Shown here: one piece after another, positions 1 through 64,000 of the stretch
How positions within the stretch are numbered: the first letter of the stretch is position 1
Layout of the letters: each line of letters begins with the position of its first letter
Source: Pelagihabitans pacificus
GTDB taxonomy: Bacteria; Bacteroidota; Bacteroidia; Flavobacteriales; Flavobacteriaceae
Length of the DNA: 64,000 bases
NCBI RefSeq assembly: GCF_009371985.2
Contig: NZ_VIKU02000002.1
Span: 310,001-374,000 of the forward strand
Direction: 5' to 3'
The notes under the pieces: model-generated
Told to the model about the DNA's origin: nothing
The model's database searches: none
The model's input: only the letters and a program-made list of their open reading frames with translations
Made by a program: the position numbers and the translations under genes

Positions 1-132
1 AAAAACCGCATAATCATAGGCAACAAAGTGATCGACGAGGAATATTTGACTGTCAATGGAAACAATTTTAACGCGGTGGCCATTTATGAGGTGAACGAGG
101 GAAAGATTTCAAAGGTTACTTTTGTACGATAA
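1..132 (+). CDS. NTF2/SnoaL-like protein, C-terminal fragment
   Basis: Only the last 43 codons are in the window; frame 1 is open from the first base and stops with TAA at 130-132. The residues read as alternating beta strands (for example AIYEVNEGKISKVTFVR at the end), which is the typical final strand pair of SnoaL/NTF2-like folds. These small cone-shaped proteins are often exported in this phylum and mostly lack a known substrate. The MFS gene starts 9 nt downstream, so the two may be cotranscribed. The family call rests on a short tail and is tentative. Confidence 0.5.
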   Translation, partial: KNRIIIGNKVIDEEYLTVNGNNFNAVAIYEVNEGKISKVTFVR

Positions 133-141
133 GAACTCCCT

Positions 142-1311
142 TTGAAAACGCGGCCCCATATACTTCCCACTATTATTATTTCACAATTTGCATGTACCAG
201 TCTTTGGTTTGCAGGAAATGCCATTGTCGACCAATTGGCCAGAAAAACGGGGCTAGGGCCGGAAATTATAGGATATGTATTGTCGTCCGTACAATTGGGG
301 TTCATTATGGGCACCTTGGTCTTTGCTTTTTTAATGATTGCGGACCGGTTTTCACCATCCCGCGTTTTTTTGATCTGTGCGATACTGGGCGCCTTGTGCA
401 ACCTGTGCCTGCTTTTCGAGGAGATCTCCCAATGGGCCCTTCTTGCCGCGCGCTTTGGTACCGGATTCTTTCTAGCCGGAATTTACCCGGTGGGAATGAA
501 AATCGCCGCCGATTACTATGAAAGGGGCTTGGGAAGGGCCTTGGGATATCTGGTCGGAGCGTTGGTGTTGGGAACGGCCTTTCCCTTTCTAGTAAAGGCC
601 TTATCTATAGATACCAATGGCGCAATGGTAATTAAAACCACCTCCCTGCTGGCAGCCTTGGGAGGATGTACCCTTTGGTTGTTCGTACCAAACGGTCCGT
701 TTCGAAAACGCAGCAAAAAACTGCAGTTGTCCGCGGGGCCAACCCTGTTTAAAATTGGCGGCTTTCAAAAAGCGGCCTTTGGTTATTTTGGTCATATGTG
801 GGAGCTGTATGCCTTCTGGGCCTTCACACCCTTGGCGTTGCAAACTTTCAATGCCATGAACAACAAGGAATTCCCTGTCGCCATAGCCACATTTATGGTC
901 ATCGCCATGGGTGGGGTCTCCTGTATGTTGGGCGGACTGCTATCGCAACGTTTTGGAAGTAAAAAAGTGGCACAGTCGAGCCTGACGGTTTCCGGTCTTT
1001 TCTGTTTGGTCTCTCCCCTTCTTTTTTATTTGGATCCGTTGTTGTTTATGGCTGCCTGGTGTCTTTGGGGAATGGCCGTCACGGCCGATTCCCCTCAATT
1101 CTCTACATTGGTCGCCATAAACGTTCCTTCCGAACTCAAAGGTACGGCCCTCACCTTGGTCAACTGTATCGGTTTTGCCATTAGCATCGTCAGTATTCAA
1201 TTAGGGTCTTTTGTCCTAAAGGGAGTAAATCCCCAATTCCTTTTTTTGATGTTGGCCTTGGGTCCGATTATAGGAATCTGGCAATTGACCAAAAAAGCCA
1301 TTAATTTTTAA
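142..1311 (+). CDS. MFS transporter
   Basis: A 389-residue, very hydrophobic protein with the length and spacing of a 12-helix major facilitator. An early segment (QLGFIMGTLVFAFLMIADRF) corresponds to helix 2 and the following loop, where the usual Gly/Asp/Arg motif is relaxed. A basic cytoplasmic loop (RKRSKK, about residues 190-196) separates the two six-helix halves. Family knowledge: an inner-membrane secondary transporter, resembling the CynX/nitrate-type branch; the substrate cannot be told. The start used is TTG at 142, 9 nt after the upstream stop; no in-frame ATG lies near the N-terminus. Confidence 0.8.
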   Translation: MKTRPHILPTIIISQFACTSLWFAGNAIVDQLARKTGLGPEIIGYVLSSVQLGFIMGTLVFAFLMIADRFSPSRVFLICAILGALCNLCLLFEEISQWALLAARFGTGFFLAGIYPVGMKIAADYYERGLGRALGYLVGALVLGTAFPFLVKALSIDTNGAMVIKTTSLLAALGGCTLWLFVPNGPFRKRSKKLQLSAGPTLFKIGGFQKAAFGYFGHMWELYAFWAFTPLALQTFNAMNNKEFPVAIATFMVIAMGGVSCMLGGLLSQRFGSKKVAQSSLTVSGLFCLVSPLLFYLDPLLFMAAWCLWGMAVTADSPQFSTLVAINVPSELKGTALTLVNCIGFAISIVSIQLGSFVLKGVNPQFLFLMLALGPIIGIWQLTKKAINF

Positions 1312-1340
1312 TACATTGTAAGCCTCATAACAGATAGAAA

Positions 1341-2672
1341 ATGAAACATCTTTTAGTTGTATTACTCTTTGTTTTTTACCTGGGGGGGAATGCCCAAACC
1401 GACCAACGCCTATATGACATTATCGAGGCAGTTTCAGCCGAACGCATCGCAAAGGATATAGAGACCCTGGCAAATTTTGGTACCCGGCATACCCTGAGCG
1501 ATACACTTTCCCAGACCCGTGGTATAGGGGCTGCAAGACGGTGGATCAAAGCCGACTTCGAGAGGACCTCGGCCGCCTGTAATGGTTGTCTGGAGGTTTC
1601 CTATCAAAAGAACTTGGTACCAAAGGGTGATAACGACCGGATAACCAAAGATGTTTGGGTAGTGAATGTCCTGGCAGTTAAACGGGGTACCAAATACCCC
1701 AACCGCTATATCATCATGAGCGGGGATATCGATTCGCGGGTTAGCGACCCCAACAACTTCACCTCCGATTCACCGGGTGCCAATGACAATGCAAGTGGCA
1801 TGGCCGGGACCCTTGAGGCTGCCCGGGTACTCTCAAAATATGATTTTGAAAATAGTATTTTATTCGTCGGACTATCGGGAGAAGAACAAGGATTGTACGG
1901 TGGGAAAGGACTCGCCGCCCATGCCATGGAACAGGGTTGGGACATCATCGGTATCTTCAACAACGATATGATCGGTAACATTACAGGTGTCGACGGCGTT
2001 GTGAGCAATACCGACTTTCGGATATTCTCCGAACCCGTCCCACCCACGGAGACCGAACGGGAACGAAAGGCCAGACGGTTCTATGGCGGCGAGGTCGACG
2101 GCATTTCGCGACAGTTGGCACGCTACATATACAGGAATGTTCGAACCTACATGCCCGAAATGAACCCCATGCTGGTCTACCGGCTCGACCGGTTTGGAAG
2201 AGGAGGTCACCACCGACCGTTCAACGATGTCGGTTTCGCGGGCATACGCATCATGGAAGCCCATGAGAACTATACCCAACAGCATCAGGATATCCGAACC
2301 GAAAATGGCATTGAATACGGTGATGTGCTGAGACATGTCAATTTTGAGTACGCCAAAAAATTGACCGCTGTCAATGCCATCAACTTGGCGTCTATTGCAT
2401 GGGCACCACCTGCTCCTACTGAAGTGAAAATCGGTGGCATTGTACAGCCCTCGGCCAAATTTCAGTGGAGTCCGGTAGAAGGTGCCGTGGGCTACAAAAT
2501 TTATTGGCGGGATACGACATCACCCACATGGGATTATAGTCGTTACGTAGGAGATGCCACGGAATACACCTTGGATGGCATCGTTATTGATAATTATTTC
2601 TTTGGAGTCTCCTCCGTTGGAAAAGATGGTTTTGAAAGCCCCGTAGTTTTTCCGAATGGAATCTTTCGATAA
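1341..2672 (+). CDS. Secreted M28 family metallopeptidase with C-terminal FnIII-like domain
   Basis: 443 residues. Residues 1-19 form a signal peptide ending GGNAQ. The M28 catalytic domain carries GANDNASG (about residue 147, zinc Asp), SGEEQG (about 177, catalytic and zinc-ligand Glu pair), NNDMIGN (about 207) and GGHHRPFND (about 291, last zinc His). The first zinc-ligand motif, normally H-x-D, reads GDIDSR (about 128), so Asp replaces His. The last 90 residues (about 350-443) look like a fibronectin type III domain (YKIYWRDT, then a closing strand). Family knowledge: an extracytoplasmic aminopeptidase with two zinc ions. It heads a run of three exported peptidase genes, 29 nt after the MFS gene. 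Confidence 0.88.
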   Translation: MKHLLVVLLFVFYLGGNAQTDQRLYDIIEAVSAERIAKDIETLANFGTRHTLSDTLSQTRGIGAARRWIKADFERTSAACNGCLEVSYQKNLVPKGDNDRITKDVWVVNVLAVKRGTKYPNRYIIMSGDIDSRVSDPNNFTSDSPGANDNASGMAGTLEAARVLSKYDFENSILFVGLSGEEQGLYGGKGLAAHAMEQGWDIIGIFNNDMIGNITGVDGVVSNTDFRIFSEPVPPTETERERKARRFYGGEVDGISRQLARYIYRNVRTYMPEMNPMLVYRLDRFGRGGHHRPFNDVGFAGIRIMEAHENYTQQHQDIRTENGIEYGDVLRHVNFEYAKKLTAVNAINLASIAWAPPAPTEVKIGGIVQPSAKFQWSPVEGAVGYKIYWRDTTSPTWDYSRYVGDATEYTLDGIVIDNYFFGVSSVGKDGFESPVVFPNGIFR

Positions 2673-2747
2673 ACCGGAAACGCACGTACCGCGTTCCAAA
2701 ACAAACAATGGAATTTAGTGCTTCGACCTTTTAAGTTTAGCTAACCT

Positions 2748-4385
2748 ATGAAAAAAAAAACATTTCTCATTGCCCTATTGCTTGTAAGTGTCACCGCTGC
2801 AGTTTTTGGTCAAACCTTTACCAAACAGGACACCCTACGAGGTAGTATTACCCCGGAACGGGCTTGGTGGGACTTGAATTATTATGACCTCAACATTAAA
2901 ATCCAACCGGACAAAAAGTTTATTGCAGGCTATAACATTGTTCGCTACAAGGTTTTGGAAAAGAACGATGTGTTACAGATTGATTTACAGAAGCCTTTGA
3001 AAATAACCGCTGTTTTACAAGATGACGAGCAATTGGACTTCAGTCAAATTGGTCCAGCCTACTTCATCAATCTTAAAAAAGAGCAGCTCCCGGGAGAATA
3101 CAACGAACTGTACGTACAGTATGAAGGACATCCGAAAGAGGCGGTTCGAGCACCATGGGATGGAGGGTTTTCCTGGAAAAAGGATTCCAACGGGAAGCAT
3201 TTCGTCGCTACCTCGTGCCAAGGCCTGGGTGCTAGTGTATGGTGGCCCAACAAAGATCATATGTACGACGAGGTAGACAGCATGCGCATCGCGGTAGATG
3301 TTCCCAAGAATCTAGTAGCAGTGGCCAATGGTCGCCTTCGTGAAGAATACGAGTATGATCAAGGTGATTACAAACTGTACGAATGGTTCGTATCGAACCC
3401 CATCAACAATTATGGGGTGAATGTAAATATCGGTGATTACGTGCGTTTTGGGGAAACCTATGAAGGTGAAAAGGGTGCCTTGGATATGGATTACTATGTG
3501 CTTCGCGACGATTTGGAAAAAGCCAAGGAGCATTTTAAGGATGCTCCCAAAATGATGAAGGCCTTTGAACATTGGTTCGGCCCCTACCCTTTTTATGAGG
3601 ATAGTTTCAAATTGGTTCAGGTGCCCTACCTTGGCATGGAACACCAAAGTTCGGTCACCTACGGCAACCAATTTAAAAAAGGCTATTTGGGAAACGACCT
3701 CTCCGGAACCGGTTGGGGGCTTAAATTCGATTTTATCATTATCCACGAAGCCGGGCACGAATGGTTTGCGAATAACATTACCTACAAAGATGCCGCAGAC
3801 ATGTGGATACACGAAGGTTTTACCGCATATTCGGAAAATCTATTCCTAGACTATTATTATGGCACGGAAGCGGCGGCGGATTATGTCATCGGGACCCGCG
3901 CCAACATACAAAACGACCGGCCCGTAATCGGAATCTACGATGTAAACTACGAAGGTAGCGGCGACATGTACTACAAAGGAGCCAATCTATTGCATACCCT
4001 AAGGCAACTGGTGGAAGACGACAAAAAATGGCGTGAAATCCTCCGCGGTCTCAACAAGGACTTCTACCACCGGACCGTCACCACCAAACAGATCGAGGAT
4101 TATCTCAGTAAACATACGGGTAAGAACTTAAACGCTTTTTTCGATCAATACTTGAGAACCACGCAGATTCCAACGCTCGAATATGTGATTGAAGGCGATA
4201 CCATTCAATACAGATATACTGATATCGTGAAAGACTTCGACATGCCCGTTCGTGTTTTTATAGACAGCGCAGCTTACTGGCTTTTTCCCGGTTCGGAATG
4301 GAAAACCGAACAGTTGGAAGGCGACTTATCGAGCTTCGAAGTGGATAGAAATTTTTACATTGAAACCAATAAAAGAACGAAATAA
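2748..4385 (+). CDS. Secreted M1 family metallopeptidase (aminopeptidase N-like)
   Basis: 545 residues with a signal peptide ending near AVFGQ (residue 22). The zinc site is complete: HEAGH at about residue 335, followed after 18 residues by the Glu ligand (in MWIHEGF). GMEHQS at about 299 is the substrate N-terminus recognition motif (GAMEN in classical members). The length is that of a short M1 protein with the N-terminal beta domain, the thermolysin-like domain and no long C-terminal HEAT domain. Predicted role: releases N-terminal residues from peptides outside the inner membrane. It lies 75 nt after the M28 gene and 47 nt before the S9 gene. Confidence 0.9.
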   Translation: MKKKTFLIALLLVSVTAAVFGQTFTKQDTLRGSITPERAWWDLNYYDLNIKIQPDKKFIAGYNIVRYKVLEKNDVLQIDLQKPLKITAVLQDDEQLDFSQIGPAYFINLKKEQLPGEYNELYVQYEGHPKEAVRAPWDGGFSWKKDSNGKHFVATSCQGLGASVWWPNKDHMYDEVDSMRIAVDVPKNLVAVANGRLREEYEYDQGDYKLYEWFVSNPINNYGVNVNIGDYVRFGETYEGEKGALDMDYYVLRDDLEKAKEHFKDAPKMMKAFEHWFGPYPFYEDSFKLVQVPYLGMEHQSSVTYGNQFKKGYLGNDLSGTGWGLKFDFIIIHEAGHEWFANNITYKDAADMWIHEGFTAYSENLFLDYYYGTEAAADYVIGTRANIQNDRPVIGIYDVNYEGSGDMYYKGANLLHTLRQLVEDDKKWREILRGLNKDFYHRTVTTKQIEDYLSKHTGKNLNAFFDQYLRTTQIPTLEYVIEGDTIQYRYTDIVKDFDMPVRVFIDSAAYWLFPGSEWKTEQLEGDLSSFEVDRNFYIETNKRTK

Positions 4386-4432
4386 CAACCGGTTTTCAAT
4401 CCCCCTATGAAAACCGAACCAATCCTTGAAAA

Positions 4433-6472
4433 ATGAAAAAGCATATCTTACTGGCATTGGCGCTATTCGGGGGAACGCTACCGCAATCATTGTTTGGACA
4501 GACACCTTCTTTTGAAGAGGTTCTTTCACTACGGTCTGTCTCCAATCCAATAATCTCGCCCAATGGGAAGCATATCGTTTTCCAATCACGATCGGCAGAT
4601 TGGGATGCCAACAGTTATGACACGGAACTTTGGCTTTCCAAAAACGGGGATATCCCTTTTCAACTCACCAACAATCCCAAAAACAGCTCTACCAATCCGA
4701 AATGGTCCCCTGACGGACAATGGATTGCGTTCTTATCTAAAAAGTCTGACCATACCCAGCTACAGGTAATCCGTGCGGCGGGAGGGGAATCATTCCAACT
4801 CACCCACACCAAAAACAACGTCTTCAATTTTGAATGGTCACCGGACGGCAAACAAATCGCTTTTCTTCAATCAGAGGACAAGAAGGACGAAACTAAAAAG
4901 AGAACCGAAAAACTCGGAAGTTTTGAAGTCGAGGACAACGAATACCGCTTAAACCAACTATGGGCCATCGATTTTAAACCCGACCGCCTATATCACGCTG
5001 CCCTACCCAGCCAACTGAAGGATTCAATCTATACCAAAAGTTTGGAAGCCATCAAGGTCTTGGACAGCGTACCCTTTTCCATCAATGATTACGATTGGTC
5101 GCCCGACGGCAAAAAAATAGCCATTGAGCATCAGCCCGACCCCCTAAGAAACACCTTTTTTAAGGCTGATATCTCCATTTACGATACGGCCTCCAAAAGT
5201 TTAAAAAAATTGGTCGGCAACCGAAGCTATGACGGACTAGTAGGTTGGTCTCCCGATGGAAAATCCATCTTATACCAAACCAGTCTCAATGATAGCACCT
5301 CGAATTACTATCGCAACGGCAAGCTCTTCCGTATCGATATAGACGGCACCAATAATTCGCAATTGGCAAAGGATTTCGATGAAGACTTGTCCCGATTATA
5401 TTGGAATGAGCAAGGCATCTTCGGGATAGCTTGGCAAAAGACAAAAAGACCCATGGTAAAAATAAATCCCAGGACCGGTAAGACATCCTTGCTTCCTTTA
5501 AATCTTGAACGTGTCTGGGGATATTCATTTTCGGACGATGGTAAAAAAATGGCTTTTTACGGAGTAACGGATGATCAAATATCGGAAATCTACTCAGCGG
5601 CCTATCCGTTTAAAGGCGCAACTAGGATTACGCAATCGAACCAACAGATCCAAGATTGGGCCACCTCCAAAAGTGAGGTGATTCGTTGGGAAAGCGAAGA
5701 TGGTACGACGATAGAGGGCATACTGCACAAACCACAGGATTTTGACCCTGGTAAAAAATATCCGCTGATGGTCGTTATCCACGGAGGCCCTACCGGCATA
5801 TCTACCCCAACACCAGTGCCAACGGGAGTCTATCCCATGCTGCAATGGCTGAACAAGGGAGCGCTGGTACTGCAACCCAATTATCGCGGCTCGGCGGGTT
5901 ACGGGGAGGCCTTCCGTTCTTTGAATGTAAAAAATCTCGGTGTCGGCGATGCGTGGGATGTAGAGTCCGGAGTGAAACACTTAATAGAACAAGGCATTGT
6001 CGATAGTGAGAAGGTCGCCTCCATGGGTTGGAGCCAAGGGGGCTATATTTCGGCTTTCCTGACCACCAACTCGGAACTTTTCAGAGTCATTTCGGTGGGG
6101 GCGGGTATCTCGAACTGGATGACCTATTACGTCAATACCGACATACACCCATTCACCCGACAGTACCTAAAGGCCACCCCTTGGTCCGATAAGGCCATTT
6201 ACGAGAAAACGTCGCCAATGACCAATATTGCGAATGCGACCACCCCTACTTTGATACAGCATGGGGAGTTCGATAAAAGGGTGCCACCGGCCAATGCCTA
6301 TGAGTTATTTCAAGGCTTACAAGATGTAGGAGTCGAGACTAAATTGATTATTTACAAAGGGTTTGGTCATGGTATCAACAAACCTAAGGAACGACTCGCC
6401 GCTACTTGGCATAATTGGCAGTGGTTCGGGAAATACATATGGGGACAAGAAATTGAAATCCCCTTGGAATGA
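4433..6472 (+). CDS. Secreted S9 family serine peptidase (prolyl oligopeptidase/acylaminoacyl peptidase-like)
   Basis: 679 residues, signal peptide to about residue 23 (SLFGQ). The N-terminal half is a beta propeller of TolB-like repeats with recurring WSPDG motifs. The C-terminal half is an alpha/beta hydrolase with the oxyanion HGGP (about 447), nucleophile GWSQGG (about 533), acid GEFDKR (about 612) and His in GFGHGI (about 644). Family knowledge: these cleave short peptides that enter through the propeller. Gene order M28-M1-S9 suggests joint digestion of extracellular peptides (inference). Confidence 0.9.
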   Translation: MKKHILLALALFGGTLPQSLFGQTPSFEEVLSLRSVSNPIISPNGKHIVFQSRSADWDANSYDTELWLSKNGDIPFQLTNNPKNSSTNPKWSPDGQWIAFLSKKSDHTQLQVIRAAGGESFQLTHTKNNVFNFEWSPDGKQIAFLQSEDKKDETKKRTEKLGSFEVEDNEYRLNQLWAIDFKPDRLYHAALPSQLKDSIYTKSLEAIKVLDSVPFSINDYDWSPDGKKIAIEHQPDPLRNTFFKADISIYDTASKSLKKLVGNRSYDGLVGWSPDGKSILYQTSLNDSTSNYYRNGKLFRIDIDGTNNSQLAKDFDEDLSRLYWNEQGIFGIAWQKTKRPMVKINPRTGKTSLLPLNLERVWGYSFSDDGKKMAFYGVTDDQISEIYSAAYPFKGATRITQSNQQIQDWATSKSEVIRWESEDGTTIEGILHKPQDFDPGKKYPLMVVIHGGPTGISTPTPVPTGVYPMLQWLNKGALVLQPNYRGSAGYGEAFRSLNVKNLGVGDAWDVESGVKHLIEQGIVDSEKVASMGWSQGGYISAFLTTNSELFRVISVGAGISNWMTYYVNTDIHPFTRQYLKATPWSDKAIYEKTSPMTNIANATTPTLIQHGEFDKRVPPANAYELFQGLQDVGVETKLIIYKGFGHGINKPKERLAATWHNWQWFGKYIWGQEIEIPLE

Positions 6473-6664
6473 AATGGGATTCACCAACTTTTTAACGGTC
6501 AAGAAAGCGATTGGGATTGTATTTGCATTCAAGTCAAAGAAAAGAAGGGCGACAACTACTACCAACGGGCCCTGCACCACTAACCGTTTTAATACGGGAT
6601 ATGGAAAGATATTTAAGTGGGTTATGCCTTGAAATCAATTAGTTATTACCAACGAAGATACGCC

Positions 6665-7057
6665 ATGAACCTCAATCAAGTTACAGTTCCTTCCTTAGAC
6701 CTCGAAAAGTCGGTCCCGTTTTATGAAAAATTAGGCCTTCGACTGATTGTGAGCGCATTGCCACATTATGCCAGATTTGAATGCCCCAATGGCGAATCGA
6801 CCTTTTCAATACATCAAACCGACGAACTCCCAAAAGGAGACGGGATTTATGTTTATTTTGAATGTGAAAATCTCGATGAGAAAGTGAAAAAACTAGTGGC
6901 AAAAGGAATACAATTCTACGAATTACCCAATGATAAAGATTGGTTATGGAGAGAGGCCCGATTGAAAGATTTGGACGGCAATCGGCTAATTTTGTTTTTC
7001 GCCGGGGAAAATCGATTGAATCCACCTTGGAGAATAAGACACTCCGACCATCCGTAA
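6665..7057 (+). CDS. VOC (glyoxalase/bleomycin-resistance fold) family protein
   Basis: 130 residues from ATG 6665, chosen because the protein then begins directly with the first strand (NLNQVTVPS); an upstream ATG at 6617 would add 16 residues with no fold value. The pattern of two beta-alpha-beta-beta-beta units is visible (SVPFYEKLGLRL, then KDLDGNRLILFF at the end). The Glu in REARLKDLDGN is in the position of a usual metal or active-site residue. Substrate unknown; it may bind or convert a small molecule with a metal ion. The nitrilase gene begins 24 nt downstream. Confidence 0.78.
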   Translation: MNLNQVTVPSLDLEKSVPFYEKLGLRLIVSALPHYARFECPNGESTFSIHQTDELPKGDGIYVYFECENLDEKVKKLVAKGIQFYELPNDKDWLWREARLKDLDGNRLILFFAGENRLNPPWRIRHSDHP

Positions 7058-7081
7058 GCAATCAATGAAATAGTTCCGACT

Positions 7082-8014
7082 ATGAAACTAAAAGTAGGCC
7101 TCGTTCAGGACAGTCCTGTCTTCTTTGACAAGGAAAAGACCCTCGATAAACTGGCGACATTGACCAAAAAGTATGCACAACAGGGTTGTCGCCTGTTGGT
7201 TTTTCCCGAATCCTTTGTTCCAGGATATCCCAGGGGTTTTGATTTTGGCGCCACGATAGGTAGTAGAACCCCGGAGGGAAGGGCGTTGTATGCAGCTTAT
7301 CGAGACAACAGTATCTTACTAAAGGGAAAGGAGCTGGAACGACTCGAAAAGTTGGCAAGATCACAGAACGTATATTTGGTCATTGGAGTTACCGAAAAAC
7401 AGGAGGCAAATGGAAGCCTCTACTGCTCGATGCTCTATCTCTCCCCTACCGATGGGCTATTAGGAGTACATCGGAAAATAAAACCTACCGGCACCGAACG
7501 AATTGTCTGGGCAGAGGCAGGTGGGGAATCATTGGTCACTTTCGATACCAAGATAGGTCGTTTAGGCGGACTCATATGTTGGGAAAACTATATGCCTACG
7601 GCACGGATGGCCATGTACCGAAAAGGGGTGGAGATCTACCTTGCCCCCACCGCCGATTCGAGACCTGAATGGACCGCCACTATGCAGCACATTGCCTTGG
7701 AGGGTCGATGTTTTGTCTTGAGCTGTAACCAATTCTATACCAAATCAATGTATCCTGAAAACTACCAACATTTAGTCTCGACAGAACCGGAAGACCTCTG
7801 CCCCGGAGGAAGTGTCATCGTTTCTCCGCTAGGAAAAATTTTGGCCGGACCGTTGTTTGATAGAACGGGTGTAGTGATGGCTGAATTGGATATGGCGGAA
7901 ATCCCACAAAGCAAACTGGATTTTGATGTGAATGGTCACTATACACGAAACGACCTTTTTTCTTTCGAAGTTTCTGGACAACCGGAAACAAGGAAAGAAA
8001 AGGATATTCGTTAA
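7082..8014 (+). CDS. Nitrilase/carbon-nitrogen hydrolase family protein
   Basis: 310 residues. The Glu-Lys-Cys triad of the superfamily is present: FPESF (about residue 43), HRKIKPT (about 134) and ICWENYMP (about 168). The sequence CWENYMP and the length match the nitrilase/cyanide hydratase branch, which converts nitriles to acids and ammonia, rather than the shorter omega-amidase branch. No signal peptide, so cytoplasmic. It probably forms an operon with the VOC gene just upstream. The exact substrate is not determinable. Confidence 0.88.
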   Translation: MKLKVGLVQDSPVFFDKEKTLDKLATLTKKYAQQGCRLLVFPESFVPGYPRGFDFGATIGSRTPEGRALYAAYRDNSILLKGKELERLEKLARSQNVYLVIGVTEKQEANGSLYCSMLYLSPTDGLLGVHRKIKPTGTERIVWAEAGGESLVTFDTKIGRLGGLICWENYMPTARMAMYRKGVEIYLAPTADSRPEWTATMQHIALEGRCFVLSCNQFYTKSMYPENYQHLVSTEPEDLCPGGSVIVSPLGKILAGPLFDRTGVVMAELDMAEIPQSKLDFDVNGHYTRNDLFSFEVSGQPETRKEKDIR

Positions 8015-8109
8015 TTTTCAGTACCTCCCGAAAAACATTAAGACTATTTTAAGTCTTTGGAAGCACATAGCCATTTATTGTGCCGTAGCTTAGCACATTA
8101 AAAGATACA

Positions 8110-8568
8110 ATGATCCAGGATTTCCTATTCACTTTCCTATGGAGTATTTCCCCCTTTGGCGAGGCCAAAGTCGGTATTCCTTTCGGAATGTTGAACGGGC
8201 TCAATATCTACGCGGTGTTTGTCATCTGTTTTTTCGCCAACGTGCTCGTTTTTCCCCTGATGTCCTTTTTCCTTCATAGTGTCAACAAATATTTTCTAAG
8301 ATGGAACTTTTATAAGAAGAGTGCCTTGTATGTTGCAAGAAGAGCAAAAACAGGTTCAGGCCGAAATATTGAAAAGTATGGGTTCTGGGGACTCATCCTG
8401 TTCGTTATGCTACCCCTACCGGGCACGGGTGTCTATGCCGGAAGTATCGCCAGTTATTTGTTCAAAATGGAGAGACAAAAAGCTTTTATCGCCAACACCA
8501 TCGGTGTCTTCTTCTCTTCGGCTATTATTTGGACTATGACCCTGCTAAGCATGAAAGGCTTGGGGTAA
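8110..8568 (+). CDS. Small multi-drug export family membrane protein (COG2426-like)
   Basis: 152 residues with about four hydrophobic segments. The opening SISPFGEAKVGIPFGML and the later MLPLPGTGVYAGSIASYLF are characteristic of the COG2426/putative small multi-drug export family, where paired re-entrant Pro/Gly motifs recall the DedA/VTT group. Inner-membrane location is expected. The family name is historic and its function poorly established, so a drug-export role should not be assumed. Confidence 0.75.
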   Translation: MIQDFLFTFLWSISPFGEAKVGIPFGMLNGLNIYAVFVICFFANVLVFPLMSFFLHSVNKYFLRWNFYKKSALYVARRAKTGSGRNIEKYGFWGLILFVMLPLPGTGVYAGSIASYLFKMERQKAFIANTIGVFFSSAIIWTMTLLSMKGLG

Positions 8569-8624
8569 GGTTGTGATGTGGATAACTTCAAAAAAAAATC
8601 TTATTAGACTTTAAAAACTCCCCC

Positions 8625-8632
8625 TATTTTTG
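8625..8632 (+). promoter_or_regulatory. Possible -7 element before the 118-aa protein gene
   Basis: TATTTTTG matches the Bacteroidota -7 consensus TAnnTTTG exactly and lies 17 nt before the ATG at 8650. I found no clear TTG -33 element at the expected distance, so the call is weak. Confidence 0.3.
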
Positions 8633-8649
8633 TCGGCTTTCGGGTACTT

Positions 8650-9006
8650 ATGGAAAAACTGAAAGTCGTTGATAAACTCTACAATGTAAAGCAAAATGGA
8701 TTTTCCGATTTTGCCCGATACTCTTTTTCCGAAGTGGTTAGACTCACAAAAACCTTGGCCATTTTAAAAAATGGGGTGCGGCTCGTCAACCAACCGGTCA
8801 CATCCTATATTATGGAGGAAGTAGGCTTTTCGGTCTCAAGAAACAAAGGAGCCCATTGGCATTTAGTCAGCTTAAAGGCCATTCGAGATGCACAAGTGGA
8901 AAATGAAAAAATCGCTGCCCACGATTGGTTTGAAATGAAAGAATTTACCTTAGAGGAAAAACAACTTATCTATCTTCAATTCAAAAACGGAGAAGCTCAA
9001 AAATAA
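8650..9006 (+). CDS. Hypothetical protein, 118 aa
   Basis: I do not recognise this protein. It is soluble, with no signal peptide or membrane segment and mixed alpha/beta character, rich in Lys and Glu. A Trp/His cluster (GAHWHLVS, about residues 77-84) and a helical C-terminus (LEEKQLIYLQF) stand out. It is an isolated gene: about 80 nt after the membrane-protein gene, followed by 230 nt without a gene and then a convergent gene. The ATG at 8650 lies just after a -7-like sequence. Confidence 0.6.
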   Translation: MEKLKVVDKLYNVKQNGFSDFARYSFSEVVRLTKTLAILKNGVRLVNQPVTSYIMEEVGFSVSRNKGAHWHLVSLKAIRDAQVENEKIAAHDWFEMKEFTLEEKQLIYLQFKNGEAQK

Positions 9007-9236
9007 AGGATCAATTTGGCCCAAAAGCCTAAAAGAAATACCATTTTCACGCTTAGATTCCCTACACTGGGCTTGGCCGAGGTGCAGAAGCGCATCCAAA
9101 CCAGGCATATCGCCCTTTACAGGCCTTTCCCAATTCGAATCGAAGGCCTACGGCCCACAATCTAGGGCTCACCGGTATTGAAAAAAAGAGACCATCTCAA
9201 CAGTAGAATGGCCTTTCAGCGTAGGGTTTATGGACA

Positions 9237-12200
9237 TCATTTTCCATTAAACTTCACATTCAGAAACGCCATTTGACCTACTTCTTCCCCTTCTTTGGGT
9301 TTATGAACAAAATAGATTTCCTTAGCCTTAATCTCGGTAGGCTTTTCTAGGTTGATCATAACCATACCCCCAGGTTGACCGGCTACCGGAGCTGGCATAC
9401 TACCCGAACCCAACAATTCTCCATCGGGAGCGTTTAACCGCATTTCCATGTCCAGGCCCACTTTGGGCGGTTCTTGCCACCCTGCAGTAATCATTACCGA
9501 ATTCACCCCTTTCAAATCGATATCGTCCAAAGCGAACCAACCTTCTCCTGAAGGAACCATCAAGAGTTTCATACCTCCGAATTCGATGGGTGAAAAACCC
9601 TCCACTTTGTCACTGCCGCTAAAGGGCACCGTACTTCCGCGAAGTGTAACCGATGCCATCCCTGTCAAAGGTCCGGCACCATCGCTACCCTCATCGGTAT
9701 AACTCGCGGTTAGTACCATCACATTGTCGGTAGGTGACGGGTCGGGAATGATGGTTCCTGCTAAGGGAAGTGACTTTTTCCTCTCACCGGTATCGACCAA
9801 GGATTGAATGTATAAGGCCATCTGTCGTGACTCATCACTAGTGACATTTGGATGGGCCGGCATCATGACCTCGCCCCATACGCCAGTGCCCCCGGCTACG
9901 ATTTTCTTTTGCAGATAGCCCAAGGCATTTCGCTGGCCTTTATATTTTTCCGCTATGGCCAAGTAGGTGGGGCCGATAGAGGCTTCCGCCTCCTTATGAC
10001 AGGTTTTACAGTCCATTGCCTGGGTAAGGGCCTTTCCCGTGATCGCTGCTGACACCTGTTGGTGCCCCAAAGACTTGTTCACCTCATCCATACCCTCCAT
10101 ATAATCGACAGAGACAAAAACATTGTCGTCGTCGATAGCGGCATTATCATCGGGGTCGCTAACCGATACTTTATATTTTACCGGGGTTCCGGCAATAAAG
10201 AAAGATGAGTTTCCCCCACTTAGATCAATGGACAACTCGGGCCTTGAGTTTCCGGCCACTATGGATGTCATCGTACTTTTAGCGGAGGCCCCTTTATCAT
10301 CTTTTACTTCGACAAAAACTTTGTAGTCCCCCGCTTGATCATAGGTATGGGTTATCTCAGGTTCGGAGGTCTCACGGGTCTCCCCATTTCCCAGATCCCA
10401 TAGATAACGTACCGGATCACCCTCTCGATCTCGCGCCTCGACTTTTGCCGTAACGGTTAGCGGTAGCTTCCCCGAGGTTCGGTCTACTATTAAATTGTCG
10501 ATCAAAGGAGGCCGGTTTCCTCCGTTGTATTCAATATAACTTAAGCCCGAGTCATCGTTTTGTGAAAACCAACCGCTTCCGTATTCGAGAAGATACACTC
10601 GTCCGTCCGGACCCATTTCCATATCAATCAAATTATTGAGTTTGATGTCGGAGGCAAAGGGCTCCATTTTATTGAATGTGCCATCTTCGAACAAGGTCAC
10701 GGCCATCATCCAGCCACGCATCCAATCGTATATAATAACCTTTCCATCATAATACGAGGGAAGCCCTCCTCCATTGGGATACAGATCGGAATAGTAGGTA
10801 GGGCCTGCCATGGCATTTCTTCCCCCTGTACCTACCTGCGGAAAATCGCCGGTTTCAACATAGGGATAATAAACATAAGCCGGTTGTGCCGGAGGCAGTT
10901 CCCTTAGACCCGTATTATTTTTTGAATCATTGATTGGTTTCTCAGGGTCAAAGGCAGGGCCACTCTCGCCAGTCGCGTAGTCGTAATCATTGTAAGGTTT
11001 GTTATCACCGATAAATAGTGGCCAACCGAAATTTCCCGCGCTTCGGGCCTGGTTCATTTCATCATACCCTCTTGGTCCGCGTGTACCAATGCTATCTGCC
11101 CTGGCATCCGGCCCAACATCGCCCCAATACACGTATCCTCTCTTGACGTCCACCGAGATACGATACGGATTCCGATGTCCCATCGTATAAATTTCAGGCC
11201 TAGTTTTTTCGGTTCCCATAGGGAACAAATTGCCCTCCGGGATATCATAGCTGCCATCCTCATTGACCTTGATGCGAAGTATTTTTCCCCTTAGATCGTT
11301 TGTATTCCCGGAGGAGCGTCGCGCATCGTACTGCTCTTTACCAGGCAAATCGTTTAATGGGGCATACCCGTTATTCACATACTTGACGTTCTTTTCATTG
11401 AACGGGGTAGAATTGTCCCCGGTCGATAGGTACAGGAGATCATCGGGGCCAAAGGCAATAGATCCCCCGGTGTGACAACAAATTTCACGTTGTGAATCCA
11501 CTTCCAGAATTACTTGCTCCGAGGCTAAATCAAAATTCCCGTCCTGATATTTAAAGCGGGAGAGACGATTCACCCATTTTTCTCCTGTTGGGGCGTAGTA
11601 CACATATATCCAATGATTATTGGTATAATCGGGGTCTTTTTGAAGCCCCATCACGCCTTCTTCCGCATTGACCCCAGGGGTGTTCAAGGTTTTATGGTAA
11701 ACATCCAAGACCGCTATTTCTTTCAGTTCCTTGGTATCATCCTTGTAGAGCATGATTTCGCCCCTTCGCTGGGAAATCAATACGTCATTGTTGGGCAGAA
11801 TTGCCATTTCGGTGGGTTCAAAGAATTCACCCTCTACCAGGGTTACTTTGGAAAACCGGTCGATATCCGGTGGTATTTGGGTTGTGGCTTTTTCGTAATC
11901 AAGAATTTTATTATCGCCGATGGCATACTGGATACCGCCTAACAAATGTTTCAGAAAATTTTCTTCGGTATAGCTTTCTTCGGTATGTCCGGCCCCCGTA
12001 TAGAAGGCACGGCCACCATCAAACTCATGGTACCAGGCAATAGGATGGAAGTCACCGTTCGTACCGCCTTCATAGGTAGACTCGTCAAGTGTCATCAGCA
12101 CATTGACATCGGGATTGATACTCTTATAATTGTAAAGTTCATCGGTGCGATGCCAAACCGAATCGGTGAAGTGTTTCGTAGCGACAAAACCAAAATCCCT

Positions 12201-12641
12201 AATGATAAAATCGGCTTCAGGGGTCCCCGATGGATGGCTCTCGAATTGTGCCCCGGCCAATTTGTTGTACCAACCCCAATCGTATTCGGTATCGGCAGCG
12301 GCATGGATGCCCACATACCCCCCTCCAGCTTGGATATAGCGTTCGAAGGCAGCTTCTTGCCGGTGGTCCAGGACATTCCCGGTAGTACTCATAAAGATGA
12401 CCGCGGAATACTGTTTCAAATTCTCATCGTTGAACAGCTCCGCATTCTTGGTCGTATCGACGGCAAAGCCGTTTTCGGCACCCAGCTTTTGAATAGCCGC
12501 AATTGCGGCTGGTATCGAAGCATGTTTGAAACCCATGGTATTGGAGAAGACCAGAACTTTCGGGTCACCTTCCCTTTTATTGTTGCATCCGGTCAAGACG
12601 AGACCGAACAAAATAATTACTGCCAACAGAAATTTTTTCAT
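9237..12641 (-). CDS. ThuA / PQQ-type sugar dehydrogenase / PKD / cytochrome c lipoprotein
   Basis: A 1134-residue multidomain lipoprotein (lipobox GLVLTGC, Cys 19). In order: a ThuA-like glutamine-amidotransferase-fold domain (about 27-240; VGIHAAADTEYDW), a six-bladed glucose/sorbosone dehydrogenase propeller (about 255-705; CCHTGGSIAFGPDDLLYLS and GHRNPYR), a PKD domain (about 710-785; YLWDLGNGE), a class I cytochrome c (CKTCH at about 875, with a later Met near MMPAHP as likely axial ligand), and a C-terminal jelly-roll region (about 960-1134) like CBM6. Family knowledge: such domains act on sugars or sugar derivatives, and heme c could carry the electrons away. The physical joining of all modules suggests a self-contained cell-surface or periplasmic sugar oxidase (inference). 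Confidence 0.88.
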   Translation of the reverse strand: MKKFLLAVIILFGLVLTGCNNKREGDPKVLVFSNTMGFKHASIPAAIAAIQKLGAENGFAVDTTKNAELFNDENLKQYSAVIFMSTTGNVLDHRQEAAFERYIQAGGGYVGIHAAADTEYDWGWYNKLAGAQFESHPSGTPEADFIIRDFGFVATKHFTDSVWHRTDELYNYKSINPDVNVLMTLDESTYEGGTNGDFHPIAWYHEFDGGRAFYTGAGHTEESYTEENFLKHLLGGIQYAIGDNKILDYEKATTQIPPDIDRFSKVTLVEGEFFEPTEMAILPNNDVLISQRRGEIMLYKDDTKELKEIAVLDVYHKTLNTPGVNAEEGVMGLQKDPDYTNNHWIYVYYAPTGEKWVNRLSRFKYQDGNFDLASEQVILEVDSQREICCHTGGSIAFGPDDLLYLSTGDNSTPFNEKNVKYVNNGYAPLNDLPGKEQYDARRSSGNTNDLRGKILRIKVNEDGSYDIPEGNLFPMGTEKTRPEIYTMGHRNPYRISVDVKRGYVYWGDVGPDARADSIGTRGPRGYDEMNQARSAGNFGWPLFIGDNKPYNDYDYATGESGPAFDPEKPINDSKNNTGLRELPPAQPAYVYYPYVETGDFPQVGTGGRNAMAGPTYYSDLYPNGGGLPSYYDGKVIIYDWMRGWMMAVTLFEDGTFNKMEPFASDIKLNNLIDMEMGPDGRVYLLEYGSGWFSQNDDSGLSYIEYNGGNRPPLIDNLIVDRTSGKLPLTVTAKVEARDREGDPVRYLWDLGNGETRETSEPEITHTYDQAGDYKVFVEVKDDKGASAKSTMTSIVAGNSRPELSIDLSGGNSSFFIAGTPVKYKVSVSDPDDNAAIDDDNVFVSVDYMEGMDEVNKSLGHQQVSAAITGKALTQAMDCKTCHKEAEASIGPTYLAIAEKYKGQRNALGYLQKKIVAGGTGVWGEVMMPAHPNVTSDESRQMALYIQSLVDTGERKKSLPLAGTIIPDPSPTDNVMVLTASYTDEGSDGAGPLTGMASVTLRGSTVPFSGSDKVEGFSPIEFGGMKLLMVPSGEGWFALDDIDLKGVNSVMITAGWQEPPKVGLDMEMRLNAPDGELLGSGSMPAPVAGQPGGMVMINLEKPTEIKAKEIYFVHKPKEGEEVGQMAFLNVKFNGK

Positions 12642-12679
12642 TGAATTGAGTTTAGCTCGTTTCAGCTTGGTTTAATTTA

Positions 12680-12713
12680 TAAAAGTAATGATTCGGCCTC
12701 TAAATTGCCAAAA
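12680..12713 (-). promoter_or_regulatory. Promoter of the ThuA/sugar dehydrogenase gene
   Basis: On the minus strand TTTG (12712-12709) is followed after 21 nt by TACTTTTA (12687-12680), one mismatch from TAnnTTTG. It lies about 38 nt before the start at 12641 in the divergent spacer with the YdeI-like gene. Confidence 0.45.
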
Positions 12714-12767
12714 TGATGGACAGGAATGTGTTATTTTTAGGGAAAATTCAAGCTGCAGCGATTATCC

Positions 12768-13337
12768 ATGGAAAAAATACTGGAACACTATTTTAAGAGT
12801 GACGCTGAATTCCGCATTTGGTTACATGAAAACCATACCCAAAAGGAAGGTATTTACCTTATTTTTTATGCTGTTTCCCATGAAAAGGAAAGCATGCGTT
12901 GGGAGGAAGCGGTTAAAGTAGCCCTCTGCTACGGTTGGATCGATAGTACCGTAAAAAGTCTGGGTAACGGAAAACGAAGACAATATTTCTGCCCCCGAAA
13001 ACCAAAGAGTGTATGGAGCAAGGTCAACAAAGACCATATCAAAGACTTACTCTCCAAAGGGTTGATGCACGAAAGTGGACTAGCCAAAATAGAGGCTGCC
13101 AAAAAGGATGGATCATGGACGGCATTGGACGATGTTGAAAATGGTGTAATCCCCAAAGATCTTCAGGACGCTTTTGATCAAAATCCGCTGGCCCTAAAAA
13201 ACTTCAAAGGGTTTACGCGAGGGCAGCGAAAAAGTTATCTCTATTGGCTAAATCAAGCTAAAAGAAAGGCGACTCGACAAAAGCGTATCGATGAGATTGT
13301 GGGACTTTGCAAACAAGGTATCAAAAGCAGGGCATAA
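12768..13337 (+). CDS. YdeI/OmpD-associated family protein
   Basis: 189 residues, soluble. The N-terminal part contains the family pattern SDAEFRIWLHENH then REEA-like WEEAVKVALCYGWIDST (about residues 43-60), followed by KGNGKRR-type basic residues and a helical C-terminus (RQKSYLYWLNQAKR region) ending in a repeat of basic residues. Bacterial members are annotated as YdeI or bacteriocin-protection proteins; the biochemical role is not settled. A second, different YdeI-like protein is encoded at 29501. Transcribed divergently from the large sugar dehydrogenase. Confidence 0.82.
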   Translation: MEKILEHYFKSDAEFRIWLHENHTQKEGIYLIFYAVSHEKESMRWEEAVKVALCYGWIDSTVKSLGNGKRRQYFCPRKPKSVWSKVNKDHIKDLLSKGLMHESGLAKIEAAKKDGSWTALDDVENGVIPKDLQDAFDQNPLALKNFKGFTRGQRKSYLYWLNQAKRKATRQKRIDEIVGLCKQGIKSRA

Positions 13338-13350
13338 GGACTGGGGTGGC

Positions 13351-13384
13351 TTGTTATCAAATTGTAAATTTAATGGTACTTTTG
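13351..13384 (+). promoter_or_regulatory. Promoter of the CDP-alcohol phosphatidyltransferase gene
   Basis: TTG at 13351-13353, a 23-nt spacer and TACTTTTG at 13377-13384, an exact match to the Bacteroidota -7 consensus. It is about 73 nt before the chosen ATG at 13458. Confidence 0.55.
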
Positions 13385-13457
13385 TAGTAGCAGGCGGAGA
13401 GTGCATCGGGCCAGCGTGTTTCCGTTCTCGATTTTAATATCCGTTCCTAAGTTAAGT

Positions 13458-14225
13458 ATGTCCAAATTACCAAAGGAATACCGATTCCTGGATTTATCGG
13501 ATTACGGAAGACCTTTCGCACGAATCATTGCGGAATTCCTTAAGAATACCTCGTTCACCCCCATCCATATTACCCTGGCCTTTGTCGTTTGCGGTATCTT
13601 GGCCATCATCTGTATTTTGAACCAATACTATTGGGCTACGGCATTTTTTCTGATACTCAAATCAATTTTGGATGCGGCAGACGGCGAACTGGCACGGCTC
13701 AAGGAAACGCCAAGCTACACCGGAAGATATCTTGATTCCGTATCCGACATTCTTTTAAATCTTTTGATATTACTGACTATCTGGTATGTTACCAATGGTT
13801 CCTTAGTGCTTACGTTTCTTGCTTTTTTCGGGATTCAGCTACAAGGAACCCTCTACAATTACTATTATGTGATTCTTAGGAATAAACATAATGGCGATAC
13901 CACCAGTCGCATTTTTGAAGAGGAGACCCCTCTTGCCATGAAAGGGGAAAAACAGCGGAACGTCAATATCCTTTTTGGGATGTACAGTTTGTTATATGGG
14001 GTTTTTGATAAAATCATTTATCGTTTGGATCGTGGCGCCGTCGAAAGCGAAAACCTTCCCAACTGGTTTATGACCGTTGTTTCTACCTTCGGACTGGGCT
14101 TTCAGTTGTTGGTGATCGGGGTGATGTTGGTTTTGGGCATCAAAGAGTACATTATCCCATTCTTTATCGGGTATTCATTGTTGATTTTTGTATTTATCGC
14201 AGTTCGTAGACTTATCAATCGGTAA
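13458..14225 (+). CDS. CDP-alcohol phosphatidyltransferase family protein
   Basis: 255 residues from ATG 13458. A start further upstream at 13401 would put the promoter only about 17 nt away and adds unconserved residues. The catalytic signature D-x2-D-G-x2-A-R-x8-G-x3-D-x3-D is complete: DAADGELARL then GRYLDSVSD (about residues 74-99). About six membrane helices surround it. Family knowledge: transfers a phospho-alcohol head group from CDP-alcohol to a second alcohol in phospholipid-type synthesis at the inner membrane. Acceptor and donor cannot be read from sequence. Confidence 0.88.
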   Translation: MSKLPKEYRFLDLSDYGRPFARIIAEFLKNTSFTPIHITLAFVVCGILAIICILNQYYWATAFFLILKSILDAADGELARLKETPSYTGRYLDSVSDILLNLLILLTIWYVTNGSLVLTFLAFFGIQLQGTLYNYYYVILRNKHNGDTTSRIFEEETPLAMKGEKQRNVNILFGMYSLLYGVFDKIIYRLDRGAVESENLPNWFMTVVSTFGLGFQLLVIGVMLVLGIKEYIIPFFIGYSLLIFVFIAVRRLINR

Positions 14226-14295
14226 TTATTTATACCTTGGAGGGTGGGGTGTTCAATTAAAAACAAATCCTGTCTACTTGGTAAAGACATCAACC

Positions 14296-15675
14296 ATGAA
14301 AAAACTAGTATTCATCGCGGCCTCTATTTTACTGGGTAGCTGTAATCAAGCCCAGGAAAAGAGGGTGAGCCCATCGGCAACCCTAATTTCCAATGTTCAT
14401 ATCATCGATGTCCGTTTGGGTGCTGTTTCGGAAAAAAGACAGGTAGTCATCGATTCGGGAAAAATCCAGTACATTTTGGAAACGATCGAGACGCCCGAAA
14501 ACTTCGCCCTTCAAATTGACGGAACGGGAAAATACCTATTGCCTGGTCTTGCAGAGATGCACGCCCATATTCCCCCGCCGACCACCGACCCTGAAAGAAT
14601 AGCGGAAACCCTATTCCTATACCTGTCCAACGGCATCACTACCATTCGCGGAATGCTTGGCGACCCTGCGCATCTGGTACTTCGGGAAAAAGCAGCTAAA
14701 GACGAAATTCTTAGTCCGAGAATCTTTACCTCAAGCCCGTCTTTGAACGGGAACTCGGTCAGGTCGACCCAGGAGGCGAGGGAAAAGGTAACCGCCTATC
14801 GGAAAGCGGGTTATGATTTCTTAAAAATACACCCGGGAATTCAATTGGACGTTTTCGATGAAATCGTCAAAACCGCCAACGAGGTAGACATCCGTTTTGC
14901 TGGCCATGTCCCTGTGGACGTCGGTATTCGCCATGCCCTTGAAAGCAAATATGCCTCTATCGACCATGTGGACGGATTTTTAGAGGGCCTTGTTCCCGAA
15001 TCGGCCAACGTACAGCCGAACGAAAATGGATTTTTCGGCTACAACTTTACGCCACTGGCAGATATCGATCACATCGATGAACTGGTCCAAATGGCCGAAA
15101 ATAATGAAGTCTGGATCGTACCCACCCAAAGCCTGTTCGAACGTTGGTTTGCCCCCATCGACGCCGATGAACTATTGAAACAGCCTGAAATGAAGTATAT
15201 GCCCGCCAGCACCCTTAGGAGTTGGAAACAGCGAAAAAATGAATCAACAGGCGCGAACACCGGTTTTAATGAGGAACAGTGGCAGCAATTCACCAATATC
15301 CGTAGAGCGTTGATAAAGTCCCTTCAAGACAAGGGGCACGGCATGCTGTTGGGGTCCGATGCACCTCAGCTTTTCAACGTTCCCGGGTTTTCCATCCATC
15401 ATGAAATCGATGGGATGACCAAAGCGGGGCTCACTCCCTTACAGATTATTCAGTCGGGCACCCTAAATCCGGCCATCTTTTTTGGTATGGGGAATACTTT
15501 TGGGGAGGTAAGGGAAGGGCTGGAAGCGGATTTGATACTACTCAATGCCAACCCATTAAAAGATTTAGAAGCCTTAAGGGAGCTTTCCGGGGTGATGGTG
15601 AGGGGAACGTGGCTTTCCAAACCGGAAATTGACAAAAAACTGGCAGAGATTGCCAATAATGCCATGAAAAACTAA
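14296..15675 (+). CDS. Amidohydrolase family lipoprotein
   Basis: 459 residues from ATG 14296; this start gives a clean lipoprotein signal (ILLGSC, Cys 16), unlike the longer in-frame extension to 14188. Metal-binding motifs of the amidohydrolase TIM barrel are visible: EMHAHIPPP (HxH, about residue 94), FAGHVPVD (about 201), IDHVDG (about 222) and GSDAPQ (about 355). The C-terminal composite beta domain (GLEADLILLNANP) is typical of imidazolonepropionase/dipeptidase-like members. It lies 10 nt before another amidohydrolase gene, so the two are probably an operon. Confidence 0.85.
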   Translation: MKKLVFIAASILLGSCNQAQEKRVSPSATLISNVHIIDVRLGAVSEKRQVVIDSGKIQYILETIETPENFALQIDGTGKYLLPGLAEMHAHIPPPTTDPERIAETLFLYLSNGITTIRGMLGDPAHLVLREKAAKDEILSPRIFTSSPSLNGNSVRSTQEAREKVTAYRKAGYDFLKIHPGIQLDVFDEIVKTANEVDIRFAGHVPVDVGIRHALESKYASIDHVDGFLEGLVPESANVQPNENGFFGYNFTPLADIDHIDELVQMAENNEVWIVPTQSLFERWFAPIDADELLKQPEMKYMPASTLRSWKQRKNESTGANTGFNEEQWQQFTNIRRALIKSLQDKGHGMLLGSDAPQLFNVPGFSIHHEIDGMTKAGLTPLQIIQSGTLNPAIFFGMGNTFGEVREGLEADLILLNANPLKDLEALRELSGVMVRGTWLSKPEIDKKLAEIANNAMKN

Positions 15676-15685
15676 TCTCTTTTTT

Positions 15686-16936
15686 ATGAGGCGACTTTTC
15701 GTTTTAATCCTTTTCACCCCGTTTTTAAGCCTTTACGCGCAAACCTTATTAAAACCCGACCGTGTTTTTGATGGTACCGAGATGCATGAAGGGTGGGTGG
15801 TTCTTGTAGAGGGAAACCTGATTACCTATGCCGGGACAGCTTCCGGATTGACCCCTCCCGAGCATATGGAACAAATCGACTTAAGGGGTTCTACCCTGAT
15901 GCCGGGCATTATTGAAGGGCATTCCCATTTACTACTTCATCCCTATGATGAGACCGATTGGAACGATCAAGTGCTGAAAGAATCACCGGTAGAGCGTGCC
16001 ATCAGGGGCTCGGTACACGCCAAAAAATCGTTGTTGGCCGGTATTACAACCATGCGTGATCTAGGAGCCGAAGGTGCCGGTTATACCGATGTTTATCTTA
16101 AGAAAACCATTGAAGACGGCATCATTCCAGGACCACGACTCCTAGTCGCAGGGCCTGCCATCGTTGCGACCGGTGCTTACGGGCCGAAAGGGTTTCATGA
16201 TGGGGTGACCGTACCGCTGGGGGCGGAACCGGTAAGTGGGGTCGATGAAGCCATCCGGGCCGTACGGCGCCAGTTGGGCAATGGGTCGGACTTTATCAAA
16301 ATTTACGCAGACTATCGTTGGGGTGCCGGTGAACCTTCCCAACCCACTTTTTTACAGGAAGAAATCGATGCCATGGTTGTCGCCGCGACCAGTGCAGGAC
16401 GTTATGTGGTGGCTCATGCCAGCACCCCGGAAGGGATGCGTAGGGCGGTTTTGGGAGGGGTGGAAACCATAGAGCATGGAGATGGGGGCACTAAGGAGGT
16501 TTTTGGATTGATGAAAGAAAAGGGGGTGGCCCTATGCCCTACCCTGGCCGCTGGAGATGCGATTACCCGTTACCGTGGTTGGAACAAGGGAACCGACCCG
16601 GAACCTGCCCGTATCATACAAAAGAAAAGGTCGTTTCGATTGGCTTTGGAATCCGGTGTGGATATTGTTTTTGGTGGGGATGTAGGGGTATTCACCCATG
16701 GCGAAAACTATCTTGAAATGGAATTGATGGTTGCATATGGAATGCAGCCTTTGGACGTCCTGCGCTCCGCCACCTCCCTGAATGCCCGCGTATTTCACCT
16801 AGACAACCTGGGGAAGCTTCAAAAAGGGTTTTTGGCCGATATCATTGCCGTTGCGGGTGACCCTTCAAAGGACATACAAAGCATGCGACAAGTACCCTTT
16901 GTTATGAAGGATGGTACCGTTCTTAAAAAAGAATGA
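15686..16936 (+). CDS. Secreted amidohydrolase (Xaa-Pro dipeptidase/imidazolonepropionase-like)
   Basis: 416 residues with a signal peptide ending LYAQ (about 19). Metal motifs: EGHSHLLLH (HxH, about residue 80), KIYADY (a Lys that is carboxylated in many members, about 210), VAHAST (about 240), ETIEHGD (about 259) and GGDVGVF (about 330). This motif set with a Lys bridge resembles Zn-dependent dipeptidase-type amidohydrolases. Expected in the periplasm or outside. It follows the paralogue by 10 nt and converges on the tricorn-like protease gene with a 7-nt gap. Confidence 0.85.
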   Translation: MRRLFVLILFTPFLSLYAQTLLKPDRVFDGTEMHEGWVVLVEGNLITYAGTASGLTPPEHMEQIDLRGSTLMPGIIEGHSHLLLHPYDETDWNDQVLKESPVERAIRGSVHAKKSLLAGITTMRDLGAEGAGYTDVYLKKTIEDGIIPGPRLLVAGPAIVATGAYGPKGFHDGVTVPLGAEPVSGVDEAIRAVRRQLGNGSDFIKIYADYRWGAGEPSQPTFLQEEIDAMVVAATSAGRYVVAHASTPEGMRRAVLGGVETIEHGDGGTKEVFGLMKEKGVALCPTLAAGDAITRYRGWNKGTDPEPARIIQKKRSFRLALESGVDIVFGGDVGVFTHGENYLEMELMVAYGMQPLDVLRSATSLNARVFHLDNLGKLQKGFLADIIAVAGDPSKDIQSMRQVPFVMKDGTVLKKE

Positions 16937-16943
16937 AAAAACG

Positions 16944-19900
16944 CTACTCCACCTCTTTCATCAACTCCTGGATAGAGCGTTCCAACTGTTCGTCACGCCC
17001 ATTGTCGATGACCCCGGGCATATTCTTCACCTGAATCCCTGGATCGGTCTGGTTGTTTTCCATCCACTCACCCGCCTTGTTTTTGGCACTTACCGGGACC
17101 ACCCCCCAAACACCACCGTTTGGTAGGCGCTCCCAACCCGCAAAACTGCAGGTTCCTGGAACGGGCATCCCCACGGTCTTTCCAATTTTCAGGTCCACGT
17201 AGCCACTGGCAAAACAGGATCCATCGCTGTACATCGACTCGTTAAACATGGCCAGGGTAGGCTTTGTCCATCTCGAGGTAGGCTCTCCCCCTACCTTGCG
17301 CGCTTCTGTTTCATAGGATAAAAAGGGCACTCCGGTAAAGAACATGGCCAAATCGGCCACGAGGTCACCGCCCCCGTTGAAGCGGGTATCTACTATGACT
17401 CCTTTTTTGTCGGAGAATTTGCCCATCATGCGTTCGTAAATCGAGCGGTAGGGTTCATCGCTCATTCCCGGTATATGTACATACCCCAAGGTTCCGTTGC
17501 TTTTTTCGGCGACCTCTTTTTCATTCGTTTTTACCCAGCGGCGATATAGCAATCGGTTTTCCTCCTGCAAGGAAATAGGTTTTACGGTAAGCTGTTTGCG
17601 TCCACCATTGGTATCCATCACATCCAACAAGGTGAAATTCCCGGCTTTTCGGTTCAAGTAGCTTGCCACATCCCGGCTGGGGGTAATGGGCTCCCCATCA
17701 ATCTTTTCAATGACCGTTCCCGGTTGTAGGTTGAAGTCGGCCTTGTCCAATGGTCCGCCTTTGATTACTTCGGTAATTTTGATGCCATTCCCTCGGTGGG
17801 AATAGTCCATGAAAATACCCAGGGAGGCAGTGGCATCCCCATTCGGGATATTCCCGTTGTAACGTCCGCCCGCATGGGAGACATTCAGCTCCCCCAACAT
17901 TTCGGAAATCATTTCGGCAAACTCGACGGAGTTGCCGATATGCGGCAAATACTTTTGATACTCCGACCGCATGGCGTTCCAATCGATGCCATGAAAGTTG
18001 GAGTGGTAGAAAATAGCATTGGTACGCAACCAAATATGATCGAACATGTATTTTCGCTCCGCGTCCGCATCCAATATCATCTCCGATTTGATCTCGACCG
18101 GCTTGGTCTTGGCTCCCTCCAAGTCAACCTTCGCAATCTTACCGTCGCTTAGCAAGAATAGGTTTTCCTTTTTCGAGTCCCATTGTAGGCTCCCTGATTT
18201 TGCCCCCAAGGGAATCAGCATTTTGGTGTTTTTTGTACGGAGCTCTGTTTCCCATAAATTCAAATCCTTTTCAAATCGTGCCAAATAATAGAGTTTCTCG
18301 CCATCTTTCGATAGCACGGCGTCACTGAGACGGGAAGAATGAATGGTCAAACGGCTTTTGCGGGTATCCAAATCTTCCCAATCGAAAGTCAATGGTTTGA
18401 TCGTGTCCCTTTTGTCTTTGTCAGCATCCTTTTTCTTTTTACCCTTTTTGGCCTTCTTATCGTCCTTTTGGTCCTCCTTTTCCTTATTACCCTCTTCGAT
18501 GAGCTTCATCAGGTCATATTCTTCCTTGGAAAGGTTATACTTGTCCCATGCGTCCTTGGTAAAGAACATGCTATAAACGTCCAACTCGCTACGACCGCTG
18601 GTAGCGTAGCTCTTTAATCCGTTACGGTTACTGAACCAAAGCATCTGTGTTCCACCGTTTACCCATTTGGGCGACATATCGTAGTAGCCACTTTCTGTGA
18701 GATTTATTCGTTTTTTGCCATCTACTGAAAGCATCAATACTTCATTATTACTCAATGTGGCTCCCCAGTCGACCAGTAGCCATTTGCTATCGGGACTCCA
18801 TTGAAAGTATTGGTCCCCATCGGAAAAATGGTAAAGATCTTCCGGGGTCAGCAAAGTGGTCGTTGCCCTGGTCTCAAGATTCATTACCTTTAGCGTTCTT
18901 CGGTCTTCGACATAGGCCACGGATTTGCCATCGGGTGAAAATTCCGGGAGGTAATTATCCTTCCCATTGCTTATGAGGGTATCTTCCTTCACTAGTGTTG
19001 CGGCAAAGAAAAAAGGCTCCTCTTTGCGTACTTTTTTGGTTTGGTAGATATCCCATTTCCCATTTCGCTCGCTAGAATAAGCGACGGCTTTTCCATCGTG
19101 CGTGAACTTCACGAAACGTTCCTGTTCAGGGGTGTTGGTCAATCGTTTGGTCAAAGAACCTTCCACAGAAGTTACAAATACTTCCCCACGGGAAATAAAG
19201 GCAATTTCCTTACCATCCATAGAAATATCCATTTCCCTAACCTCTCCATTGATCGACACAAACTTATCGACGTTACTACCGGCCTGGGTTCGGATGTTAA
19301 TGTTCACTTTTTGGGGCGATCCTCCTTCCTTCATGGTATACAACTCTCCGTCATAACTAAAGGCCAGTACGCCGTTACCGTTGCTCAAGAAACGAATGGG
19401 ATGTGTTTTGAATTCTGTGAGCTGTTGTTTGTTCGAAGGAGTATCCAACACTAATTTGTGCACATTAAACGTCCCGCTTTCCTCACTTAAGTAGTAGAGC
19501 GACCTACCGTCTGTGGAGTACACAGGATTACGATCCTCACCACTAAAGGAAGTAACCATCGTATGGGTACCGGTCCCCACGTCATAACGCCAGATATCCC
19601 TTGTGATAGCCGATGTATGATGTTTTCTAAATTCATCTTCGTACCCCTTGAGGTCATGATAGACCATCTGCCTGCCATCGGCACTCACCTGAACATCCTC
19701 GGCAGGAACGGTCAGCACCTGTTCTACCCGCCCTGTATTTACGGGCACACTGTATAGTTCCGGCTGCCTGCCAGTCGGGTACTGACGGTGTCGAACATCA
19801 TCTTGCCTAACGGCGCCGAACAATACCTGGGTGTCATCCCCTGAAAAAGTATAGGGTCGTTCGTCATTACTATGGAACGTAAGACGAGTGGCGGGTCCGC

Positions 19901-20189
19901 CCTTGGCATCCATGGTGAAAACATCGAAGTTGCCATAGCGATCGGAGGCGAAGGCCAGGGTCTTCCCATCCTTACTCCATACCGCCCTATAGTCGTGGGC
20001 GTCGTGGTAGGTCAATTGGGTAGCATTGCCGCCCTCGGACGGAACACTATATAGATCTCCTTTGTAAGTAAAGGCAATAGTAGCTCCATCAGGCGAAATT
20101 GCCGGATAACGGGCCCATCTGGGATTAACTTGTGAATGACTTAAGAAGGATACAAGGAAAAGTGTCAGAAAAAGCGGTTTGGTCTTCAT
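16944..20189 (-). CDS. Secreted S41 family tricorn-like protease
   Basis: 1081 residues, signal peptide to about 20. Two TolB/PD40-like beta propellers (about 25-300 and 310-560; recurring WSPDSKW, SPDGKSVAY), a very Lys/Asp-rich segment (about 588-615), a mixed core domain, a PDZ domain (about 800-880; LQPGTVIEKIDGEPI) and an S41 catalytic domain. NVSHAGG (about 770) holds the Ser/His pair, YSDGSCFASG (about 988) the expected nucleophile Ser, and VIVDTRFNGGGDLV the oxyanion loop. Family knowledge: tricorn degrades oligopeptides from larger proteases. The export signal implies a periplasmic role, fitting the peptide-degrading neighbours. Confidence 0.88.
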   Translation of the reverse strand: MKTKPLFLTLFLVSFLSHSQVNPRWARYPAISPDGATIAFTYKGDLYSVPSEGGNATQLTYHDAHDYRAVWSKDGKTLAFASDRYGNFDVFTMDAKGGPATRLTFHSNDERPYTFSGDDTQVLFGAVRQDDVRHRQYPTGRQPELYSVPVNTGRVEQVLTVPAEDVQVSADGRQMVYHDLKGYEDEFRKHHTSAITRDIWRYDVGTGTHTMVTSFSGEDRNPVYSTDGRSLYYLSEESGTFNVHKLVLDTPSNKQQLTEFKTHPIRFLSNGNGVLAFSYDGELYTMKEGGSPQKVNINIRTQAGSNVDKFVSINGEVREMDISMDGKEIAFISRGEVFVTSVEGSLTKRLTNTPEQERFVKFTHDGKAVAYSSERNGKWDIYQTKKVRKEEPFFFAATLVKEDTLISNGKDNYLPEFSPDGKSVAYVEDRRTLKVMNLETRATTTLLTPEDLYHFSDGDQYFQWSPDSKWLLVDWGATLSNNEVLMLSVDGKKRINLTESGYYDMSPKWVNGGTQMLWFSNRNGLKSYATSGRSELDVYSMFFTKDAWDKYNLSKEEYDLMKLIEEGNKEKEDQKDDKKAKKGKKKKDADKDKRDTIKPLTFDWEDLDTRKSRLTIHSSRLSDAVLSKDGEKLYYLARFEKDLNLWETELRTKNTKMLIPLGAKSGSLQWDSKKENLFLLSDGKIAKVDLEGAKTKPVEIKSEMILDADAERKYMFDHIWLRTNAIFYHSNFHGIDWNAMRSEYQKYLPHIGNSVEFAEMISEMLGELNVSHAGGRYNGNIPNGDATASLGIFMDYSHRGNGIKITEVIKGGPLDKADFNLQPGTVIEKIDGEPITPSRDVASYLNRKAGNFTLLDVMDTNGGRKQLTVKPISLQEENRLLYRRWVKTNEKEVAEKSNGTLGYVHIPGMSDEPYRSIYERMMGKFSDKKGVIVDTRFNGGGDLVADLAMFFTGVPFLSYETEARKVGGEPTSRWTKPTLAMFNESMYSDGSCFASGYVDLKIGKTVGMPVPGTCSFAGWERLPNGGVWGVVPVSAKNKAGEWMENNQTDPGIQVKNMPGVIDNGRDEQLERSIQELMKEVE

Positions 20190-20290
20190 AAAATAGTCTT
20201 ACAAAAAATTCGTCGCGCAATATAGGGAAAGTGGGAAAATAGGGAGACTCATTTTTCAATTATTTGATAAAGGTTGCCTATATTTCGAGC

Positions 20291-20890
20291 ATGGACAAGC
20301 ACGATGAAAAAGCCTATTGGACCCAACGCTATCAGGAAGCACGAACGGGCTGGGATATCGGCTATCCGTCCGCTCCGTTAAAAGCGTATATCGACCAATT
20401 GGAGGATAAGAACATGTCGATACTGCTACCGGGCGCCGGCAATGCCTATGAGGCGGAATATCTTTGGAAACAAGGTTTCAACAATATTCGAGTCATGGAT
20501 ATTTCCGAGCTTCCCTTAACCCGCTTTTCGGAACGTATACCGGACTTCCCCGAATCACAACTACTAGTAACCGACTTCTTTGAACACCAGGGACAATACG
20601 ACCTCATTTTGGAGCAGACCTTCTTTTGTTCGATTGTCCCTTCGGATGACAATCGATTTCGATATGCACAACACATGGCAAAGCTCCTGAAACCAGAAGG
20701 AAAATTGGTCGGTGTCTGGTTCGATTTTCCGTTGGGGGCAAGTATGGAAAAACGACCTTTTGGAGGGGATAAAAAACTGTATTTGAAATATCTAAACCCT
20801 TTTTTCGATACCATTACTTTTGAAAAGTGTTATAATTCGATTCGGCCTAGGCAAGGAATTGAACTGTTTGGGATTTTTAAAAAGAAATAG
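20291..20890 (+). CDS. TPMT-like SAM-dependent methyltransferase
   Basis: 199 residues from ATG 20291 (a TTG at 20264 would add nine residues). The opening AYWTQRYQEARTGWDIG is the diagnostic start of the thiopurine S-methyltransferase-like group, and LLPGAGNAYEAEYL (about 43-56) is the SAM-binding glycine motif, followed by the acidic strand end VMDISE. Family knowledge: bacterial members methylate thiols, selenium or halide compounds. Cytoplasmic. Isolated gene, divergent from the tricorn-like protease. Confidence 0.85.
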   Translation: MDKHDEKAYWTQRYQEARTGWDIGYPSAPLKAYIDQLEDKNMSILLPGAGNAYEAEYLWKQGFNNIRVMDISELPLTRFSERIPDFPESQLLVTDFFEHQGQYDLILEQTFFCSIVPSDDNRFRYAQHMAKLLKPEGKLVGVWFDFPLGASMEKRPFGGDKKLYLKYLNPFFDTITFEKCYNSIRPRQGIELFGIFKKK

Positions 20891-21093
20891 CTTTTTCCTT
20901 TCTCCGTTAACGTCCCTTTAAGAAATCCCGCTAAAGTTTTTGGTATATTTAACGCGACTAATTAAAACTTGGAAAATAGGGACGAAAATAGCCGCAAGAC
21001 GATTGTAATCAACAGGAAAAACCTAGCAATCCTTAAAAGGTCATCATACTATTTTCTACACGCTCATTTCCTTTTTTTTAAAAACCGAATCAC

Positions 21094-24000
21094 TTGAAAA
21101 AACTGTTACTCCCCGTCTTGATGCTTTTCGCATCCCTTTCGCTAGTTGCCCAAGAATTTAAAATGGATCTTGTCCAGGACCTCAAACCAAGGAATATCGG
21201 TCCTGGGGGCATGAGCGGTCGTGTTACCGCTATTGATGCCGTTCACACCAATCCCGACATCATGTATGTAGGTACCGCTTCGGGCGGACTCTGGAAATCA
21301 ACTTCGGGAGGAATCAAATGGGAACCTATTTTTGATAAGGAGGTGACCGCTTCGATAGGTGCCGTGGCTATTCAGCAAAGCAATCCCTCGGTGATTTGGG
21401 TCGGCACCGGAGAGGGAAACCCTAGAAACAGTTTGAACGGCGGGTACGGGGTATACAAATCCCTGGACGGTGGTAAAAGCTGGAAATCAATGGGACTCGA
21501 AAAAACGAGACATATTCACCGCATCAAAATCGACCCTACCGACCCGAATACGGTATACGTGGGAGCCATCGGTTCCCCATGGGGCGAGCATCCCGAACGT
21601 GGTGTCTTCAAGACGACCGATGGTGGGGAGACTTGGCAGAAAATTCTTTTTGTCAACAATAAAACAGGGATCGCCGATTTGGTGATGGATCCGACCAATC
21701 CCAACAAACTGATCGCCGCGATGTGGGAACACAAGCGCGACCCTTGGTTCTTTAATTCCGGCGGAAAGGGCAGCGGCCTCTACATGACCCACGACGGAGG
21801 TAAGAACTGGAAAAAGTTGACCGATGAGGATGGACTCCCAAAAGGCGCACTTGGCCGCATTGGGGTGGCGATCGCGCCAGGAAAACCAAATATCGTGTAT
21901 GCCCTGATAGAAGCCAAAAAAAATGCCCTTTACAAATCGGAGGATGGCGGCTTTAAGTGGAAGAAAATAAACGATAAAAAAGACATCGGCAATCGCCCAT
22001 TCTACTATTCCGAGATCTATGTGGACCCACAAAATGAAAATCGGGTCTATTCGGTCTTTACCTATGTGAACGTTTCAGAGGATGGCGGTAAAAATTTTAG
22101 TCAGTTGATGCCCGCCTACGGGGTAGACAATGGCGTACACCCCGACCACCATGCCTGGTGGATACACCCGGAAAACGGACAGTTCATGATGGATGGTAAT
22201 GATGGAGGCATGAATATTACCAAAGATGGGGGAAAATCATGGCGTTTTATAGGAAACATTCCGGTGGCACAATTTTATCACATCAATACCGACAATGAAT
22301 TTCCCTATAATGTCTACGGAGGCATGCAAGACAATGGTTCTTGGCGGGGGCCGGCCTATGTGTGGCGTGCACAGGGTATACGAAACAGTTACTGGCAAGA
22401 AATAGCTTTTGGCGATGGTTTCGATGTAGTACCCGATCGAGACAATTCCCAATACGGTTACGCGATGAGTCAGCAGGGATTCGTATCACGCTATGACTGG
22501 AAAACGGGCAATAACTATATTGTACGTCCTACCCCGCCGGACGCCGATACCAAATTGCGTTTTAACTGGAACGCAGCCATCGGTCAGGATCCTTTTGACA
22601 ATAATACCGTGTATTTTGGCAGTCAATTTGTACATAAAAGTACCGATAAGGGCCTTACTTGGCAGGTCATCTCTCCCGACCTCACAACCAATGACCCTGA
22701 AAAACAGAAACAAAGTGAAAGTGGCGGACTCACTATGGACGCTACCGGTGCGGAAAACCATTGTACGCTATTGGTCATAGAACCCTCTACCCTTGAAAAA
22801 GATATGTTATGGACCGCATCCGACGACGGTCGTGTACATTATACCATCAACGGGGGAACCGATTGGGTCGAAGTCACCCAAAACATTAAGGAATTGCCCC
22901 AAGGTAGTTGGGTCACCCAGATAAAGGCATCGAATAAAAACAAGGGGGAGGTCCTCTTGGTCGCGAATGATTATCGGCGATTCAACTATACTCCCTATGC
23001 CTACCGCACGAAAAACTATGGTAAGACCTGGGAGCGAATCGTCGATGAAAACGATGTGAAAAGCTATACCCTTTCCATCGTTGAAGATATTGAAAATCCT
23101 AATTTAATGTTCCTGGGAACCGACGATGGGCTCTATGTTTCATTTAATGCCGGAGCAAAATGGCAAAAATGGACCGAAGGCTTTCCTACCGTCTCCACAA
23201 AAGACCTGGTGATACAGCCAAGGGAACACGATCTGATCATCGGCACGTTCGGGCGGGCCGCATGGGTATTGGATGATATCCGCCCCTTGCGGGCCTTGGC
23301 AACCAGTATGGGTATACTTCAAGAAGAGATAAAACTATTTGATCCCCCAGTCGCGTATCAGGCAGCTTACCAGCAACCTACCGGCAGTCGTTTTGGGGGA
23401 GACGCCTTATACAACGCCGAAAACCGAAAGGAAGGAGCTATGATTACCTATTTCCTAAAAGAGGGAAAGAAAAAAGACGATGCAAAAAAGAAAGATGATG
23501 GGGAAGACGAAAAAATAAAGGATGATTCGGATGCTGAGGAAGGCACAGAGTCCGTTAATGGAAAAAAAGAACTGACAGGGGTGCAAAAAAAGGATTCCAT
23601 CCAGTTCGATTTTTACGATGGCGATCGCTTGATTAGAACCCTAAAATTCAAGACCCCCGAAAAGGCAGGTTTTCACCGCATCTATTGGAACATGGATGAA
23701 AAAGGCCCGGACCGGCCCGCCCGGAAAATCAGTAAGACCAAGCGGGAAAGGGGAGGACGTTCGGTAAAACCGGGAGCCTATAAGGTAAAGGTCAGCTTTG
23801 GCGATGCTTCGGATGAAACCATATTGGAGGTCCAATCGGACCCACGTCTCAGCATCCCCCAAAAGGCGATCGATGATGCCTTTGTATATTCCAAGAAAGT
23901 GGAGGATTTGACGCAAATTGCCGCTGATGCGGTGAAACAGCTCATAGAAAGTAAAAATGTGGCCAATGAGTATAGTAAGGAGCTCAAAGAATTGGATCAA

Positions 24001-24345
24001 AAGAAATACAAAGACCAGATAAAAGCTTCCAACGATATTGTCAAGGCCATTGATTCGGTGGTAGCTATCTACGTTGGCAAGGAAGACAAAAGACAGGGCA
24101 TCACACGTAACCCCGAAATGAATGTGATGCAACGCCTGGGCAATGCCCGATTCTACATTGCCAGTAGGCCCAACGGCATTACGGAGACGGAAAGAAAACT
24201 GCTTCTATATGCCGAGGAAGATTTGAAATCCGCTTTGGAGACGACCAATGGTTTTTTCAACGGGCGATGGAAGACCTATCGGGAAGAAATCGAAAAGTTA
24301 GAGGTATCACCGTTTAAGGAGACCAAGACCTTTAGTTTGGAGTAA
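21094..24345 (+). CDS. Secreted BNR/sortilin-type beta-propeller protein
   Basis: 1083 residues, signal peptide ending SLVAQ (about 20). Many Asp-box/BNR repeats of the form S-x-D-G-G-x-x-W are seen (YKSLDGGKSW, FKTTDGGETW, YMTHDGGKNWKK and others) through about residue 730, as in VPS10/sortilin and exo-glycosidase-like propellers. A charged KKDD linker (about 795-830) precedes a C-terminal region with a beta sandwich (about 830-925) and a helical tail. No glycosidase catalytic set is evident, so binding or peptide-related function is as likely as glycan cleavage. Starts at TTG 21094. The S9 lipoprotein gene follows and the two are probably cotranscribed. Confidence 0.82.
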   Translation: MKKLLLPVLMLFASLSLVAQEFKMDLVQDLKPRNIGPGGMSGRVTAIDAVHTNPDIMYVGTASGGLWKSTSGGIKWEPIFDKEVTASIGAVAIQQSNPSVIWVGTGEGNPRNSLNGGYGVYKSLDGGKSWKSMGLEKTRHIHRIKIDPTDPNTVYVGAIGSPWGEHPERGVFKTTDGGETWQKILFVNNKTGIADLVMDPTNPNKLIAAMWEHKRDPWFFNSGGKGSGLYMTHDGGKNWKKLTDEDGLPKGALGRIGVAIAPGKPNIVYALIEAKKNALYKSEDGGFKWKKINDKKDIGNRPFYYSEIYVDPQNENRVYSVFTYVNVSEDGGKNFSQLMPAYGVDNGVHPDHHAWWIHPENGQFMMDGNDGGMNITKDGGKSWRFIGNIPVAQFYHINTDNEFPYNVYGGMQDNGSWRGPAYVWRAQGIRNSYWQEIAFGDGFDVVPDRDNSQYGYAMSQQGFVSRYDWKTGNNYIVRPTPPDADTKLRFNWNAAIGQDPFDNNTVYFGSQFVHKSTDKGLTWQVISPDLTTNDPEKQKQSESGGLTMDATGAENHCTLLVIEPSTLEKDMLWTASDDGRVHYTINGGTDWVEVTQNIKELPQGSWVTQIKASNKNKGEVLLVANDYRRFNYTPYAYRTKNYGKTWERIVDENDVKSYTLSIVEDIENPNLMFLGTDDGLYVSFNAGAKWQKWTEGFPTVSTKDLVIQPREHDLIIGTFGRAAWVLDDIRPLRALATSMGILQEEIKLFDPPVAYQAAYQQPTGSRFGGDALYNAENRKEGAMITYFLKEGKKKDDAKKKDDGEDEKIKDDSDAEEGTESVNGKKELTGVQKKDSIQFDFYDGDRLIRTLKFKTPEKAGFHRIYWNMDEKGPDRPARKISKTKRERGGRSVKPGAYKVKVSFGDASDETILEVQSDPRLSIPQKAIDDAFVYSKKVEDLTQIAADAVKQLIESKNVANEYSKELKELDQKKYKDQIKASNDIVKAIDSVVAIYVGKEDKRQGITRNPEMNVMQRLGNARFYIASRPNGITETERKLLLYAEEDLKSALETTNGFFNGRWKTYREEIEKLEVSPFKETKTFSLE

Positions 24346-24404
24346 GATTATTGAACTACCGTTCAATACCCCAAAACATGTCACATCAATTAAAAACAAT
24401 TATC

Positions 24405-26351
24405 ATGAAACAACTTGTAGCAGTAATTAGCCTCACCCTTTTTTTAGGATGTAAGGGGAAAGAAGAAGCCAAGACCCCAACCGTTGCGGAAAACATGAAG
24501 ACCTACACCATCGAACAGATGATGAACAATGAGGCGATTGGTGGTGGTAGTTTTTCGCCAGACAAAACGAAGCTACTTATTTCGAGCAACCGCTCAGGAA
24601 TCTATAATATGTACACCGTTCCCGCCTCCGGCGGGGAAATGATACCCGTCACGGAATCGGACAGCTCTTCGGTCTTTGCGATTTCCTATTTCCCCAAAGA
24701 CGAACGCATGTTGTTTCGAATGGATGGAAATGGGGATGAAATCTATCACATCTACTTGCGGGAACCCGACGGAAGCCACCGGGACCTCACACCATATGCG
24801 GGCAAGAGAGCCAGTTTTTATGGTTGGACGAAAGAGAAAGACGGGTTTTATTTTTCATCGAATAAACGCGATGATCGATATACCGATCTATATGAAATGG
24901 ATTTGGAAACCTTTAGTCCCAAGATGCTGTATAAAAATGAGGATGGTTATTTTTTGGGAGGACTTTCGGATGATAAAAAGTATTTACCGCTGATCAAACC
25001 CATCAATACCAACGATTCCGATTTGTTCCTGTACGATATGCAAACAAAGGAACTGACCAAAATCAATGAAAACCAAAGCGCCAATAGCCCGGAGGATTTC
25101 TCCCCGGATGGCAAGTATCTCTATTATACCACCGACGATGGAGGGGAATTCGCCCGGTTGATGCGATTTGACATAGCCAACAAAACCAACGAGGAAGTAA
25201 TGACACGCGAATGGGATATATTGGGAAGTTATTTCACTGAAAATGGGAAGTATCAGGTCACGTATGTTAATGAGGATGCTAAAAACGCAATCGAGGTAAT
25301 GGAGGTGGCCACCGGAAAAAATATCGTTCTCCCTTCTTTTGAAAATATGGACATCACCAATGTAGGCTTTTCCGATGATGAAAAATGGATGCGCTTCTAC
25401 GCCGGTGGTTCGCACACCCCTTCCAATCTGTACGTATACAATCTAGAAACCAAGGAACAAAAGAAGCTCACCGATGTGTTGAACGATGAAATACAGCCCC
25501 AAGACCTGGTAAATGCCGAAGTAATCCGCTATAAGTCGTTTGATGGACTCGAAATTCCCGCAATTTATTACAAACCCCATCAAGCTTCGGTGGAAAACAA
25601 AGTCCCTGCACTCGTATGGGTCCATGGGGGGCCTGGCGGACAATCACGTCAAAATTTTAGTTCCTTGATTCAGTATATGGTCAACCACGGCTATGCGGTA
25701 TTGGCTGTCAACAATAGGGGAAGTAGTGGTTATGGGAAGACCTTCTATAAAATGGATGACCTCAACCACGGGGATAAGGATTTAAAGGATTGCGTGGCGG
25801 GAAAAGACTGGTTGGCACAACAAGAAGAAATCGACGGTGAAAGAATCGGCATTATCGGAGGATCCTATGGGGGCTATATGACGATGGCCGCCTTGACCTT
25901 TGCTCCCGAGGAGTTCGATGTAGGCGTGAATATTTTTGGGGTGACCAACTGGATACGTACCCTTCGGAGTATTCCAGCTTGGTGGGAAGCACAGAAAGAG
26001 GCCTTGTACCTCGAGTTGGGAGATCCCAATAGTGCCGATTCCGTTCGCTTACGCGCCATATCGCCACTTTTTCACACCGATAAGGTCACCAAACCCCTCA
26101 TTGTACTTCAGGGCGCCAAAGATCCGCGGGTACTTCAGGTAGAATCGGACGAAATTGTGGCAGGGGTCAAAGCTAACGGGGTGCCTGTCGAGTACGTACT
26201 TTTCGAGGATGAAGGTCATGGCTTCGTGAAAAAGGAAAATCAAATCGAGGCCTACAGCAAAATACTGGAATTTTTGGAAATTCACCTGAAGGGCGATGCC
26301 GGTAAGCCTATCGAGGATGGAAAAGCCTTGGAAATGGAACCCGGTTCGTAA
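24405..26351 (+). CDS. S9 family peptidase lipoprotein (dipeptidyl/acylaminoacyl peptidase-like)
   Basis: 648 residues from ATG 24405, which gives an ideal lipobox (LFLGC, Cys 16); the in-frame extension to TTG 24351 is implausible. N-terminal TolB-like propeller (SPDKTKLL, SPDGKYLYY), C-terminal hydrolase with HGGPGG (about 408), GGSYGGYM (about 487), QGAKDPRV (about 572) and DEGHGF (about 606) as oxyanion, Ser, Asp and His sites. Expected on the periplasmic or outer surface. The gene is followed by a good stem-loop terminator, ending a two-gene unit with the BNR protein. Confidence 0.9.
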   Translation: MKQLVAVISLTLFLGCKGKEEAKTPTVAENMKTYTIEQMMNNEAIGGGSFSPDKTKLLISSNRSGIYNMYTVPASGGEMIPVTESDSSSVFAISYFPKDERMLFRMDGNGDEIYHIYLREPDGSHRDLTPYAGKRASFYGWTKEKDGFYFSSNKRDDRYTDLYEMDLETFSPKMLYKNEDGYFLGGLSDDKKYLPLIKPINTNDSDLFLYDMQTKELTKINENQSANSPEDFSPDGKYLYYTTDDGGEFARLMRFDIANKTNEEVMTREWDILGSYFTENGKYQVTYVNEDAKNAIEVMEVATGKNIVLPSFENMDITNVGFSDDEKWMRFYAGGSHTPSNLYVYNLETKEQKKLTDVLNDEIQPQDLVNAEVIRYKSFDGLEIPAIYYKPHQASVENKVPALVWVHGGPGGQSRQNFSSLIQYMVNHGYAVLAVNNRGSSGYGKTFYKMDDLNHGDKDLKDCVAGKDWLAQQEEIDGERIGIIGGSYGGYMTMAALTFAPEEFDVGVNIFGVTNWIRTLRSIPAWWEAQKEALYLELGDPNSADSVRLRAISPLFHTDKVTKPLIVLQGAKDPRVLQVESDEIVAGVKANGVPVEYVLFEDEGHGFVKKENQIEAYSKILEFLEIHLKGDAGKPIEDGKALEMEPGS

Positions 26352-26374
26352 CCATACGCTTTCTGTAAAAACTA

Positions 26375-26408
26375 CCCGTTCCTAACTAATTTAGGAACGG
26401 GCTTATTT
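26375..26408 (+). terminator. Rho-independent terminator after the S9 lipoprotein gene
   Basis: An 11-bp perfect stem (26375-26385 with 26391-26401), 5-nt loop, followed by the T-rich CTTATTTTA. Confidence 0.8.
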
Positions 26409-26593
26409 TAACCAACCCAAGAGTCTTCGTTTGTTCAGCTACCATTTTAGTAAAAGAATTGCCCAAACAGTTTCAAGACGACATTTTTACTTCCGCCAAA
26501 TAGGCTTTTCAGCAATTAAAATGGTTGATTCTTGATATATTGCTAATTCTTCAAACGCCCTACCAATAGTGGATTTAGTTGACTTTTGTCAGC

Positions 26594-26622
26594 TTTGTCG
26601 CTAGTAAGTGGCGCTACCTTTG
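26594..26622 (+). promoter_or_regulatory. Promoter of the first DUF2490 gene
   Basis: TTTG at 26594-26597, 17-nt spacer, and TACCTTTG at 26615-26622 (exact -7 consensus). The ATG at 26643 lies 20 nt downstream; this argues against the longer frame beginning at 26586, which would start before the promoter. Confidence 0.65.
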
Positions 26623-26642
26623 CATTAGTAAGGGAACCGCCA

Positions 26643-27326
26643 ATGCCACTTGGAAGAACCGCACTTTTATTTTTTATCTTAATTGGCCTTCATACCGCGG
26701 CACAGAAGGGAGAAGAGGACTGTTTCGGTACGTGGGCCGTTGTTTCCGGGGACCATCGCATATCTGAAAAACTAAGCATCCCCACTGTTGGCGTCCTGAG
26801 ACACTACGAACTTTTTCAACACTACGAATTTGCCTTCGTCCGAACAGGGCTCACTTATCGGTTCAACGGAACGTTGTCAGGTACGGTTGGCTACGCCTAT
26901 TTGGACTCGGAGCCTTTTATCATAAGTCCCGAGGCGAAAGGTGCACAACAACACTGGCTTTATGAAGAGCTGGTCTTGAAATCGACTCTGGGGAACCTTA
27001 ATCTTTCCCATCGCTATCGATTGGAAAGCCGTTGGATACTTAAAACAGAGGGTACTATTTTGAGGCACCGTATGCGGTATCGGCTTCAATTGAAATATCC
27101 CATGGGCAAAAGATTATACGCCAACCTCTACAATGAAGTATTTGTAGCTTTCCAAGAGCCTTTGTTCAATCAGAACCGTCTACACCTTGGGTTAGCATAC
27201 GTCGTATGCCCTTCATTGCGATTTGAAGTGGGGTATCTAAAAAACCATTTCCCCGATATTCATTGCGATCGTATCCGCCTTGGGTTGGTTTTCAAGACTG
27301 ACTGGACGAAGAAGAAAAAACGCTAG
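26643..27326 (+). CDS. DUF2490 family outer-membrane-like protein
   Basis: 227 residues from ATG 26643, start fixed by the promoter just upstream. Signal peptide to about residue 20 (LHTAAQ). The rest is made of short alternating strands with aromatic girdle residues (GTLSGTVGYAYLDSEP, HRYRLESRWI, NQNRLHLGLAYV), the look of a small beta barrel. Family knowledge: DUF2490 has no established function. It is a diverged paralogue of the next gene, sharing the order W-x(2,3)-G-x-R-I-S-x-K-L-S-I, HRYRLE, FDQNRL-type and LKNHF motifs, so a tandem duplication is likely. Confidence 0.8.
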   Translation: MPLGRTALLFFILIGLHTAAQKGEEDCFGTWAVVSGDHRISEKLSIPTVGVLRHYELFQHYEFAFVRTGLTYRFNGTLSGTVGYAYLDSEPFIISPEAKGAQQHWLYEELVLKSTLGNLNLSHRYRLESRWILKTEGTILRHRMRYRLQLKYPMGKRLYANLYNEVFVAFQEPLFNQNRLHLGLAYVVCPSLRFEVGYLKNHFPDIHCDRIRLGLVFKTDWTKKKKR

Positions 27327-27458
27327 TCCTATCCTTCTGATCGATTGAATGGTCAACTAGGACTTAAAACTTTAAATCCTTTATATTTACAGGACGTTAT
27401 CGAGTGATTTTTTTCAATTTTCATCGGGTTCCAAACCGGTGAAATAATACGATGCCAA

Positions 27459-28133
27459 GTGCAAAAACACCTATTGTTACTACTGCTTTTATTTACAGTA
27501 ATCATGAATGCCCAAGAAACGGGGGAAGACGAGCTTGGTTCTTGGCATATGTATTTTGGAATGAACCGAATTTCCGATAAACTCAGCATTCATACCGAAG
27601 GACAACTCCGTTACTATGAAGCTGGTAAAAACTTCAATCAGTTGTTGTTACGAACAGGACTAAACTATCATATCAAAAACGAAGCGATAGCTACTTTCGG
27701 ATATGCCTACATTGATACGGATACCACCTTTGAGGAATTTCCAGAAGATATCGATTTCACGGAGCATCGTATTTTTGAGCAGTTCATCCTTAATAACAAG
27801 GTCTGGGAGCTGAATTTTGAACATCGATATCGATTGGAACAACGTTTCATTGATTTTGGGGCAAACAATGATGTACAACATAGGGCCCGCTATCGCTTAC
27901 AGGTAATGGTACCGCTTACGGACATATTCTTTCTTAATTTTTATGACGAGGTGTTCCTCAACCTGCAAGGTAATACATTTGATCAAAACCGTTTGTATGC
28001 GGCCATTGGACTGAATGTAACCGATAATCTGAGTGTACAATCGGGCTTTTTAAAAAATCATTTCAGCACACGAAATTTCGACCGTTTGCAGGTAGCTGTT
28101 TTTTATAATCCCGATTTCAGAAAAAAGAAGTGA
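27459..28133 (+). CDS. DUF2490 family outer-membrane-like protein, tandem paralogue
   Basis: 224 residues from GTG 27459, which yields a signal peptide MQKHLLLLLLLFTVIMNAQ; no ATG gives a better one in this frame (an ATG in another frame at 27452 does not). Shares with the preceding gene the sequence blocks GMNRISDKLSIHTEG, EHRYRLEQRF, FDQNRLYAA and GFLKNHFS. Probably a small outer-membrane beta barrel of unknown role. A 132-nt spacer separates the copies; I saw no terminator there, and only a weak TATATTTA -7-like sequence. Confidence 0.8.
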   Translation: MQKHLLLLLLLFTVIMNAQETGEDELGSWHMYFGMNRISDKLSIHTEGQLRYYEAGKNFNQLLLRTGLNYHIKNEAIATFGYAYIDTDTTFEEFPEDIDFTEHRIFEQFILNNKVWELNFEHRYRLEQRFIDFGANNDVQHRARYRLQVMVPLTDIFFLNFYDEVFLNLQGNTFDQNRLYAAIGLNVTDNLSVQSGFLKNHFSTRNFDRLQVAVFYNPDFRKKK

Positions 28134-28286
28134 CGATGCCCCTTATGGGGTAATAAATATACTAGATGAACATTTAGCCAACAATGTCCGTTCCGACACC
28201 TTTGAAATGAAAATAGCCTATTCCCGACCCATAAAGTGTTGCCTACGACAATTCAACGGCAACAACTTATAATAAATAATTAGCCT

Positions 28287-29501
28287 ATGAGTCTCCAAAA
28301 AGTGACATTCCAGAACAAAGAAGGACACACGTTAGTGGGCAGATTGGAACTTCCCGTCAACAGCCATCCCCATAACTTTGCGATTTTTGCCCACTGTTTT
28401 ACCTGCAATAAAAACCTTACTGCCTTAAAAAACATAGGCAAAGCCTTAACTTCCAACGGTTTTGGGGTCTTAAGGTTCGATTTTACCGGACTGGGCGAAA
28501 GCGGGGGCGATTTTGCAGATACCAATTTTTCCGGAAATGTAGAGGATTTAGTGGCTGCGGCAGACTACTTGGAGCACCGGCACCAAGCCCCTACCCTTTT
28601 GATAGGACACTCCTTAGGAGGTGCGGCCATCATTTTTGCCGCGGAACAAATCAGGTCGATCAAGGCATTGGCAACCATCGGCGCCCCCTCGGATCCGGCA
28701 CATGTACAGCACCTGCTGCGGAGCGGGTTGGAAGAAATCGAGGCAAAGGGAAAAGCGACGGTTAATCTGAGTGGAAGGGATTTCACCATAAAAAAGCAAT
28801 TTTTAGAAGACCTCCAGACAAAATCCCTGGCCGAAACCGTCAAAAGACTTCGCAAGCCGCTTCTTATCATGCATTCTCCCCAAGATGATACGGTGGGTAT
28901 TAAAAACGCGGAGGAAATCTACGTCGCCGCCCACCACCCCAAAAGCTTTGTGTCGCTGGACGGTGCCGATCACCTATTAACTAGGAAAGAAGATTCGTTG
29001 TATGCTGGAAAGGTGATTGCCGGTTGGTCACAACGCTATGTCGATATTCCGGAAAAAACGCCCTTGAAGTCCGAACACCATGTGGTAGCAAGTCTGGACG
29101 GTACCGATGGGTTCACCACGGACATGAAAGTGGGCAACCATTACCTAACCTCGGACGAACCGACGGATGTTGGCGGTAAGGATTATGGGCCCTCCCCCTA
29201 TGAGCTCGTGTCGGCCGGATTGTCGGCCTGTACGGCCATGACCGTTCAAATGTATGTCAGGAGAAAAGGATGGTCACTAGAAAACATCGAGGTACATACT
29301 TCCTACGGAAAATCCCATGCCGTAGACTGCGAGGCATGTGAATCGCCCGACTCTAAAATAGATACCTTTCATAGGGATATCAAGCTAACGGGGGATTTAG
29401 ACGAAAAACAAATAACGCGTATCCTGGAAATAGCGGATAAATGCCCGGTACATCGAACCCTACATAGCGAAACCCAAGTAATTACCCAATTGGTGCACTA
29501 A
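28287..29501 (+). CDS. Bifunctional alpha/beta hydrolase - OsmC family fusion protein
   Basis: 404 residues. The N-terminal half (about 1-255) is an alpha/beta hydrolase with nucleophile elbow IGHSLGGAA (about 112), acid near PQDDTVGI (about 196) and GADHLL (about 232) for His. The C-terminal half (about 265-404) is an OsmC/Ohr domain with the redox Cys pair LSACTAMTVQMYV (about 312) and CPVHRTL (about 391). OsmC/Ohr proteins reduce organic or fatty-acid hydroperoxides; the hydrolase may release or recognise a substrate (inference). No signal peptide. The fusion is known in other bacteria. Its stop overlaps the start of the next gene by one base. Confidence 0.9.
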   Translation: MSLQKVTFQNKEGHTLVGRLELPVNSHPHNFAIFAHCFTCNKNLTALKNIGKALTSNGFGVLRFDFTGLGESGGDFADTNFSGNVEDLVAAADYLEHRHQAPTLLIGHSLGGAAIIFAAEQIRSIKALATIGAPSDPAHVQHLLRSGLEEIEAKGKATVNLSGRDFTIKKQFLEDLQTKSLAETVKRLRKPLLIMHSPQDDTVGIKNAEEIYVAAHHPKSFVSLDGADHLLTRKEDSLYAGKVIAGWSQRYVDIPEKTPLKSEHHVVASLDGTDGFTTDMKVGNHYLTSDEPTDVGGKDYGPSPYELVSAGLSACTAMTVQMYVRRKGWSLENIEVHTSYGKSHAVDCEACESPDSKIDTFHRDIKLTGDLDEKQITRILEIADKCPVHRTLHSETQVITQLVH

Positions 29502-29983
29502 TGCAGAGCCCGGTGTTTGAAGTGAGCCTTTCAGGCGGCTTTGGAATTATTCTTCCGCCACACATCATCAAACCCTTTTTGGATAAGGGCCAAAAAAGGG
29601 TCAAGGTAGAGGCTTCCTTTGAAGAAAAGTCCATTTCGTTTCACGGGGCCATCCAAAAAAGGGGCGATCGCCATTTTATGATGTTCGGAAAAAACAATCA
29701 AAAAGCATTGGGCGTTTTTCCCAACGATTATTTTCAACTACAGTTTTTTGAGGATGACTCGAAATATGGGGTCGAAATATCCGAAGAACTGGAAGCAGTG
29801 CTTCTAAGCGATTATGATGCCTATCAAATTTTCGAATCTTTTACCAAAGGGAAGAAAAGGGGAATTATTTATATGATTTCAAGGTACACGGTTTCCCAAA
29901 CCCGCATAGACAAATCAATTTTGCTTTGCGAAAATTTGAAGAAAGGTATTCGTGACAACAGGGATTTGTTGAAATCGTTCTAA
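29501..29983 (+). CDS. YdeI/OmpD-associated-like protein (DUF1905 type)
   Basis: 160 residues. The first half is an all-beta region (GGFGIILPPHIIKPF, FHGAIQKRG) like DUF1905; the second has the YdeI-like helical end (ILLCENLKKGIRDNRDLL). The ATG at 29501 shares its A with the TAA of the hydrolase-OsmC gene (translational coupling), suggesting both act in the same stress response. Biochemical function unknown. It is much closer in style to small YdeI proteins than the one at 12768. Confidence 0.7.
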   Translation: MQSPVFEVSLSGGFGIILPPHIIKPFLDKGQKRVKVEASFEEKSISFHGAIQKRGDRHFMMFGKNNQKALGVFPNDYFQLQFFEDDSKYGVEISEELEAVLLSDYDAYQIFESFTKGKKRGIIYMISRYTVSQTRIDKSILLCENLKKGIRDNRDLLKSF

Positions 29984-29990
29984 GGAACCA

Positions 29991-30021
29991 TTGACAATAG
30001 CCTTAATTTTGTTTAACTTTA
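29991..30021 (+). promoter_or_regulatory. Promoter of the Cu/Zn SOD gene
   Basis: TTG at 29991-29993, 20-nt spacer, TAACTTTA at 30014-30021 (one mismatch to TAnnTTTG), 27 nt before the ATG. A perfect TAATTTTG at 30004-30011 also occurs but is badly spaced from the TTG. Confidence 0.45.
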
Positions 30022-30048
30022 GGCAAGAATTTAAAAACAAAAAAACAA

Positions 30049-30636
30049 ATGAAAAAAATAAATGTATTGGTACTCGGTCTGCTGGTCGGACTGTCTTACA
30101 ATTGTAAAGAAGTAAAGAAAGAGGCCCAGGAAGCCGGTGAGGAAGTCGAAGCGGCCGTTGAGGAAGTTAAGGAGGAAGTAACGGTCGAGAGCATCAAATT
30201 TTCGATGGAACCCAAAAGTGATAGCGATGTAAAAGGCGAAGTGACCTTTACGGAGGAAAACGGCGAGGTCAAGATGATCGCTATGCTCTCCGGTCTATCG
30301 GAAGGGGAACACGCGATTCACATACATGAAAAGGCTGACTGCTCCTCCGCCGATGGAAAATCGACCGGCGGACATTGGAACCCAACAAACGAACCTCATG
30401 GGAAATGGGGAGCAGCGGAAGGGTACCACAAAGGGGATATTGGTAATTTCACCGCTGATGCGGAAGGCAATGCCACCGTGGAATTTGACACGGACCAATG
30501 GTGTATTGGATGTGATGATGAGAACAAGAATATTGTTGGCAAGGCAGTCATCGTACACCAAGGAATGGATGACTTCGTATCCCAACCTAGTGGGGCGGCG
30601 GGTGCAAGAGTTAGTTGCACCGGTATCATCCAGTAA
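30049..30636 (+). CDS. sodC: Cu/Zn superoxide dismutase lipoprotein
   Basis: 195 residues. Residues 1-19 form a lipoprotein signal (SYNC; slightly atypical lipobox), then a Glu/Lys-rich tether (about 20-45). The SOD domain shows HAIHIHEK (copper His pair), KSTGGHWNPTNEPHGKWG (bridging His and zinc ligands), VIVHQGMDD (last copper His) and the closing ARVSCTGIIQ with the disulfide Cys paired to ADCSS. Family knowledge: dismutes periplasmic superoxide to O2 and H2O2. An extra WCIGCDDENKN loop with two Cys is present between strands. Ends in a strong terminator; it is a stand-alone transcription unit. Confidence 0.93.
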   Translation: MKKINVLVLGLLVGLSYNCKEVKKEAQEAGEEVEAAVEEVKEEVTVESIKFSMEPKSDSDVKGEVTFTEENGEVKMIAMLSGLSEGEHAIHIHEKADCSSADGKSTGGHWNPTNEPHGKWGAAEGYHKGDIGNFTADAEGNATVEFDTDQWCIGCDDENKNIVGKAVIVHQGMDDFVSQPSGAAGARVSCTGIIQ

Positions 30637-30663
30637 AGATGCCAAGGAATCAAAAAAACCTTG

Positions 30664-30688
30664 AAAGCGGCCCCGAGGCCGCTTTTTT
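30664..30688 (+). terminator. Rho-independent terminator after sodC
   Basis: Nine-base-pair stem AAAGCGGCC/GGCCGCTTT with the 4-nt loop CCGA, running into TTTTTT. Confidence 0.9.
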
Positions 30689-31197
30689 GTTTGAATACAA
30701 GCGTACCGGCAAACGGCGTAAACACAACACCAGGACCCGTGAATTGAGGTCTGCCTGAGACTATTAAGTCAAGAGCTCACCGGTAACCGATAAGTGTTAG
30801 AACGAAACTATTGAAGTTCGGTCCTTTTCTTTGGATGTAAGGTCTTATTCAATGCCTTTTGGGCCGAAACTAGACGAAAAGCAATAAACAACATAAAAGA
30901 AAACCAAATAAAAAAGAAGACGTATTCCATAACAATTGGGGGATTTGTGGAACTTTATTCAGGTTAAATTCAATCTTTTCTGCAATACTTGGGGCATTTC
31001 AGAAGTTTAGATTCTAAATTTGAGGGTTAAATATATCACTTTAGATGATATTTTCCTACAAAAAAAATGCTAAAATGTCATAGGGTCCTTGTTTGCAATC
31101 AGAAATCCTCTTCGCTTATGCAACGTCAAGCGGGTTCATAATATCCGCTCGGAAAATGAAAACTCGACTATTTACATTATTTTAGCCTCTTAAGTAC
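30689..31197 (+). other. Gene-poor spacer between sodC and the LETM1-related gene
   Basis: About 510 nt. The only item I can support is a 40-codon minus-strand reading frame with a membrane helix (listed separately). The remainder is A/T-rich near the LETM1-related gene and shows no repeat, RNA gene or clear promoter. Confidence 0.4.
30808..30930 (-). CDS. Possible 40-aa single-helix membrane protein
   Basis: ATG at 30930 (minus strand), TAG at 30810-30808. The peptide starts MEYVFFFIWFSFMLFIAF, a 17-residue hydrophobic helix (about 4-20), followed by a basic tail (KALNKTLHPKKR). That membrane-helix plus positive tail layout would place the C-terminus in the cytoplasm. No promoter was found upstream and no homologue is known to me. 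The frame is short enough to be chance in A/T-rich DNA. Confidence 0.3.
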   Translation of the reverse strand: MEYVFFFIWFSFMLFIAFRLVSAQKALNKTLHPKKRTELQ

Positions 31198-32394
31198 ATG
31201 CCCATGAACCCTTCGGCAACTGGATGGATCGACAAATTCGGGTCCGAGGTCAAAGACCATTTGGAATATTACCCCGATTTCAGGTCGTTGTATGGAGATT
31301 TAAAAAAAATCGGCTTCGTCTATGGCATCAATATTAGAATCCCAAGGTTCATTCGGACTGAACACACTCTTTCAGAAGACGAAAAGGCAAAGATCAACTT
31401 ACTTACGGCCCTCTATTTTACACATAGGCTTGAGCGGAAAGAACAAAATTTCAAGGCTTTTTTGGAAGAAATCTTTCAGTTCTATCAATCACTAAAAATA
31501 AACCAAATCTCCTTCCTTTCGAGTCTATTCGTGGGGAAGAAGACTTCGTCCCAGCTCGAAAAACTTATCGATTCCAGGGTATACCTGGAAGACAATGTCA
31601 TCAGTAAGACCTTTAATAGCACCATTACCAACTCTTTGTTGTTCATAGATGTGTTATTGTTCAAAAAGTATTTAGATCAGCCACATGCCGACAGCTATGC
31701 GTACGCCCAATTGTTGGAGTATATAGCAATCAATATTACCTACCACGCCCTGAATTCGAAGGAGAAGAACAGGAGTGATGAGAAACTGGCACAATTATTC
31801 GCCGCTTCGCTTACTTTTATCGATAGCAACTCCGAGCATTTCGATGGTTCTTACCGTGAAAAACTATTGGAAAACCACTCTGTTTGGGAAAACAGCTATT
31901 TTTTGGATGTCGCCTGTCTTACCGTTTGGGAAGACCATTCATTGGAATACAAGGAATCGGAATTTATTTTCGGTATTGGAAAAGATCTTGGGTTCGATCA
32001 TGTAGAGATTACCCGTGCCTTGGATGAGATTGCCTATTTTTTTGAAAAAAATGGAGAGACCATTCCGTTTTTAAAAGATCAAAACCTGGCATTGCAGTTT
32101 TATGAAAGCATGTCGAAAGTGGTCAATAAACTCATATTGAGAAACAGCAAAAGGCTTCAAAAAGAACTTTCGGAAAGTAGGGAACTGGTCGCCTTGATTT
32201 CGAAATCCGCCGTAAAGGACCTCAGTCCGGAAGAACGGAAAAAGATGCAAAATCAGTTGATCGACATCTTTAAAAGTATTCCTTCCCTAGCTATTTTTAT
32301 TTTGCCGGGAGGTGCTGTTTTATTACCAATTTTTATTAAATTAATACCAAAGTTATTGCCCTCCGCTTTCGATGATAATCGTGTTAAAAAATAA
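31198..32394 (+). CDS. LETM1-related biofilm-associated protein
   Basis: 398 residues (or 396 from the second ATG at 31204). Mostly helical. The C-terminal segment (about 325-398) has the LETM1 ribosome-binding-domain-like pattern: LSPEERKKMQNQLIDIFKSI followed by a Pro/Gly-rich hydrophobic helix (LAIFILPGGAVLLP). The N-terminal 300 residues have no recognisable motif. A name used for such flavobacterial proteins is LETM1-related biofilm-associated protein; the actual mechanism is not established. It converges with the LytTR regulator gene downstream across an 80-nt A/T-rich gap. Confidence 0.75.
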   Translation: MPMNPSATGWIDKFGSEVKDHLEYYPDFRSLYGDLKKIGFVYGINIRIPRFIRTEHTLSEDEKAKINLLTALYFTHRLERKEQNFKAFLEEIFQFYQSLKINQISFLSSLFVGKKTSSQLEKLIDSRVYLEDNVISKTFNSTITNSLLFIDVLLFKKYLDQPHADSYAYAQLLEYIAINITYHALNSKEKNRSDEKLAQLFAASLTFIDSNSEHFDGSYREKLLENHSVWENSYFLDVACLTVWEDHSLEYKESEFIFGIGKDLGFDHVEITRALDEIAYFFEKNGETIPFLKDQNLALQFYESMSKVVNKLILRNSKRLQKELSESRELVALISKSAVKDLSPEERKKMQNQLIDIFKSIPSLAIFILPGGAVLLPIFIKLIPKLLPSAFDDNRVKK

Positions 32395-32474
32395 GTTTTT
32401 TTCTGTTAAATTAACAGTATAAGAAAAATCTATTGAGATATTCAACTATTTAAAAATCAGATTTTTAAATGATT

Positions 32475-33230
32475 TTATTCCAACCATAACTTGAAATCTC
32501 TTACCCGTTCCCTACTTACGATGATTTCTTGCTCTGAAAAACGATTTAGCTTGATTTGAAGTCGCGAATTCGTATAGGATACGATGTCGTTGATGTGGTT
32601 GACATTGACGTAGAATTTCCGACTCACCCTAAAGAATGTTTTTGGCTCCAGTTCGGATTCCAAATTCTCCAACGTGGTCTCCAGCAAATAATTTCTTCCC
32701 TCGGAAGTAGCGGCATAGGTACCCTTGTTTTCACTGTAGAAACATTCTACGTCATCCGCATTGATGATTTTGAGATGCTGTCCTACCCTAGTGGTAAATC
32801 TCTTTTTGTATTCCCTTTCGAGCGGATTGACCAATAACTTCTTAATGTCATCGAAATCCAACGCCAATTTTTGGGATGAAGGTTTCAGTGCTCGATACTT
32901 TTTTACGGCTATCTCCAGTTCTTCATCATCGATAGGTTTCAATAGGTAATCAATACTATTCAATTTGAACGCTTGTAAGGCATATTCATCATAGGCGGTC
33001 GTAAAGATAATGGCGCTACGTACATCTACAGTTTCAAAAATCTCGAACGAGAGTCCGTCCGATAATTGAATATCCAAGAAAATCAGGTCGGGATGCTCAT
33101 TATCTTGAAACCATTCAATGGCTTCTTCCACGGAATGTAGCATTGTGGTGACGGGAACATCAAGCTCTTCCAAAAGTCTTGCCAGACGCCTTGCGGCAGG
33201 TTTTTCATCTTCGATTATGATTGTATTCAT
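32475..33230 (-). CDS. LytTR-family response regulator
   Basis: 251 residues. Receiver domain (about 1-120) with phospho-acceptor Asp in LIFLDIQLSDG (about 53), acidic residues IIEDEKP at the start and the conserved Lys in LLKPIDD. LytTR DNA-binding domain (about 145-250; FYSENKGTYA, FRVSRKFYVNVNHI). Family knowledge: phosphorylation by a LytS-type kinase promotes binding to promoter repeats. It is the last gene of the leftward cluster that also holds a LytS-type kinase and four 2TM domains, so that kinase is its likely partner (inference). Confidence 0.9.
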   Translation of the reverse strand: MNTIIIEDEKPAARRLARLLEELDVPVTTMLHSVEEAIEWFQDNEHPDLIFLDIQLSDGLSFEIFETVDVRSAIIFTTAYDEYALQAFKLNSIDYLLKPIDDEELEIAVKKYRALKPSSQKLALDFDDIKKLLVNPLEREYKKRFTTRVGQHLKIINADDVECFYSENKGTYAATSEGRNYLLETTLENLESELEPKTFFRVSRKFYVNVNHINDIVSYTNSRLQIKLNRFSEQEIIVSRERVRDFKLWLE

Positions 33231-33301
33231 CTGTAAGTTGAGAGGTTGAAGGTTATTTAAATGATCCTAATAGCGGAAATAAGCTCATTGCACATTCTTT
33301 A

Positions 33302-33634
33302 TCAGTTTTCTTCTTCCATAAAACGCCGAATCTGTCGTTCTTCCCATTTCCTTCCAAAGAAAGAGATGCCCGAAAAAGTCCTCAACGCATGGATACACAG
33401 GGCAATACCCCATACAATCGACGTTCCGTAGGTATTCCAGTTCAACCAATCCAGGAACTCGGGGTTGCCCAACGCTTCTTTGCTAATGAGAATAATCGTA
33501 AATTTCTCCCTCAAGATAAGCAGTGCGGCATTTACTAGGATGTAAACCGTAAGGTGATTGTAGAATCCCCTTAGTTCCGCCACTCTCTTTTGGGCCCTTT
33601 CGTATTTTGTACGTGTTTTATTTTTCGCCTTCAT
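33302..33634 (-). CDS. 2TM domain-containing protein (copy 1)
   Basis: 110 residues. Starts with charged residues (KRVAELRGFYNHLTVYI), then two membrane helices with a short polar hairpin, then SFFGRKWEERQIRRFMEEEN. This is the Pfam-style 2TM layout: K/R-x-x-V-x-E-L-K-G-F-Y, helix, loop, helix, W-E-E-R-x-I-x-x-Y/F-M. Function unknown. It overlaps the upstream 2TM gene by 17 nt, so translation is coupled. Signals nearby suggest a membrane partner of the sensor kinase (inference). Confidence 0.85.
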   Translation of the reverse strand: MKAKNKTRTKYERAQKRVAELRGFYNHLTVYILVNAALLILREKFTIILISKEALGNPEFLDWLNWNTYGTSIVWGIALCIHALRTFSGISFFGRKWEERQIRRFMEEEN

Positions 33635-33992
33635 TGATTCTATACGTATATTTTTTCCCTTCGCCTATTTTATATTTTTCTGCTTCTTTTCGGTCTTCCT
33701 CGATATATTTTTGTATCTGACGTTCTTCCCAGTCCTTGCTAAAAACACTAAATCCGAAGACCTTCGCAGCGTGAAACGCTAATCCTATGCCCCATGCCAA
33801 CCACACGAAGAACGTGCCCAAATCCCAAAATGCTTCCGTAAAACTTTCACCATTGCCCAGGTTTCTGATCATCTTACTCACACTGATAAAGCTATTTACG
33901 ATCAGATAAACGGTAAGGTGTATGTAAAAGCCCTTAAGCTCCCTTACCTTTTCCATGGCCCTTTCCTGTTTGCTTTTATTGTTGGTTTCCAT
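33618..33992 (-). CDS. 2TM domain-containing protein (copy 2)
   Basis: 124 residues. Same layout as copy 1: AMEKVRELKGFYIHLTVYLI, two helices, VFSKDWEERQIQKYIEED, then an extra basic tail. The tail and overlap with copy 1 are unlike the other copies. Part of the DUF2141-to-LytTR cluster. Confidence 0.85.
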   Translation of the reverse strand: METNNKSKQERAMEKVRELKGFYIHLTVYLIVNSFISVSKMIRNLGNGESFTEAFWDLGTFFVWLAWGIGLAFHAAKVFGFSVFSKDWEERQIQKYIEEDRKEAEKYKIGEGKKYTYRINEGEK

Positions 33993-34009
33993 TTTTTAAA
34001 TTTTTGCTG

Positions 34010-34312
34010 CTATTCCCAACGGCTTCTTTGCTCGTCCTCTTCCATAAATTCCCGGATTTTTCGGTCCTCCCATCGCTTACCAAAGAAGGGATTGAAACCA
34101 AAAGCCTTGATTCCTTGGAATATCAATCCGATACCCCATCCAAAAGCTGCCCAAAGGAACCATGCATAGCTCCATTCATTCACATAGTAATTCAAGGCCC
34201 CCAAGAACGAAATAACCACTACATAGGATAACAAACTGGTATAGAATTTTTTTATTTCGGCCACCCTTTCCTTGGCCCTTAAATATTTATCATCGTTTTC
34301 CAAAAAATTCAT
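34010..34312 (-). CDS. 2TM domain-containing protein (copy 3)
   Basis: 100 residues. AKERVAEIKKFYTSLLSYVV, two helices (about 26-75) and FFGKRWEDRKIREFMEED. Lies 17 nt before copy 2 and 129 nt after the kinase gene; that spacer contains no obvious gene. Confidence 0.85.
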   Translation of the reverse strand: MNFLENDDKYLRAKERVAEIKKFYTSLLSYVVVISFLGALNYYVNEWSYAWFLWAAFGWGIGLIFQGIKAFGFNPFFGKRWEDRKIREFMEEDEQRSRWE

Positions 34313-34441
34313 GTCGTTGGTTTTTTATCATTGAACACTACAAATCTCCTAAAGAACCGTATAATCTTCAAAACTGTCATCCCGAACTGTGGTTTTACAA
34401 GGACGAGTTGGAACCTGCCCCGGTTTTACTGCACATTTTGG

Positions 34442-35779
34442 TCAAAAATTTTCATCTTCCATATATTGCCGCATCTTCCTTTCCTCCCATCGTTTGCCCC
34501 AAAGGGGGTGGTACCCAAAGGCTTCCATCCCGTGGGCAAAAACGCCAAAACCCCACCCTAACATGGGAAATATAACCCAAGGAAAGCTAGTTGTCCGATA
34601 ATTGAGATAAGCCAAAAAGGGTATTACAATACAATAACTGATCACGTTCCCGTAAAAACCTTTGATCTTCTCCACTTTCTCTTTAGCTTTTTGATATCTT
34701 TTATCCTCAATAAGTTCTTTTTGCACCGTTATCATCGACACCTGTTTTCTGAGCATAGGCAGCCGTACCTTAAAATCGCTCGATGTTTTGTCGATACTTA
34801 CCTGGCGATCGGTCAGTAAACCATAACGTTGTCGTATATTCTGCAAACCCACACCGCTACTCTTTTTGACCACCTGTTTCTCTTGAAGATTATTCCGTAC
34901 CACTAGCGACCCATTTTCTTCAAAAACCGAAATGTGAAGCGGCCTGGTCTTGGTCACTACATTGTGCTTCACCGCATTTTCCAACAAAAGCTGCAACGAC
35001 AAGGGTACAATCTTGGCTTCCGGGTCACTGCTTTTCTCGGGAATGTCCAAGACTATGCTGTCTTCGAAACGCATTTTCAAAAGTCGTACGTAGGTTTTGG
35101 CAAATTCCAATTCCTCATCTACCGACACCACATCCTTGTTCTTCTGTTCCAACACATAGCGATAAACCTTGCTCAAGGAAGTGGTAAACTTTTGAGCTTG
35201 ATAGGGGTCTTCCTCAATTAAACTTGTGAGTACATTTAGGCTGTTGAAAAGAAAATGGGGGTCTAATTGGTTTTTAAGGGCATCAAACTTGGCCGAGGCT
35301 GTACCAGCGATTATTTTTTGTTCCTTGACCTTGGTTTCCTGTCGTTGTCTGTAATACCAAAAAGCATAAAAAATAAGCGCGACCACCAACGAAATAATCA
35401 GTGACAGATAGTATTCGTCAAAGCTTTCTTCGCTGAGAAACTCAGGAAGGTTTTGGTTATAGACACCCACCAGCAGTACAACCCTGGCAATAAAGACACC
35501 GACGACCGACAAGAGCGTATGCCCTATGATGGCCATGGCGAATCTCTTGGTCTTTAAAAGGCCTTCTTTGTACCGGTCAATCATGTAACCGTACCAAAAC
35601 GCGTTGACGAGATAAAGAATGGTGGAAAAAATCATGTTGTCCAGAAAATTTCCCCAGAGCCAATCATAATCCACCCCCTCTTCAAACCTCCCCATAAAAA
35701 AGTAAATGACAAGGAATACCGTGTAAATGGATATTCCTATCACCAAGGCATTCAATACATGCTTTTTTAAGCGCCTCAT
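34442..35779 (-). CDS. LytS-type histidine kinase with C-terminal 2TM domain
   Basis: 445 residues. Four membrane helices at about 8-30, 42-65, 80-105 and 125-150. The His_kinase dimerisation motif LDPHFLFNSLNVL lies at about 170-182, with a HATPase domain at about 255-340 (LSLQLLLENAVKHN; GVGLQNIRQRY). The last 95 residues form a complete 2TM domain (AKEKVEKIKGFYGNVISYCI then WGKRWEERKMRQYMED), homologous to the three small proteins downstream. Family knowledge: the His is the phosphate donor for LytTR regulators. The 2TM fusion ties the small 2TM proteins to this signalling system (inference). Confidence 0.9.
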   Translation of the reverse strand: MRRLKKHVLNALVIGISIYTVFLVIYFFMGRFEEGVDYDWLWGNFLDNMIFSTILYLVNAFWYGYMIDRYKEGLLKTKRFAMAIIGHTLLSVVGVFIARVVLLVGVYNQNLPEFLSEESFDEYYLSLIISLVVALIFYAFWYYRQRQETKVKEQKIIAGTASAKFDALKNQLDPHFLFNSLNVLTSLIEEDPYQAQKFTTSLSKVYRYVLEQKNKDVVSVDEELEFAKTYVRLLKMRFEDSIVLDIPEKSSDPEAKIVPLSLQLLLENAVKHNVVTKTRPLHISVFEENGSLVVRNNLQEKQVVKKSSGVGLQNIRQRYGLLTDRQVSIDKTSSDFKVRLPMLRKQVSMITVQKELIEDKRYQKAKEKVEKIKGFYGNVISYCIVIPFLAYLNYRTTSFPWVIFPMLGWGFGVFAHGMEAFGYHPLWGKRWEERKMRQYMEDENF

Positions 35780-35785
35780 TTCCCT

Positions 35786-36412
35786 TTATTTTCCGCAATT
35801 TTCAAGGATGGCCTCCGCTCGATCCTTTCCCCAACGCGGGTGAAAATCGCTCTCAGGTTTAAAGTTAGCAAAAAGTTCAATGGCGCGTCCCACATCCTTG
35901 CAATATGGGGCCGTATCCTGCCCAAAATACTTGGCGGACCCCATGTCCCATTGTGCCTTTGAAAAAACCACCCTGGGGTTGTCAGGGGCAAGTTTCAATG
36001 CTTTTTCATAAAGGGCCGCCACTTTACCTGAGAGGCTCATTCCGTAGGTAGCGCCATCAAAAGCAATCCAAGCCGTATAAATCATCGCCTGTTGTACCAG
36101 AATCTCGGGGTTATCCGGGGAAATCGCCTTGGCCAAGTCAACATATTCCTGTGCCTTCTCCAATTGCTGGGTCAATTTATCGGAATCCTTTTCCCCAAAG
36201 GAGGCGATGGTGTTGATTTGTGCTACATAGTAGTGCGGTAGCCAATTGTCCATTTCGACCGACGCGATACGTTCGAACGTATTGGAAGCTTCAATAGCCT
36301 TCCCGTCTCCCCATAGTTCAAATGCCTTTTGCATGCCCTTGGTGTATAGATCTTGAGCCGTTGCGAAGGTCGATATCAGAAATATAGCTGCGATTTTGAT
36401 TGTCTTTTTCAT
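35786..36412 (-). CDS. Secreted TPR-like protein
   Basis: 208 residues, signal peptide to about 19 (FATAQ). TPR-like helices, for example EASNTFERIASVEMDNWLPHYYVAQ and LYEKALKLAPDNPRVVFSKAQ. Likely periplasmic. Its stop is 6 nt before the kinase start at 35779, and it lies 10 nt after the DUF2141 gene, so it may belong to the sensor's outer module. Function otherwise unknown. Confidence 0.75.
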   Translation of the reverse strand: MKKTIKIAAIFLISTFATAQDLYTKGMQKAFELWGDGKAIEASNTFERIASVEMDNWLPHYYVAQINTIASFGEKDSDKLTQQLEKAQEYVDLAKAISPDNPEILVQQAMIYTAWIAFDGATYGMSLSGKVAALYEKALKLAPDNPRVVFSKAQWDMGSAKYFGQDTAPYCKDVGRAIELFANFKPESDFHPRWGKDRAEAILENCGK

Positions 36413-36422
36413 ACCGTTTTGA

Positions 36423-36839
36423 TTAAAGTTTAATAATTTGCTTGACGGATTCTCCCTTCAGCTCGAATTTGGCATCCTGCCATTTTGGTGGGCCAAAACG
36501 GGCAGGGGCGTTGTTTGAAGATCCGGTGTCTTCCGTTGGTATACCTAGAAAAGTGTCCAGTTCCCCGTCGTTATCCTCATCATGAAAAACCGATACGGCG
36601 TAGATGCCATTTGGGACGTTTTTAAATGCCACAGTACTTTTGCCATCTACAATCTGACCAAAAGTGACCTTGTGTACTTTTTTAAGCCAATTGGCCTTTG
36701 AGTTGTACAGCCCAATGACCATTTGACCTTCTTCATTTTCGATATTGTTGATTACCACCTCTATTGTGACGCCCTGTTGCTGGGCATTTACTAAATGATT
36801 TAGAAACAGGGCGAGTATGATGAATACCAATTGCTGCAT
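36423..36839 (-). CDS. DUF2141 domain-containing secreted protein
   Basis: 138 residues, signal peptide ending VNAQ (about 19). Beta-rich (TIEVVINNIENEEGQMVIGL; VPNGIYAVSVFHDEDNDGELD) with the DUF2141 signature GxYAxxxxHDxDxNGxLD. The Asp-rich loop suggests Ca2+ binding. The function of DUF2141 is not known. First gene of the leftward cluster leading to the LytTR regulator. Confidence 0.8.
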   Translation of the reverse strand: MQQLVFIILALFLNHLVNAQQQGVTIEVVINNIENEEGQMVIGLYNSKANWLKKVHKVTFGQIVDGKSTVAFKNVPNGIYAVSVFHDEDNDGELDTFLGIPTEDTGSSNNAPARFGPPKWQDAKFELKGESVKQIIKL

Positions 36840-37038
36840 GATTTATTGTTTGATTTTTCGACCACAAAACTGAACCAATAAAAAGCACTTTTGAAAAAAG
36901 AACGACCGAACTGTTATTTTTTGGGGATGGACCGTGGTTACGAAGTCCTACCCAAAAACAAAGGGATTACAAACCAGCCGATCACGGGCTTTGAAAAAAT
37001 CGGTCCATGTTAAGAATGGGTGCGGATAATCACCAAAG

Positions 37039-37068
37039 TTGGCTTGATCAATGAAAACCCTATCTTTA
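37039..37068 (+). promoter_or_regulatory. Promoter of the AMP-binding gene
   Basis: TTG 37039-37041, 19-nt spacer, TATCTTTA 37061-37068 (one mismatch), 22 nt before ATG 37091. Confidence 0.45.
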
Positions 37069-37090
37069 GGAAAACCAACGACCAAATATA

Positions 37091-38734
37091 ATGACCGAAT
37101 TCAGCACACCCCTTGAAGCTTTTTTACATTGGGAGCGTACAGACCCTGACCGCGTCTTCTTGAAACAACCTATCAACAGGAACTATAGGACCTATACCTA
37201 TGGAACAGCCGGTATTGAAGCGCGAAAAATTGCCACCGCCCTGTTGGACTACAACCTACCCGATAAAAGTCAAGTCGCCTTGCTCTCCAAAAATTGCGCA
37301 CACTGGTTCATGGCCGATCTGGCCATCATGATGGCCGGTCATGTGTCGGTGCCGATATATCCCACCCTAAACGCGGATTCTATAGCTCAAATCTTGGACT
37401 TAAGCCATTCCAGGGCTATTATTATCGGTAAACTCGATGATTTTGGGTTACAAAAACCGGGTATTTCCGATATACCCATTATCAGTGTGGGCCTGTATGG
37501 TGAGACCGAAGGGGACAGTTGGGAAGATTTACAACAGAAATGTCGTCCTCTCGCAGAGCCATATGAACAGCGTACCGATGACTTAACGACCTTAATTTAT
37601 ACTTCGGGCACTACCGGCAGGCCCAAAGGGGTCATGCATAGTGCCGGAAACTTTATGAAAAGTGCCCACACCCTAATTTCTCTGGTTAACCTACCGGAAA
37701 ATCCTCGGCTTTTTTCCTATCTTCCACTATCACATATCGCAGAGCGTGCAGGGCTAGAAATGAGAGGTATGGTTTTGGGCGCTCAAATCTACTTTCCGGA
37801 ATCACTGGCGACTTTCGCCCGTGATCTGGAGGCCGCCCAACCCCATTCTTTTGGTGCCGTCCCTCGAATTATGGCCAAATTTCAGGAAAAAATACTGGAA
37901 AGCCTTCCTCAAAAAAAGTTGGATCTTTTACTTAAGATTCCCTTAGTAAACAATTGGATAAAAAAGAAGTTACGAAAAAAATTAGGTTTAAGCGACGCAC
38001 GAATTATAGTATCAGGGGCCGCCCCGATGGCAAGTAGCCTAATTCGTTGGTACCGCAGCATTGGAATCGAAATCAATCAAATGTATGGCATGACCGAAGA
38101 TTGTATCATTTCCCACACCAATGTTCCAGGCGCCGACAAAATCGGTACCGTGGGCAAACCGCTTCCCGGGGTTCGGACCAAACTATCTCCAGAGGGGGAA
38201 ATCTGGCTTAAAAACGACTGCCTAATGATGGGGTATTTCGAAGCTCCGGAAACGACCAAGAGCGTATTCACCGAAGATGGTTTTTTAAAGACCGGTGATA
38301 TCGGGGAATACGACCATGACGGTTATCTCACCATTACGGGAAGGGTAAAAGACCAATTCAAAACGGACAAAGGCAAATATATTGTGCCTACACCAATTGA
38401 ACTAGATCTTTCAAAGAACAACTACATCGACCAAATATGCGTTGTCGGGACAGGAATTCCTCAGCCCATCGCCCTGATAACACCCTCTGTTTTAGCAAAG
38501 GCCAAAACCCAGGAAGTGCTAGAATTCAGCCTCAACGAAATCTTGGTTTTGGTAAATTCATCCTTAGAGAAACACGAGAAAATTGAAAAAATAGTGGTCA
38601 TGAAGGAAGATTGGAATGTTGAAAACGGATTGATAACCCCTACTCTTAAGGTAAAGCGGGATAGCATCGAGAAACTACACCGGCCCTATTATAAATCCTG
38701 GTTTGACCGTAAGGAGAAGGTTATTTTTGAGTAA
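37091..38734 (+). CDS. AMP-binding protein, long-chain fatty-acid-CoA ligase-like
   Basis: 547 residues. The adenylate-forming motif LIYTSGTTGRPKGVMHS lies at about 169-185; YGMTE at about 336 and the hinge/loop motif LKTGDIGEYDHDGYLTITGR at about 397-416. Family knowledge: activates a carboxylic acid as acyl-AMP, then forms acyl-CoA; the closest style is the long-chain (LACS) branch. Cytoplasmic or membrane-associated. The gene is monocistronic, preceded by a promoter and followed by a DEAD-box gene with its own -7 element. Confidence 0.9.
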   Translation: MTEFSTPLEAFLHWERTDPDRVFLKQPINRNYRTYTYGTAGIEARKIATALLDYNLPDKSQVALLSKNCAHWFMADLAIMMAGHVSVPIYPTLNADSIAQILDLSHSRAIIIGKLDDFGLQKPGISDIPIISVGLYGETEGDSWEDLQQKCRPLAEPYEQRTDDLTTLIYTSGTTGRPKGVMHSAGNFMKSAHTLISLVNLPENPRLFSYLPLSHIAERAGLEMRGMVLGAQIYFPESLATFARDLEAAQPHSFGAVPRIMAKFQEKILESLPQKKLDLLLKIPLVNNWIKKKLRKKLGLSDARIIVSGAAPMASSLIRWYRSIGIEINQMYGMTEDCIISHTNVPGADKIGTVGKPLPGVRTKLSPEGEIWLKNDCLMMGYFEAPETTKSVFTEDGFLKTGDIGEYDHDGYLTITGRVKDQFKTDKGKYIVPTPIELDLSKNNYIDQICVVGTGIPQPIALITPSVLAKAKTQEVLEFSLNEILVLVNSSLEKHEKIEKIVVMKEDWNVENGLITPTLKVKRDSIEKLHRPYYKSWFDRKEKVIFE

Positions 38735-38847
38735 ATCGATTACTTTTTTTATTGCGCTACTCCACGTATTATGGTACCATTGGTGGCACCATGATATTGC
38801 CTTTCCCTGGCGAAATAGAAAAAAAAACGATATCCATTGGAATCCCA

Positions 38848-38855
38848 TACCTTTG
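38848..38855 (+). promoter_or_regulatory. Possible -7 element before the DEAD-box gene
   Basis: TACCTTTG, an exact -7 consensus, 17 nt before the ATG at 38873. No TTG lies at the expected 19-23 nt upstream, so the promoter is incomplete. Confidence 0.4.
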
Positions 38856-38872
38856 CGGCTTATTTATACTAC

Positions 38873-40189
38873 ATGACATTTAAAGAACTCGGCATTGCCG
38901 AACCTATTCTTCGTGCGGTCGAAGCCGAAGGATATACCAATCCGACCCCTATTCAACAACAGGCAATTCCTATTCTGTTAAAGGGCAAAGACCTTTTGGG
39001 GGTTGCCCAAACCGGTACTGGAAAAACGGCCGCTTTCGGGATTCCTATTCTGCAGCATCTCTTTTACGCGAAAAATGGATATCACGGCAAGCGTCGCATC
39101 AAAGCCCTGATTGTGACCCCTACCAGGGAACTCGCTATCCAGATTGGTGAAAGCCTTACGGTATACGGGAAACATACGGGCTTAAAAAATACGGTCATCT
39201 TCGGTGGGGTTAAACAAGGAAAGCAGGTAAACGCCTTGAGAAACGGTGTGGATGTATTGATAGCCACCCCTGGGAGATTGCTTGATTTAATGAATCAAGG
39301 GTATATTTCGTTCCACGATTTAGAATATGTCGTATTAGACGAAGCGGATCAAATGTTGGACATGGGCTTTATACACGACATCCGGAAAATCATTTCAAAA
39401 CTACCTCCGGAACGACAATCGCTTTTCTTTTCGGCCACCATGCCTAAGGACATTGTGGAGCTTTCCAGAAAAATGCTGGGCGATTTTGAACGGGTAACCA
39501 TTAAACCGGAGCAAGCCACAGCGGAAAAAGTGGATCAAGGGGTCTATTTTGTCAGTAAAAATAACAAACCAAAACTTTTGGTCCATCTCTTAAGGGAAAG
39601 ACCTAATGATTCCGTACTTATTTTTTCCAGAACCAAGCACGGAGCGAATAAAATCGTAAAAAAATTGGCACAAGCCGACATTCGATCGGCCGCCATCCAT
39701 GGAAATAAATCCCAAACGGCACGTCAGAAGGCTTTGGGGGATTTTAAAGATGGTAAGTTGAAGGTATTGGTCGCCACGGATATTGCGGCCAGGGGAATCG
39801 ACGTGGAGGAGCTTTCACTTGTTATTAACTATGACCTGCCCAATGTTCCGGAAACCTATGTACATCGCATCGGAAGAACGGGACGCGCCAGTGCCAGTGG
39901 AATTGCCCTGTCGTTTTGTGATAAAGACGAACGTCCTTATCTAAGGGCTATCGAAAAGTTAATCAAACAGGCAGTGCCCCTTATGCCAGAGCATCAGTTT
40001 GTAGAGGAGAACGATGAGCAAGAGACCGAGCTTAAAAAACAGCCACAAAGACCGGCGGGTCACCGGCCAAAAAACGCGAACGCAAAATATGCCAGGTCAA
40101 AAAGTTCGAATTACAAAAAGGGCAACCATCGACGAAGAAAGTTTCGGGGCGGACAACAACAAGGTTCCCAGGGAAACAAGGAGGCTTAG
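38873..40189 (+). CDS. DEAD/DEAH-box RNA helicase (RhlE-like)
   Basis: 438 residues from ATG 38873; an in-frame TTG at 38837 would place the start before the -7 element. Motifs: [12 protein letters not shown] (I), PTRELAIQI (Ia), [11 protein letters not shown] (II), FFSATMP (III), [14 protein letters not shown] (IV), [13 protein letters not shown] (V) and HRIGRTGRA (VI). A basic Arg/Gln/Lys-rich tail (about 390-438) resembles RNA-binding extensions of RhlE-type helicases. Role: ATP-dependent RNA unwinding, often in ribosome assembly or cold response. The final 20 nt converge on the LytTR gene. Confidence 0.92.
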
Positions 40190-40207
40190 AACAACCTCAC
40201 AAGGCAT

Positions 40208-40939
40208 TTAGATCAATTGTATTCGGGACATAAACACTTCCTTGTGTGATTTGCTCAGTGGTATCACCGTACGCCCGATTTCGAGATGATGATCGGCGAC
40301 AATATCAACGTTTGACAAATTCACCATATAAGATCGGTGTACTCTGACAAATTGGGTCGTTGGAAGGCGCTCTTCCATTGTTTTAAGAGTACTTGTCAAA
40401 ACATAGTTACCCTTGGCCGTGAAAATCGTGGAATAATTCCGGTCGGCCTCTATATAAAGAATTTCATCGAACAAAAGTTTCTCCATTTTGCCATGATGTC
40501 GCACGAAAAAACGATCCGATAACACCTCAATGTCCAAATGCAATCGGCCCGTACCACTACCTTCCTTCGGTTGCTCCAACACCAGCGCAATCGTACGCTG
40601 CAAGTTGAGCCTGTTAAATGGTTTGGTAATAAAAGCCTTCGGATGCGTTTCCTTGGCCTTTTCAAAAGTAGCGTCATCCGTATTGGCGGTAAGGTAGATG
40701 ATCGGAAGGTCGACATATTTCCGAATAGCCTTGGCGGTCTCAATTCCATCCAATGAACCTTTTAAGTTGATATCCAAAAGCAAAAGATCGGGAATATGTT
40801 CCTTAACATTTGAAATGGCAGCCTCTCCCCTAGATTCAATGCCCGTGACCTCATACCCGAGTTTGGTCAATTGAAGTGAAAGATTCGCCCCTATGATCAT
40901 GTCATCCTCAACAATTAAAATTCGTGCTGGATAATTCAT
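40208..40939 (-). CDS. LytTR-family response regulator (second)
   Basis: 243 residues. Receiver with Asp in LLLLDINLKGSLDG (about 54) and Lys in AFITKPF (about 102); LytTR domain (about 145-243; LYIEADRNYSTIF, FVRVHRSYMVNLSNV). Starts 2 nt downstream of the kinase gene stop, making a clear two-component pair. The LDGIETAKAIRK segment resembles regulators paired with TPR sensor kinases. Confidence 0.9.
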   Translation of the reverse strand: MNYPARILIVEDDMIIGANLSLQLTKLGYEVTGIESRGEAAISNVKEHIPDLLLLDINLKGSLDGIETAKAIRKYVDLPIIYLTANTDDATFEKAKETHPKAFITKPFNRLNLQRTIALVLEQPKEGSGTGRLHLDIEVLSDRFFVRHHGKMEKLLFDEILYIEADRNYSTIFTAKGNYVLTSTLKTMEERLPTTQFVRVHRSYMVNLSNVDIVADHHLEIGRTVIPLSKSHKEVFMSRIQLI

Positions 40940-40941
40940 CT

Positions 40942-42903
40942 TTAAGCAGCTTTATGGTGTTGAAATTGAATGGATACCGATGTCCCTTGATGCATATTGA
41001 GAACCATCTTGCCGTCTAACTGTTTGGTCAATAACGAAATCAACTGTGTGCCGAATCCGGTACCTTGAACATCGGTTTGGGGAGTTCTCCCAAGGCCGTT
41101 GTCGATGACTTCCAATTCTAATAGAGGTCCAATTTTCTTTAGACTTACTTGAATGAGGCCCTGTCGCCGATTCGGAAATGCATATTTCAAGGAGTTTGTT
41201 AGCAACTCGTTGACTATTAAGCCAATTGGTATTGCCATATCAACATCTAATTCAATTTTTTTCATGTCGATTTCAATCGTCACGTGACCTTCCGCTCCAA
41301 ACGAATCGACTATGTAATCCGATAGGTTGACAAAATAGTCCTTCATTTCGATGGCGGCCAAGTTCTCTCCTTGATATAGTTTTTGATGGATCATACCCAT
41401 GCTGTGAACCCGATGCTGGCTTTCCGAAATGGCGTTCGATACATTCGGGTCACGGATCTGTGCCGACTGCAGGGAGAGAAGACTCGAAACCATTTCAAGA
41501 TTGTTCTTTACCCTATGGTGTATTTCCTTCAAAAGAAACTCCTTTTCCGCATTCCGCTTTTGGAGTATTCGATTGACTCTGTACTTATTCTGAATTGCTT
41601 TAGAAGCCAAAAGAAGAAGCAAAAACAAAAGTCCTGCTATGATGCCTATCATCACTTGCCAAGTACGTTGCTTTTGAATTTGGGCTTCCTGAAGCAATAT
41701 CGTGTTTTCTTTATTGGCCACATCAAATTCGGTGCGCAACAGGGATATTCGTTGATCGGCTTCCGCGGTAAAAATCCGATTCTTCAATACATCGTATTCG
41801 GCAAATGCCATATACGCCTCCCGATAATCGTTATTAGCGGCATAGGCCCTACCCAAGCTCTCATAGGCTTGGCTCAAGTAGTACTCATCCCCAAAGTCGT
41901 CTGTGGCTATGCCAATACTTTTTCGAAGACTTTCAATAGCAGCCAAATTCTTCCCCCGTAAAAGCTGCAGTTTGCCTATAGCGAGCCACGAGCGCATCAG
42001 CATAAATTCGTTATCCAATAACAATGCATACCTTACAGCTTGATTGCCCGCTTTTGCGCCCTTATCAAATTCCTGTAAATAGGAATATAGGTCTACCAAG
42101 GAAATATATACATCACTTAGGTTATTGTAAAAACCGTACCGCTCGGCTATAATGAGTGAATGCTCGTAATATTGGAGTGCTTTCCGATATTCCTTTAAAG
42201 CCAAATAGTTGTTCCCGACTACATATAGTGTAAAATCGTAGTCAAGATCCGTAATGCCGCGATCTTCGAAAACCGCGAGCGATTTAAGTCCGTATTCCAA
42301 TCCCGTCCTAAACTTGGATTGTTTCCAAAAAAGGTTGCTTAAGTCGCTAAATGCTAAGGCAACGGTTTTTTTATCATTTAACTTTTTTCCAAGATGCAGG
42401 GCTTCCAAGGCATAATCGGCCGCCTTATCGAGTTCCCCTCTTCGCTCATATACATAGCCTAATTGGGTATAAAGCGAGGCCAAGTCGCTTTTCCTCACCT
42501 TGCTTTTAGCCGACTCCAATACCTCTTGGGCCTCGCCAAGCCTTTCCATCCTTAAAAAAATGGCACCTTGGGTTATCTGAAATCGGCCCTCCCATACACT
42601 ATCCTTTTTTTCTGCCGTAAGGGCCAAACCCTCATTGGTAAATTTCAGGGCCTTGACCAAGTTTCTGGTGTGCCAGTAATAGGCCAGGTCATTAAGTATC
42701 GAAAATTGAATGGAATCGGTTTTTACTAAAGCGTAGGCGTTTTCAAGTGTTTTCAAGTAAGAGGGGCCAAAATTATCGGTCTCCACAAACACTTTCTTGT
42801 AAGGGTTTTCGCGGTCAAAGTCGACTATTTGGGCAATGAGGTAACCGCAATTCAAAAAAGAAAAGATACTAAGAAAAACAGCTTTTAGGAAAAAGCCCCT
42901 CAT
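40942..42903 (-). CDS. TPR-containing sensor histidine kinase (HisKA_2 type)
   Basis: 653 residues. Signal peptide or uncleaved helix (about 5-24), about eight TPR-like helical pairs in the periplasmic part (about 40-400; ADYALEALHLGKKLNDK and similar), one membrane helix (about 416-436), the phosphoacceptor motif LKEIHHRVKNNLEMVSSLL (HisKA_2, about 459-477) and a HATPase domain (about 555-650; IVNELLTNSLKYAF, GFGTQLI). The cognate LytTR regulator is 2 nt downstream. Family knowledge: TPR sensors bind proteins or peptides; the signal is not known. Confidence 0.9.
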   Translation of the reverse strand: MRGFFLKAVFLSIFSFLNCGYLIAQIVDFDRENPYKKVFVETDNFGPSYLKTLENAYALVKTDSIQFSILNDLAYYWHTRNLVKALKFTNEGLALTAEKKDSVWEGRFQITQGAIFLRMERLGEAQEVLESAKSKVRKSDLASLYTQLGYVYERRGELDKAADYALEALHLGKKLNDKKTVALAFSDLSNLFWKQSKFRTGLEYGLKSLAVFEDRGITDLDYDFTLYVVGNNYLALKEYRKALQYYEHSLIIAERYGFYNNLSDVYISLVDLYSYLQEFDKGAKAGNQAVRYALLLDNEFMLMRSWLAIGKLQLLRGKNLAAIESLRKSIGIATDDFGDEYYLSQAYESLGRAYAANNDYREAYMAFAEYDVLKNRIFTAEADQRISLLRTEFDVANKENTILLQEAQIQKQRTWQVMIGIIAGLLFLLLLLASKAIQNKYRVNRILQKRNAEKEFLLKEIHHRVKNNLEMVSSLLSLQSAQIRDPNVSNAISESQHRVHSMGMIHQKLYQGENLAAIEMKDYFVNLSDYIVDSFGAEGHVTIEIDMKKIELDVDMAIPIGLIVNELLTNSLKYAFPNRRQGLIQVSLKKIGPLLELEVIDNGLGRTPQTDVQGTGFGTQLISLLTKQLDGKMVLNMHQGTSVSIQFQHHKAA

Positions 42904-42928
42904 TTGCTGGTTTGGTTGTTAGCGGGGG

Positions 42929-42940
42929 AACAAGCTTGTT
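42929..42940 (-). promoter_or_regulatory. 12-bp palindrome upstream of the TPR kinase gene
   Basis: AACAAGCTTGTT, a perfect palindrome 26 nt before the kinase start. Could be an operator; chance is also possible. Confidence 0.25.
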
Positions 42941-43099
42941 AAATATACAACATAATTCCCACATACTGTTCGATAAACAGAAAATGGGATTCGGACAAGA
43001 AAACCACCCGTTCGTCCTCTATAGCTTCTCTAATGCTTTTTAAATCAATTCCTTAGTGTAAGACAAAACAATAAGAATAATCAGCCAACGTGGGAAGCC

Positions 43100-43633
43100 A
43101 TGAAAAAGATACTACTTGGAATATCCACCATGGCCTTATGGTTAAACTCGTGCCGAGACCAAAGTCCAGATCATCCGATTATTTCGACTGAACCGACATC
43201 AGCCATTGAACAGCTTATGAAAAATAGAAGCAAAGACTATATCAGGGCATGGAACTCGAAGGATTTCAATTTGATGAGAACCGTTACGAGCACTGATTTT
43301 GAAAGAAATGTAAATGGTGAAATACGCTCTAACTCCCATCAGGGACTGGAAGAAACCATGCATTCTTGGCATATCGCCGTTTCCAACTTCAATATCGAGG
43401 TGCGTGAAATGATCGTGAAGGGTTCAAAGTCCTACACAAGGTGGACAGGCACCGGAACCAATACAGGAATGTATGGTGAAAATCCGCCAACAGGGAAAAA
43501 AGGCAAAACAGAAGGTTTTATGGTTTTGACCTTTAACCAAGATGGCAAGGCGATTCGGGAAGAAGTATTTTACGATGTACTGGGTGTGGTAGAGGATTGG
43601 GGCTATACACTAACTCCCCCAATTATGGAGTAA
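43100..43633 (+). CDS. SnoaL-like lipoprotein (DUF4440/NTF2 fold)
   Basis: 177 residues. Lipoprotein signal MALWLNSC (Cys 18). Core AWNSKDFNLMRTVTSTDFERN and TRWTGTGTNTGM, then TEGFMVLTFNQDGKAIREEV, fits the SnoaL/ketosteroid-isomerase-like fold. Catalytic residues are not conserved enough for a reaction to be named. It precedes two exported two-domain proteins; the gap to the next gene is 47 nt. Confidence 0.75.
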   Translation: MKKILLGISTMALWLNSCRDQSPDHPIISTEPTSAIEQLMKNRSKDYIRAWNSKDFNLMRTVTSTDFERNVNGEIRSNSHQGLEETMHSWHIAVSNFNIEVREMIVKGSKSYTRWTGTGTNTGMYGENPPTGKKGKTEGFMVLTFNQDGKAIREEVFYDVLGVVEDWGYTLTPPIME

Positions 43634-43680
43634 TACGAACCAACACAAATTTTAATCAATAACCAATAAATCATAGAATT

Positions 43681-44451
43681 ATGAGAACACTAAAGATCAA
43701 GCTGATGCTAGCCGCAATGCTGCTAGCACCCATGAGCATCATTCAAGCACAGGAAAGCGGAACATCCCAAGCCTTTTGGGTACATGAAGATGTAGTAAAA
43801 CCTTCCATGGTGGAGGAATATGAGCGTATTTGCAAAGAATTGGTCGCCAACATGAAAAAACACAATATCCAAGAAGCAAATATGATTGTCGCCAATCTTG
43901 CCGACTCGCGCTATCTATATGTAGGACCCATCGAGAATATGGCCCAGTTAGACAAACCGGTATTTGCCACCTTGGCGCAAAAAATGGGAGGCACGGCCAT
44001 GGCGGACCTATTCGATGGAATGGATAAATGCTACGACGTGGAGCAAAACTATGTTATTCATTTAGATACGGAACTATCATACATGCCCAACGGTATGACA
44101 CAAACCCCGGAAGGTGAAAATTATCGAAAGTTTCACTACTTGCACTTTGCTCCCGGGAATCGAAAGATGATCAAGGAAAAAATGAAGGCCGTTCGGGATA
44201 TGTTTGCCGAAAAAGGATCGAAAGTTCATTACAGGGTGTACAAAAGCGGTTTTGGGGCACGCGGAGAGTTCTATATGGTGGCAGTGGCGGCCAAGGATGC
44301 GGTAGACTATGCGCAAAAGGCATTGGAAAACGATGCGCTATTGGGGAAAGATGGAAATCAAATAATGGGCGATTTATTCAGCAATTTGCTGAAATATGAG
44401 GAATATTTAGGTCGTATGCGTCCAGATATGGCATATTCACCTGCCAATTAA
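43681..44451 (+). CDS. Secreted protein with two ferredoxin-like repeats
   Basis: 256 residues, signal peptide ending IIQAQ (about 23). I do not recognise the family. Two halves (about 28-135 and 148-245) have similar character: each opens with a Trp/Tyr-x-His strand (QAFWVHEDVVKPSMVEEYE; HYLHFAPGNRKMIKEKM), then a long helix, further strands and a second helix, resembling tandem dimeric alpha+beta barrel (ABM/NIPSNAP-like) domains. Proteins of this fold often bind small ligands or heme. Ends 13 nt before the nested palindrome at 44465. Confidence 0.65.
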   Translation: MRTLKIKLMLAAMLLAPMSIIQAQESGTSQAFWVHEDVVKPSMVEEYERICKELVANMKKHNIQEANMIVANLADSRYLYVGPIENMAQLDKPVFATLAQKMGGTAMADLFDGMDKCYDVEQNYVIHLDTELSYMPNGMTQTPEGENYRKFHYLHFAPGNRKMIKEKMKAVRDMFAEKGSKVHYRVYKSGFGARGEFYMVAVAAKDAVDYAQKALENDALLGKDGNQIMGDLFSNLLKYEEYLGRMRPDMAYSPAN

Positions 44452-44464
44452 AAAGAACTAAAAC

Positions 44465-44582
44465 GGCAGGCTGCCACATTCGGGGGAATAATTGGCAATA
44501 GTTCAACTTTTGATTTTTAAAAATTAGTGTTTTCAAAAGCAATTTAGTCAATAGCTATTGCCTCTAAGGCAGCCTGCTTTTT
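44465..44582 (+). repeat. Three-tier nested inverted repeat / possible terminator or structured RNA
   Basis: Outer arms GCAGGCTGCC (44466-44475) and GGCAGCCTGC (44568-44577), middle arms GGCAATAG (44494-44501) and CTATTGCC (44555-44562), inner arms CTTTTGA (44507-44513) and TCAAAAG (44533-44539), all exact and nested in the correct order. The outer 3' arm runs into TTTTT (44578-44582). It could be a large hairpin terminator, a processed RNA element or a small mobile palindrome. It lies between two genes for similar exported proteins. Confidence 0.75.
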
Positions 44583-44630
44583 AACCCGATAAAAAAGTAA
44601 CACGAATATTAATCTTTAAATACACAACCC

Positions 44631-45389
44631 ATGAAAAAACTATTGTACATCGCACTATTACTGCCATTTTTGGCAATTTCGCAGAACAACGAAAGCCTCG
44701 TCCTTGAAAATGTAATGATTACGGCCCTCCCTGAAAAAATTGCCGAATTCGAGGCCGGCATGGCGGCCCATAACAAGAAATTCCATGCCGACGGACCGTA
44801 TGGCGCAAGGGTTTATTCCATTGCCAACGGCAAAAACGCCGGTAAATATATGTTGATTATGGGACCGTTGCCCTGGAGTGCTATGGACGGGCGACCCTCC
44901 AGCACGGAACACGATGAGGATATGAATAAGAATGTGGCCCCATACATGATGCCCGATGTTGAGGTAAATTACATGAAAATGCATCCAGAGCTTTCCAATT
45001 TTTCGAAAGATTTTGAAATCAATAACGTTTCTGTCTTCATGGTCGACATCAAACGTCTAAAAGAAATAGACTTTATGGAAAAGGTGGTCAAAAAAGTGGT
45101 CAAAATGCAAAAGGAAAAAATGCCGGATGAGATTTACGGTATTTATACCAACGAAATGAACAACATGGATGGAATGGATTTTGGTTTCGTCACCTTCTTT
45201 GACTCCATGTCATGGATGGGTCGAGAGGACAAATTTCCACAGCATTTTGAAGAAGTACACGGCGCTGGGAGTTTTAGTCAACTTTTAGCAGATCTCGAAG
45301 CGACCACCGATGGCGATAGGGCAGAAATATGGTCCCTTCGTAAAGACCTTAGCGGCCCCGATGCCAAGGTGATAGCCGCCACAAGGTAA
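44631..45389 (+). CDS. Secreted protein, two ferredoxin-like repeats, related to the gene before the palindrome
   Basis: 252 residues, signal peptide ending AISQ (about 18). Unrecognised. As in the 256-aa protein, two alpha+beta halves can be seen (about 22-112: NVMITALPEKIAEFEAGM...; about 120-240: VSVFMVDIKRLKEIDFMEKVV...). A Met/Glu-rich, Trp-containing stretch (FDSMSWMGREDKFPQHFEEVHG) is notable. Comparable length, export and position suggest a shared ancestor or function. It is followed by a strong terminator. Confidence 0.6.
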   Translation: MKKLLYIALLLPFLAISQNNESLVLENVMITALPEKIAEFEAGMAAHNKKFHADGPYGARVYSIANGKNAGKYMLIMGPLPWSAMDGRPSSTEHDEDMNKNVAPYMMPDVEVNYMKMHPELSNFSKDFEINNVSVFMVDIKRLKEIDFMEKVVKKVVKMQKEKMPDEIYGIYTNEMNNMDGMDFGFVTFFDSMSWMGREDKFPQHFEEVHGAGSFSQLLADLEATTDGDRAEIWSLRKDLSGPDAKVIAATR

Positions 45390-45432
45390 GAAGTGACCAC
45401 TAAACGATCACCATAAACTAACCAACCACTGC

Positions 45433-45462
45433 AAGACCCGGAAAACTCTCCGGGTCTTCTTT
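45433..45462 (+). terminator. Rho-independent terminator after the 252-aa protein gene
   Basis: Ten-base-pair stem AAGACCCGGA/TCCGGGTCTT with a 6-nt loop, followed by CTTTAT. Confidence 0.8.
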
Positions 45463-45604
45463 ATGGACCCGGTCGGTTGTTTTAAGAGCGCCCACCCCTT
45501 CGATTATAAACCAATCTTGTTTAAGACGAATTCCATAGGGAAAACTATCCATATTAATCAGTATCTTGGTTGCAATACAAAAGTTCTAATCTTCTTTTTT
45601 TGAT

Positions 45605-47623
45605 ATGAAAAATACCTTTACCCTTTTCACCCTGCTGTTTACGCTAACCATACAAAGCCAGGTAAAATCGAATTTGGAACTACTTGACATATTCGACATG
45701 GAGTATATCACCGATCCACAAATCTCCCCCGATGGAAGCAAGATTATCTACGTTCGCAACTTTAAGGATGTGATGACCGACAAAAACCTATCGAATTTAT
45801 GGGTTATCAATTACGACGGCTCAAACAATAGGCCGATAACCTCCGGCAATCAGAACGATTTTTATCCCAGATGGTCACACGATGGAACAAAAATCATTTT
45901 TAAGTCGAATAAGGCAGACGACAAAGTGAAATTGTACCTTATGTGGATGGATACCAAAGAAATAGTCCCCTTGACCAACACCCCTCAGGCCCCGGGACAA
46001 ATAAGTTGGTCCCATGACGACCGTTACCTAGCCTTTAATATGTTTGTTCCGATGAAAAACGAGTCTATCATCAAAATGCCCGAAAAACCGGAAGGAGCCA
46101 AATGGAATGCGCCCCCCACTTATATCGATAAATTAAATTATCGCGGTGACGGGCAAGGTTATCTCAAAGGCGGCAACTTGCAACTGTTTATACTCTCAAT
46201 AGATGGCGGCACCCCGAAACAGCTTACGGCTACCCCTTTTGACCATGGTGCGCCTATCTGGTCAAAAGACAATCGTACACTCTATTTTTCAGCGAATTTT
46301 AATCCCGATGAGGACTTTGAGCCCAACAACAGCGAACTGTACGAACTTGACCTGTCGGATAACAGTATAAACGCCCTTACCGATCGATACGGGCCTGACG
46401 ACTCCCCTATCCTGTCCCCGGATGGCACTAAAATCGCCTATACCGGTCTTGACGATCAACTACTGGGATACCAATTAAACGAAGTGTATACGATGGACCT
46501 TACCGAGCGGAAACCCAAACTGCTCTCGGGGGATTTCGACCGAAATATTCAAAATATTCAATGGGCCGGAGATGGAAAAGGACTTTATTTTCAGTACAAT
46601 GATCAGGGTGATACGAAAATCGGTCATTTGTCGCTTACAGGAAAAGTAACAAGTATTGCGGCTGGCTTGGGAGGCACCTCCTTGGGAAGACCTTACAATT
46701 CTGGCAGTTATTCCGTTTCCAAAAATAGCCGGTTAACGTATACGCTGGGGGGAACCGAACATCCATCCGATTTGGCGGTACAGGACAGGAAAGGCATGAA
46801 AAGACTCACGTTTGTCAACGACGACCTGTTTTCATTTCGAAAACTGGGAAAAGTAGAAGAACTTTGGTGGGAATCTACCTTTGACCAACGCAAAATACAA
46901 GGTTGGGTGGTGACCCCTCCCGATTTTGACCCTACAAAAAAGTACCCATTGATACTAGAAATCCATGGAGGACCTTTTTTGAGCTACGGTTCCGTTTTCT
47001 CGGCCGAGATACAGGCCATGGCCGCTGCAGGTTATGTAGTGTTATACGCAAATCCGCGTGGGAGTGCCAGCTATGGTCAAGAATTCGGGAACCTCATCCA
47101 CCACGACTATCCGAACCATGACTATGAAGACTTAATATCGGGAGTCGATGCGGTCATCCAAAAAGGGTATGTTGATGATAAAAATCTTTTTGTTACCGGA
47201 GGTAGCGGTGGTGGGGTACTCACCGCATGGATCGTTGGTAAAACAGACCGCTTTAAGGCCGCGGTGGTCGCCAAACCCGTTATCAACTGGACAAGCTTTG
47301 TATTGTATGCCGATAGTCCGGCTTTTTTCTCTAAGTACTGGTTCGGGAAAAAGCCTTGGGAAGATCCGGAAAACTATTTTAAACGTTCTCCGCTCTCCTA
47401 TGTCGGCAATGTCTCTACACCGACCATGTTGCTAACAGGTGAGGAAGACTATCGAACCCCCATAGCGGAATCCGAACAGTTTTATGCAGCCCTAAAATTG
47501 GAAGGGGTAGAAACGGCTATGGTACGAATCCCCGGAGCCTCTCACGGTATCGCCAACAGGCCCAGTAATCTGGTCGCTAAATTGGCCGGCATATTGGCTT
47601 GGTTCGAGAAATACAAAGAATAA
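45605..47623 (+). CDS. Secreted S9 family peptidase
   Basis: 672 residues, signal peptide ending TIQSQ (about 19). TolB-like propeller in the first 400 residues (ISPDGSKIIYV, WSHDGTKI, LSPDGTKIAY). Hydrolase domain: HGGPF (about 456), GGSGGGVLTAW (about 535; nucleophile Ser), GEEDYRTP (about 615), GASHGI (about 646). Likely cleaves oligopeptides outside the inner membrane. The short-chain fatty-acid transporter begins 4 nt after its stop, so both are in one transcript. Confidence 0.9.
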   Translation: MKNTFTLFTLLFTLTIQSQVKSNLELLDIFDMEYITDPQISPDGSKIIYVRNFKDVMTDKNLSNLWVINYDGSNNRPITSGNQNDFYPRWSHDGTKIIFKSNKADDKVKLYLMWMDTKEIVPLTNTPQAPGQISWSHDDRYLAFNMFVPMKNESIIKMPEKPEGAKWNAPPTYIDKLNYRGDGQGYLKGGNLQLFILSIDGGTPKQLTATPFDHGAPIWSKDNRTLYFSANFNPDEDFEPNNSELYELDLSDNSINALTDRYGPDDSPILSPDGTKIAYTGLDDQLLGYQLNEVYTMDLTERKPKLLSGDFDRNIQNIQWAGDGKGLYFQYNDQGDTKIGHLSLTGKVTSIAAGLGGTSLGRPYNSGSYSVSKNSRLTYTLGGTEHPSDLAVQDRKGMKRLTFVNDDLFSFRKLGKVEELWWESTFDQRKIQGWVVTPPDFDPTKKYPLILEIHGGPFLSYGSVFSAEIQAMAAAGYVVLYANPRGSASYGQEFGNLIHHDYPNHDYEDLISGVDAVIQKGYVDDKNLFVTGGSGGGVLTAWIVGKTDRFKAAVVAKPVINWTSFVLYADSPAFFSKYWFGKKPWEDPENYFKRSPLSYVGNVSTPTMLLTGEEDYRTPIAESEQFYAALKLEGVETAMVRIPGASHGIANRPSNLVAKLAGILAWFEKYKE

Positions 47624-47627
47624 ACGT

Positions 47628-49028
47628 ATGATTGGAAAACTGGGTGAACAGGTTACCCAACTGTTTCGCAAATACATGCCCGATGCTTTCGTATTTGCCA
47701 TTCTACTGACCCTGTTGGTGGCATTTGGCGCCTTGTTCTGGGTAGGCGTTTCGCCTCTTGAAATCATTGTTTCCTGGTACGACGGTTTTTTTGACCTTTT
47801 GGCTTTTGGCATGCAGATCGTATTAATTATTATCACCGGTTTCGCCATAGCCCTGTCCCCTGCAGTGAATAAAGGGATCGATTATTTGACCCGTTTTATC
47901 CGTACTCCCCGTCAGGTTTATTTTTTTGTGGTCATGATAGGGATGTTGCTTTCCTTGGTGAGTTTTGGATGGTTGGTGATTACCGCCGTATTGGCGAGGG
48001 AACTGGCGCTTCGGATAAAAGGCATCAACTATGCTTTTCTTATTGCCTGCGTTTATTTTTCCATGAATAGTTGGGTAATGGGGTTATCAAGTTCTATTCC
48101 GCTCTTACTAAATACCGACAAAAACTTTTTAATCGACGCTGGAATATTGGAAACCGTCATACCTACCTCGTATACCTTAGGAGCTTGGCTCAATATTACC
48201 ATGATACTACTCTTGGTGCTAGGAGCTCCCATCATCATGCTATTACTTTTACCAAAGCACCAAAAGCCAAAAGAGCTCTGTGAACTATTGGCTGAAAGTT
48301 CCGACGAGACCACCATGAGCATACAGGAGGAAGCCTCCCTTATTGAATTACCCAAAAAGGCAGTATCGGACAGATTGAACAACAGTGTGATATTACAAGC
48401 AATGATCGTGCTCATGGGCGTCACCTATATCGTATATCATTTCATGACCAAGGGGTTGGACCTCAACTTTAATATCATGATTTTCTTTTTTTTGATTCTG
48501 GGCCTCCTTTTGCATAAAACCCCCATTCGTTACGTGGTGGCCATGAAGAGGGCCAGCAGTAATATTTCGGGAGTTTTGTTTCAATACCCCTTTTATGCGG
48601 GGATAATGGGCATTATGCTCTATACAGGCCTCGGGGAGAGACTGGCGCAATTATTGGCGTCGGTGGCCACCATTGACTCCTATCCCTTTTACGCCTACCT
48701 GACCGGTGGAATGGTCAACTTTGCCATCCCTTCGGCGGGTGGGGAATTTGCAGTGGTCGGTCCCGGAATAATCGAGGCGGTAAAGGAAATTGGGGCCGGT
48801 CTCCCGGAAAAACAGGTGACGGCGATGATTTCCCGGGCGTCGCTATCGATTGCTTATGGTGAAAGCCTTAGCAATATGTTGCAACCCTTTTATTTACTGT
48901 TGGTCATTCCGATTATGGCCAAGGGGGTCAATATTCATCCTAGGGACGTGATGGGCTATTTACTGATTCCGTTCTTGTTGTTTTTTGTCATCCAATCATT
49001 ATTGGTGGTTTTCATGCCCCTCGCCTAA
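47628..49028 (+). CDS. Short-chain fatty acid transporter (AtoE family)
   Basis: 466 residues with 10-12 hydrophobic segments. The opening FRKYMPDAFVFAILLTLLVAF and the Gly/Pro-rich GGMVNFAIPSAGGEFAVVGPG match TIGR00366/AtoE. Family knowledge: uptake of short-chain fatty acids such as acetoacetate or butyrate across the inner membrane. Coupled to the S9 peptidase gene by a 4-nt gap, although no functional link between peptides and short acids is evident. Its stop overlaps the stop of the convergent VOC gene by 4 nt. Confidence 0.85.
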   Translation: MIGKLGEQVTQLFRKYMPDAFVFAILLTLLVAFGALFWVGVSPLEIIVSWYDGFFDLLAFGMQIVLIIITGFAIALSPAVNKGIDYLTRFIRTPRQVYFFVVMIGMLLSLVSFGWLVITAVLARELALRIKGINYAFLIACVYFSMNSWVMGLSSSIPLLLNTDKNFLIDAGILETVIPTSYTLGAWLNITMILLLVLGAPIIMLLLLPKHQKPKELCELLAESSDETTMSIQEEASLIELPKKAVSDRLNNSVILQAMIVLMGVTYIVYHFMTKGLDLNFNIMIFFFLILGLLLHKTPIRYVVAMKRASSNISGVLFQYPFYAGIMGIMLYTGLGERLAQLLASVATIDSYPFYAYLTGGMVNFAIPSAGGEFAVVGPGIIEAVKEIGAGLPEKQVTAMISRASLSIAYGESLSNMLQPFYLLLVIPIMAKGVNIHPRDVMGYLLIPFLLFFVIQSLLVVFMPLA

Positions 49029-49405
49029 ACATCGCGATAAAAGGTCAGTCCGTTTTTATAGGGGTCATAGAATGCAAATTCCTTGGTGCCCCAGGCGGTC
49101 TCCCTTAGCAAAGTGTGTGCATGAAAAACACCCTTTTGACCGAATTCCTCATAGAGCGATTCAATGTTTTCAGCGACAATACGAAGCATCGGGCGGTCGA
49201 TTTCCATCTCCCACTCGGAGGCATCGTGCCATTGCAAATGAATTTCAATGGCATCGCGAATAATCCCTGCATACTTGGGATTTTTGGAATCATCCGCAAA
49301 AGCAATCTTAAAGCCCAATCTGTTTACATAGAAATCCAAGGCTTCGACTACATCCTTCACCGGAAGTACGGGATGAATCTGATGTAAATATCCTTTTGGT
49401 TGCAT
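49025..49405 (-). CDS. VOC (glyoxalase-fold) family protein
   Basis: 126 residues. LHQIHPVLPVKDVVEALDFYVNRLGF at the N-terminus, the central HLQWHDASEWE strand and the final TKEFAFYDPYKNGLTFYRDV show the VOC pattern with an aromatic final strand, as in bleomycin-resistance-like dimers. No signal peptide. A promoter-like sequence lies 4 nt upstream of the ATG, suggesting a nearly leaderless mRNA if real. Substrate unknown. Confidence 0.8.
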   Translation of the reverse strand: MQPKGYLHQIHPVLPVKDVVEALDFYVNRLGFKIAFADDSKNPKYAGIIRDAIEIHLQWHDASEWEMEIDRPMLRIVAENIESLYEEFGQKGVFHAHTLLRETAWGTKEFAFYDPYKNGLTFYRDV

Positions 49406-49409
49406 TGAC

Positions 49410-49440
49410 TAAATGTAACAGTAAATTATTACATTGACAA
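49410..49440 (-). promoter_or_regulatory. Possible promoter of the VOC gene
   Basis: On the minus strand TTG (49440-49438), 20-nt spacer, TACATTTA (49417-49410), one mismatch from the -7 consensus. Transcription would start at or within a few bases of the ATG. Confidence 0.3.
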
Positions 49441-49459
49441 TCCTTTCAATACACCCGTA

Positions 49460-50290
49460 ATGGCCATCAAATTTCTTCCTTTGCTCTTTTTTCTAAGCGC
49501 GCTGTCGGTAGATGCGCAGGAAATTAAGGTAATGACCTATAATATAAAATACGACGATATCAATGATACCGTCAATAACTGGAATGATCGTAAAGATGCC
49601 ATGGTTCGACTTTTGCAAAAAGAGCAGCCGTCCTTCATCGGTCTTCAGGAAGCACTCCTACGTCAATTGACCTACCTGGACGAAGCATTACCAGACTATC
49701 GGTATATAGGCGTCGGAAGGGACGATGGAAAACAAAAAGGGGAATTCTCCCCTATCTTATACGATGACAGCCGATACCACATGCTTCGATCGAATACCTT
49801 TTGGCTATCCAGGACCCCAGAAAAAGTATCCGTCGGATGGGATGCCGCCTTGGAACGCATCTGTACATACGGACTATTCGAAAACAAGCAAACCATGGAA
49901 AAACTTTGGGTTTTCAATACACACTTCGATCATGTGGGCACGAAGGCACGGAAAAAATCCGTGCGTCTTATTGTCAAAAAGATAAAAGAAGTAAACAGCC
50001 AAAATCTTCCAGTGGTGTTCATGGGCGATTTGAACCTTACCCCCGACCAAAAACCGATTGAATACCTGCAGACCAAAATGGATGATGGATTGCTTATTTC
50101 CGAAAATCCGATGAAAGGTCCATCGGGTACCTTCAACGGGTTTGACAGTCCCGCCCCTATAAATCGGCGTATCGATTACATTTTTGTAAAAGACCTTGCC
50201 GTAAGTACCTACCTGCACTTGGATGAACGATTGGAAAATAGAAAGCACATCTCGGACCATCTCCCGGTAATTGCCCTGCTGGAAAAATAA
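49460..50290 (+). CDS. Secreted endonuclease/exonuclease/phosphatase family protein
   Basis: 276 residues, signal peptide ending SVDAQ (about 20). Metal-dependent hydrolase motifs of the EEP fold are complete: TYNIKYDD (Asn), GLQEAL (Glu), FNTHFDH (His), FMGDLNLTP (Asp/Asn), RRIDYIFV (Asp) and SDHLPV (Asp-His). This group includes exported phosphodiesterases acting on nucleic acids or phosphate esters. Ends at a bidirectional terminator shared with the convergent hydrolase gene. Confidence 0.9.
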   Translation: MAIKFLPLLFFLSALSVDAQEIKVMTYNIKYDDINDTVNNWNDRKDAMVRLLQKEQPSFIGLQEALLRQLTYLDEALPDYRYIGVGRDDGKQKGEFSPILYDDSRYHMLRSNTFWLSRTPEKVSVGWDAALERICTYGLFENKQTMEKLWVFNTHFDHVGTKARKKSVRLIVKKIKEVNSQNLPVVFMGDLNLTPDQKPIEYLQTKMDDGLLISENPMKGPSGTFNGFDSPAPINRRIDYIFVKDLAVSTYLHLDERLENRKHISDHLPVIALLEK

Positions 50291-50291
50291 A

Positions 50292-50320
50292 AAGGCCGAA
50301 CAGTATGACAGTCCGGCCTT
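50292..50320. terminator. Bidirectional terminator between the EEP and hydrolase genes
   Basis: Stem AAGGCCG/CGGCCTT (50292-50298 with 50314-50320). On the minus strand it is followed by TTTTTATTTTT, so it is strong for the leftward hydrolase gene and weaker for the rightward gene. Confidence 0.75.
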
Positions 50321-50339
50321 CGTAATTTTATCACCTTCT

Positions 50340-51170
50340 TTAGTCTGTTAAGAATGAAATTAAGAGGTCGTTCAGCTCGTCGGCATGGGTAATATTCAAT
50401 CCATGTGGAGCTCCCTGCACTATTTCATACCGATTATTGGGAATACCCGCTGCGGCTTGGTCTGCCGACGTCTTAATCGGCACCGTTTCGTCGGAATCGC
50501 CATGGACGATCAACGTAGGCACGGTCACATTTTTAAGTTCTGTTCTAAAGTCGGTATGCATCCAGGCCAATGCAGCCTGTATTGTTGCCCTGGGAGATGC
50601 GTGGGATGCAATGATGAAATCGTATTCCAATTGCGCTTCACTTACGCGATCTTTGTTGTCGTCGTAGTTATAAAATCCTTTGTGAAAGTTTTTTAAAAAC
50701 CCCACCCGGTCGTTTTGAAGGGCTTCCTTCATTTCCTCTAAGGCATCCACGGGAACTCCATCCGGATTATCCTCTTTTTGCTTGACCAAAGGAATGATAC
50801 TACTGATCAGGACTGCTTTGGCGATTTTATCCGATCCGTAATCCGTGAAATAACGGACTACCTCACCACCTCCCATGGAAAACCCGACGATTATCGCATC
50901 TGCTAATTGAAGTCCCTCAATGATAGTGTTCAAGTCGCTTGCCAAAGCCGAGTAGTCATACGATTCCCAAGGTGCCGAGGAAATACCAAATCCCCTTCTG
51001 TCGTACGAAATACATCGAAACCCCGATTCTACAATTTTCCACACTTGTTGCTCCCAAGATTTTCTACTCAGGGGCCACCCGTGAATTAATAGTACAGGCT
51101 GACCACTCCCATAATCCTCATAAAAAATATCTACTTGTTCTTTTCCTGTTTTGTTTGTTATAAAAGGCAT
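50340..51170 (-). CDS. Alpha/beta hydrolase (chloroperoxidase/haloperoxidase-like)
   Basis: 276 residues, no signal peptide. HGWPLSRKSWEQQ (oxyanion), GFSMGGGEVVRYF (nucleophile Ser at about 98), VHGDSDETVP (Asp at about 229) and GAPHGL (His at about 258). The family includes cofactor-free perhydrolases and esterases. Cytoplasmic. Single gene with a shared terminator. Confidence 0.88.
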   Translation of the reverse strand: MPFITNKTGKEQVDIFYEDYGSGQPVLLIHGWPLSRKSWEQQVWKIVESGFRCISYDRRGFGISSAPWESYDYSALASDLNTIIEGLQLADAIIVGFSMGGGEVVRYFTDYGSDKIAKAVLISSIIPLVKQKEDNPDGVPVDALEEMKEALQNDRVGFLKNFHKGFYNYDDNKDRVSEAQLEYDFIIASHASPRATIQAALAWMHTDFRTELKNVTVPTLIVHGDSDETVPIKTSADQAAAGIPNNRYEIVQGAPHGLNITHADELNDLLISFLTD

Positions 51171-51407
51171 CTATCGTGTTTTTAGTTATTGTCTAAAATT
51201 ATTTGAAAACATGAAATTTTCTTGACTCATTTGACATTAAGATTCGCTGTTTTACCTAGTAGTTTAACACCTTTCCCTTATTAAAGGATTCGACAGGATA
51301 CTATCTTATATATGACCAAGGCAATGCTGTTTCGGCCTAGGCAGCGTATCACCATTTCGAGGTCGGTTCCTTTATATTTCTTATATTTAAGATAAACAAC
51401 CTTCATC

Positions 51408-51800
51408 ATGTTACATAACAAATTTTGGCAGGCCTTCTTCGCATTGTCACCGATACTTATATTTATCATTGCCATTATTGGATATATGGTCTTTGTGTTT
51501 TCGCTTGTGGGGAATATTGAACAGCTAGAGAATTCCGGGAATGTCCCCGCATCCTATATACTTGGTAGCATAGGCACCTTTTTTGTGGTCATTCTACTTG
51601 CTATTTTCATCGCCTTAAGCAGTTTGATTTTTTACATTATGCATGCAGTACAAAATCCAAATCTCAAAGAAAATAATCTTTTATTGGTATGGATTCTGCT
51701 ATTCATCTTTGTAGGCGGTATCGGAAAACTGATGTATTGGATCATTGAAATCGTAGGGAAGCGAAATCAAGGTATTTCAACTGATCAAATCCGAACATGA
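51408..51800 (+). CDS. Small three-helix membrane protein
   Basis: 130 residues. Three membrane segments at about 6-33, 50-82 and 92-117 with a short polar C-terminus. No conserved motif known to me. Its final 4 nt (ATGA overlap) include the start of the sugar-isomerase-like gene, implying coupled expression. Confidence 0.7.
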   Translation: MLHNKFWQAFFALSPILIFIIAIIGYMVFVFSLVGNIEQLENSGNVPASYILGSIGTFFVVILLAIFIALSSLIFYIMHAVQNPNLKENNLLLVWILLFIFVGGIGKLMYWIIEIVGKRNQGISTDQIRT

Positions 51801-52753
51801 AAACGAGAAGGGATTTTATCAGGAAAACGAGTTTGGGAGGTATCGCCTTGGGAATACCTTTACCTGCCTTCACAACAGCAAAACCGTCAACCGATAAGCA
51901 CCGATCCATGTCAGCACCAAAAATATCCTTGGCCCAATGGTCATTACACAGGGCAATAGAAAACGGCACTATGAAAGCAGTGGATTTTCCCAGTATAGCT
52001 AGCAACCAATACGCGATTCGAGCAGTTGAATATGTAAACCAATTCTATCTGAAGCATGCGGCGGATCAAAAGTTCTGGCTACAGATGGGACAACGGGCCA
52101 AAGACGCTGGCGTACAGAGCCTGTTAATTATGGTCGACGATGAGGGTAATTTGGGGAGTTCAAAAGCAGTGGAACGCAAAAAAGCGGTAGAAAACCATTA
52201 CAAGTGGATCGATGCGGCCAAACTCTTGGGATGCCATTCCATAAGGGTAAACGCTTTCGGGGAAGGAACCAGACAGGAACTGTATGATGCACTGATAGAC
52301 GGACTCGGAAATTTGGCCGCTTATGGAGCAAAAGAGAATATCAACGTATTAATCGAAAATCACGGACTGCATACCTCTGATGGAAAGTTCATGGTAGGGA
52401 TCTTAAAGCAGGTAAACAGTCCCTTTTTGGGCACCCTTCCCGATTTTGGCAACTGGTGTCTGACAGCTGAATGGGGTAGCACCCAGGGCGACAAATGCGA
52501 TACCGTGTACGACCCGTATGAAGGATTATCCGATTTTCTACCCTATGCCAAAGGAGTCAGCGCCAAAACATATGATTTTGATGAAGCGGGGAATGAAGCC
52601 AAAATGAACTACCATAGATTGCTCAAAATGGTGAAGAATTCTAATTTCGATGGGTATATTGGTATCGAGTACGAAGGCGAAAAGATGTCCGAACCAGAGG
52701 GTATCAAGGCGACCAAAGCATTGATTGAAAACGTTTGGAAGGAGTTGGAGTAG
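51797..52753 (+). CDS. TAT-exported sugar phosphate isomerase/epimerase-like protein
   Basis: 318 residues. The N-terminus MKTRRDFIRKTSLGG is a twin-Arg signal with an RRDFIR motif. The TIM-barrel features of the xylose-isomerase-like family are visible: LAQWSLHRAI (start), LLIMVDDEGN, CHSIRVN, VLIENHGLHTSD (Glu and His), TLPDFGNWC (Asp) and IGIEYEGE (final Glu), consistent with a metal site. Periplasmic location, so a phosphate-free sugar substrate is likely (inference). Overlaps the upstream membrane protein by 4 nt and ends 3 nt from the convergent cyclase gene. Confidence 0.85.
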   Translation: MKTRRDFIRKTSLGGIALGIPLPAFTTAKPSTDKHRSMSAPKISLAQWSLHRAIENGTMKAVDFPSIASNQYAIRAVEYVNQFYLKHAADQKFWLQMGQRAKDAGVQSLLIMVDDEGNLGSSKAVERKKAVENHYKWIDAAKLLGCHSIRVNAFGEGTRQELYDALIDGLGNLAAYGAKENINVLIENHGLHTSDGKFMVGILKQVNSPFLGTLPDFGNWCLTAEWGSTQGDKCDTVYDPYEGLSDFLPYAKGVSAKTYDFDEAGNEAKMNYHRLLKMVKNSNFDGYIGIEYEGEKMSEPEGIKATKALIENVWKELE

Positions 52754-52756
52754 GTT

Positions 52757-53848
52757 TTAGACCAGTTCCATTTTAAACAACTCGATAGGTTCCTGCTTGC
52801 CCCGAAGTGTCAATTTTCCTATCTGTACAAATGTAGTGCCCATGTCTTTGCTTAATTCTTTCAACAAGTTTCCGGAAATCAACACATCGGCATTATAGCC
52901 GTTACACTGATCTTGGATACGAGCGCTAGTATTCAATACATCCCCTGTATAGATGATGTCTTTTTTTATGATTCCAATTTCACCTGTGGTTACTTCCCCG
53001 ATATGATAACCGGCCTTGAACTCGGGAACCAACCCGAAGCGCTCAAGGTATGTAGCGCTCTTTCTGTGGAAAACCTTTTTGATTTTCTTAAAACATCGAA
53101 TACAATTATCATGGCGAACTCCCTTTTTTTGTTGCCAAGACACCACGATCTCGTCACCAACATATTGATATATTTCCCCGGAAGTATCGAGAATGGCTTC
53201 GGTCATATCGGCGTAATAAGTCTTCAATAACCTAAAATACCTCTTGTGGCCCAGTCGTTCCGCAATGCTGGTGGAGGCACGCATGTCGAGGAACATAAAA
53301 ATACGTATTTCGGACTTGGGCACATGATACCTGCCAAAAAGAAAATTGTAGAGCACCCCGTTCCCGAGATACTGACTTATCTCCGAGAAAAACAAAGTAA
53401 GAACCAAGGTGACCCCGATATATATAATAATGCTCCAAAATGCAAAATTACTCACGAATCGTTGCAGATCATTAAGGGCTTTTTCAGATGTAGACTCGTC
53501 GGCAATCAGACTGTTCACCAATGCTACCCCGATTAGAAATAGTATGATAAAGATTAGATAAAATGAGGTTTTCAGCACTATTTTAACCCACAACGCCTGT
53601 TTTTCGAAGCGTCTTCTCAGCCATACTACCTCTATCCAGCCCTGTAATAGTCCCATAAGCAGACTGCTTGGTAGGATGACTTTCAGGTTATTGTAAAAAT
53701 CATACCGGTTTCCCGTAGCAGGATATAGAGGTTCCCGACCTAGGATTCCGTATTCGACTAAGAGAAATACCAATCCAAAAAGGAGCCAAAAAACTCCAAA
53801 TGGAACAATCTGTTTAAAATAACGTCGATATCGCGGTCGCAATCCCAT
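52757..53848 (-). CDS. Adenylate/guanylate cyclase domain membrane protein
   Basis: 363 residues. Four or five membrane helices in the first 170 residues. Class III cyclase domain at about 178-350: FMFLDMRAST (first metal Asp), YVGDEIVVSW (second metal Asp), a C-terminal half with TGDVLNTSARIQDQC. The Lys/Asp or Glu/Cys substrate-specifying residues cannot be assigned safely. Role: makes cAMP (or cGMP) at the inner membrane; the signal is unknown. Confidence 0.88.
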   Translation of the reverse strand: MGLRPRYRRYFKQIVPFGVFWLLFGLVFLLVEYGILGREPLYPATGNRYDFYNNLKVILPSSLLMGLLQGWIEVVWLRRRFEKQALWVKIVLKTSFYLIFIILFLIGVALVNSLIADESTSEKALNDLQRFVSNFAFWSIIIYIGVTLVLTLFFSEISQYLGNGVLYNFLFGRYHVPKSEIRIFMFLDMRASTSIAERLGHKRYFRLLKTYYADMTEAILDTSGEIYQYVGDEIVVSWQQKKGVRHDNCIRCFKKIKKVFHRKSATYLERFGLVPEFKAGYHIGEVTTGEIGIIKKDIIYTGDVLNTSARIQDQCNGYNADVLISGNLLKELSKDMGTTFVQIGKLTLRGKQEPIELFKMELV

Positions 53849-54283
53849 TCCCTAAAAATAAACTTTCTGATATGAACAAAGGATATTTATTTGGGAAGGG
53901 TTCCTTTCAAACGCAGCGAGAACCCGCTGCCCTATCAAATTGCGATGATAGCAATTTAAATAACAGGGTTACCACTGCCTAAACCTGATTTCCCACGCCT
54001 TTCATGTATGGCCCATACATCCAGATTGTTTTCGCCTAAGCATACTCTTTCGTGTAATTGCCCATTCGATACCTAAAATTTTAAAAAAAATGGTTATTGC
54101 GTAATAGTATGATTATCAGTATTTTAATTAATTTTTACAATTTTGTATTTCTTAAATTATGTTAAATAATCTATAAAATAGTACCTTTTTATACATAGTA
54201 CTGTAACAAAACTAATACTATGTCGTCTAGTAGGTGTAAGCAAATCAAAAACAACTATAAAATCATTATAAAAACTAGAAATC
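53849..54283 (+). other. Gene-poor spacer with two adjacent hairpins
   Basis: About 435 nt upstream of the microprotein array. Two perfect short hairpins stand side by side: GCAGCG/CGCTGC (53913-53930, 6-nt loop) and AAATTGC/GCAATTT (53937-53957, 7-nt loop). Further on, an 8-bp inverted repeat ACATAGTA/TACTATGT (54193-54200 with 54216-54223) lies 60 nt before the first microprotein. No protein gene is supported; no exact TAnnTTTG promoter was found, only CAATTTTG (54138-54145) and TACCTTTT (54182-54189). Confidence 0.5.
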
Positions 54284-54397
54284 ATGAAAGCATCATTCAA
54301 CAGAACGGTAACAGAATCGAAATCAGGACAGTACTTTTCATCCTTGAGCCATAGCAAAAGGGCTCAGTGGGCTCAATACAGAAATTTTAATCGATAA
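54284..54397 (+). CDS. 37-aa basic microprotein, tandem copy 1
   Basis: A 37-codon frame, ATG to TAA. The peptide is basic (seven Lys/Arg and one Glu) and aromatic-rich, with Phe5, Tyr17, Phe18, Trp29, Tyr32 and Phe35; core motif HSKRAQWAQYRNFNR at the end. It differs from copies 2 and 3 at residue 14 only (Ser instead of Thr). Of 12 base differences to copy 2, 11 are synonymous, which indicates selection on the peptide. No signal peptide, no membrane helix. Function unknown to me; an RNA- or ribosome-binding role is compatible with the charge but not shown. Confidence 0.75.
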   Translation: MKASFNRTVTESKSGQYFSSLSHSKRAQWAQYRNFNR

Positions 54398-54436
54398 ATA
54401 ATTGATTAGGTTGGACATCATGCCAACTGGGTTTAC

Positions 54437-54466
54437 GAAAATGACAATTGAGTAGCAATCATTTTC
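54437..54466 (+). promoter_or_regulatory. Hairpin between microprotein copies 1 and 2
   Basis: GAAAATGA (54437-54444) pairs with TCATTTTC (54459-54466), with an extra TTG/CAA inside. No T-run follows, so it may be a processing or stability element rather than a terminator. A smaller GTTGG/CCAAC hairpin lies just before it (54410-54426). Confidence 0.4.
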
Positions 54467-54532
54467 TTCCCATATTCAATTCTAAGATTTTTGTGTCATA
54501 AAAAAACAAACAACACTTTAAAACTAAAAATA

Positions 54533-54646
54533 ATGAAAGCATCATTCAACAGAACGGTAACGGAGTCAAAAACAGGACAGTACTTTTCATCTTTGAGCCA
54601 TAGCAAAAGGGCTCAGTGGGCGCAGTACAGGAACTTCAACCGCTAA
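54533..54646 (+). CDS. 37-aa basic microprotein, tandem copy 2
   Basis: Same peptide as copy 3, and as copy 1 except Thr14. Codons use different third bases from copy 1 at residues 10-12, 20, 30, 31 and 33-37 (for example Arg AGG versus AGA, Asn AAC versus AAT). A 135-nt spacer with a hairpin separates it from copy 1. Confidence 0.78.
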   Translation: MKASFNRTVTESKTGQYFSSLSHSKRAQWAQYRNFNR

Positions 54647-54685
54647 TTAAAAAAAACTATCAACAACATTCTAAAAACGACCATC

Positions 54686-54799
54686 ATGAAAGCATCATTC
54701 AACAGAACGGTAACAGAGTCAAAAACAGGACAGTACTTTTCATCCTTGAGCCATAGCAAAAGGGCTCAGTGGGCACAGTACAGGAACTTCAACCGCTAA
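54686..54799 (+). CDS. 37-aa basic microprotein, tandem copy 3
   Basis: Identical in peptide sequence to copy 2; the three base differences (codons 10, 20 and 30) are all synonymous. Spacer to copy 2 is 39 nt, so the last two copies are probably on one mRNA. Confidence 0.78.
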   Translation: MKASFNRTVTESKTGQYFSSLSHSKRAQWAQYRNFNR

Positions 54800-54840
54800 T
54801 CACGGTTTTACCCAACAGGTCATCATCATAAAACAACGTC

Positions 54841-54954
54841 ATGAAAACATTCATCAATCAGTATCCAACGGAATCGAGAAGGTTCGTCTCCCTGACCAAA
54901 CTTAGGGATAGCAAGCGGTTTCGTTGCACAGAACAGTCATTTAGCCTTCAATAG
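54841..54954 (+). CDS. Diverged 37-aa microprotein, fourth member
   Basis: Also exactly 37 codons, 41 nt after copy 3. It shares the Met-Lys start, Asn6, the tripeptide Thr-Glu-Ser at 10-12 and Ser-Lys-Arg at 24-26 at the same positions as the other copies; the C-terminal motif with Trp is absent, and it has a Cys at 29. Reading one base further on after Lys-Arg gives a VAQ...FN series reminiscent of the WAQYRNFN end, so it may be a frameshifted copy. The unshifted frame stops 20 nt before the terminator. Real gene or decaying copy is not settled. Confidence 0.5.
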   Translation: MKTFINQYPTESRRFVSLTKLRDSKRFRCTEQSFSLQ

Positions 54955-54974
54955 TAGCCATACTAACACTGGGT

Positions 54975-55012
54975 AAAAAGGGAATACACCTCATCAATGT
55001 ATTCCCTTTTTT
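54975..55012 (+). terminator. Rho-independent terminator of the microprotein array
   Basis: Perfect 14-bp stem AAAAAGGGAATACA/TGTATTCCCTTTTT (54975-54988 with 54998-55011), 9-nt loop, ending in a T-run. It separates the array from the DGPF gene at 55132. Confidence 0.88.
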
Positions 55013-55131
55013 CCTTTTACGGTACCCATGCCCATCGAATTTTTAAAAAAATAGCATAATTTAGGAAATAGGATGTCCCATTTAGAAAGTATCGATTGTC
55101 CTAAGCATATAACCTTTAAAACTTAAATCAT

Positions 55132-55479
55132 ATGAAAGAGTTTATGATGCTTTTCAGAACAGAAAGAAATGACGCACCACCACCTTCTCCGGAACAAATG
55201 CAAGCCATGGTCAAAACGTGGCAAGATTGGATCGGTGGTATTGCGGCCCAAGGCAAATTTGTAAGTACGGATGCCCTCGGCTATCAGGGGAAGACAGTTC
55301 ATGCCGATGGGTTGGTCACCGATGGGCCCTATGCTGAAATCAAGGAAATCGTTGGAGGCTATATCGTAGTAAAAGCTGAAAACCTGGAGGAGGCCGTAAA
55401 ACTATCGGAGGGCTGCCCTACCCTATCCATTCCAGGCGGCAAGGTAGAGGTGCGGGATGTAATGGTGTTCGATATGTAA
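55132..55479 (+). CDS. DGPF/YCII-related domain protein
   Basis: 115 residues. The family signature is clear: EFMMLFRTERND at the start and VTDGPYAEIKEIVGGYIVVKAEN in the middle (DGPF-type motif, here DGPY) with a C-terminal VEVRDVMVF strand. A dimeric alpha+beta barrel protein, cytoplasmic. Family knowledge: DGPF proteins are found next to ECF42 sigma factors and may be their targets; the next gene here encodes that type of sigma factor. Confidence 0.88.
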   Translation: MKEFMMLFRTERNDAPPPSPEQMQAMVKTWQDWIGGIAAQGKFVSTDALGYQGKTVHADGLVTDGPYAEIKEIVGGYIVVKAENLEEAVKLSEGCPTLSIPGGKVEVRDVMVFDM

Positions 55480-55622
55480 TTTACGAGCCGTCGTTGCGAG
55501 GTAGTTACCCAAGGACAGGGTTCGAGGCAATCGCTTAATTTCCGATACGAAAGCACCAACAGATTGCTTCTTTTCGCGCGCTATGACGGCTCCTTTTTAC
55601 CATTGCCATAACAACTATCCGA

Positions 55623-56864
55623 ATGAACCGTCAAGAACTTATACCACACCTTTTCCGAACCGAATACAGCAAGATAGTTTCGGTACTCTGCAAAACCTTT
55701 GGATTTTCCCAGATCGCGCTTGCCGAGGATATCGCCAGTGAGACCTTTCTGACCGCTACGGAAACTTGGGGCCTCAAAGGAACTCCCAAAAATCCAAGGG
55801 CCTGGTTGTATCAAGTTGCCAAAAACAAGGCCCGGGACGGTTTTCGTCACAATAAGGTATTTCAACAGAAAATAAAGCCCGAACTTGAACATCGAAACAC
55901 CACTTCAATCGAATTGGAGATTGATCTATCCGAACCAAATATCAAAGACAGTCAACTGCAAATGCTTTTTGCAATATGTACCCCTATCATATCCAAGGAA
56001 GCCCAAATTGCCTTGGCACTGCGCATTCTTTGTGGTTTTGGGGTTACCGAGATCGCGAAGGCATTTTTAAGCAACAAAGAGACGATTAATAAAAGGCTAC
56101 ACAGGGCCAAAGAAAAATTGCGGGCTGCCAAAATCGATTTGGGAATCCCCCATACAATAGCCATTGAGGAGCGGCTCGACAATGTCATCTCTGTGGTATA
56201 CCTTCTCTACAACGAGGGCTATTATTCGACCACCTCAGAGATAAATATTAGAAAAGAGCTTTGTATCGAGGCCATGAGACTTTCACTTCTATTGTTGGAT
56301 CATGAACCGACCAATCTCCCGAAAACAAACGCGTTAATGGCTTTGTTCTGTTTCCATGCCTCTAGATTCGAGGCACGCTCCAACAAGGATGGGGAACAAA
56401 CCCTATATTTCGATCAAGATATTGGAGCTTGGGACCAAGAGCTTATAAAAAAAGGGGTAGCGTATCTTCGATTGTCCAGTTTGGGTACGGCCATTACCAA
56501 ATATCATCTGGAGGCTGTTATCGCCTACCAGCATACCCAACCAAACGATTCCAAGGAAAAATGGGGACAGATACTGCAATTGTACAATCAACTGCTTCAG
56601 TTAAGATACTCCCCGATTATAGCTTTGAACCGCACCTATGCGCTATCCAAGGCCTACGGTAAACAGGTGGCGCTGGAGCAGGCACTAAAAATAGATATGA
56701 AAAACAATCACTTCTATCATTTGTTGTTGGCAGAACTGTACTCCGATTCGGATAGGAAAAAACAAAAGGACCACCTTGAACTTGCCATGGTGACCGCCAC
56801 CACAGATCACGAAAAAAAAATAATTCTACGTAAATTGGATAAAGCGAAACAAAATGGCATATGA
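55623..56864 (+). CDS. ECF42-type RNA polymerase sigma factor with C-terminal TPR-like extension
   Basis: 413 residues. Sigma-2 region at about 10-80 (AEDIASETFLTA), sigma-4 at about 130-180 (LCGFGVTEIAKAFLSNKETINKRLHRAKEKL; helix-turn-helix). The long C-terminal part (about 185-413; LDNVISVVYLLYNEGYYS, ALFCFHASRFEARS, ALNRTYALSKAYG) is the ECF42 extension, DUF6596/TPR-like, thought to control activity in place of an anti-sigma factor. DGPF gene upstream (143 nt) fits this group. The TfoX-like gene starts inside its last codons (11-nt overlap). Confidence 0.9.
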   Translation: MNRQELIPHLFRTEYSKIVSVLCKTFGFSQIALAEDIASETFLTATETWGLKGTPKNPRAWLYQVAKNKARDGFRHNKVFQQKIKPELEHRNTTSIELEIDLSEPNIKDSQLQMLFAICTPIISKEAQIALALRILCGFGVTEIAKAFLSNKETINKRLHRAKEKLRAAKIDLGIPHTIAIEERLDNVISVVYLLYNEGYYSTTSEINIRKELCIEAMRLSLLLLDHEPTNLPKTNALMALFCFHASRFEARSNKDGEQTLYFDQDIGAWDQELIKKGVAYLRLSSLGTAITKYHLEAVIAYQHTQPNDSKEKWGQILQLYNQLLQLRYSPIIALNRTYALSKAYGKQVALEQALKIDMKNNHFYHLLLAELYSDSDRKKQKDHLELAMVTATTDHEKKIILRKLDKAKQNGI

Positions 56865-57216
56865 CGAATTTTTGGCCGATCGGATCCGGCAAGTTTTGAA
56901 ACAGCAGTCAATCGTTTTTGAGGAAAAGAAAATGATGGGCGGGCTTTGTTATATGGTCGACGGTAAAATGTGCCTAGGACTTGACATCGATAAAAAAACC
57001 GATACCTCACGTCTAATGTGCCGAGTTGGTCCCGATGCATACGACCATGCGTTGGCAAGACCTTACTGTACCCCCATGAATTTTACCGGTCGTGTTATGA
57101 AAGGATATGTTTTTGTTGCCGAAGATGGTTTCGACTTGGACAAGGACCTCAATTATTGGCTTCGATTGTGTCTGGATTTCAATCCTTTGGCCAAGAGCAG
57201 CAAGAAAAAGAAATAG
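56854..57216 (+). CDS. TfoX/Sxy N-terminal domain protein
   Basis: 120 residues. The TfoX-N pattern is present: EEKKMMGGLCYMVDGKMCLGL and CTPMNFTGRVMKGYVFV; basic KKKK tail. In Proteobacteria TfoX governs competence, but short TfoX-N proteins are common elsewhere and often accompany sigma factors or DGPF genes. Overlaps the sigma-factor gene by 11 nt, so translation is coupled. Ends 6 nt from the convergent GH26 gene. Confidence 0.82.
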   Translation: MAYDEFLADRIRQVLKQQSIVFEEKKMMGGLCYMVDGKMCLGLDIDKKTDTSRLMCRVGPDAYDHALARPYCTPMNFTGRVMKGYVFVAEDGFDLDKDLNYWLRLCLDFNPLAKSSKKKK

Positions 57217-57222
57217 TGGGTC

Positions 57223-58329
57223 TTACAGCTCATCCCTAGTGATAACGATCGTACTGTTCATCATCTCAACGGCATTCGCATTATCGATGATAGCGACTTC
57301 GGCTCCTGACCAACTGTGCCATTGCAGAAAATAGGCTGCCTTTCCCTTCAACATATCGGCCCATTGCATCATGTTCCAATTCCCGTACCCATCTTCCAGC
57401 GGGCCCGATTCGGATAGCACCAACGTTTTTCCCAGGGATTTTAGTGCTTTATAATCCGGAAAATCCGGTGAACTTCCGTAAAAATCCATACCCACCAAAT
57501 CAACTACCTCATTTCCTGGATAAAACGTTGTTACTTCAGCGTTCCAATATTGATAGGGAATCACAGAATATACCCATATAAGGTTGTCCAAACCGTAATC
57601 AAAGGTAAGGGTATGGTAAAGGTCTCTCCAAAGTGCAATAAAATCGGCCTCGTTGGTTTGTTGGTTGTTATAAGCGTTGATGCCCCACCAAAAGAAGTCT
57701 CCGTTCATTTCGTGAAAAGGACGCCATATAACGGTGACTCCGGCATCTTGAAGTTTCTGTAGCGCCCCGGCGATCTGGTCCAGTTCCGTTCGATAATTGA
57801 TCCATGCCTTCGTTTGGACCTCCCCCTTGAGAAGGGATTTCAAATTGATTTTCCCTTTATTCTCAACGGTGTTCCAATATACATTGTAACCCTCTACGAA
57901 AGGGTTATCCGCATGCCAGCTTAAGGTAACCAAACCTCCTTGGTTCCAATGGTCGATCAGGGATTGCACGGGATAGTCCGAACTAGGAAAAAAGCCCAAG
58001 TCGGCTCCCATCAGCCCGACATGTCTCCCCGAAATATCGGCCAGCATATCGACATATCGATTATAATACGTTGTCATGTCATCCGGCCCGTTGCCGCAGT
58101 GCTGCCCAACTATGAGTTGTTCGTTCTTGACCAGTTCATCAAAATACGCTAGCAGTTGCCTTTTGCTCCGATCAAGAAAGAGCACTTCGCTATCGATCCC
58201 GGGTGGATTAAGCAGATCATTTGTATTGCTGCCTTCCGTGTTTTCAATATTCGGGAGTGTTTCAACAGTATCTTTAGGGACACATCCTATAAACAGTAAC
58301 AACCCCGACAGTAGAAGTATTTTTTGCAT
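57223..58329 (-). CDS. Glycoside hydrolase family 26 lipoprotein (mannanase-like)
   Basis: 368 residues, lipobox LLLFIGC (Cys 16). The acid/base motif WRPFHEMNGDFFWWG lies at about 200-214 (Glu at about 205), the nucleophile in LVLSESG at about 307 (Glu). TLSWHADNP and the GNGPDDMTTYYNRY region also fit the family fold. Family knowledge: GH26 enzymes cleave beta-1,4-mannan or related glucans. Expected on the outer-membrane surface or in the periplasm. No SusC/SusD pair is in the window, so it is not part of a visible polysaccharide locus. Confidence 0.9.
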   Translation of the reverse strand: MQKILLLSGLLLFIGCVPKDTVETLPNIENTEGSNTNDLLNPPGIDSEVLFLDRSKRQLLAYFDELVKNEQLIVGQHCGNGPDDMTTYYNRYVDMLADISGRHVGLMGADLGFFPSSDYPVQSLIDHWNQGGLVTLSWHADNPFVEGYNVYWNTVENKGKINLKSLLKGEVQTKAWINYRTELDQIAGALQKLQDAGVTVIWRPFHEMNGDFFWWGINAYNNQQTNEADFIALWRDLYHTLTFDYGLDNLIWVYSVIPYQYWNAEVTTFYPGNEVVDLVGMDFYGSSPDFPDYKALKSLGKTLVLSESGPLEDGYGNWNMMQWADMLKGKAAYFLQWHSWSGAEVAIIDNANAVEMMNSTIVITRDEL

Positions 58330-58519
58330 CTTGGTGGGTTTTGCGGTCTCTTCATTAAAACACCAAGAATCGTTCCATAAATCGACCCAAGAAAAGGATA
58401 AACACAGGAGGTATGAAAGACTTTCAAGTGGTCAAATCAGCTAGCACCTAAAATTTTAACTTTATTATCTGTCTAAAAATGAGTATCTTATGACTTAGCA
58501 ACCCATAACTATTTTCGTC

Positions 58520-58942
58520 ATGGCCACCATTAAATCATTAAACAAATGGGCCAATGCCCATACGTACTACCCGTTAGATCTGCTGCGACTCGCCCTTGGG
58601 GTTTTCCTATTTATAAAAGGAGTCGATTTTATGTCGAACCAAGCCCAGATGGCTGAAGTTATCAAACCTTTTGAAAACATGCCGGGAGGCATGCTTATTC
58701 TACATTATATCGTCCCGGCACATTTTGTAGGCGGTTTCTTAATCGTGGTAGGTCTATTGACCCGCTGGGCCGTGCTGGCACAGTTACCAATCCTAATTGG
58801 AGCTGTCTTGGTCAATTTCTTGGGGATTATGAATCCAACAAACCTGATATTGGCTCTTTCGGCCTTAGCCATTTGTGTTTTTTTTCTGTTCTACGGTTCT
58901 GGAAAACATTCGATGGACTACTATTTGAAAATGCAGAAATAA
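58520..58942 (+). CDS. DoxX family membrane protein
   Basis: 140 residues, four membrane helices. LDLLRLALGVFLFIKGVDFM, then VPAHFVGGFLIVVGLLTRWA and a hydrophobic C-terminal pair, fit DoxX-like proteins. Some members take part in thiol or redox processes; function here is unknown. ATG at 58520; the upstream DNA has no clear promoter. Confidence 0.8.
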   Translation: MATIKSLNKWANAHTYYPLDLLRLALGVFLFIKGVDFMSNQAQMAEVIKPFENMPGGMLILHYIVPAHFVGGFLIVVGLLTRWAVLAQLPILIGAVLVNFLGIMNPTNLILALSALAICVFFLFYGSGKHSMDYYLKMQK

Positions 58943-59258
58943 CCAATCAACGGTTTCCTCAACTCACTTGGTCTAAGGGGCATAAGGGACAGTAAATACG
59001 GTTAGTCTTCACCCTTTATCAAAGGGGTCGTTCGTATAGACAAAGTTTGGGAGGGGTAAAAGCAGATTTAAAAAATCATATTCCTATCCAATACTTGGAA
59101 ATCCTCAGGACGTCATGGGTGGAATGCCTCTAGTGTCAGGTTCGTTTGACTGCAACGCCCACAGGTTAGCATTTTGGCCAAGGGAACAGAGCCCTACAGC
59201 GGCCATTCTAAAACTAGGGGAATTCAATCGGTACCAATAGTACTATTTAGGGAAACTA
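58943..59258 (+). other. Spacer between DoxX and the molybdenum hydroxylase operon
   Basis: 316 nt between convergent genes. One small hairpin, CCCTTT/AAAGGG with a 3-nt loop (59012-59026), and no T-run. I see no gene, promoter or repeat. Confidence 0.4.
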
Positions 59259-60065
59259 TCACAGTGCTTCCAACGCTCTTTTTACATATACCCTGGCCAA
59301 ATGTGAGCGGTACTCCTCGTCTGCAAAGTGGTCGCTAATAATATCATCGACTCCATCCATGGCATGCTTTGCGGCACTGCTAGTGCCATCGTAAGCATTT
59401 TCTACCGCGGTGGCCCTGAAGGGTACCCCCGATACTCCCGTAACACCTATCTGAACGCCATCCCCTTTTTTGATGGCCGCTACCCCAACGACTGCAAAAC
59501 GGCTGGCTGATTGAAAGAACTTTTGATAGGTACCTTGGGAGACTTTGGGAAATCGAATGGCGGTAATAATCTCGTCATCTTGCAAGGCGGTCAAGAAAAG
59601 CGCTTGGAAAAAATCGTTGGCCCCGATCGTACGCTTACCGTCTTTCCCCTCGGCCACGATGGTCGCCTCACAAGCCAACACCGTTGCCGGATAGTCCGAG
59701 GCGGGATCGGCATGCGCCAAACTGCCCCCTAATGTGCCACGGTTCCGAACTTGGATATCCCCGATACATAATGCCGCTTGGGATAGAATGTTTACATGTT
59801 CCCTAACCAAATCGGAAGTAGCGATTTGATGATGCGTACAGTTGGCTCCTATAACAATTTCGTCCCCTTCCTCGGTGATGGTGTTCATCTCTGAGATACC
59901 ACCGATATCAATCAATACAGAGGGTGTGGCGAGTCGTAGTTTCATTGATGGAATCAAACTATGGCCTCCCGATAAAATTTTGGCCTCATCACCGTGCTCT
60001 TGCAATAAGGTCAAGGCCTCTCCCAAAGAGGACGCTTTTATATAATCAAATTTTGCTGGTATCAT
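59259..60065 (-). CDS. FAD-binding subunit of a molybdenum hydroxylase (CoxM-like)
   Basis: 268 residues. KILSGGHSLIPSMKLRLATP (about 33-52) and IGDIQVRNRGTLGGSLAHADP (about 101-120) are the two FAD-binding motifs of this family. C-terminal CODH_FADC-like domain (about 170-268). Transfers electrons from the iron-sulfur subunit to FAD and onward. Third gene in the operon, 173 nt after the large subunit; the gap contains no gene I could see. Confidence 0.92.
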   Translation of the reverse strand: MIPAKFDYIKASSLGEALTLLQEHGDEAKILSGGHSLIPSMKLRLATPSVLIDIGGISEMNTITEEGDEIVIGANCTHHQIATSDLVREHVNILSQAALCIGDIQVRNRGTLGGSLAHADPASDYPATVLACEATIVAEGKDGKRTIGANDFFQALFLTALQDDEIITAIRFPKVSQGTYQKFFQSASRFAVVGVAAIKKGDGVQIGVTGVSGVPFRATAVENAYDGTSSAAKHAMDGVDDIISDHFADEEYRSHLARVYVKRALEAL

Positions 60066-60238
60066 GTTTCTTATTATTTGGTTTACCTCGGTTTTTTTAA
60101 ATTTCTATTCTCGCTTACTTAGCTGTTGGCAGTTCAAAAGACAAAAGAAACAAGATAAAAAACGAAAGACCCTTAATTGTTAAAACCAATATGTTACTGA
60201 AAACTTCTATCTTCCGTCTTATTTCTAACAGCTCCTGT

Positions 60239-62599
60239 CTACGCATGCATCGCTTTCCAAACGCGTTGGGGTGTTAAGGGCATTTGGATGTCGGTCACGC
60301 CCAAATGCGAGAGGGCATCGACCACGGCATTGACCACCGCAGGGGTAGATCCTATAGCACCCGCCTCTCCGGCACCTTTGACCCCTAAGGGATTATGCGG
60401 ACAAGGGGTGACGGTACGGTCGGTTTCGATCATGGGAACGTCATCTGCACGCGGCATGGCATATTCCATATAGGAACCGGAAAGCATTTGTCCCACTTCG
60501 TCATAGACTACCTCTTCCAATAACGCTTGTCCTACGCCTTGGACTACCCCACCTTGAATCTGACCATCAACAATCATCGGGTTCATCACATTGCCGACAT
60601 CATCGCAGGCCAAAAAACGTTTCAAATGAACCTTCCCCGTATCCGAATCGACCTCTACTACCGCGATATGCGTTCCAAAAGGATACGTAAAGTTGGTCGG
60701 ATCGTAGAAACTTGAAAAATCCAATCCGGGCTCCAATCCTTCCGGGTAATCGTGAGGTACATAAGCGGTCAAGGAAACATCCCCAAATGAGACGGACTTG
60801 TCGGTTCCTTTTACCGTCCATTTTCCTTCGGCATACTCCAAGTCTTCCTCCGCCGCTTCCAGTTTATGGGCTGCTATTTTGGCTCCTTTTTCCAATACTT
60901 TTTCAACACTCTTTATGATGGCACTTCCACCTACCGCCAAGCTTCTGGACCCATAGGTGCCCATACCAAAAGCCACCTGGTCGGTATCACCGTGCTCAAT
61001 TTCGACATCGGCCATATCAATCCCCAATTTATCGGCCACGAATTGGGCGAATACGGTCTCATGTCCCTGACCGTGGGAATGGGTACCTGTAAACACCGAT
61101 ACCTTACCGGTGGGTTGTACACGAACCGCCCCCACTTCATAGAGTCCGGCACGAGCCCCCAAAGAACCGACGACGGCCGATGGGGCAATACCGCATCCTT
61201 CTATGTAGGTGGATATCCCGACCCCCAAAAGTTTTCCATTTCTTCGGGCTTCTTCCTGTTCTTTACGGAATTCCTCATAGCCCAACATTTCCAATCCTCT
61301 TTTTAAAACAGCCTCGTAGTTACCGCTGTCGTATTGTAACGCCACCTGGGTTTGGTAGCCAGGTTCATTGACTCCATCAAAAGGAGGGATGAAGTTTTTG
61401 AACCGTATTTCAGCAGGATCCATATTCATTTCCTTTGCTGCCTTGGAAATGATCCGTTCCAACAAATAGGTAGCCTCGGGACGGCCTGCCCCACGATAGG
61501 CATCGACCGCAACGGTATGGGTGAACGGTGCGGTTACGTTCAAGTGGATCAACGGCGTAGTGTACACGCCTTGAAACAACGTTCCATGTAAATAGGTAGG
61601 TACTGCCGGGGCAAATGTGGATAGATAGGCCCCCAGGGCACAGTACTCATCGGTTAAATGGGCCACTATCTTACCATCCTTGTCAAAGCCCATTTTGGAT
61701 TTCACCACATGATCGCGCCCATGCGCATCGGTCAAAAAGGCCTCACTGCGATCGGAGGTCCATTTTACCGGTCTCCCAATTTCTTTTGAAACCCAAGTGA
61801 GAAGTGCCTCCTCTGTATAGTGGTATATCTTACTTCCGAATCCGCCTCCGACATCGTAGGATAGTACACGTACCTTATGTTCGGGTATTCCCAACACAAA
61901 AGCACATAGTAACAAGCGGATCAAATGTGGATTCTGGGTGCTGGTATACAAGGTCCATTTTCCCGCATTTACATCATAGTCGGCGATATAACTCCTGGGT
62001 TCTATGGCATTCGGTGCCAGGCGTTGGTTTCGGTATTCCATCTCGGTAACGTGATGTGCCGATGCCAAGGCGGCCTCCACTTCTGCCCGATCGTTGCCGA
62101 TACACCAATCAAAAGCTGCATTATCTGGCCATTCATCGTGAACAAGGGGAGCGCCGGAATCCATCGCTTTTTGTGGGTCGGTCACCGCAGGAAGGGGCTC
62201 ATAATCGACCTCGACCATTTCGGCCGCATCACGCGCCTGTTCCAAGGTTTCGGCGATTACAATGGCTACCGCTTCCCCCAAATGTCTTATTTTGTCTTTT
62301 GCCAATAGTGGATGCTTCGGCTCCCGCATGGTTTCCCCATTTTTAAAATTGACCTGCCAACCACATGGCACACCGTATTCCCCACAGCCGTCTTCCGCCG
62401 TATATATGGCCACTACACCTGCCATATTTCTTGCATTGGTCGTATCGATCCGTACAATCTTCGCGTGGGCATACGGACTTCGCACAAATGCCGACTGTGT
62501 CATTTTAGGTAATTTGATATCATCGGTGTAGCGCCCGGCACCTTTCAGAAATCGAGCATCTTCACGTCTTTTGATTGGTTTTCCTATAAATGTTCCCAT
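60239..62599 (-). CDS. Molybdopterin-binding large subunit (form II CoxL/aldehyde oxidoreductase-like)
   Basis: 786 residues. Xanthine dehydrogenase family Mo subunit: FIGKPIKRREDARFLKGAGRY at the start, GGGFGSK (about 251), AYRGAGRPEA (about 370) and GVKGAGEAGAIGS (about 745; catalytic Glu). The AYRGAGR loop is the form II type; true CO dehydrogenases carry AYxCSFR, so CO oxidation should not be assumed. Likely oxidises an aldehyde or N-heterocycle with water as oxygen source. Stop of the 2Fe-2S gene and this start are 3 nt apart. Confidence 0.93.
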   Translation of the reverse strand: MGTFIGKPIKRREDARFLKGAGRYTDDIKLPKMTQSAFVRSPYAHAKIVRIDTTNARNMAGVVAIYTAEDGCGEYGVPCGWQVNFKNGETMREPKHPLLAKDKIRHLGEAVAIVIAETLEQARDAAEMVEVDYEPLPAVTDPQKAMDSGAPLVHDEWPDNAAFDWCIGNDRAEVEAALASAHHVTEMEYRNQRLAPNAIEPRSYIADYDVNAGKWTLYTSTQNPHLIRLLLCAFVLGIPEHKVRVLSYDVGGGFGSKIYHYTEEALLTWVSKEIGRPVKWTSDRSEAFLTDAHGRDHVVKSKMGFDKDGKIVAHLTDEYCALGAYLSTFAPAVPTYLHGTLFQGVYTTPLIHLNVTAPFTHTVAVDAYRGAGRPEATYLLERIISKAAKEMNMDPAEIRFKNFIPPFDGVNEPGYQTQVALQYDSGNYEAVLKRGLEMLGYEEFRKEQEEARRNGKLLGVGISTYIEGCGIAPSAVVGSLGARAGLYEVGAVRVQPTGKVSVFTGTHSHGQGHETVFAQFVADKLGIDMADVEIEHGDTDQVAFGMGTYGSRSLAVGGSAIIKSVEKVLEKGAKIAAHKLEAAEEDLEYAEGKWTVKGTDKSVSFGDVSLTAYVPHDYPEGLEPGLDFSSFYDPTNFTYPFGTHIAVVEVDSDTGKVHLKRFLACDDVGNVMNPMIVDGQIQGGVVQGVGQALLEEVVYDEVGQMLSGSYMEYAMPRADDVPMIETDRTVTPCPHNPLGVKGAGEAGAIGSTPAVVNAVVDALSHLGVTDIQMPLTPQRVWKAMHA

Positions 62600-62602
62600 A
62601 CT

Positions 62603-63067
62603 CTATGCTTTCATTTGTTCAGCTGCATGCTGAATCGATTTAACGATGTTGTGATATCCGGTACAACGGCAAAAATTTCCCTCGAGGCCATGCCGGATTT
62701 CCTCCTCGGTCGGATTTGGGTTGTTCTTCAAAATATCGGCGGCGGTCATCACCATGCCTGGAGTACAGAACCCACATTGCAACCCGTGGTGTTCCCGAAA
62801 GGCTTCCTGTATAGGATGCATTTGGTCTCCCTGAGCCATTCCCTCAATAGTCGTTACCTCACTGCCATCGGCCTGTACGGCCAATACGGTACATGATTTC
62901 ACCGCCTGGCCATCCAATGTTACCGTGCAGGCCCCACATCCACTGGTATCACAACCAATATGGGTTCCCGTAAGATCTAAATGCTCCCTGAGGAAATGCG
63001 ATAGACTGATCCTAGGTTCGATATCATGGGTCACCAATTTCCCATTTATCGTAATAGAGATATTCAT
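62603..63067 (-). CDS. [2Fe-2S] subunit of the molybdenum hydroxylase (CoxS-like)
   Basis: 154 residues. Plant-type ferredoxin motif [16 protein letters not shown] with a fourth Cys in KSC (about 38-63), and the second cluster [10 protein letters not shown] ... [12 protein letters not shown] (about 98-140). Passes electrons from the molybdenum site to FAD. First of the three enzyme genes as transcribed. Confidence 0.95.
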
Positions 63068-63318
63068 ATGCTATGTTTTAATTTATTCCCTTTTTAATCT
63101 TGTACCCAACGAGTCTAGACATCTCTTCCGTTGCTGACAAAAGAGCCCTACTTATTGACTATAAATCGAAAGGTTCGTTTGGGTTTCGGAGCAGGGTACC
63201 TATCCCCGAAAAGTTCTTGAAGATAAAGATTAAGATGGATATTTTACAAAATTTTGGGGAAAAATTTGCCTACTATTTAACAAGAGTATCAAAAATGTTC
63301 ATAGTCCTCAAAAAACAC

Positions 63319-64000
63319 TTAAACAAGTGAAGTGTTTCGCAATTTTCGTTTTTGACGAAATTGGTACAGCACCTGTTTCAGGCTTTCCAAATTATGGGCC
63401 GAAGCCAATACATCGATATAGGGCAAGGCTGTTTTCATCCCTAAGGCGTCAGGAGAAAAATCAGGACTCCCCGCCAACGGATTCAACCAAAAGACTTTTT
63501 TTGATTTTTTATAAATGGCTTGCATCGCCTCTTTTAGCACTTCCGGCGCTCCCGTGTCCCAACCATCGCTAAGAATGAGCACCAGGGTCTTTTTGTCCAA
63601 CATCCCATAACCGTATTCATTGGTAAAATCATAAAGACAGCTTCCTATAGTCGTACCACCGGACCATTGGGGCACACGATCCGAAATCATATCAAAAGCC
63701 TTTTCGAACTCGTTATTATCGAGTAACTCGCTTACCCGATGCAATGCGGTACTGAAAACAAAGGTCTCGATTTTGTCGTAGGCATTTTGAAAAGCATAAA
63801 TAAGATGAACGAAAAAGCGGCTATACAGGTCCATTGATCGACTTACATCGCATAGCAGTACCAGTTTTAACTTCTTTTCCTTTTGCTGACTAAATACAAA
63901 ATGTTGTAGTTCGCCCCCATGCCTCATGTTGCACCGCATCGTACGGCGGAGGTCGAGCTGTCGGTGCTTTTTGGAATATTTTTTAAGACGGCTTTTTTGA
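63319..64000 (-). CDS. CoxE-like VWA domain protein, 5' end outside the window
   Basis: The frame is open to the window edge at 64000, so the N-terminus is missing; the internal Met at 63939 is not the start (QLDLRRTMRCNMRHGG reads through it, as in CoxE). MIDAS residues are in LCDVSRSMDLYS (DxSxS) and LSDGWDTG. Family knowledge: with a MoxR AAA+ ATPase (CoxD), CoxE matures the molybdenum site of CO dehydrogenase-like enzymes. 251 nt before the CoxS-like gene. A CoxD-like gene may lie upstream, outside the window. Confidence 0.88.
   Translation of the reverse strand, partial: QKSRLKKYSKKHRQLDLRRTMRCNMRHGGELQHFVFSQQKEKKLKLVLLCDVSRSMDLYSRFFVHLIYAFQNAYDKIETFVFSTALHRVSELLDNNEFEKAFDMISDRVPQWSGGTTIGSCLYDFTNEYGYGMLDKKTLVLILSDGWDTGAPEVLKEAMQAIYKKSKKVFWLNPLAGSPDFSPDALGMKTALPYIDVLASAHNLESLKQVLYQFRQKRKLRNTSLV

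Follow-up and report, generated by a model that had tools for sequence, protein, structure and literature searches.

Tandem arrays of cationic 37-residue microproteins in Flavobacteriaceae, most of them behind a common ECF-type promoter

A family of cationic peptides, mostly 37 residues long, is encoded in tandem arrays that are often closed by a divergent copy. Most of these arrays have one promoter in common, and the core of this promoter is also common to one family of sigma factors. The array described here lies in a stretch of 64,000 nt (hereafter referred to as the window) of contig NZ_VIKU02000002.1 of Pelagihabitans pacificus (GCF_009371985.2, hereafter the window's genome). On the strength of sequence comparisons, it is probably a stand-alone, sigma-driven operon of envelope-stress microproteins.

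Results

Organization of the array in the window

The array and its upstream region comprise the following features, in window coordinates:

54180–54202, + strand: operator-like inverted repeat AGTAC-N13-GTACT (AGTACCTTTTTATACATAGTACT), recognized by its conservation among arrays
54202–54207, + strand: −35-like element TGTAAC of the ECF-sigma type, within the block conserved upstream of arrays
54224–54229, + strand: −10-like element CGTCTA, 16 bp after TGTAAC, in the same conserved block
54284–54397, + strand: microprotein copy 1, type A, 37 aa (ORF, profile matches, dN/dS)
54398–54532, + strand: long first spacer with a possible second promoter (alignment by eye to other genera)
54533–54646, + strand: microprotein copy 2, type A, 37 aa (ORF, profile)
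54686–54799, + strand: microprotein copy 3, type A, 37 aa (ORF, profile)
54841–54954, + strand: fourth microprotein, divergent (type B), 37 aa, MKTFINQYPTESRRF...FSLQ (ORF, profile)
54975–55011, + strand: intrinsic terminator, a perfect 14-bp stem followed by a T run (fold z −5.27)

The initial annotation of this DNA had reported three 37-codon ORFs encoding almost the same peptide, and all its numbers were reproduced. Copies 1 and 2 differ at 12 bases, 11 of which are silent (the exception being Ser14/Thr14), copies 1 and 3 differ at 10 bases (nine silent), and copies 2 and 3 at three, all silent. The probability of at least 11 silent changes out of 12 is 5e-5 under a transitions-only null and 2e-7 under a null of all changes. 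The perfect 14-bp terminator said to end the array was also recovered (arms 54975–54988 and 54998–55011; fold z −5.27). The 1.2 kb around the array had further been described as free of other genes, and this description has to be corrected: a fourth 37-codon ORF, missed earlier, completes the array at 54841–54954. Its peptide has TES and SKR parts in common with copies 1–3, and it is matched by the family profile, which was built with this ORF included.

The first spacer aligns with long spacers of other genera, by eye as one of the more divergent rows. Of 25 spacers of about 135 nt that follow an early copy, 22, including that of the window, appear by eye to be related across genera, with ACAATTGAG...ACAACTCGG...CATATTTGTACCATCA as the conserved parts seen by eye. 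The sequence GATTTTTG at 54486–54493 resembles, by eye and imperfectly in the window, a sigma-A −7 box, and the long first spacer perhaps holds a second promoter. In two loci (L024 and L130), parts of the spacer look by eye like a short open frame.

The array of the window (array I) has upstream of it a divergent gene for a membrane protein with an adenylate/guanylate cyclase domain (52757–53848, − strand), which was found upstream of array I in six loci. On the other side lie the gene for a YCII-type protein (55132–55479) and that for an ECF sigma factor with DUF6596 (55623–56864), which we take to be of the ECF42/DGPF type; this pair adjoins array I in the window and in four other genomes. 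The DUF6596 sigma factor was considered as the array regulator and rejected, because it flanks array I and not array II.

Distribution and architecture of the arrays

The peptide search proposed in the initial annotation found homologous frames in all 10 genomes of the same genus, including the window's own; eight of these genomes have arrays at two places, one at three and one at a single place. Two further genera of Flavobacteriaceae were matched (E 3e-5 and 0.005) in this first search, which covered 60 relatives, and both were confirmed by profile. Weak matches (E 0.04–1.4) in G020 and in families of the order other than Flavobacteriaceae were discarded, none being recovered by a broader profile; L046 and L048, which are among them, had scored weakly with the first small profile. 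The family profile matched 115 of the 397 genomes of Flavobacteriaceae at E ≤ 0.1, and 54 of them at E ≤ 1e-5 (hand count from the result table). The genera with the family on named contigs include Maribacter, Pricia, Ulvibacterium, Arenibacter, Croceivirga, Croceitalea, Zeaxanthinibacter and Euzebyella. A search of plasmid and phage records for arrays gave no match.

A scan for ORFs in 138 sources (window region 45001–64000 and 137 loci, some overlapping) yielded 361 matches at 133 sources, 314 of them exactly 37 codons long. The 135 arrays obtained were reduced to 100 distinct arrays (267 ORFs) by dropping those contained in others; 16 are single, 29 double, 31 triple, 20 quadruple and four quintuple. 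According to a motif rule set by the analyst, 73 ORFs are of type B, and 68 of these close their array; in 32 arrays the final ORF is typed A instead, although several of these look B-like by eye. The last, divergent copy could have a role as partner, or it could be in decay, since some last copies are, by eye, shortened or degraded. Such last copies count against the coding reading, as do copies with an in-frame stop, seen in G008 and G377. An ORF of a third type, C (35–42 residues, with a pattern like HPHL.RPKIYF.IGFGWNTDR), lies between the promoter and the first copy in 20 of the 77 arrays with the promoter core described below.

Selection on the coding sequences

Within arrays, comparison of 146 pairs of type A copies from 63 arrays gave a pS of 0.37, a pN of 0.066 and a dN/dS of 0.14. 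Several copies may, as first suggested, be kept for gene dosage; only one of these pairs was identical in DNA, which suggests that each copy is under selection. Between arrays, the median dN/dS was 0.14 (maximum 0.89), as estimated from the first A copies of 93 arrays (2986 unsaturated pairs of 4278), and in the two remaining frames of this DNA the medians were 2.05 and 1.08. The dN/dS comparison that had been suggested thus puts synonymous change, per site, at about seven times the level of non-synonymous change. Type B is less constrained, with a median of 0.41 (276 unsaturated pairs of 35 copies).

The start regions of the 267 ORFs have A at positions −13, −12 and −11 in 86, 94 and 91% of cases, respectively, and at −3 in 81%, against a background of 37%. 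A at the matching positions is shown to promote translation in Flavobacterium johnsoniae (PMC6847099), which makes efficient translation of the array ORFs likely. By these sequence criteria the array ORFs are selected as proteins. The initial proposal of selected small proteins therefore stands, with 100 distinct arrays, a dN/dS of about 0.14, a flavobacterial start context, homologous frames in relatives and a predominance of synonymous changes.

The promoter common to most arrays

The block conserved upstream of the first ORF of most arrays consists of AGTACCTTTTTATRCATAGTACTGTAACAAAA, about 12 variable bases and CGTCTA. Its core, GTAAC-N15-18-CGTC, precedes 77 of the 100 arrays (within at most 450 nt upstream), and the operator was found, with no more than six mismatches in 23 bases, in 73 of these 77 (at most one mismatch to the consensus in 53, two to six in 20); four have no operator. 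The other 23 arrays have no core in the upstream DNA examined, which amounts to less than 130 nt for two of them, and control is therefore not uniform. A sigma-A-like box, CA[TC]CTTTGTA, is present within 120 nt of the first ORF in 12 of the 23 (L066, L072, L074, L078, L094, L111, L113, L122, L123, L124, L129 and L138), including one of the two with little upstream DNA. These boxes constitute a second promoter class, resembling the Bacteroidota sigma-A type, in place of the ECF core.

The pattern combining operator and −35 element, AGTACN{12,14}GTACTGTAAC, has 18 sites in the 10 same-genus genomes and none in the reversed control, and all 18 sites lie within about 320 nt upstream of an array; two further arrays of the genus (G001 and G008) lack such a site. 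In 395 genomes drawn from the order, the exact promoter pattern was found in seven, all belonging to Flavobacteriaceae. A search for the operator with one mismatch allowed served only to find loci; it matched 170 of 397 genomes of the family, a number that includes chance matches, the reversed control having matches as well. At one locus from this search (L178; G366:C1:1337176-1339471), ten listed (11 counted) one-mismatch copies recur every 252 bp exactly; they presumably belong to a tandem repeat that has nothing to do with the promoter.

A core shared with the GFO_1088/PG0214 sigma family

In the window's genome, TGTAACAAAA-N11-TCGTCT lies 48 nt before the gene for an ECF sigma factor of 169 residues, which NCBIfam places in the GFO_1088/PG0214 family (NF058625, E 7.8e-71). 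Downstream of this gene are those for a 146-residue protein, a putative anti-sigma factor with no significant match in Pfam, and a DUF4252 protein. Sigma factors of the family were detected in 40 of 60 relatives at E ≤ 1e-30, and 27 of 30 loci have GTAAC-N14-19-CGTC ahead of the sigma gene (two lack it, one was unparsed). The core of the array promoter is the sigma gene's own core, as would be expected for a member of a GFO_1088-family regulon. Four of 37 genomes of Flavobacteriaceae (G011, G013, G028 and G031) have no such sigma factor at E ≤ 1e-30, and the operator pattern was found in none of these four, a small number.

The bare core TGTAACN15-17CGTCT has 10 sites in the window's genome versus four in the reversed control, and only three of the 10 are at the two arrays and the sigma gene. 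The pattern TGTAACAA-N12-14-TCGTC gave 56 sites in the 10 same-genus genomes, with eight in the reversed control. Thirty of these sites became loci and were examined: eight lie before the sigma gene, 10 before arrays, five before an ABC transporter and three before a DUF456 membrane protein (the last two identified with Pfam), leaving four before none of these. The five such sites of the window's genome are all accounted for: two are at arrays, and one each is at the sigma gene, the ABC transporter and DUF456.

Palindromes at PadR-PspC and HTH_34 loci

A palindrome, AGTACTATGTGTTGCATAGTACC, is located about 40 nt before an operon of the window's genome that consists of a membrane-protein ORF, a PadR gene (PF03551) and a gene for a PspC-type protein. 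The PspC segment was recognized by eye in this genome; in the protein of a relative (L277), Pfam identifies PspC, LiaI-LiaF-TM_PspC and HAAS. A site with at most two mismatches to AGTACTTTGTNNNGCATAGTACC is found upstream of PadR, within about 1.3 kb, in all 10 genomes of the genus. At three other loci (L218, L257 and L269), a palindrome, AGTACTTTGTATTTCAAAGTA, lies beside an HTH_34 winged-helix gene and membrane protein genes, and looks like an autoregulatory operator of the HTH_34 regulator. This palindrome, too, is similar to the array operator, which makes the HTH_34 regulator a second candidate, beside PadR, for the protein that binds the latter.

Different microproteins behind the same promoter

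In other genera, a promoter variant, ATTACTTTGTTATRCATAGTACTGTAAC..CGTC, is followed by different tandem microproteins. We read by eye 28 of 30 loci from the one-mismatch operator search (L179–L206). The full promoter was present in 24, and a microprotein ORF followed it in every one of these: 21 are of the MRTL...WN.KRRYR type (26–35 aa) and three of types A or C, with L201 holding both the MRTL...WN.KRRYR and the 37-aa-family types. An ORF of 43–45 residues follows the MRTL...WN.KRRYR type in 14 of the 21 loci. The 28-aa ORFs look coding, with a median dN/dS of 0.32 (25 ORFs, 18 loci, 210 unsaturated between-locus pairs) and values of 1.64 and 0.88 in the other frames. Neither the 28-aa nor the 43–45-aa microproteins had a significant library match. 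Homology between the 37-aa and 28-aa families was considered, but a profile comparison gave a probability of 4%, and common descent is therefore not claimed.

The 37-aa A/B and 35–42-aa C types are found in the Maribacter-like clade, and the 28-aa MRTL..WN.KRRYR and 44-aa types elsewhere. It is about an even call whether these loci represent an undescribed stress response of Flavobacteriaceae, the main products of which would be tandem-repeated microproteins of 28–44 residues, with the promoter module (PadR-type palindrome plus ECF core) kept from genus to genus and the peptide families exchanged. An exchange of peptide families behind one promoter would mean that the effector is defined by its size, its charge and its Trp/Arg/Tyr C-terminus more than by its fold.

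Properties of the peptides

The type A peptide has a charge of +6, a pI of 11 and a GRAVY of −1.2; it is rich in Trp and Tyr and has no transmembrane stretch. An AlphaFold model was weak (pLDDT 67, pTM 0.29), with two helices; the C-terminal half, predicted to be helical, has a pLDDT of about 80. Because the hydrophobic moment is modest (0.31) and the model weak, membrane binding has no support from the peptide itself. The initial annotation knew of no family for the peptide, and our searches agree: none of Pfam, NCBIfam, PHROGs, PADLOC and the PDB sequences gave a significant match, the best sub-significant matches being to Rabaptin (E 0.096, A peptide), PHROG 31774 (E 0.016, 44-aa peptide) and a PDB sequence (E 0.1).

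Discussion

In the reading that we favor, an envelope-stress operon, the arrays would be transcribed only with the help of the GFO_1088/PG0214-family ECF sigma factor. A PadR-type repressor, itself coupled to a PspC membrane protein, would act at the palindrome next to the −35 element, on its upstream side, and so damp transcription. Envelope stress would release both controls, and translation of several copies, each strongly translated, would quickly lead to a high level of the peptide; tandem copies with strong start sites would fit such a need for amount. The peptide might then act stoichiometrically, in the cytoplasm or at the inner membrane, on an anionic partner, for which the inner face of the membrane, nucleic acid and the ribosome are candidates. 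It may be a protectant or an adaptor, rather than an enzyme or a secreted signal.

An alternative that we consider unlikely, but by far the most serious of those examined, is that the microproteins belong to another stress or growth programme, read by another ECF factor and with a palindrome regulator unrelated to PadR-PspC, such as HTH_34; the peptides could then be ribosome- or nucleoid-associated, for instance. The highly basic nature of the peptides (pI 11) and the presence of AGTACTTTGTATTTCAAAGTA at HTH_34 loci are consistent with such a programme, as is a caution, in a study of F. psychrophilum, that several ECF factors may recognize SM6-type promoters (PMC9723704). Nevertheless, 26 of the 30 examined TGTAACAA-N12-14-TCGTC sites are at the sigma gene, arrays, ABC transporter or DUF456, and the half CATAGTAC is common to the PadR-type palindrome and the arrays, whereas the HTH_34 sites read TTTCAAAGTA.

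Near-identical tandem copies would also be explained if each ORF encoded the precursor of a bacteriocin, RiPP or signal that is exported or modified. Tandem precursor genes are common among these, and the C-terminal halves of the peptides are indeed aromatic and basic. This is improbable, however: there is no hydrophobic signal stretch in these hydrophilic peptides (GRAVY −1.2), the conserved positions of type A run along the whole peptide, with no variable core, and among 25 arrays compared no neighbor cluster was found at more than seven loci. Locus I, locus II and the loci of other genera have different neighbors, with gene annotation covering those of locus I only.

Still less probable is a system of tandem genes like those of type I toxin-antitoxin loci, in which the short peptide would be a toxin held by an antisense RNA. 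Short tandem ORFs are known from the Ldr and Ibs loci of E. coli, but such toxins are expected to be hydrophobic and membrane-spanning, and the peptide here is hydrophilic and carries a charge of +6. The array region had no match in Rfam at the gathering score and the peptide none in PADLOC, and the ECF-type promoter is common to different peptide families. Finally, that the conserved element is a structured RNA with incidental ORFs is scarcely credible in spite of the strong upstream nucleotide conservation, and for the ORFs the pattern of substitutions already refutes it. Against it stand the codon-position pattern, dN/dS and start context, and the mostly constant length of 37 codons beside spacers of varying length; Rfam, searched up to E 1, gave a single match, to a miRNA model, which lies on the terminator and is below threshold.

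Proteins of this size are missed by gene callers, and the ones described here are conserved across many marine genera. Their common promoter names candidate regulators of envelope-stress microproteins in Bacteroidota, and is a good probe for unannotated microproteins.

Under the envelope-stress reading, the arrays would be sigma-controlled small proteins, a known kind, with an effector of no matched family. RMF and SRA of E. coli are stress-induced small basic proteins; the array peptides resemble them in being short, basic and, on this reading, stress-linked, but differ in that one peptide is encoded several times in tandem, the last copy often being divergent. In the open literature searched, with most subscription papers outside its scope, no title or abstract opening retrieved describes such arrays or regulons, or a GFO_1088/PG0214-family regulon with microproteins. 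The array promoter has the GTAAC / CGTC core and the spacing of the promoter of the sigma gene in the autoregulated GFO_1088/PG0214 operon, but its palindrome is absent upstream of the sigma gene in the one region compared (L212). Its −10 element contains a CGT box, like that of the ECF motif SM6 of F. psychrophilum (PMC9723704). The association of PadR, PspC and HAAS is described as a membrane stress system (PMC11237479); the PadR palindrome and the array operator have the same 23-bp span, AGTAC and CATAGTAC, but the left half of the array operator is degenerate, differing at several positions, and the arrays lie outside the PadR operon.
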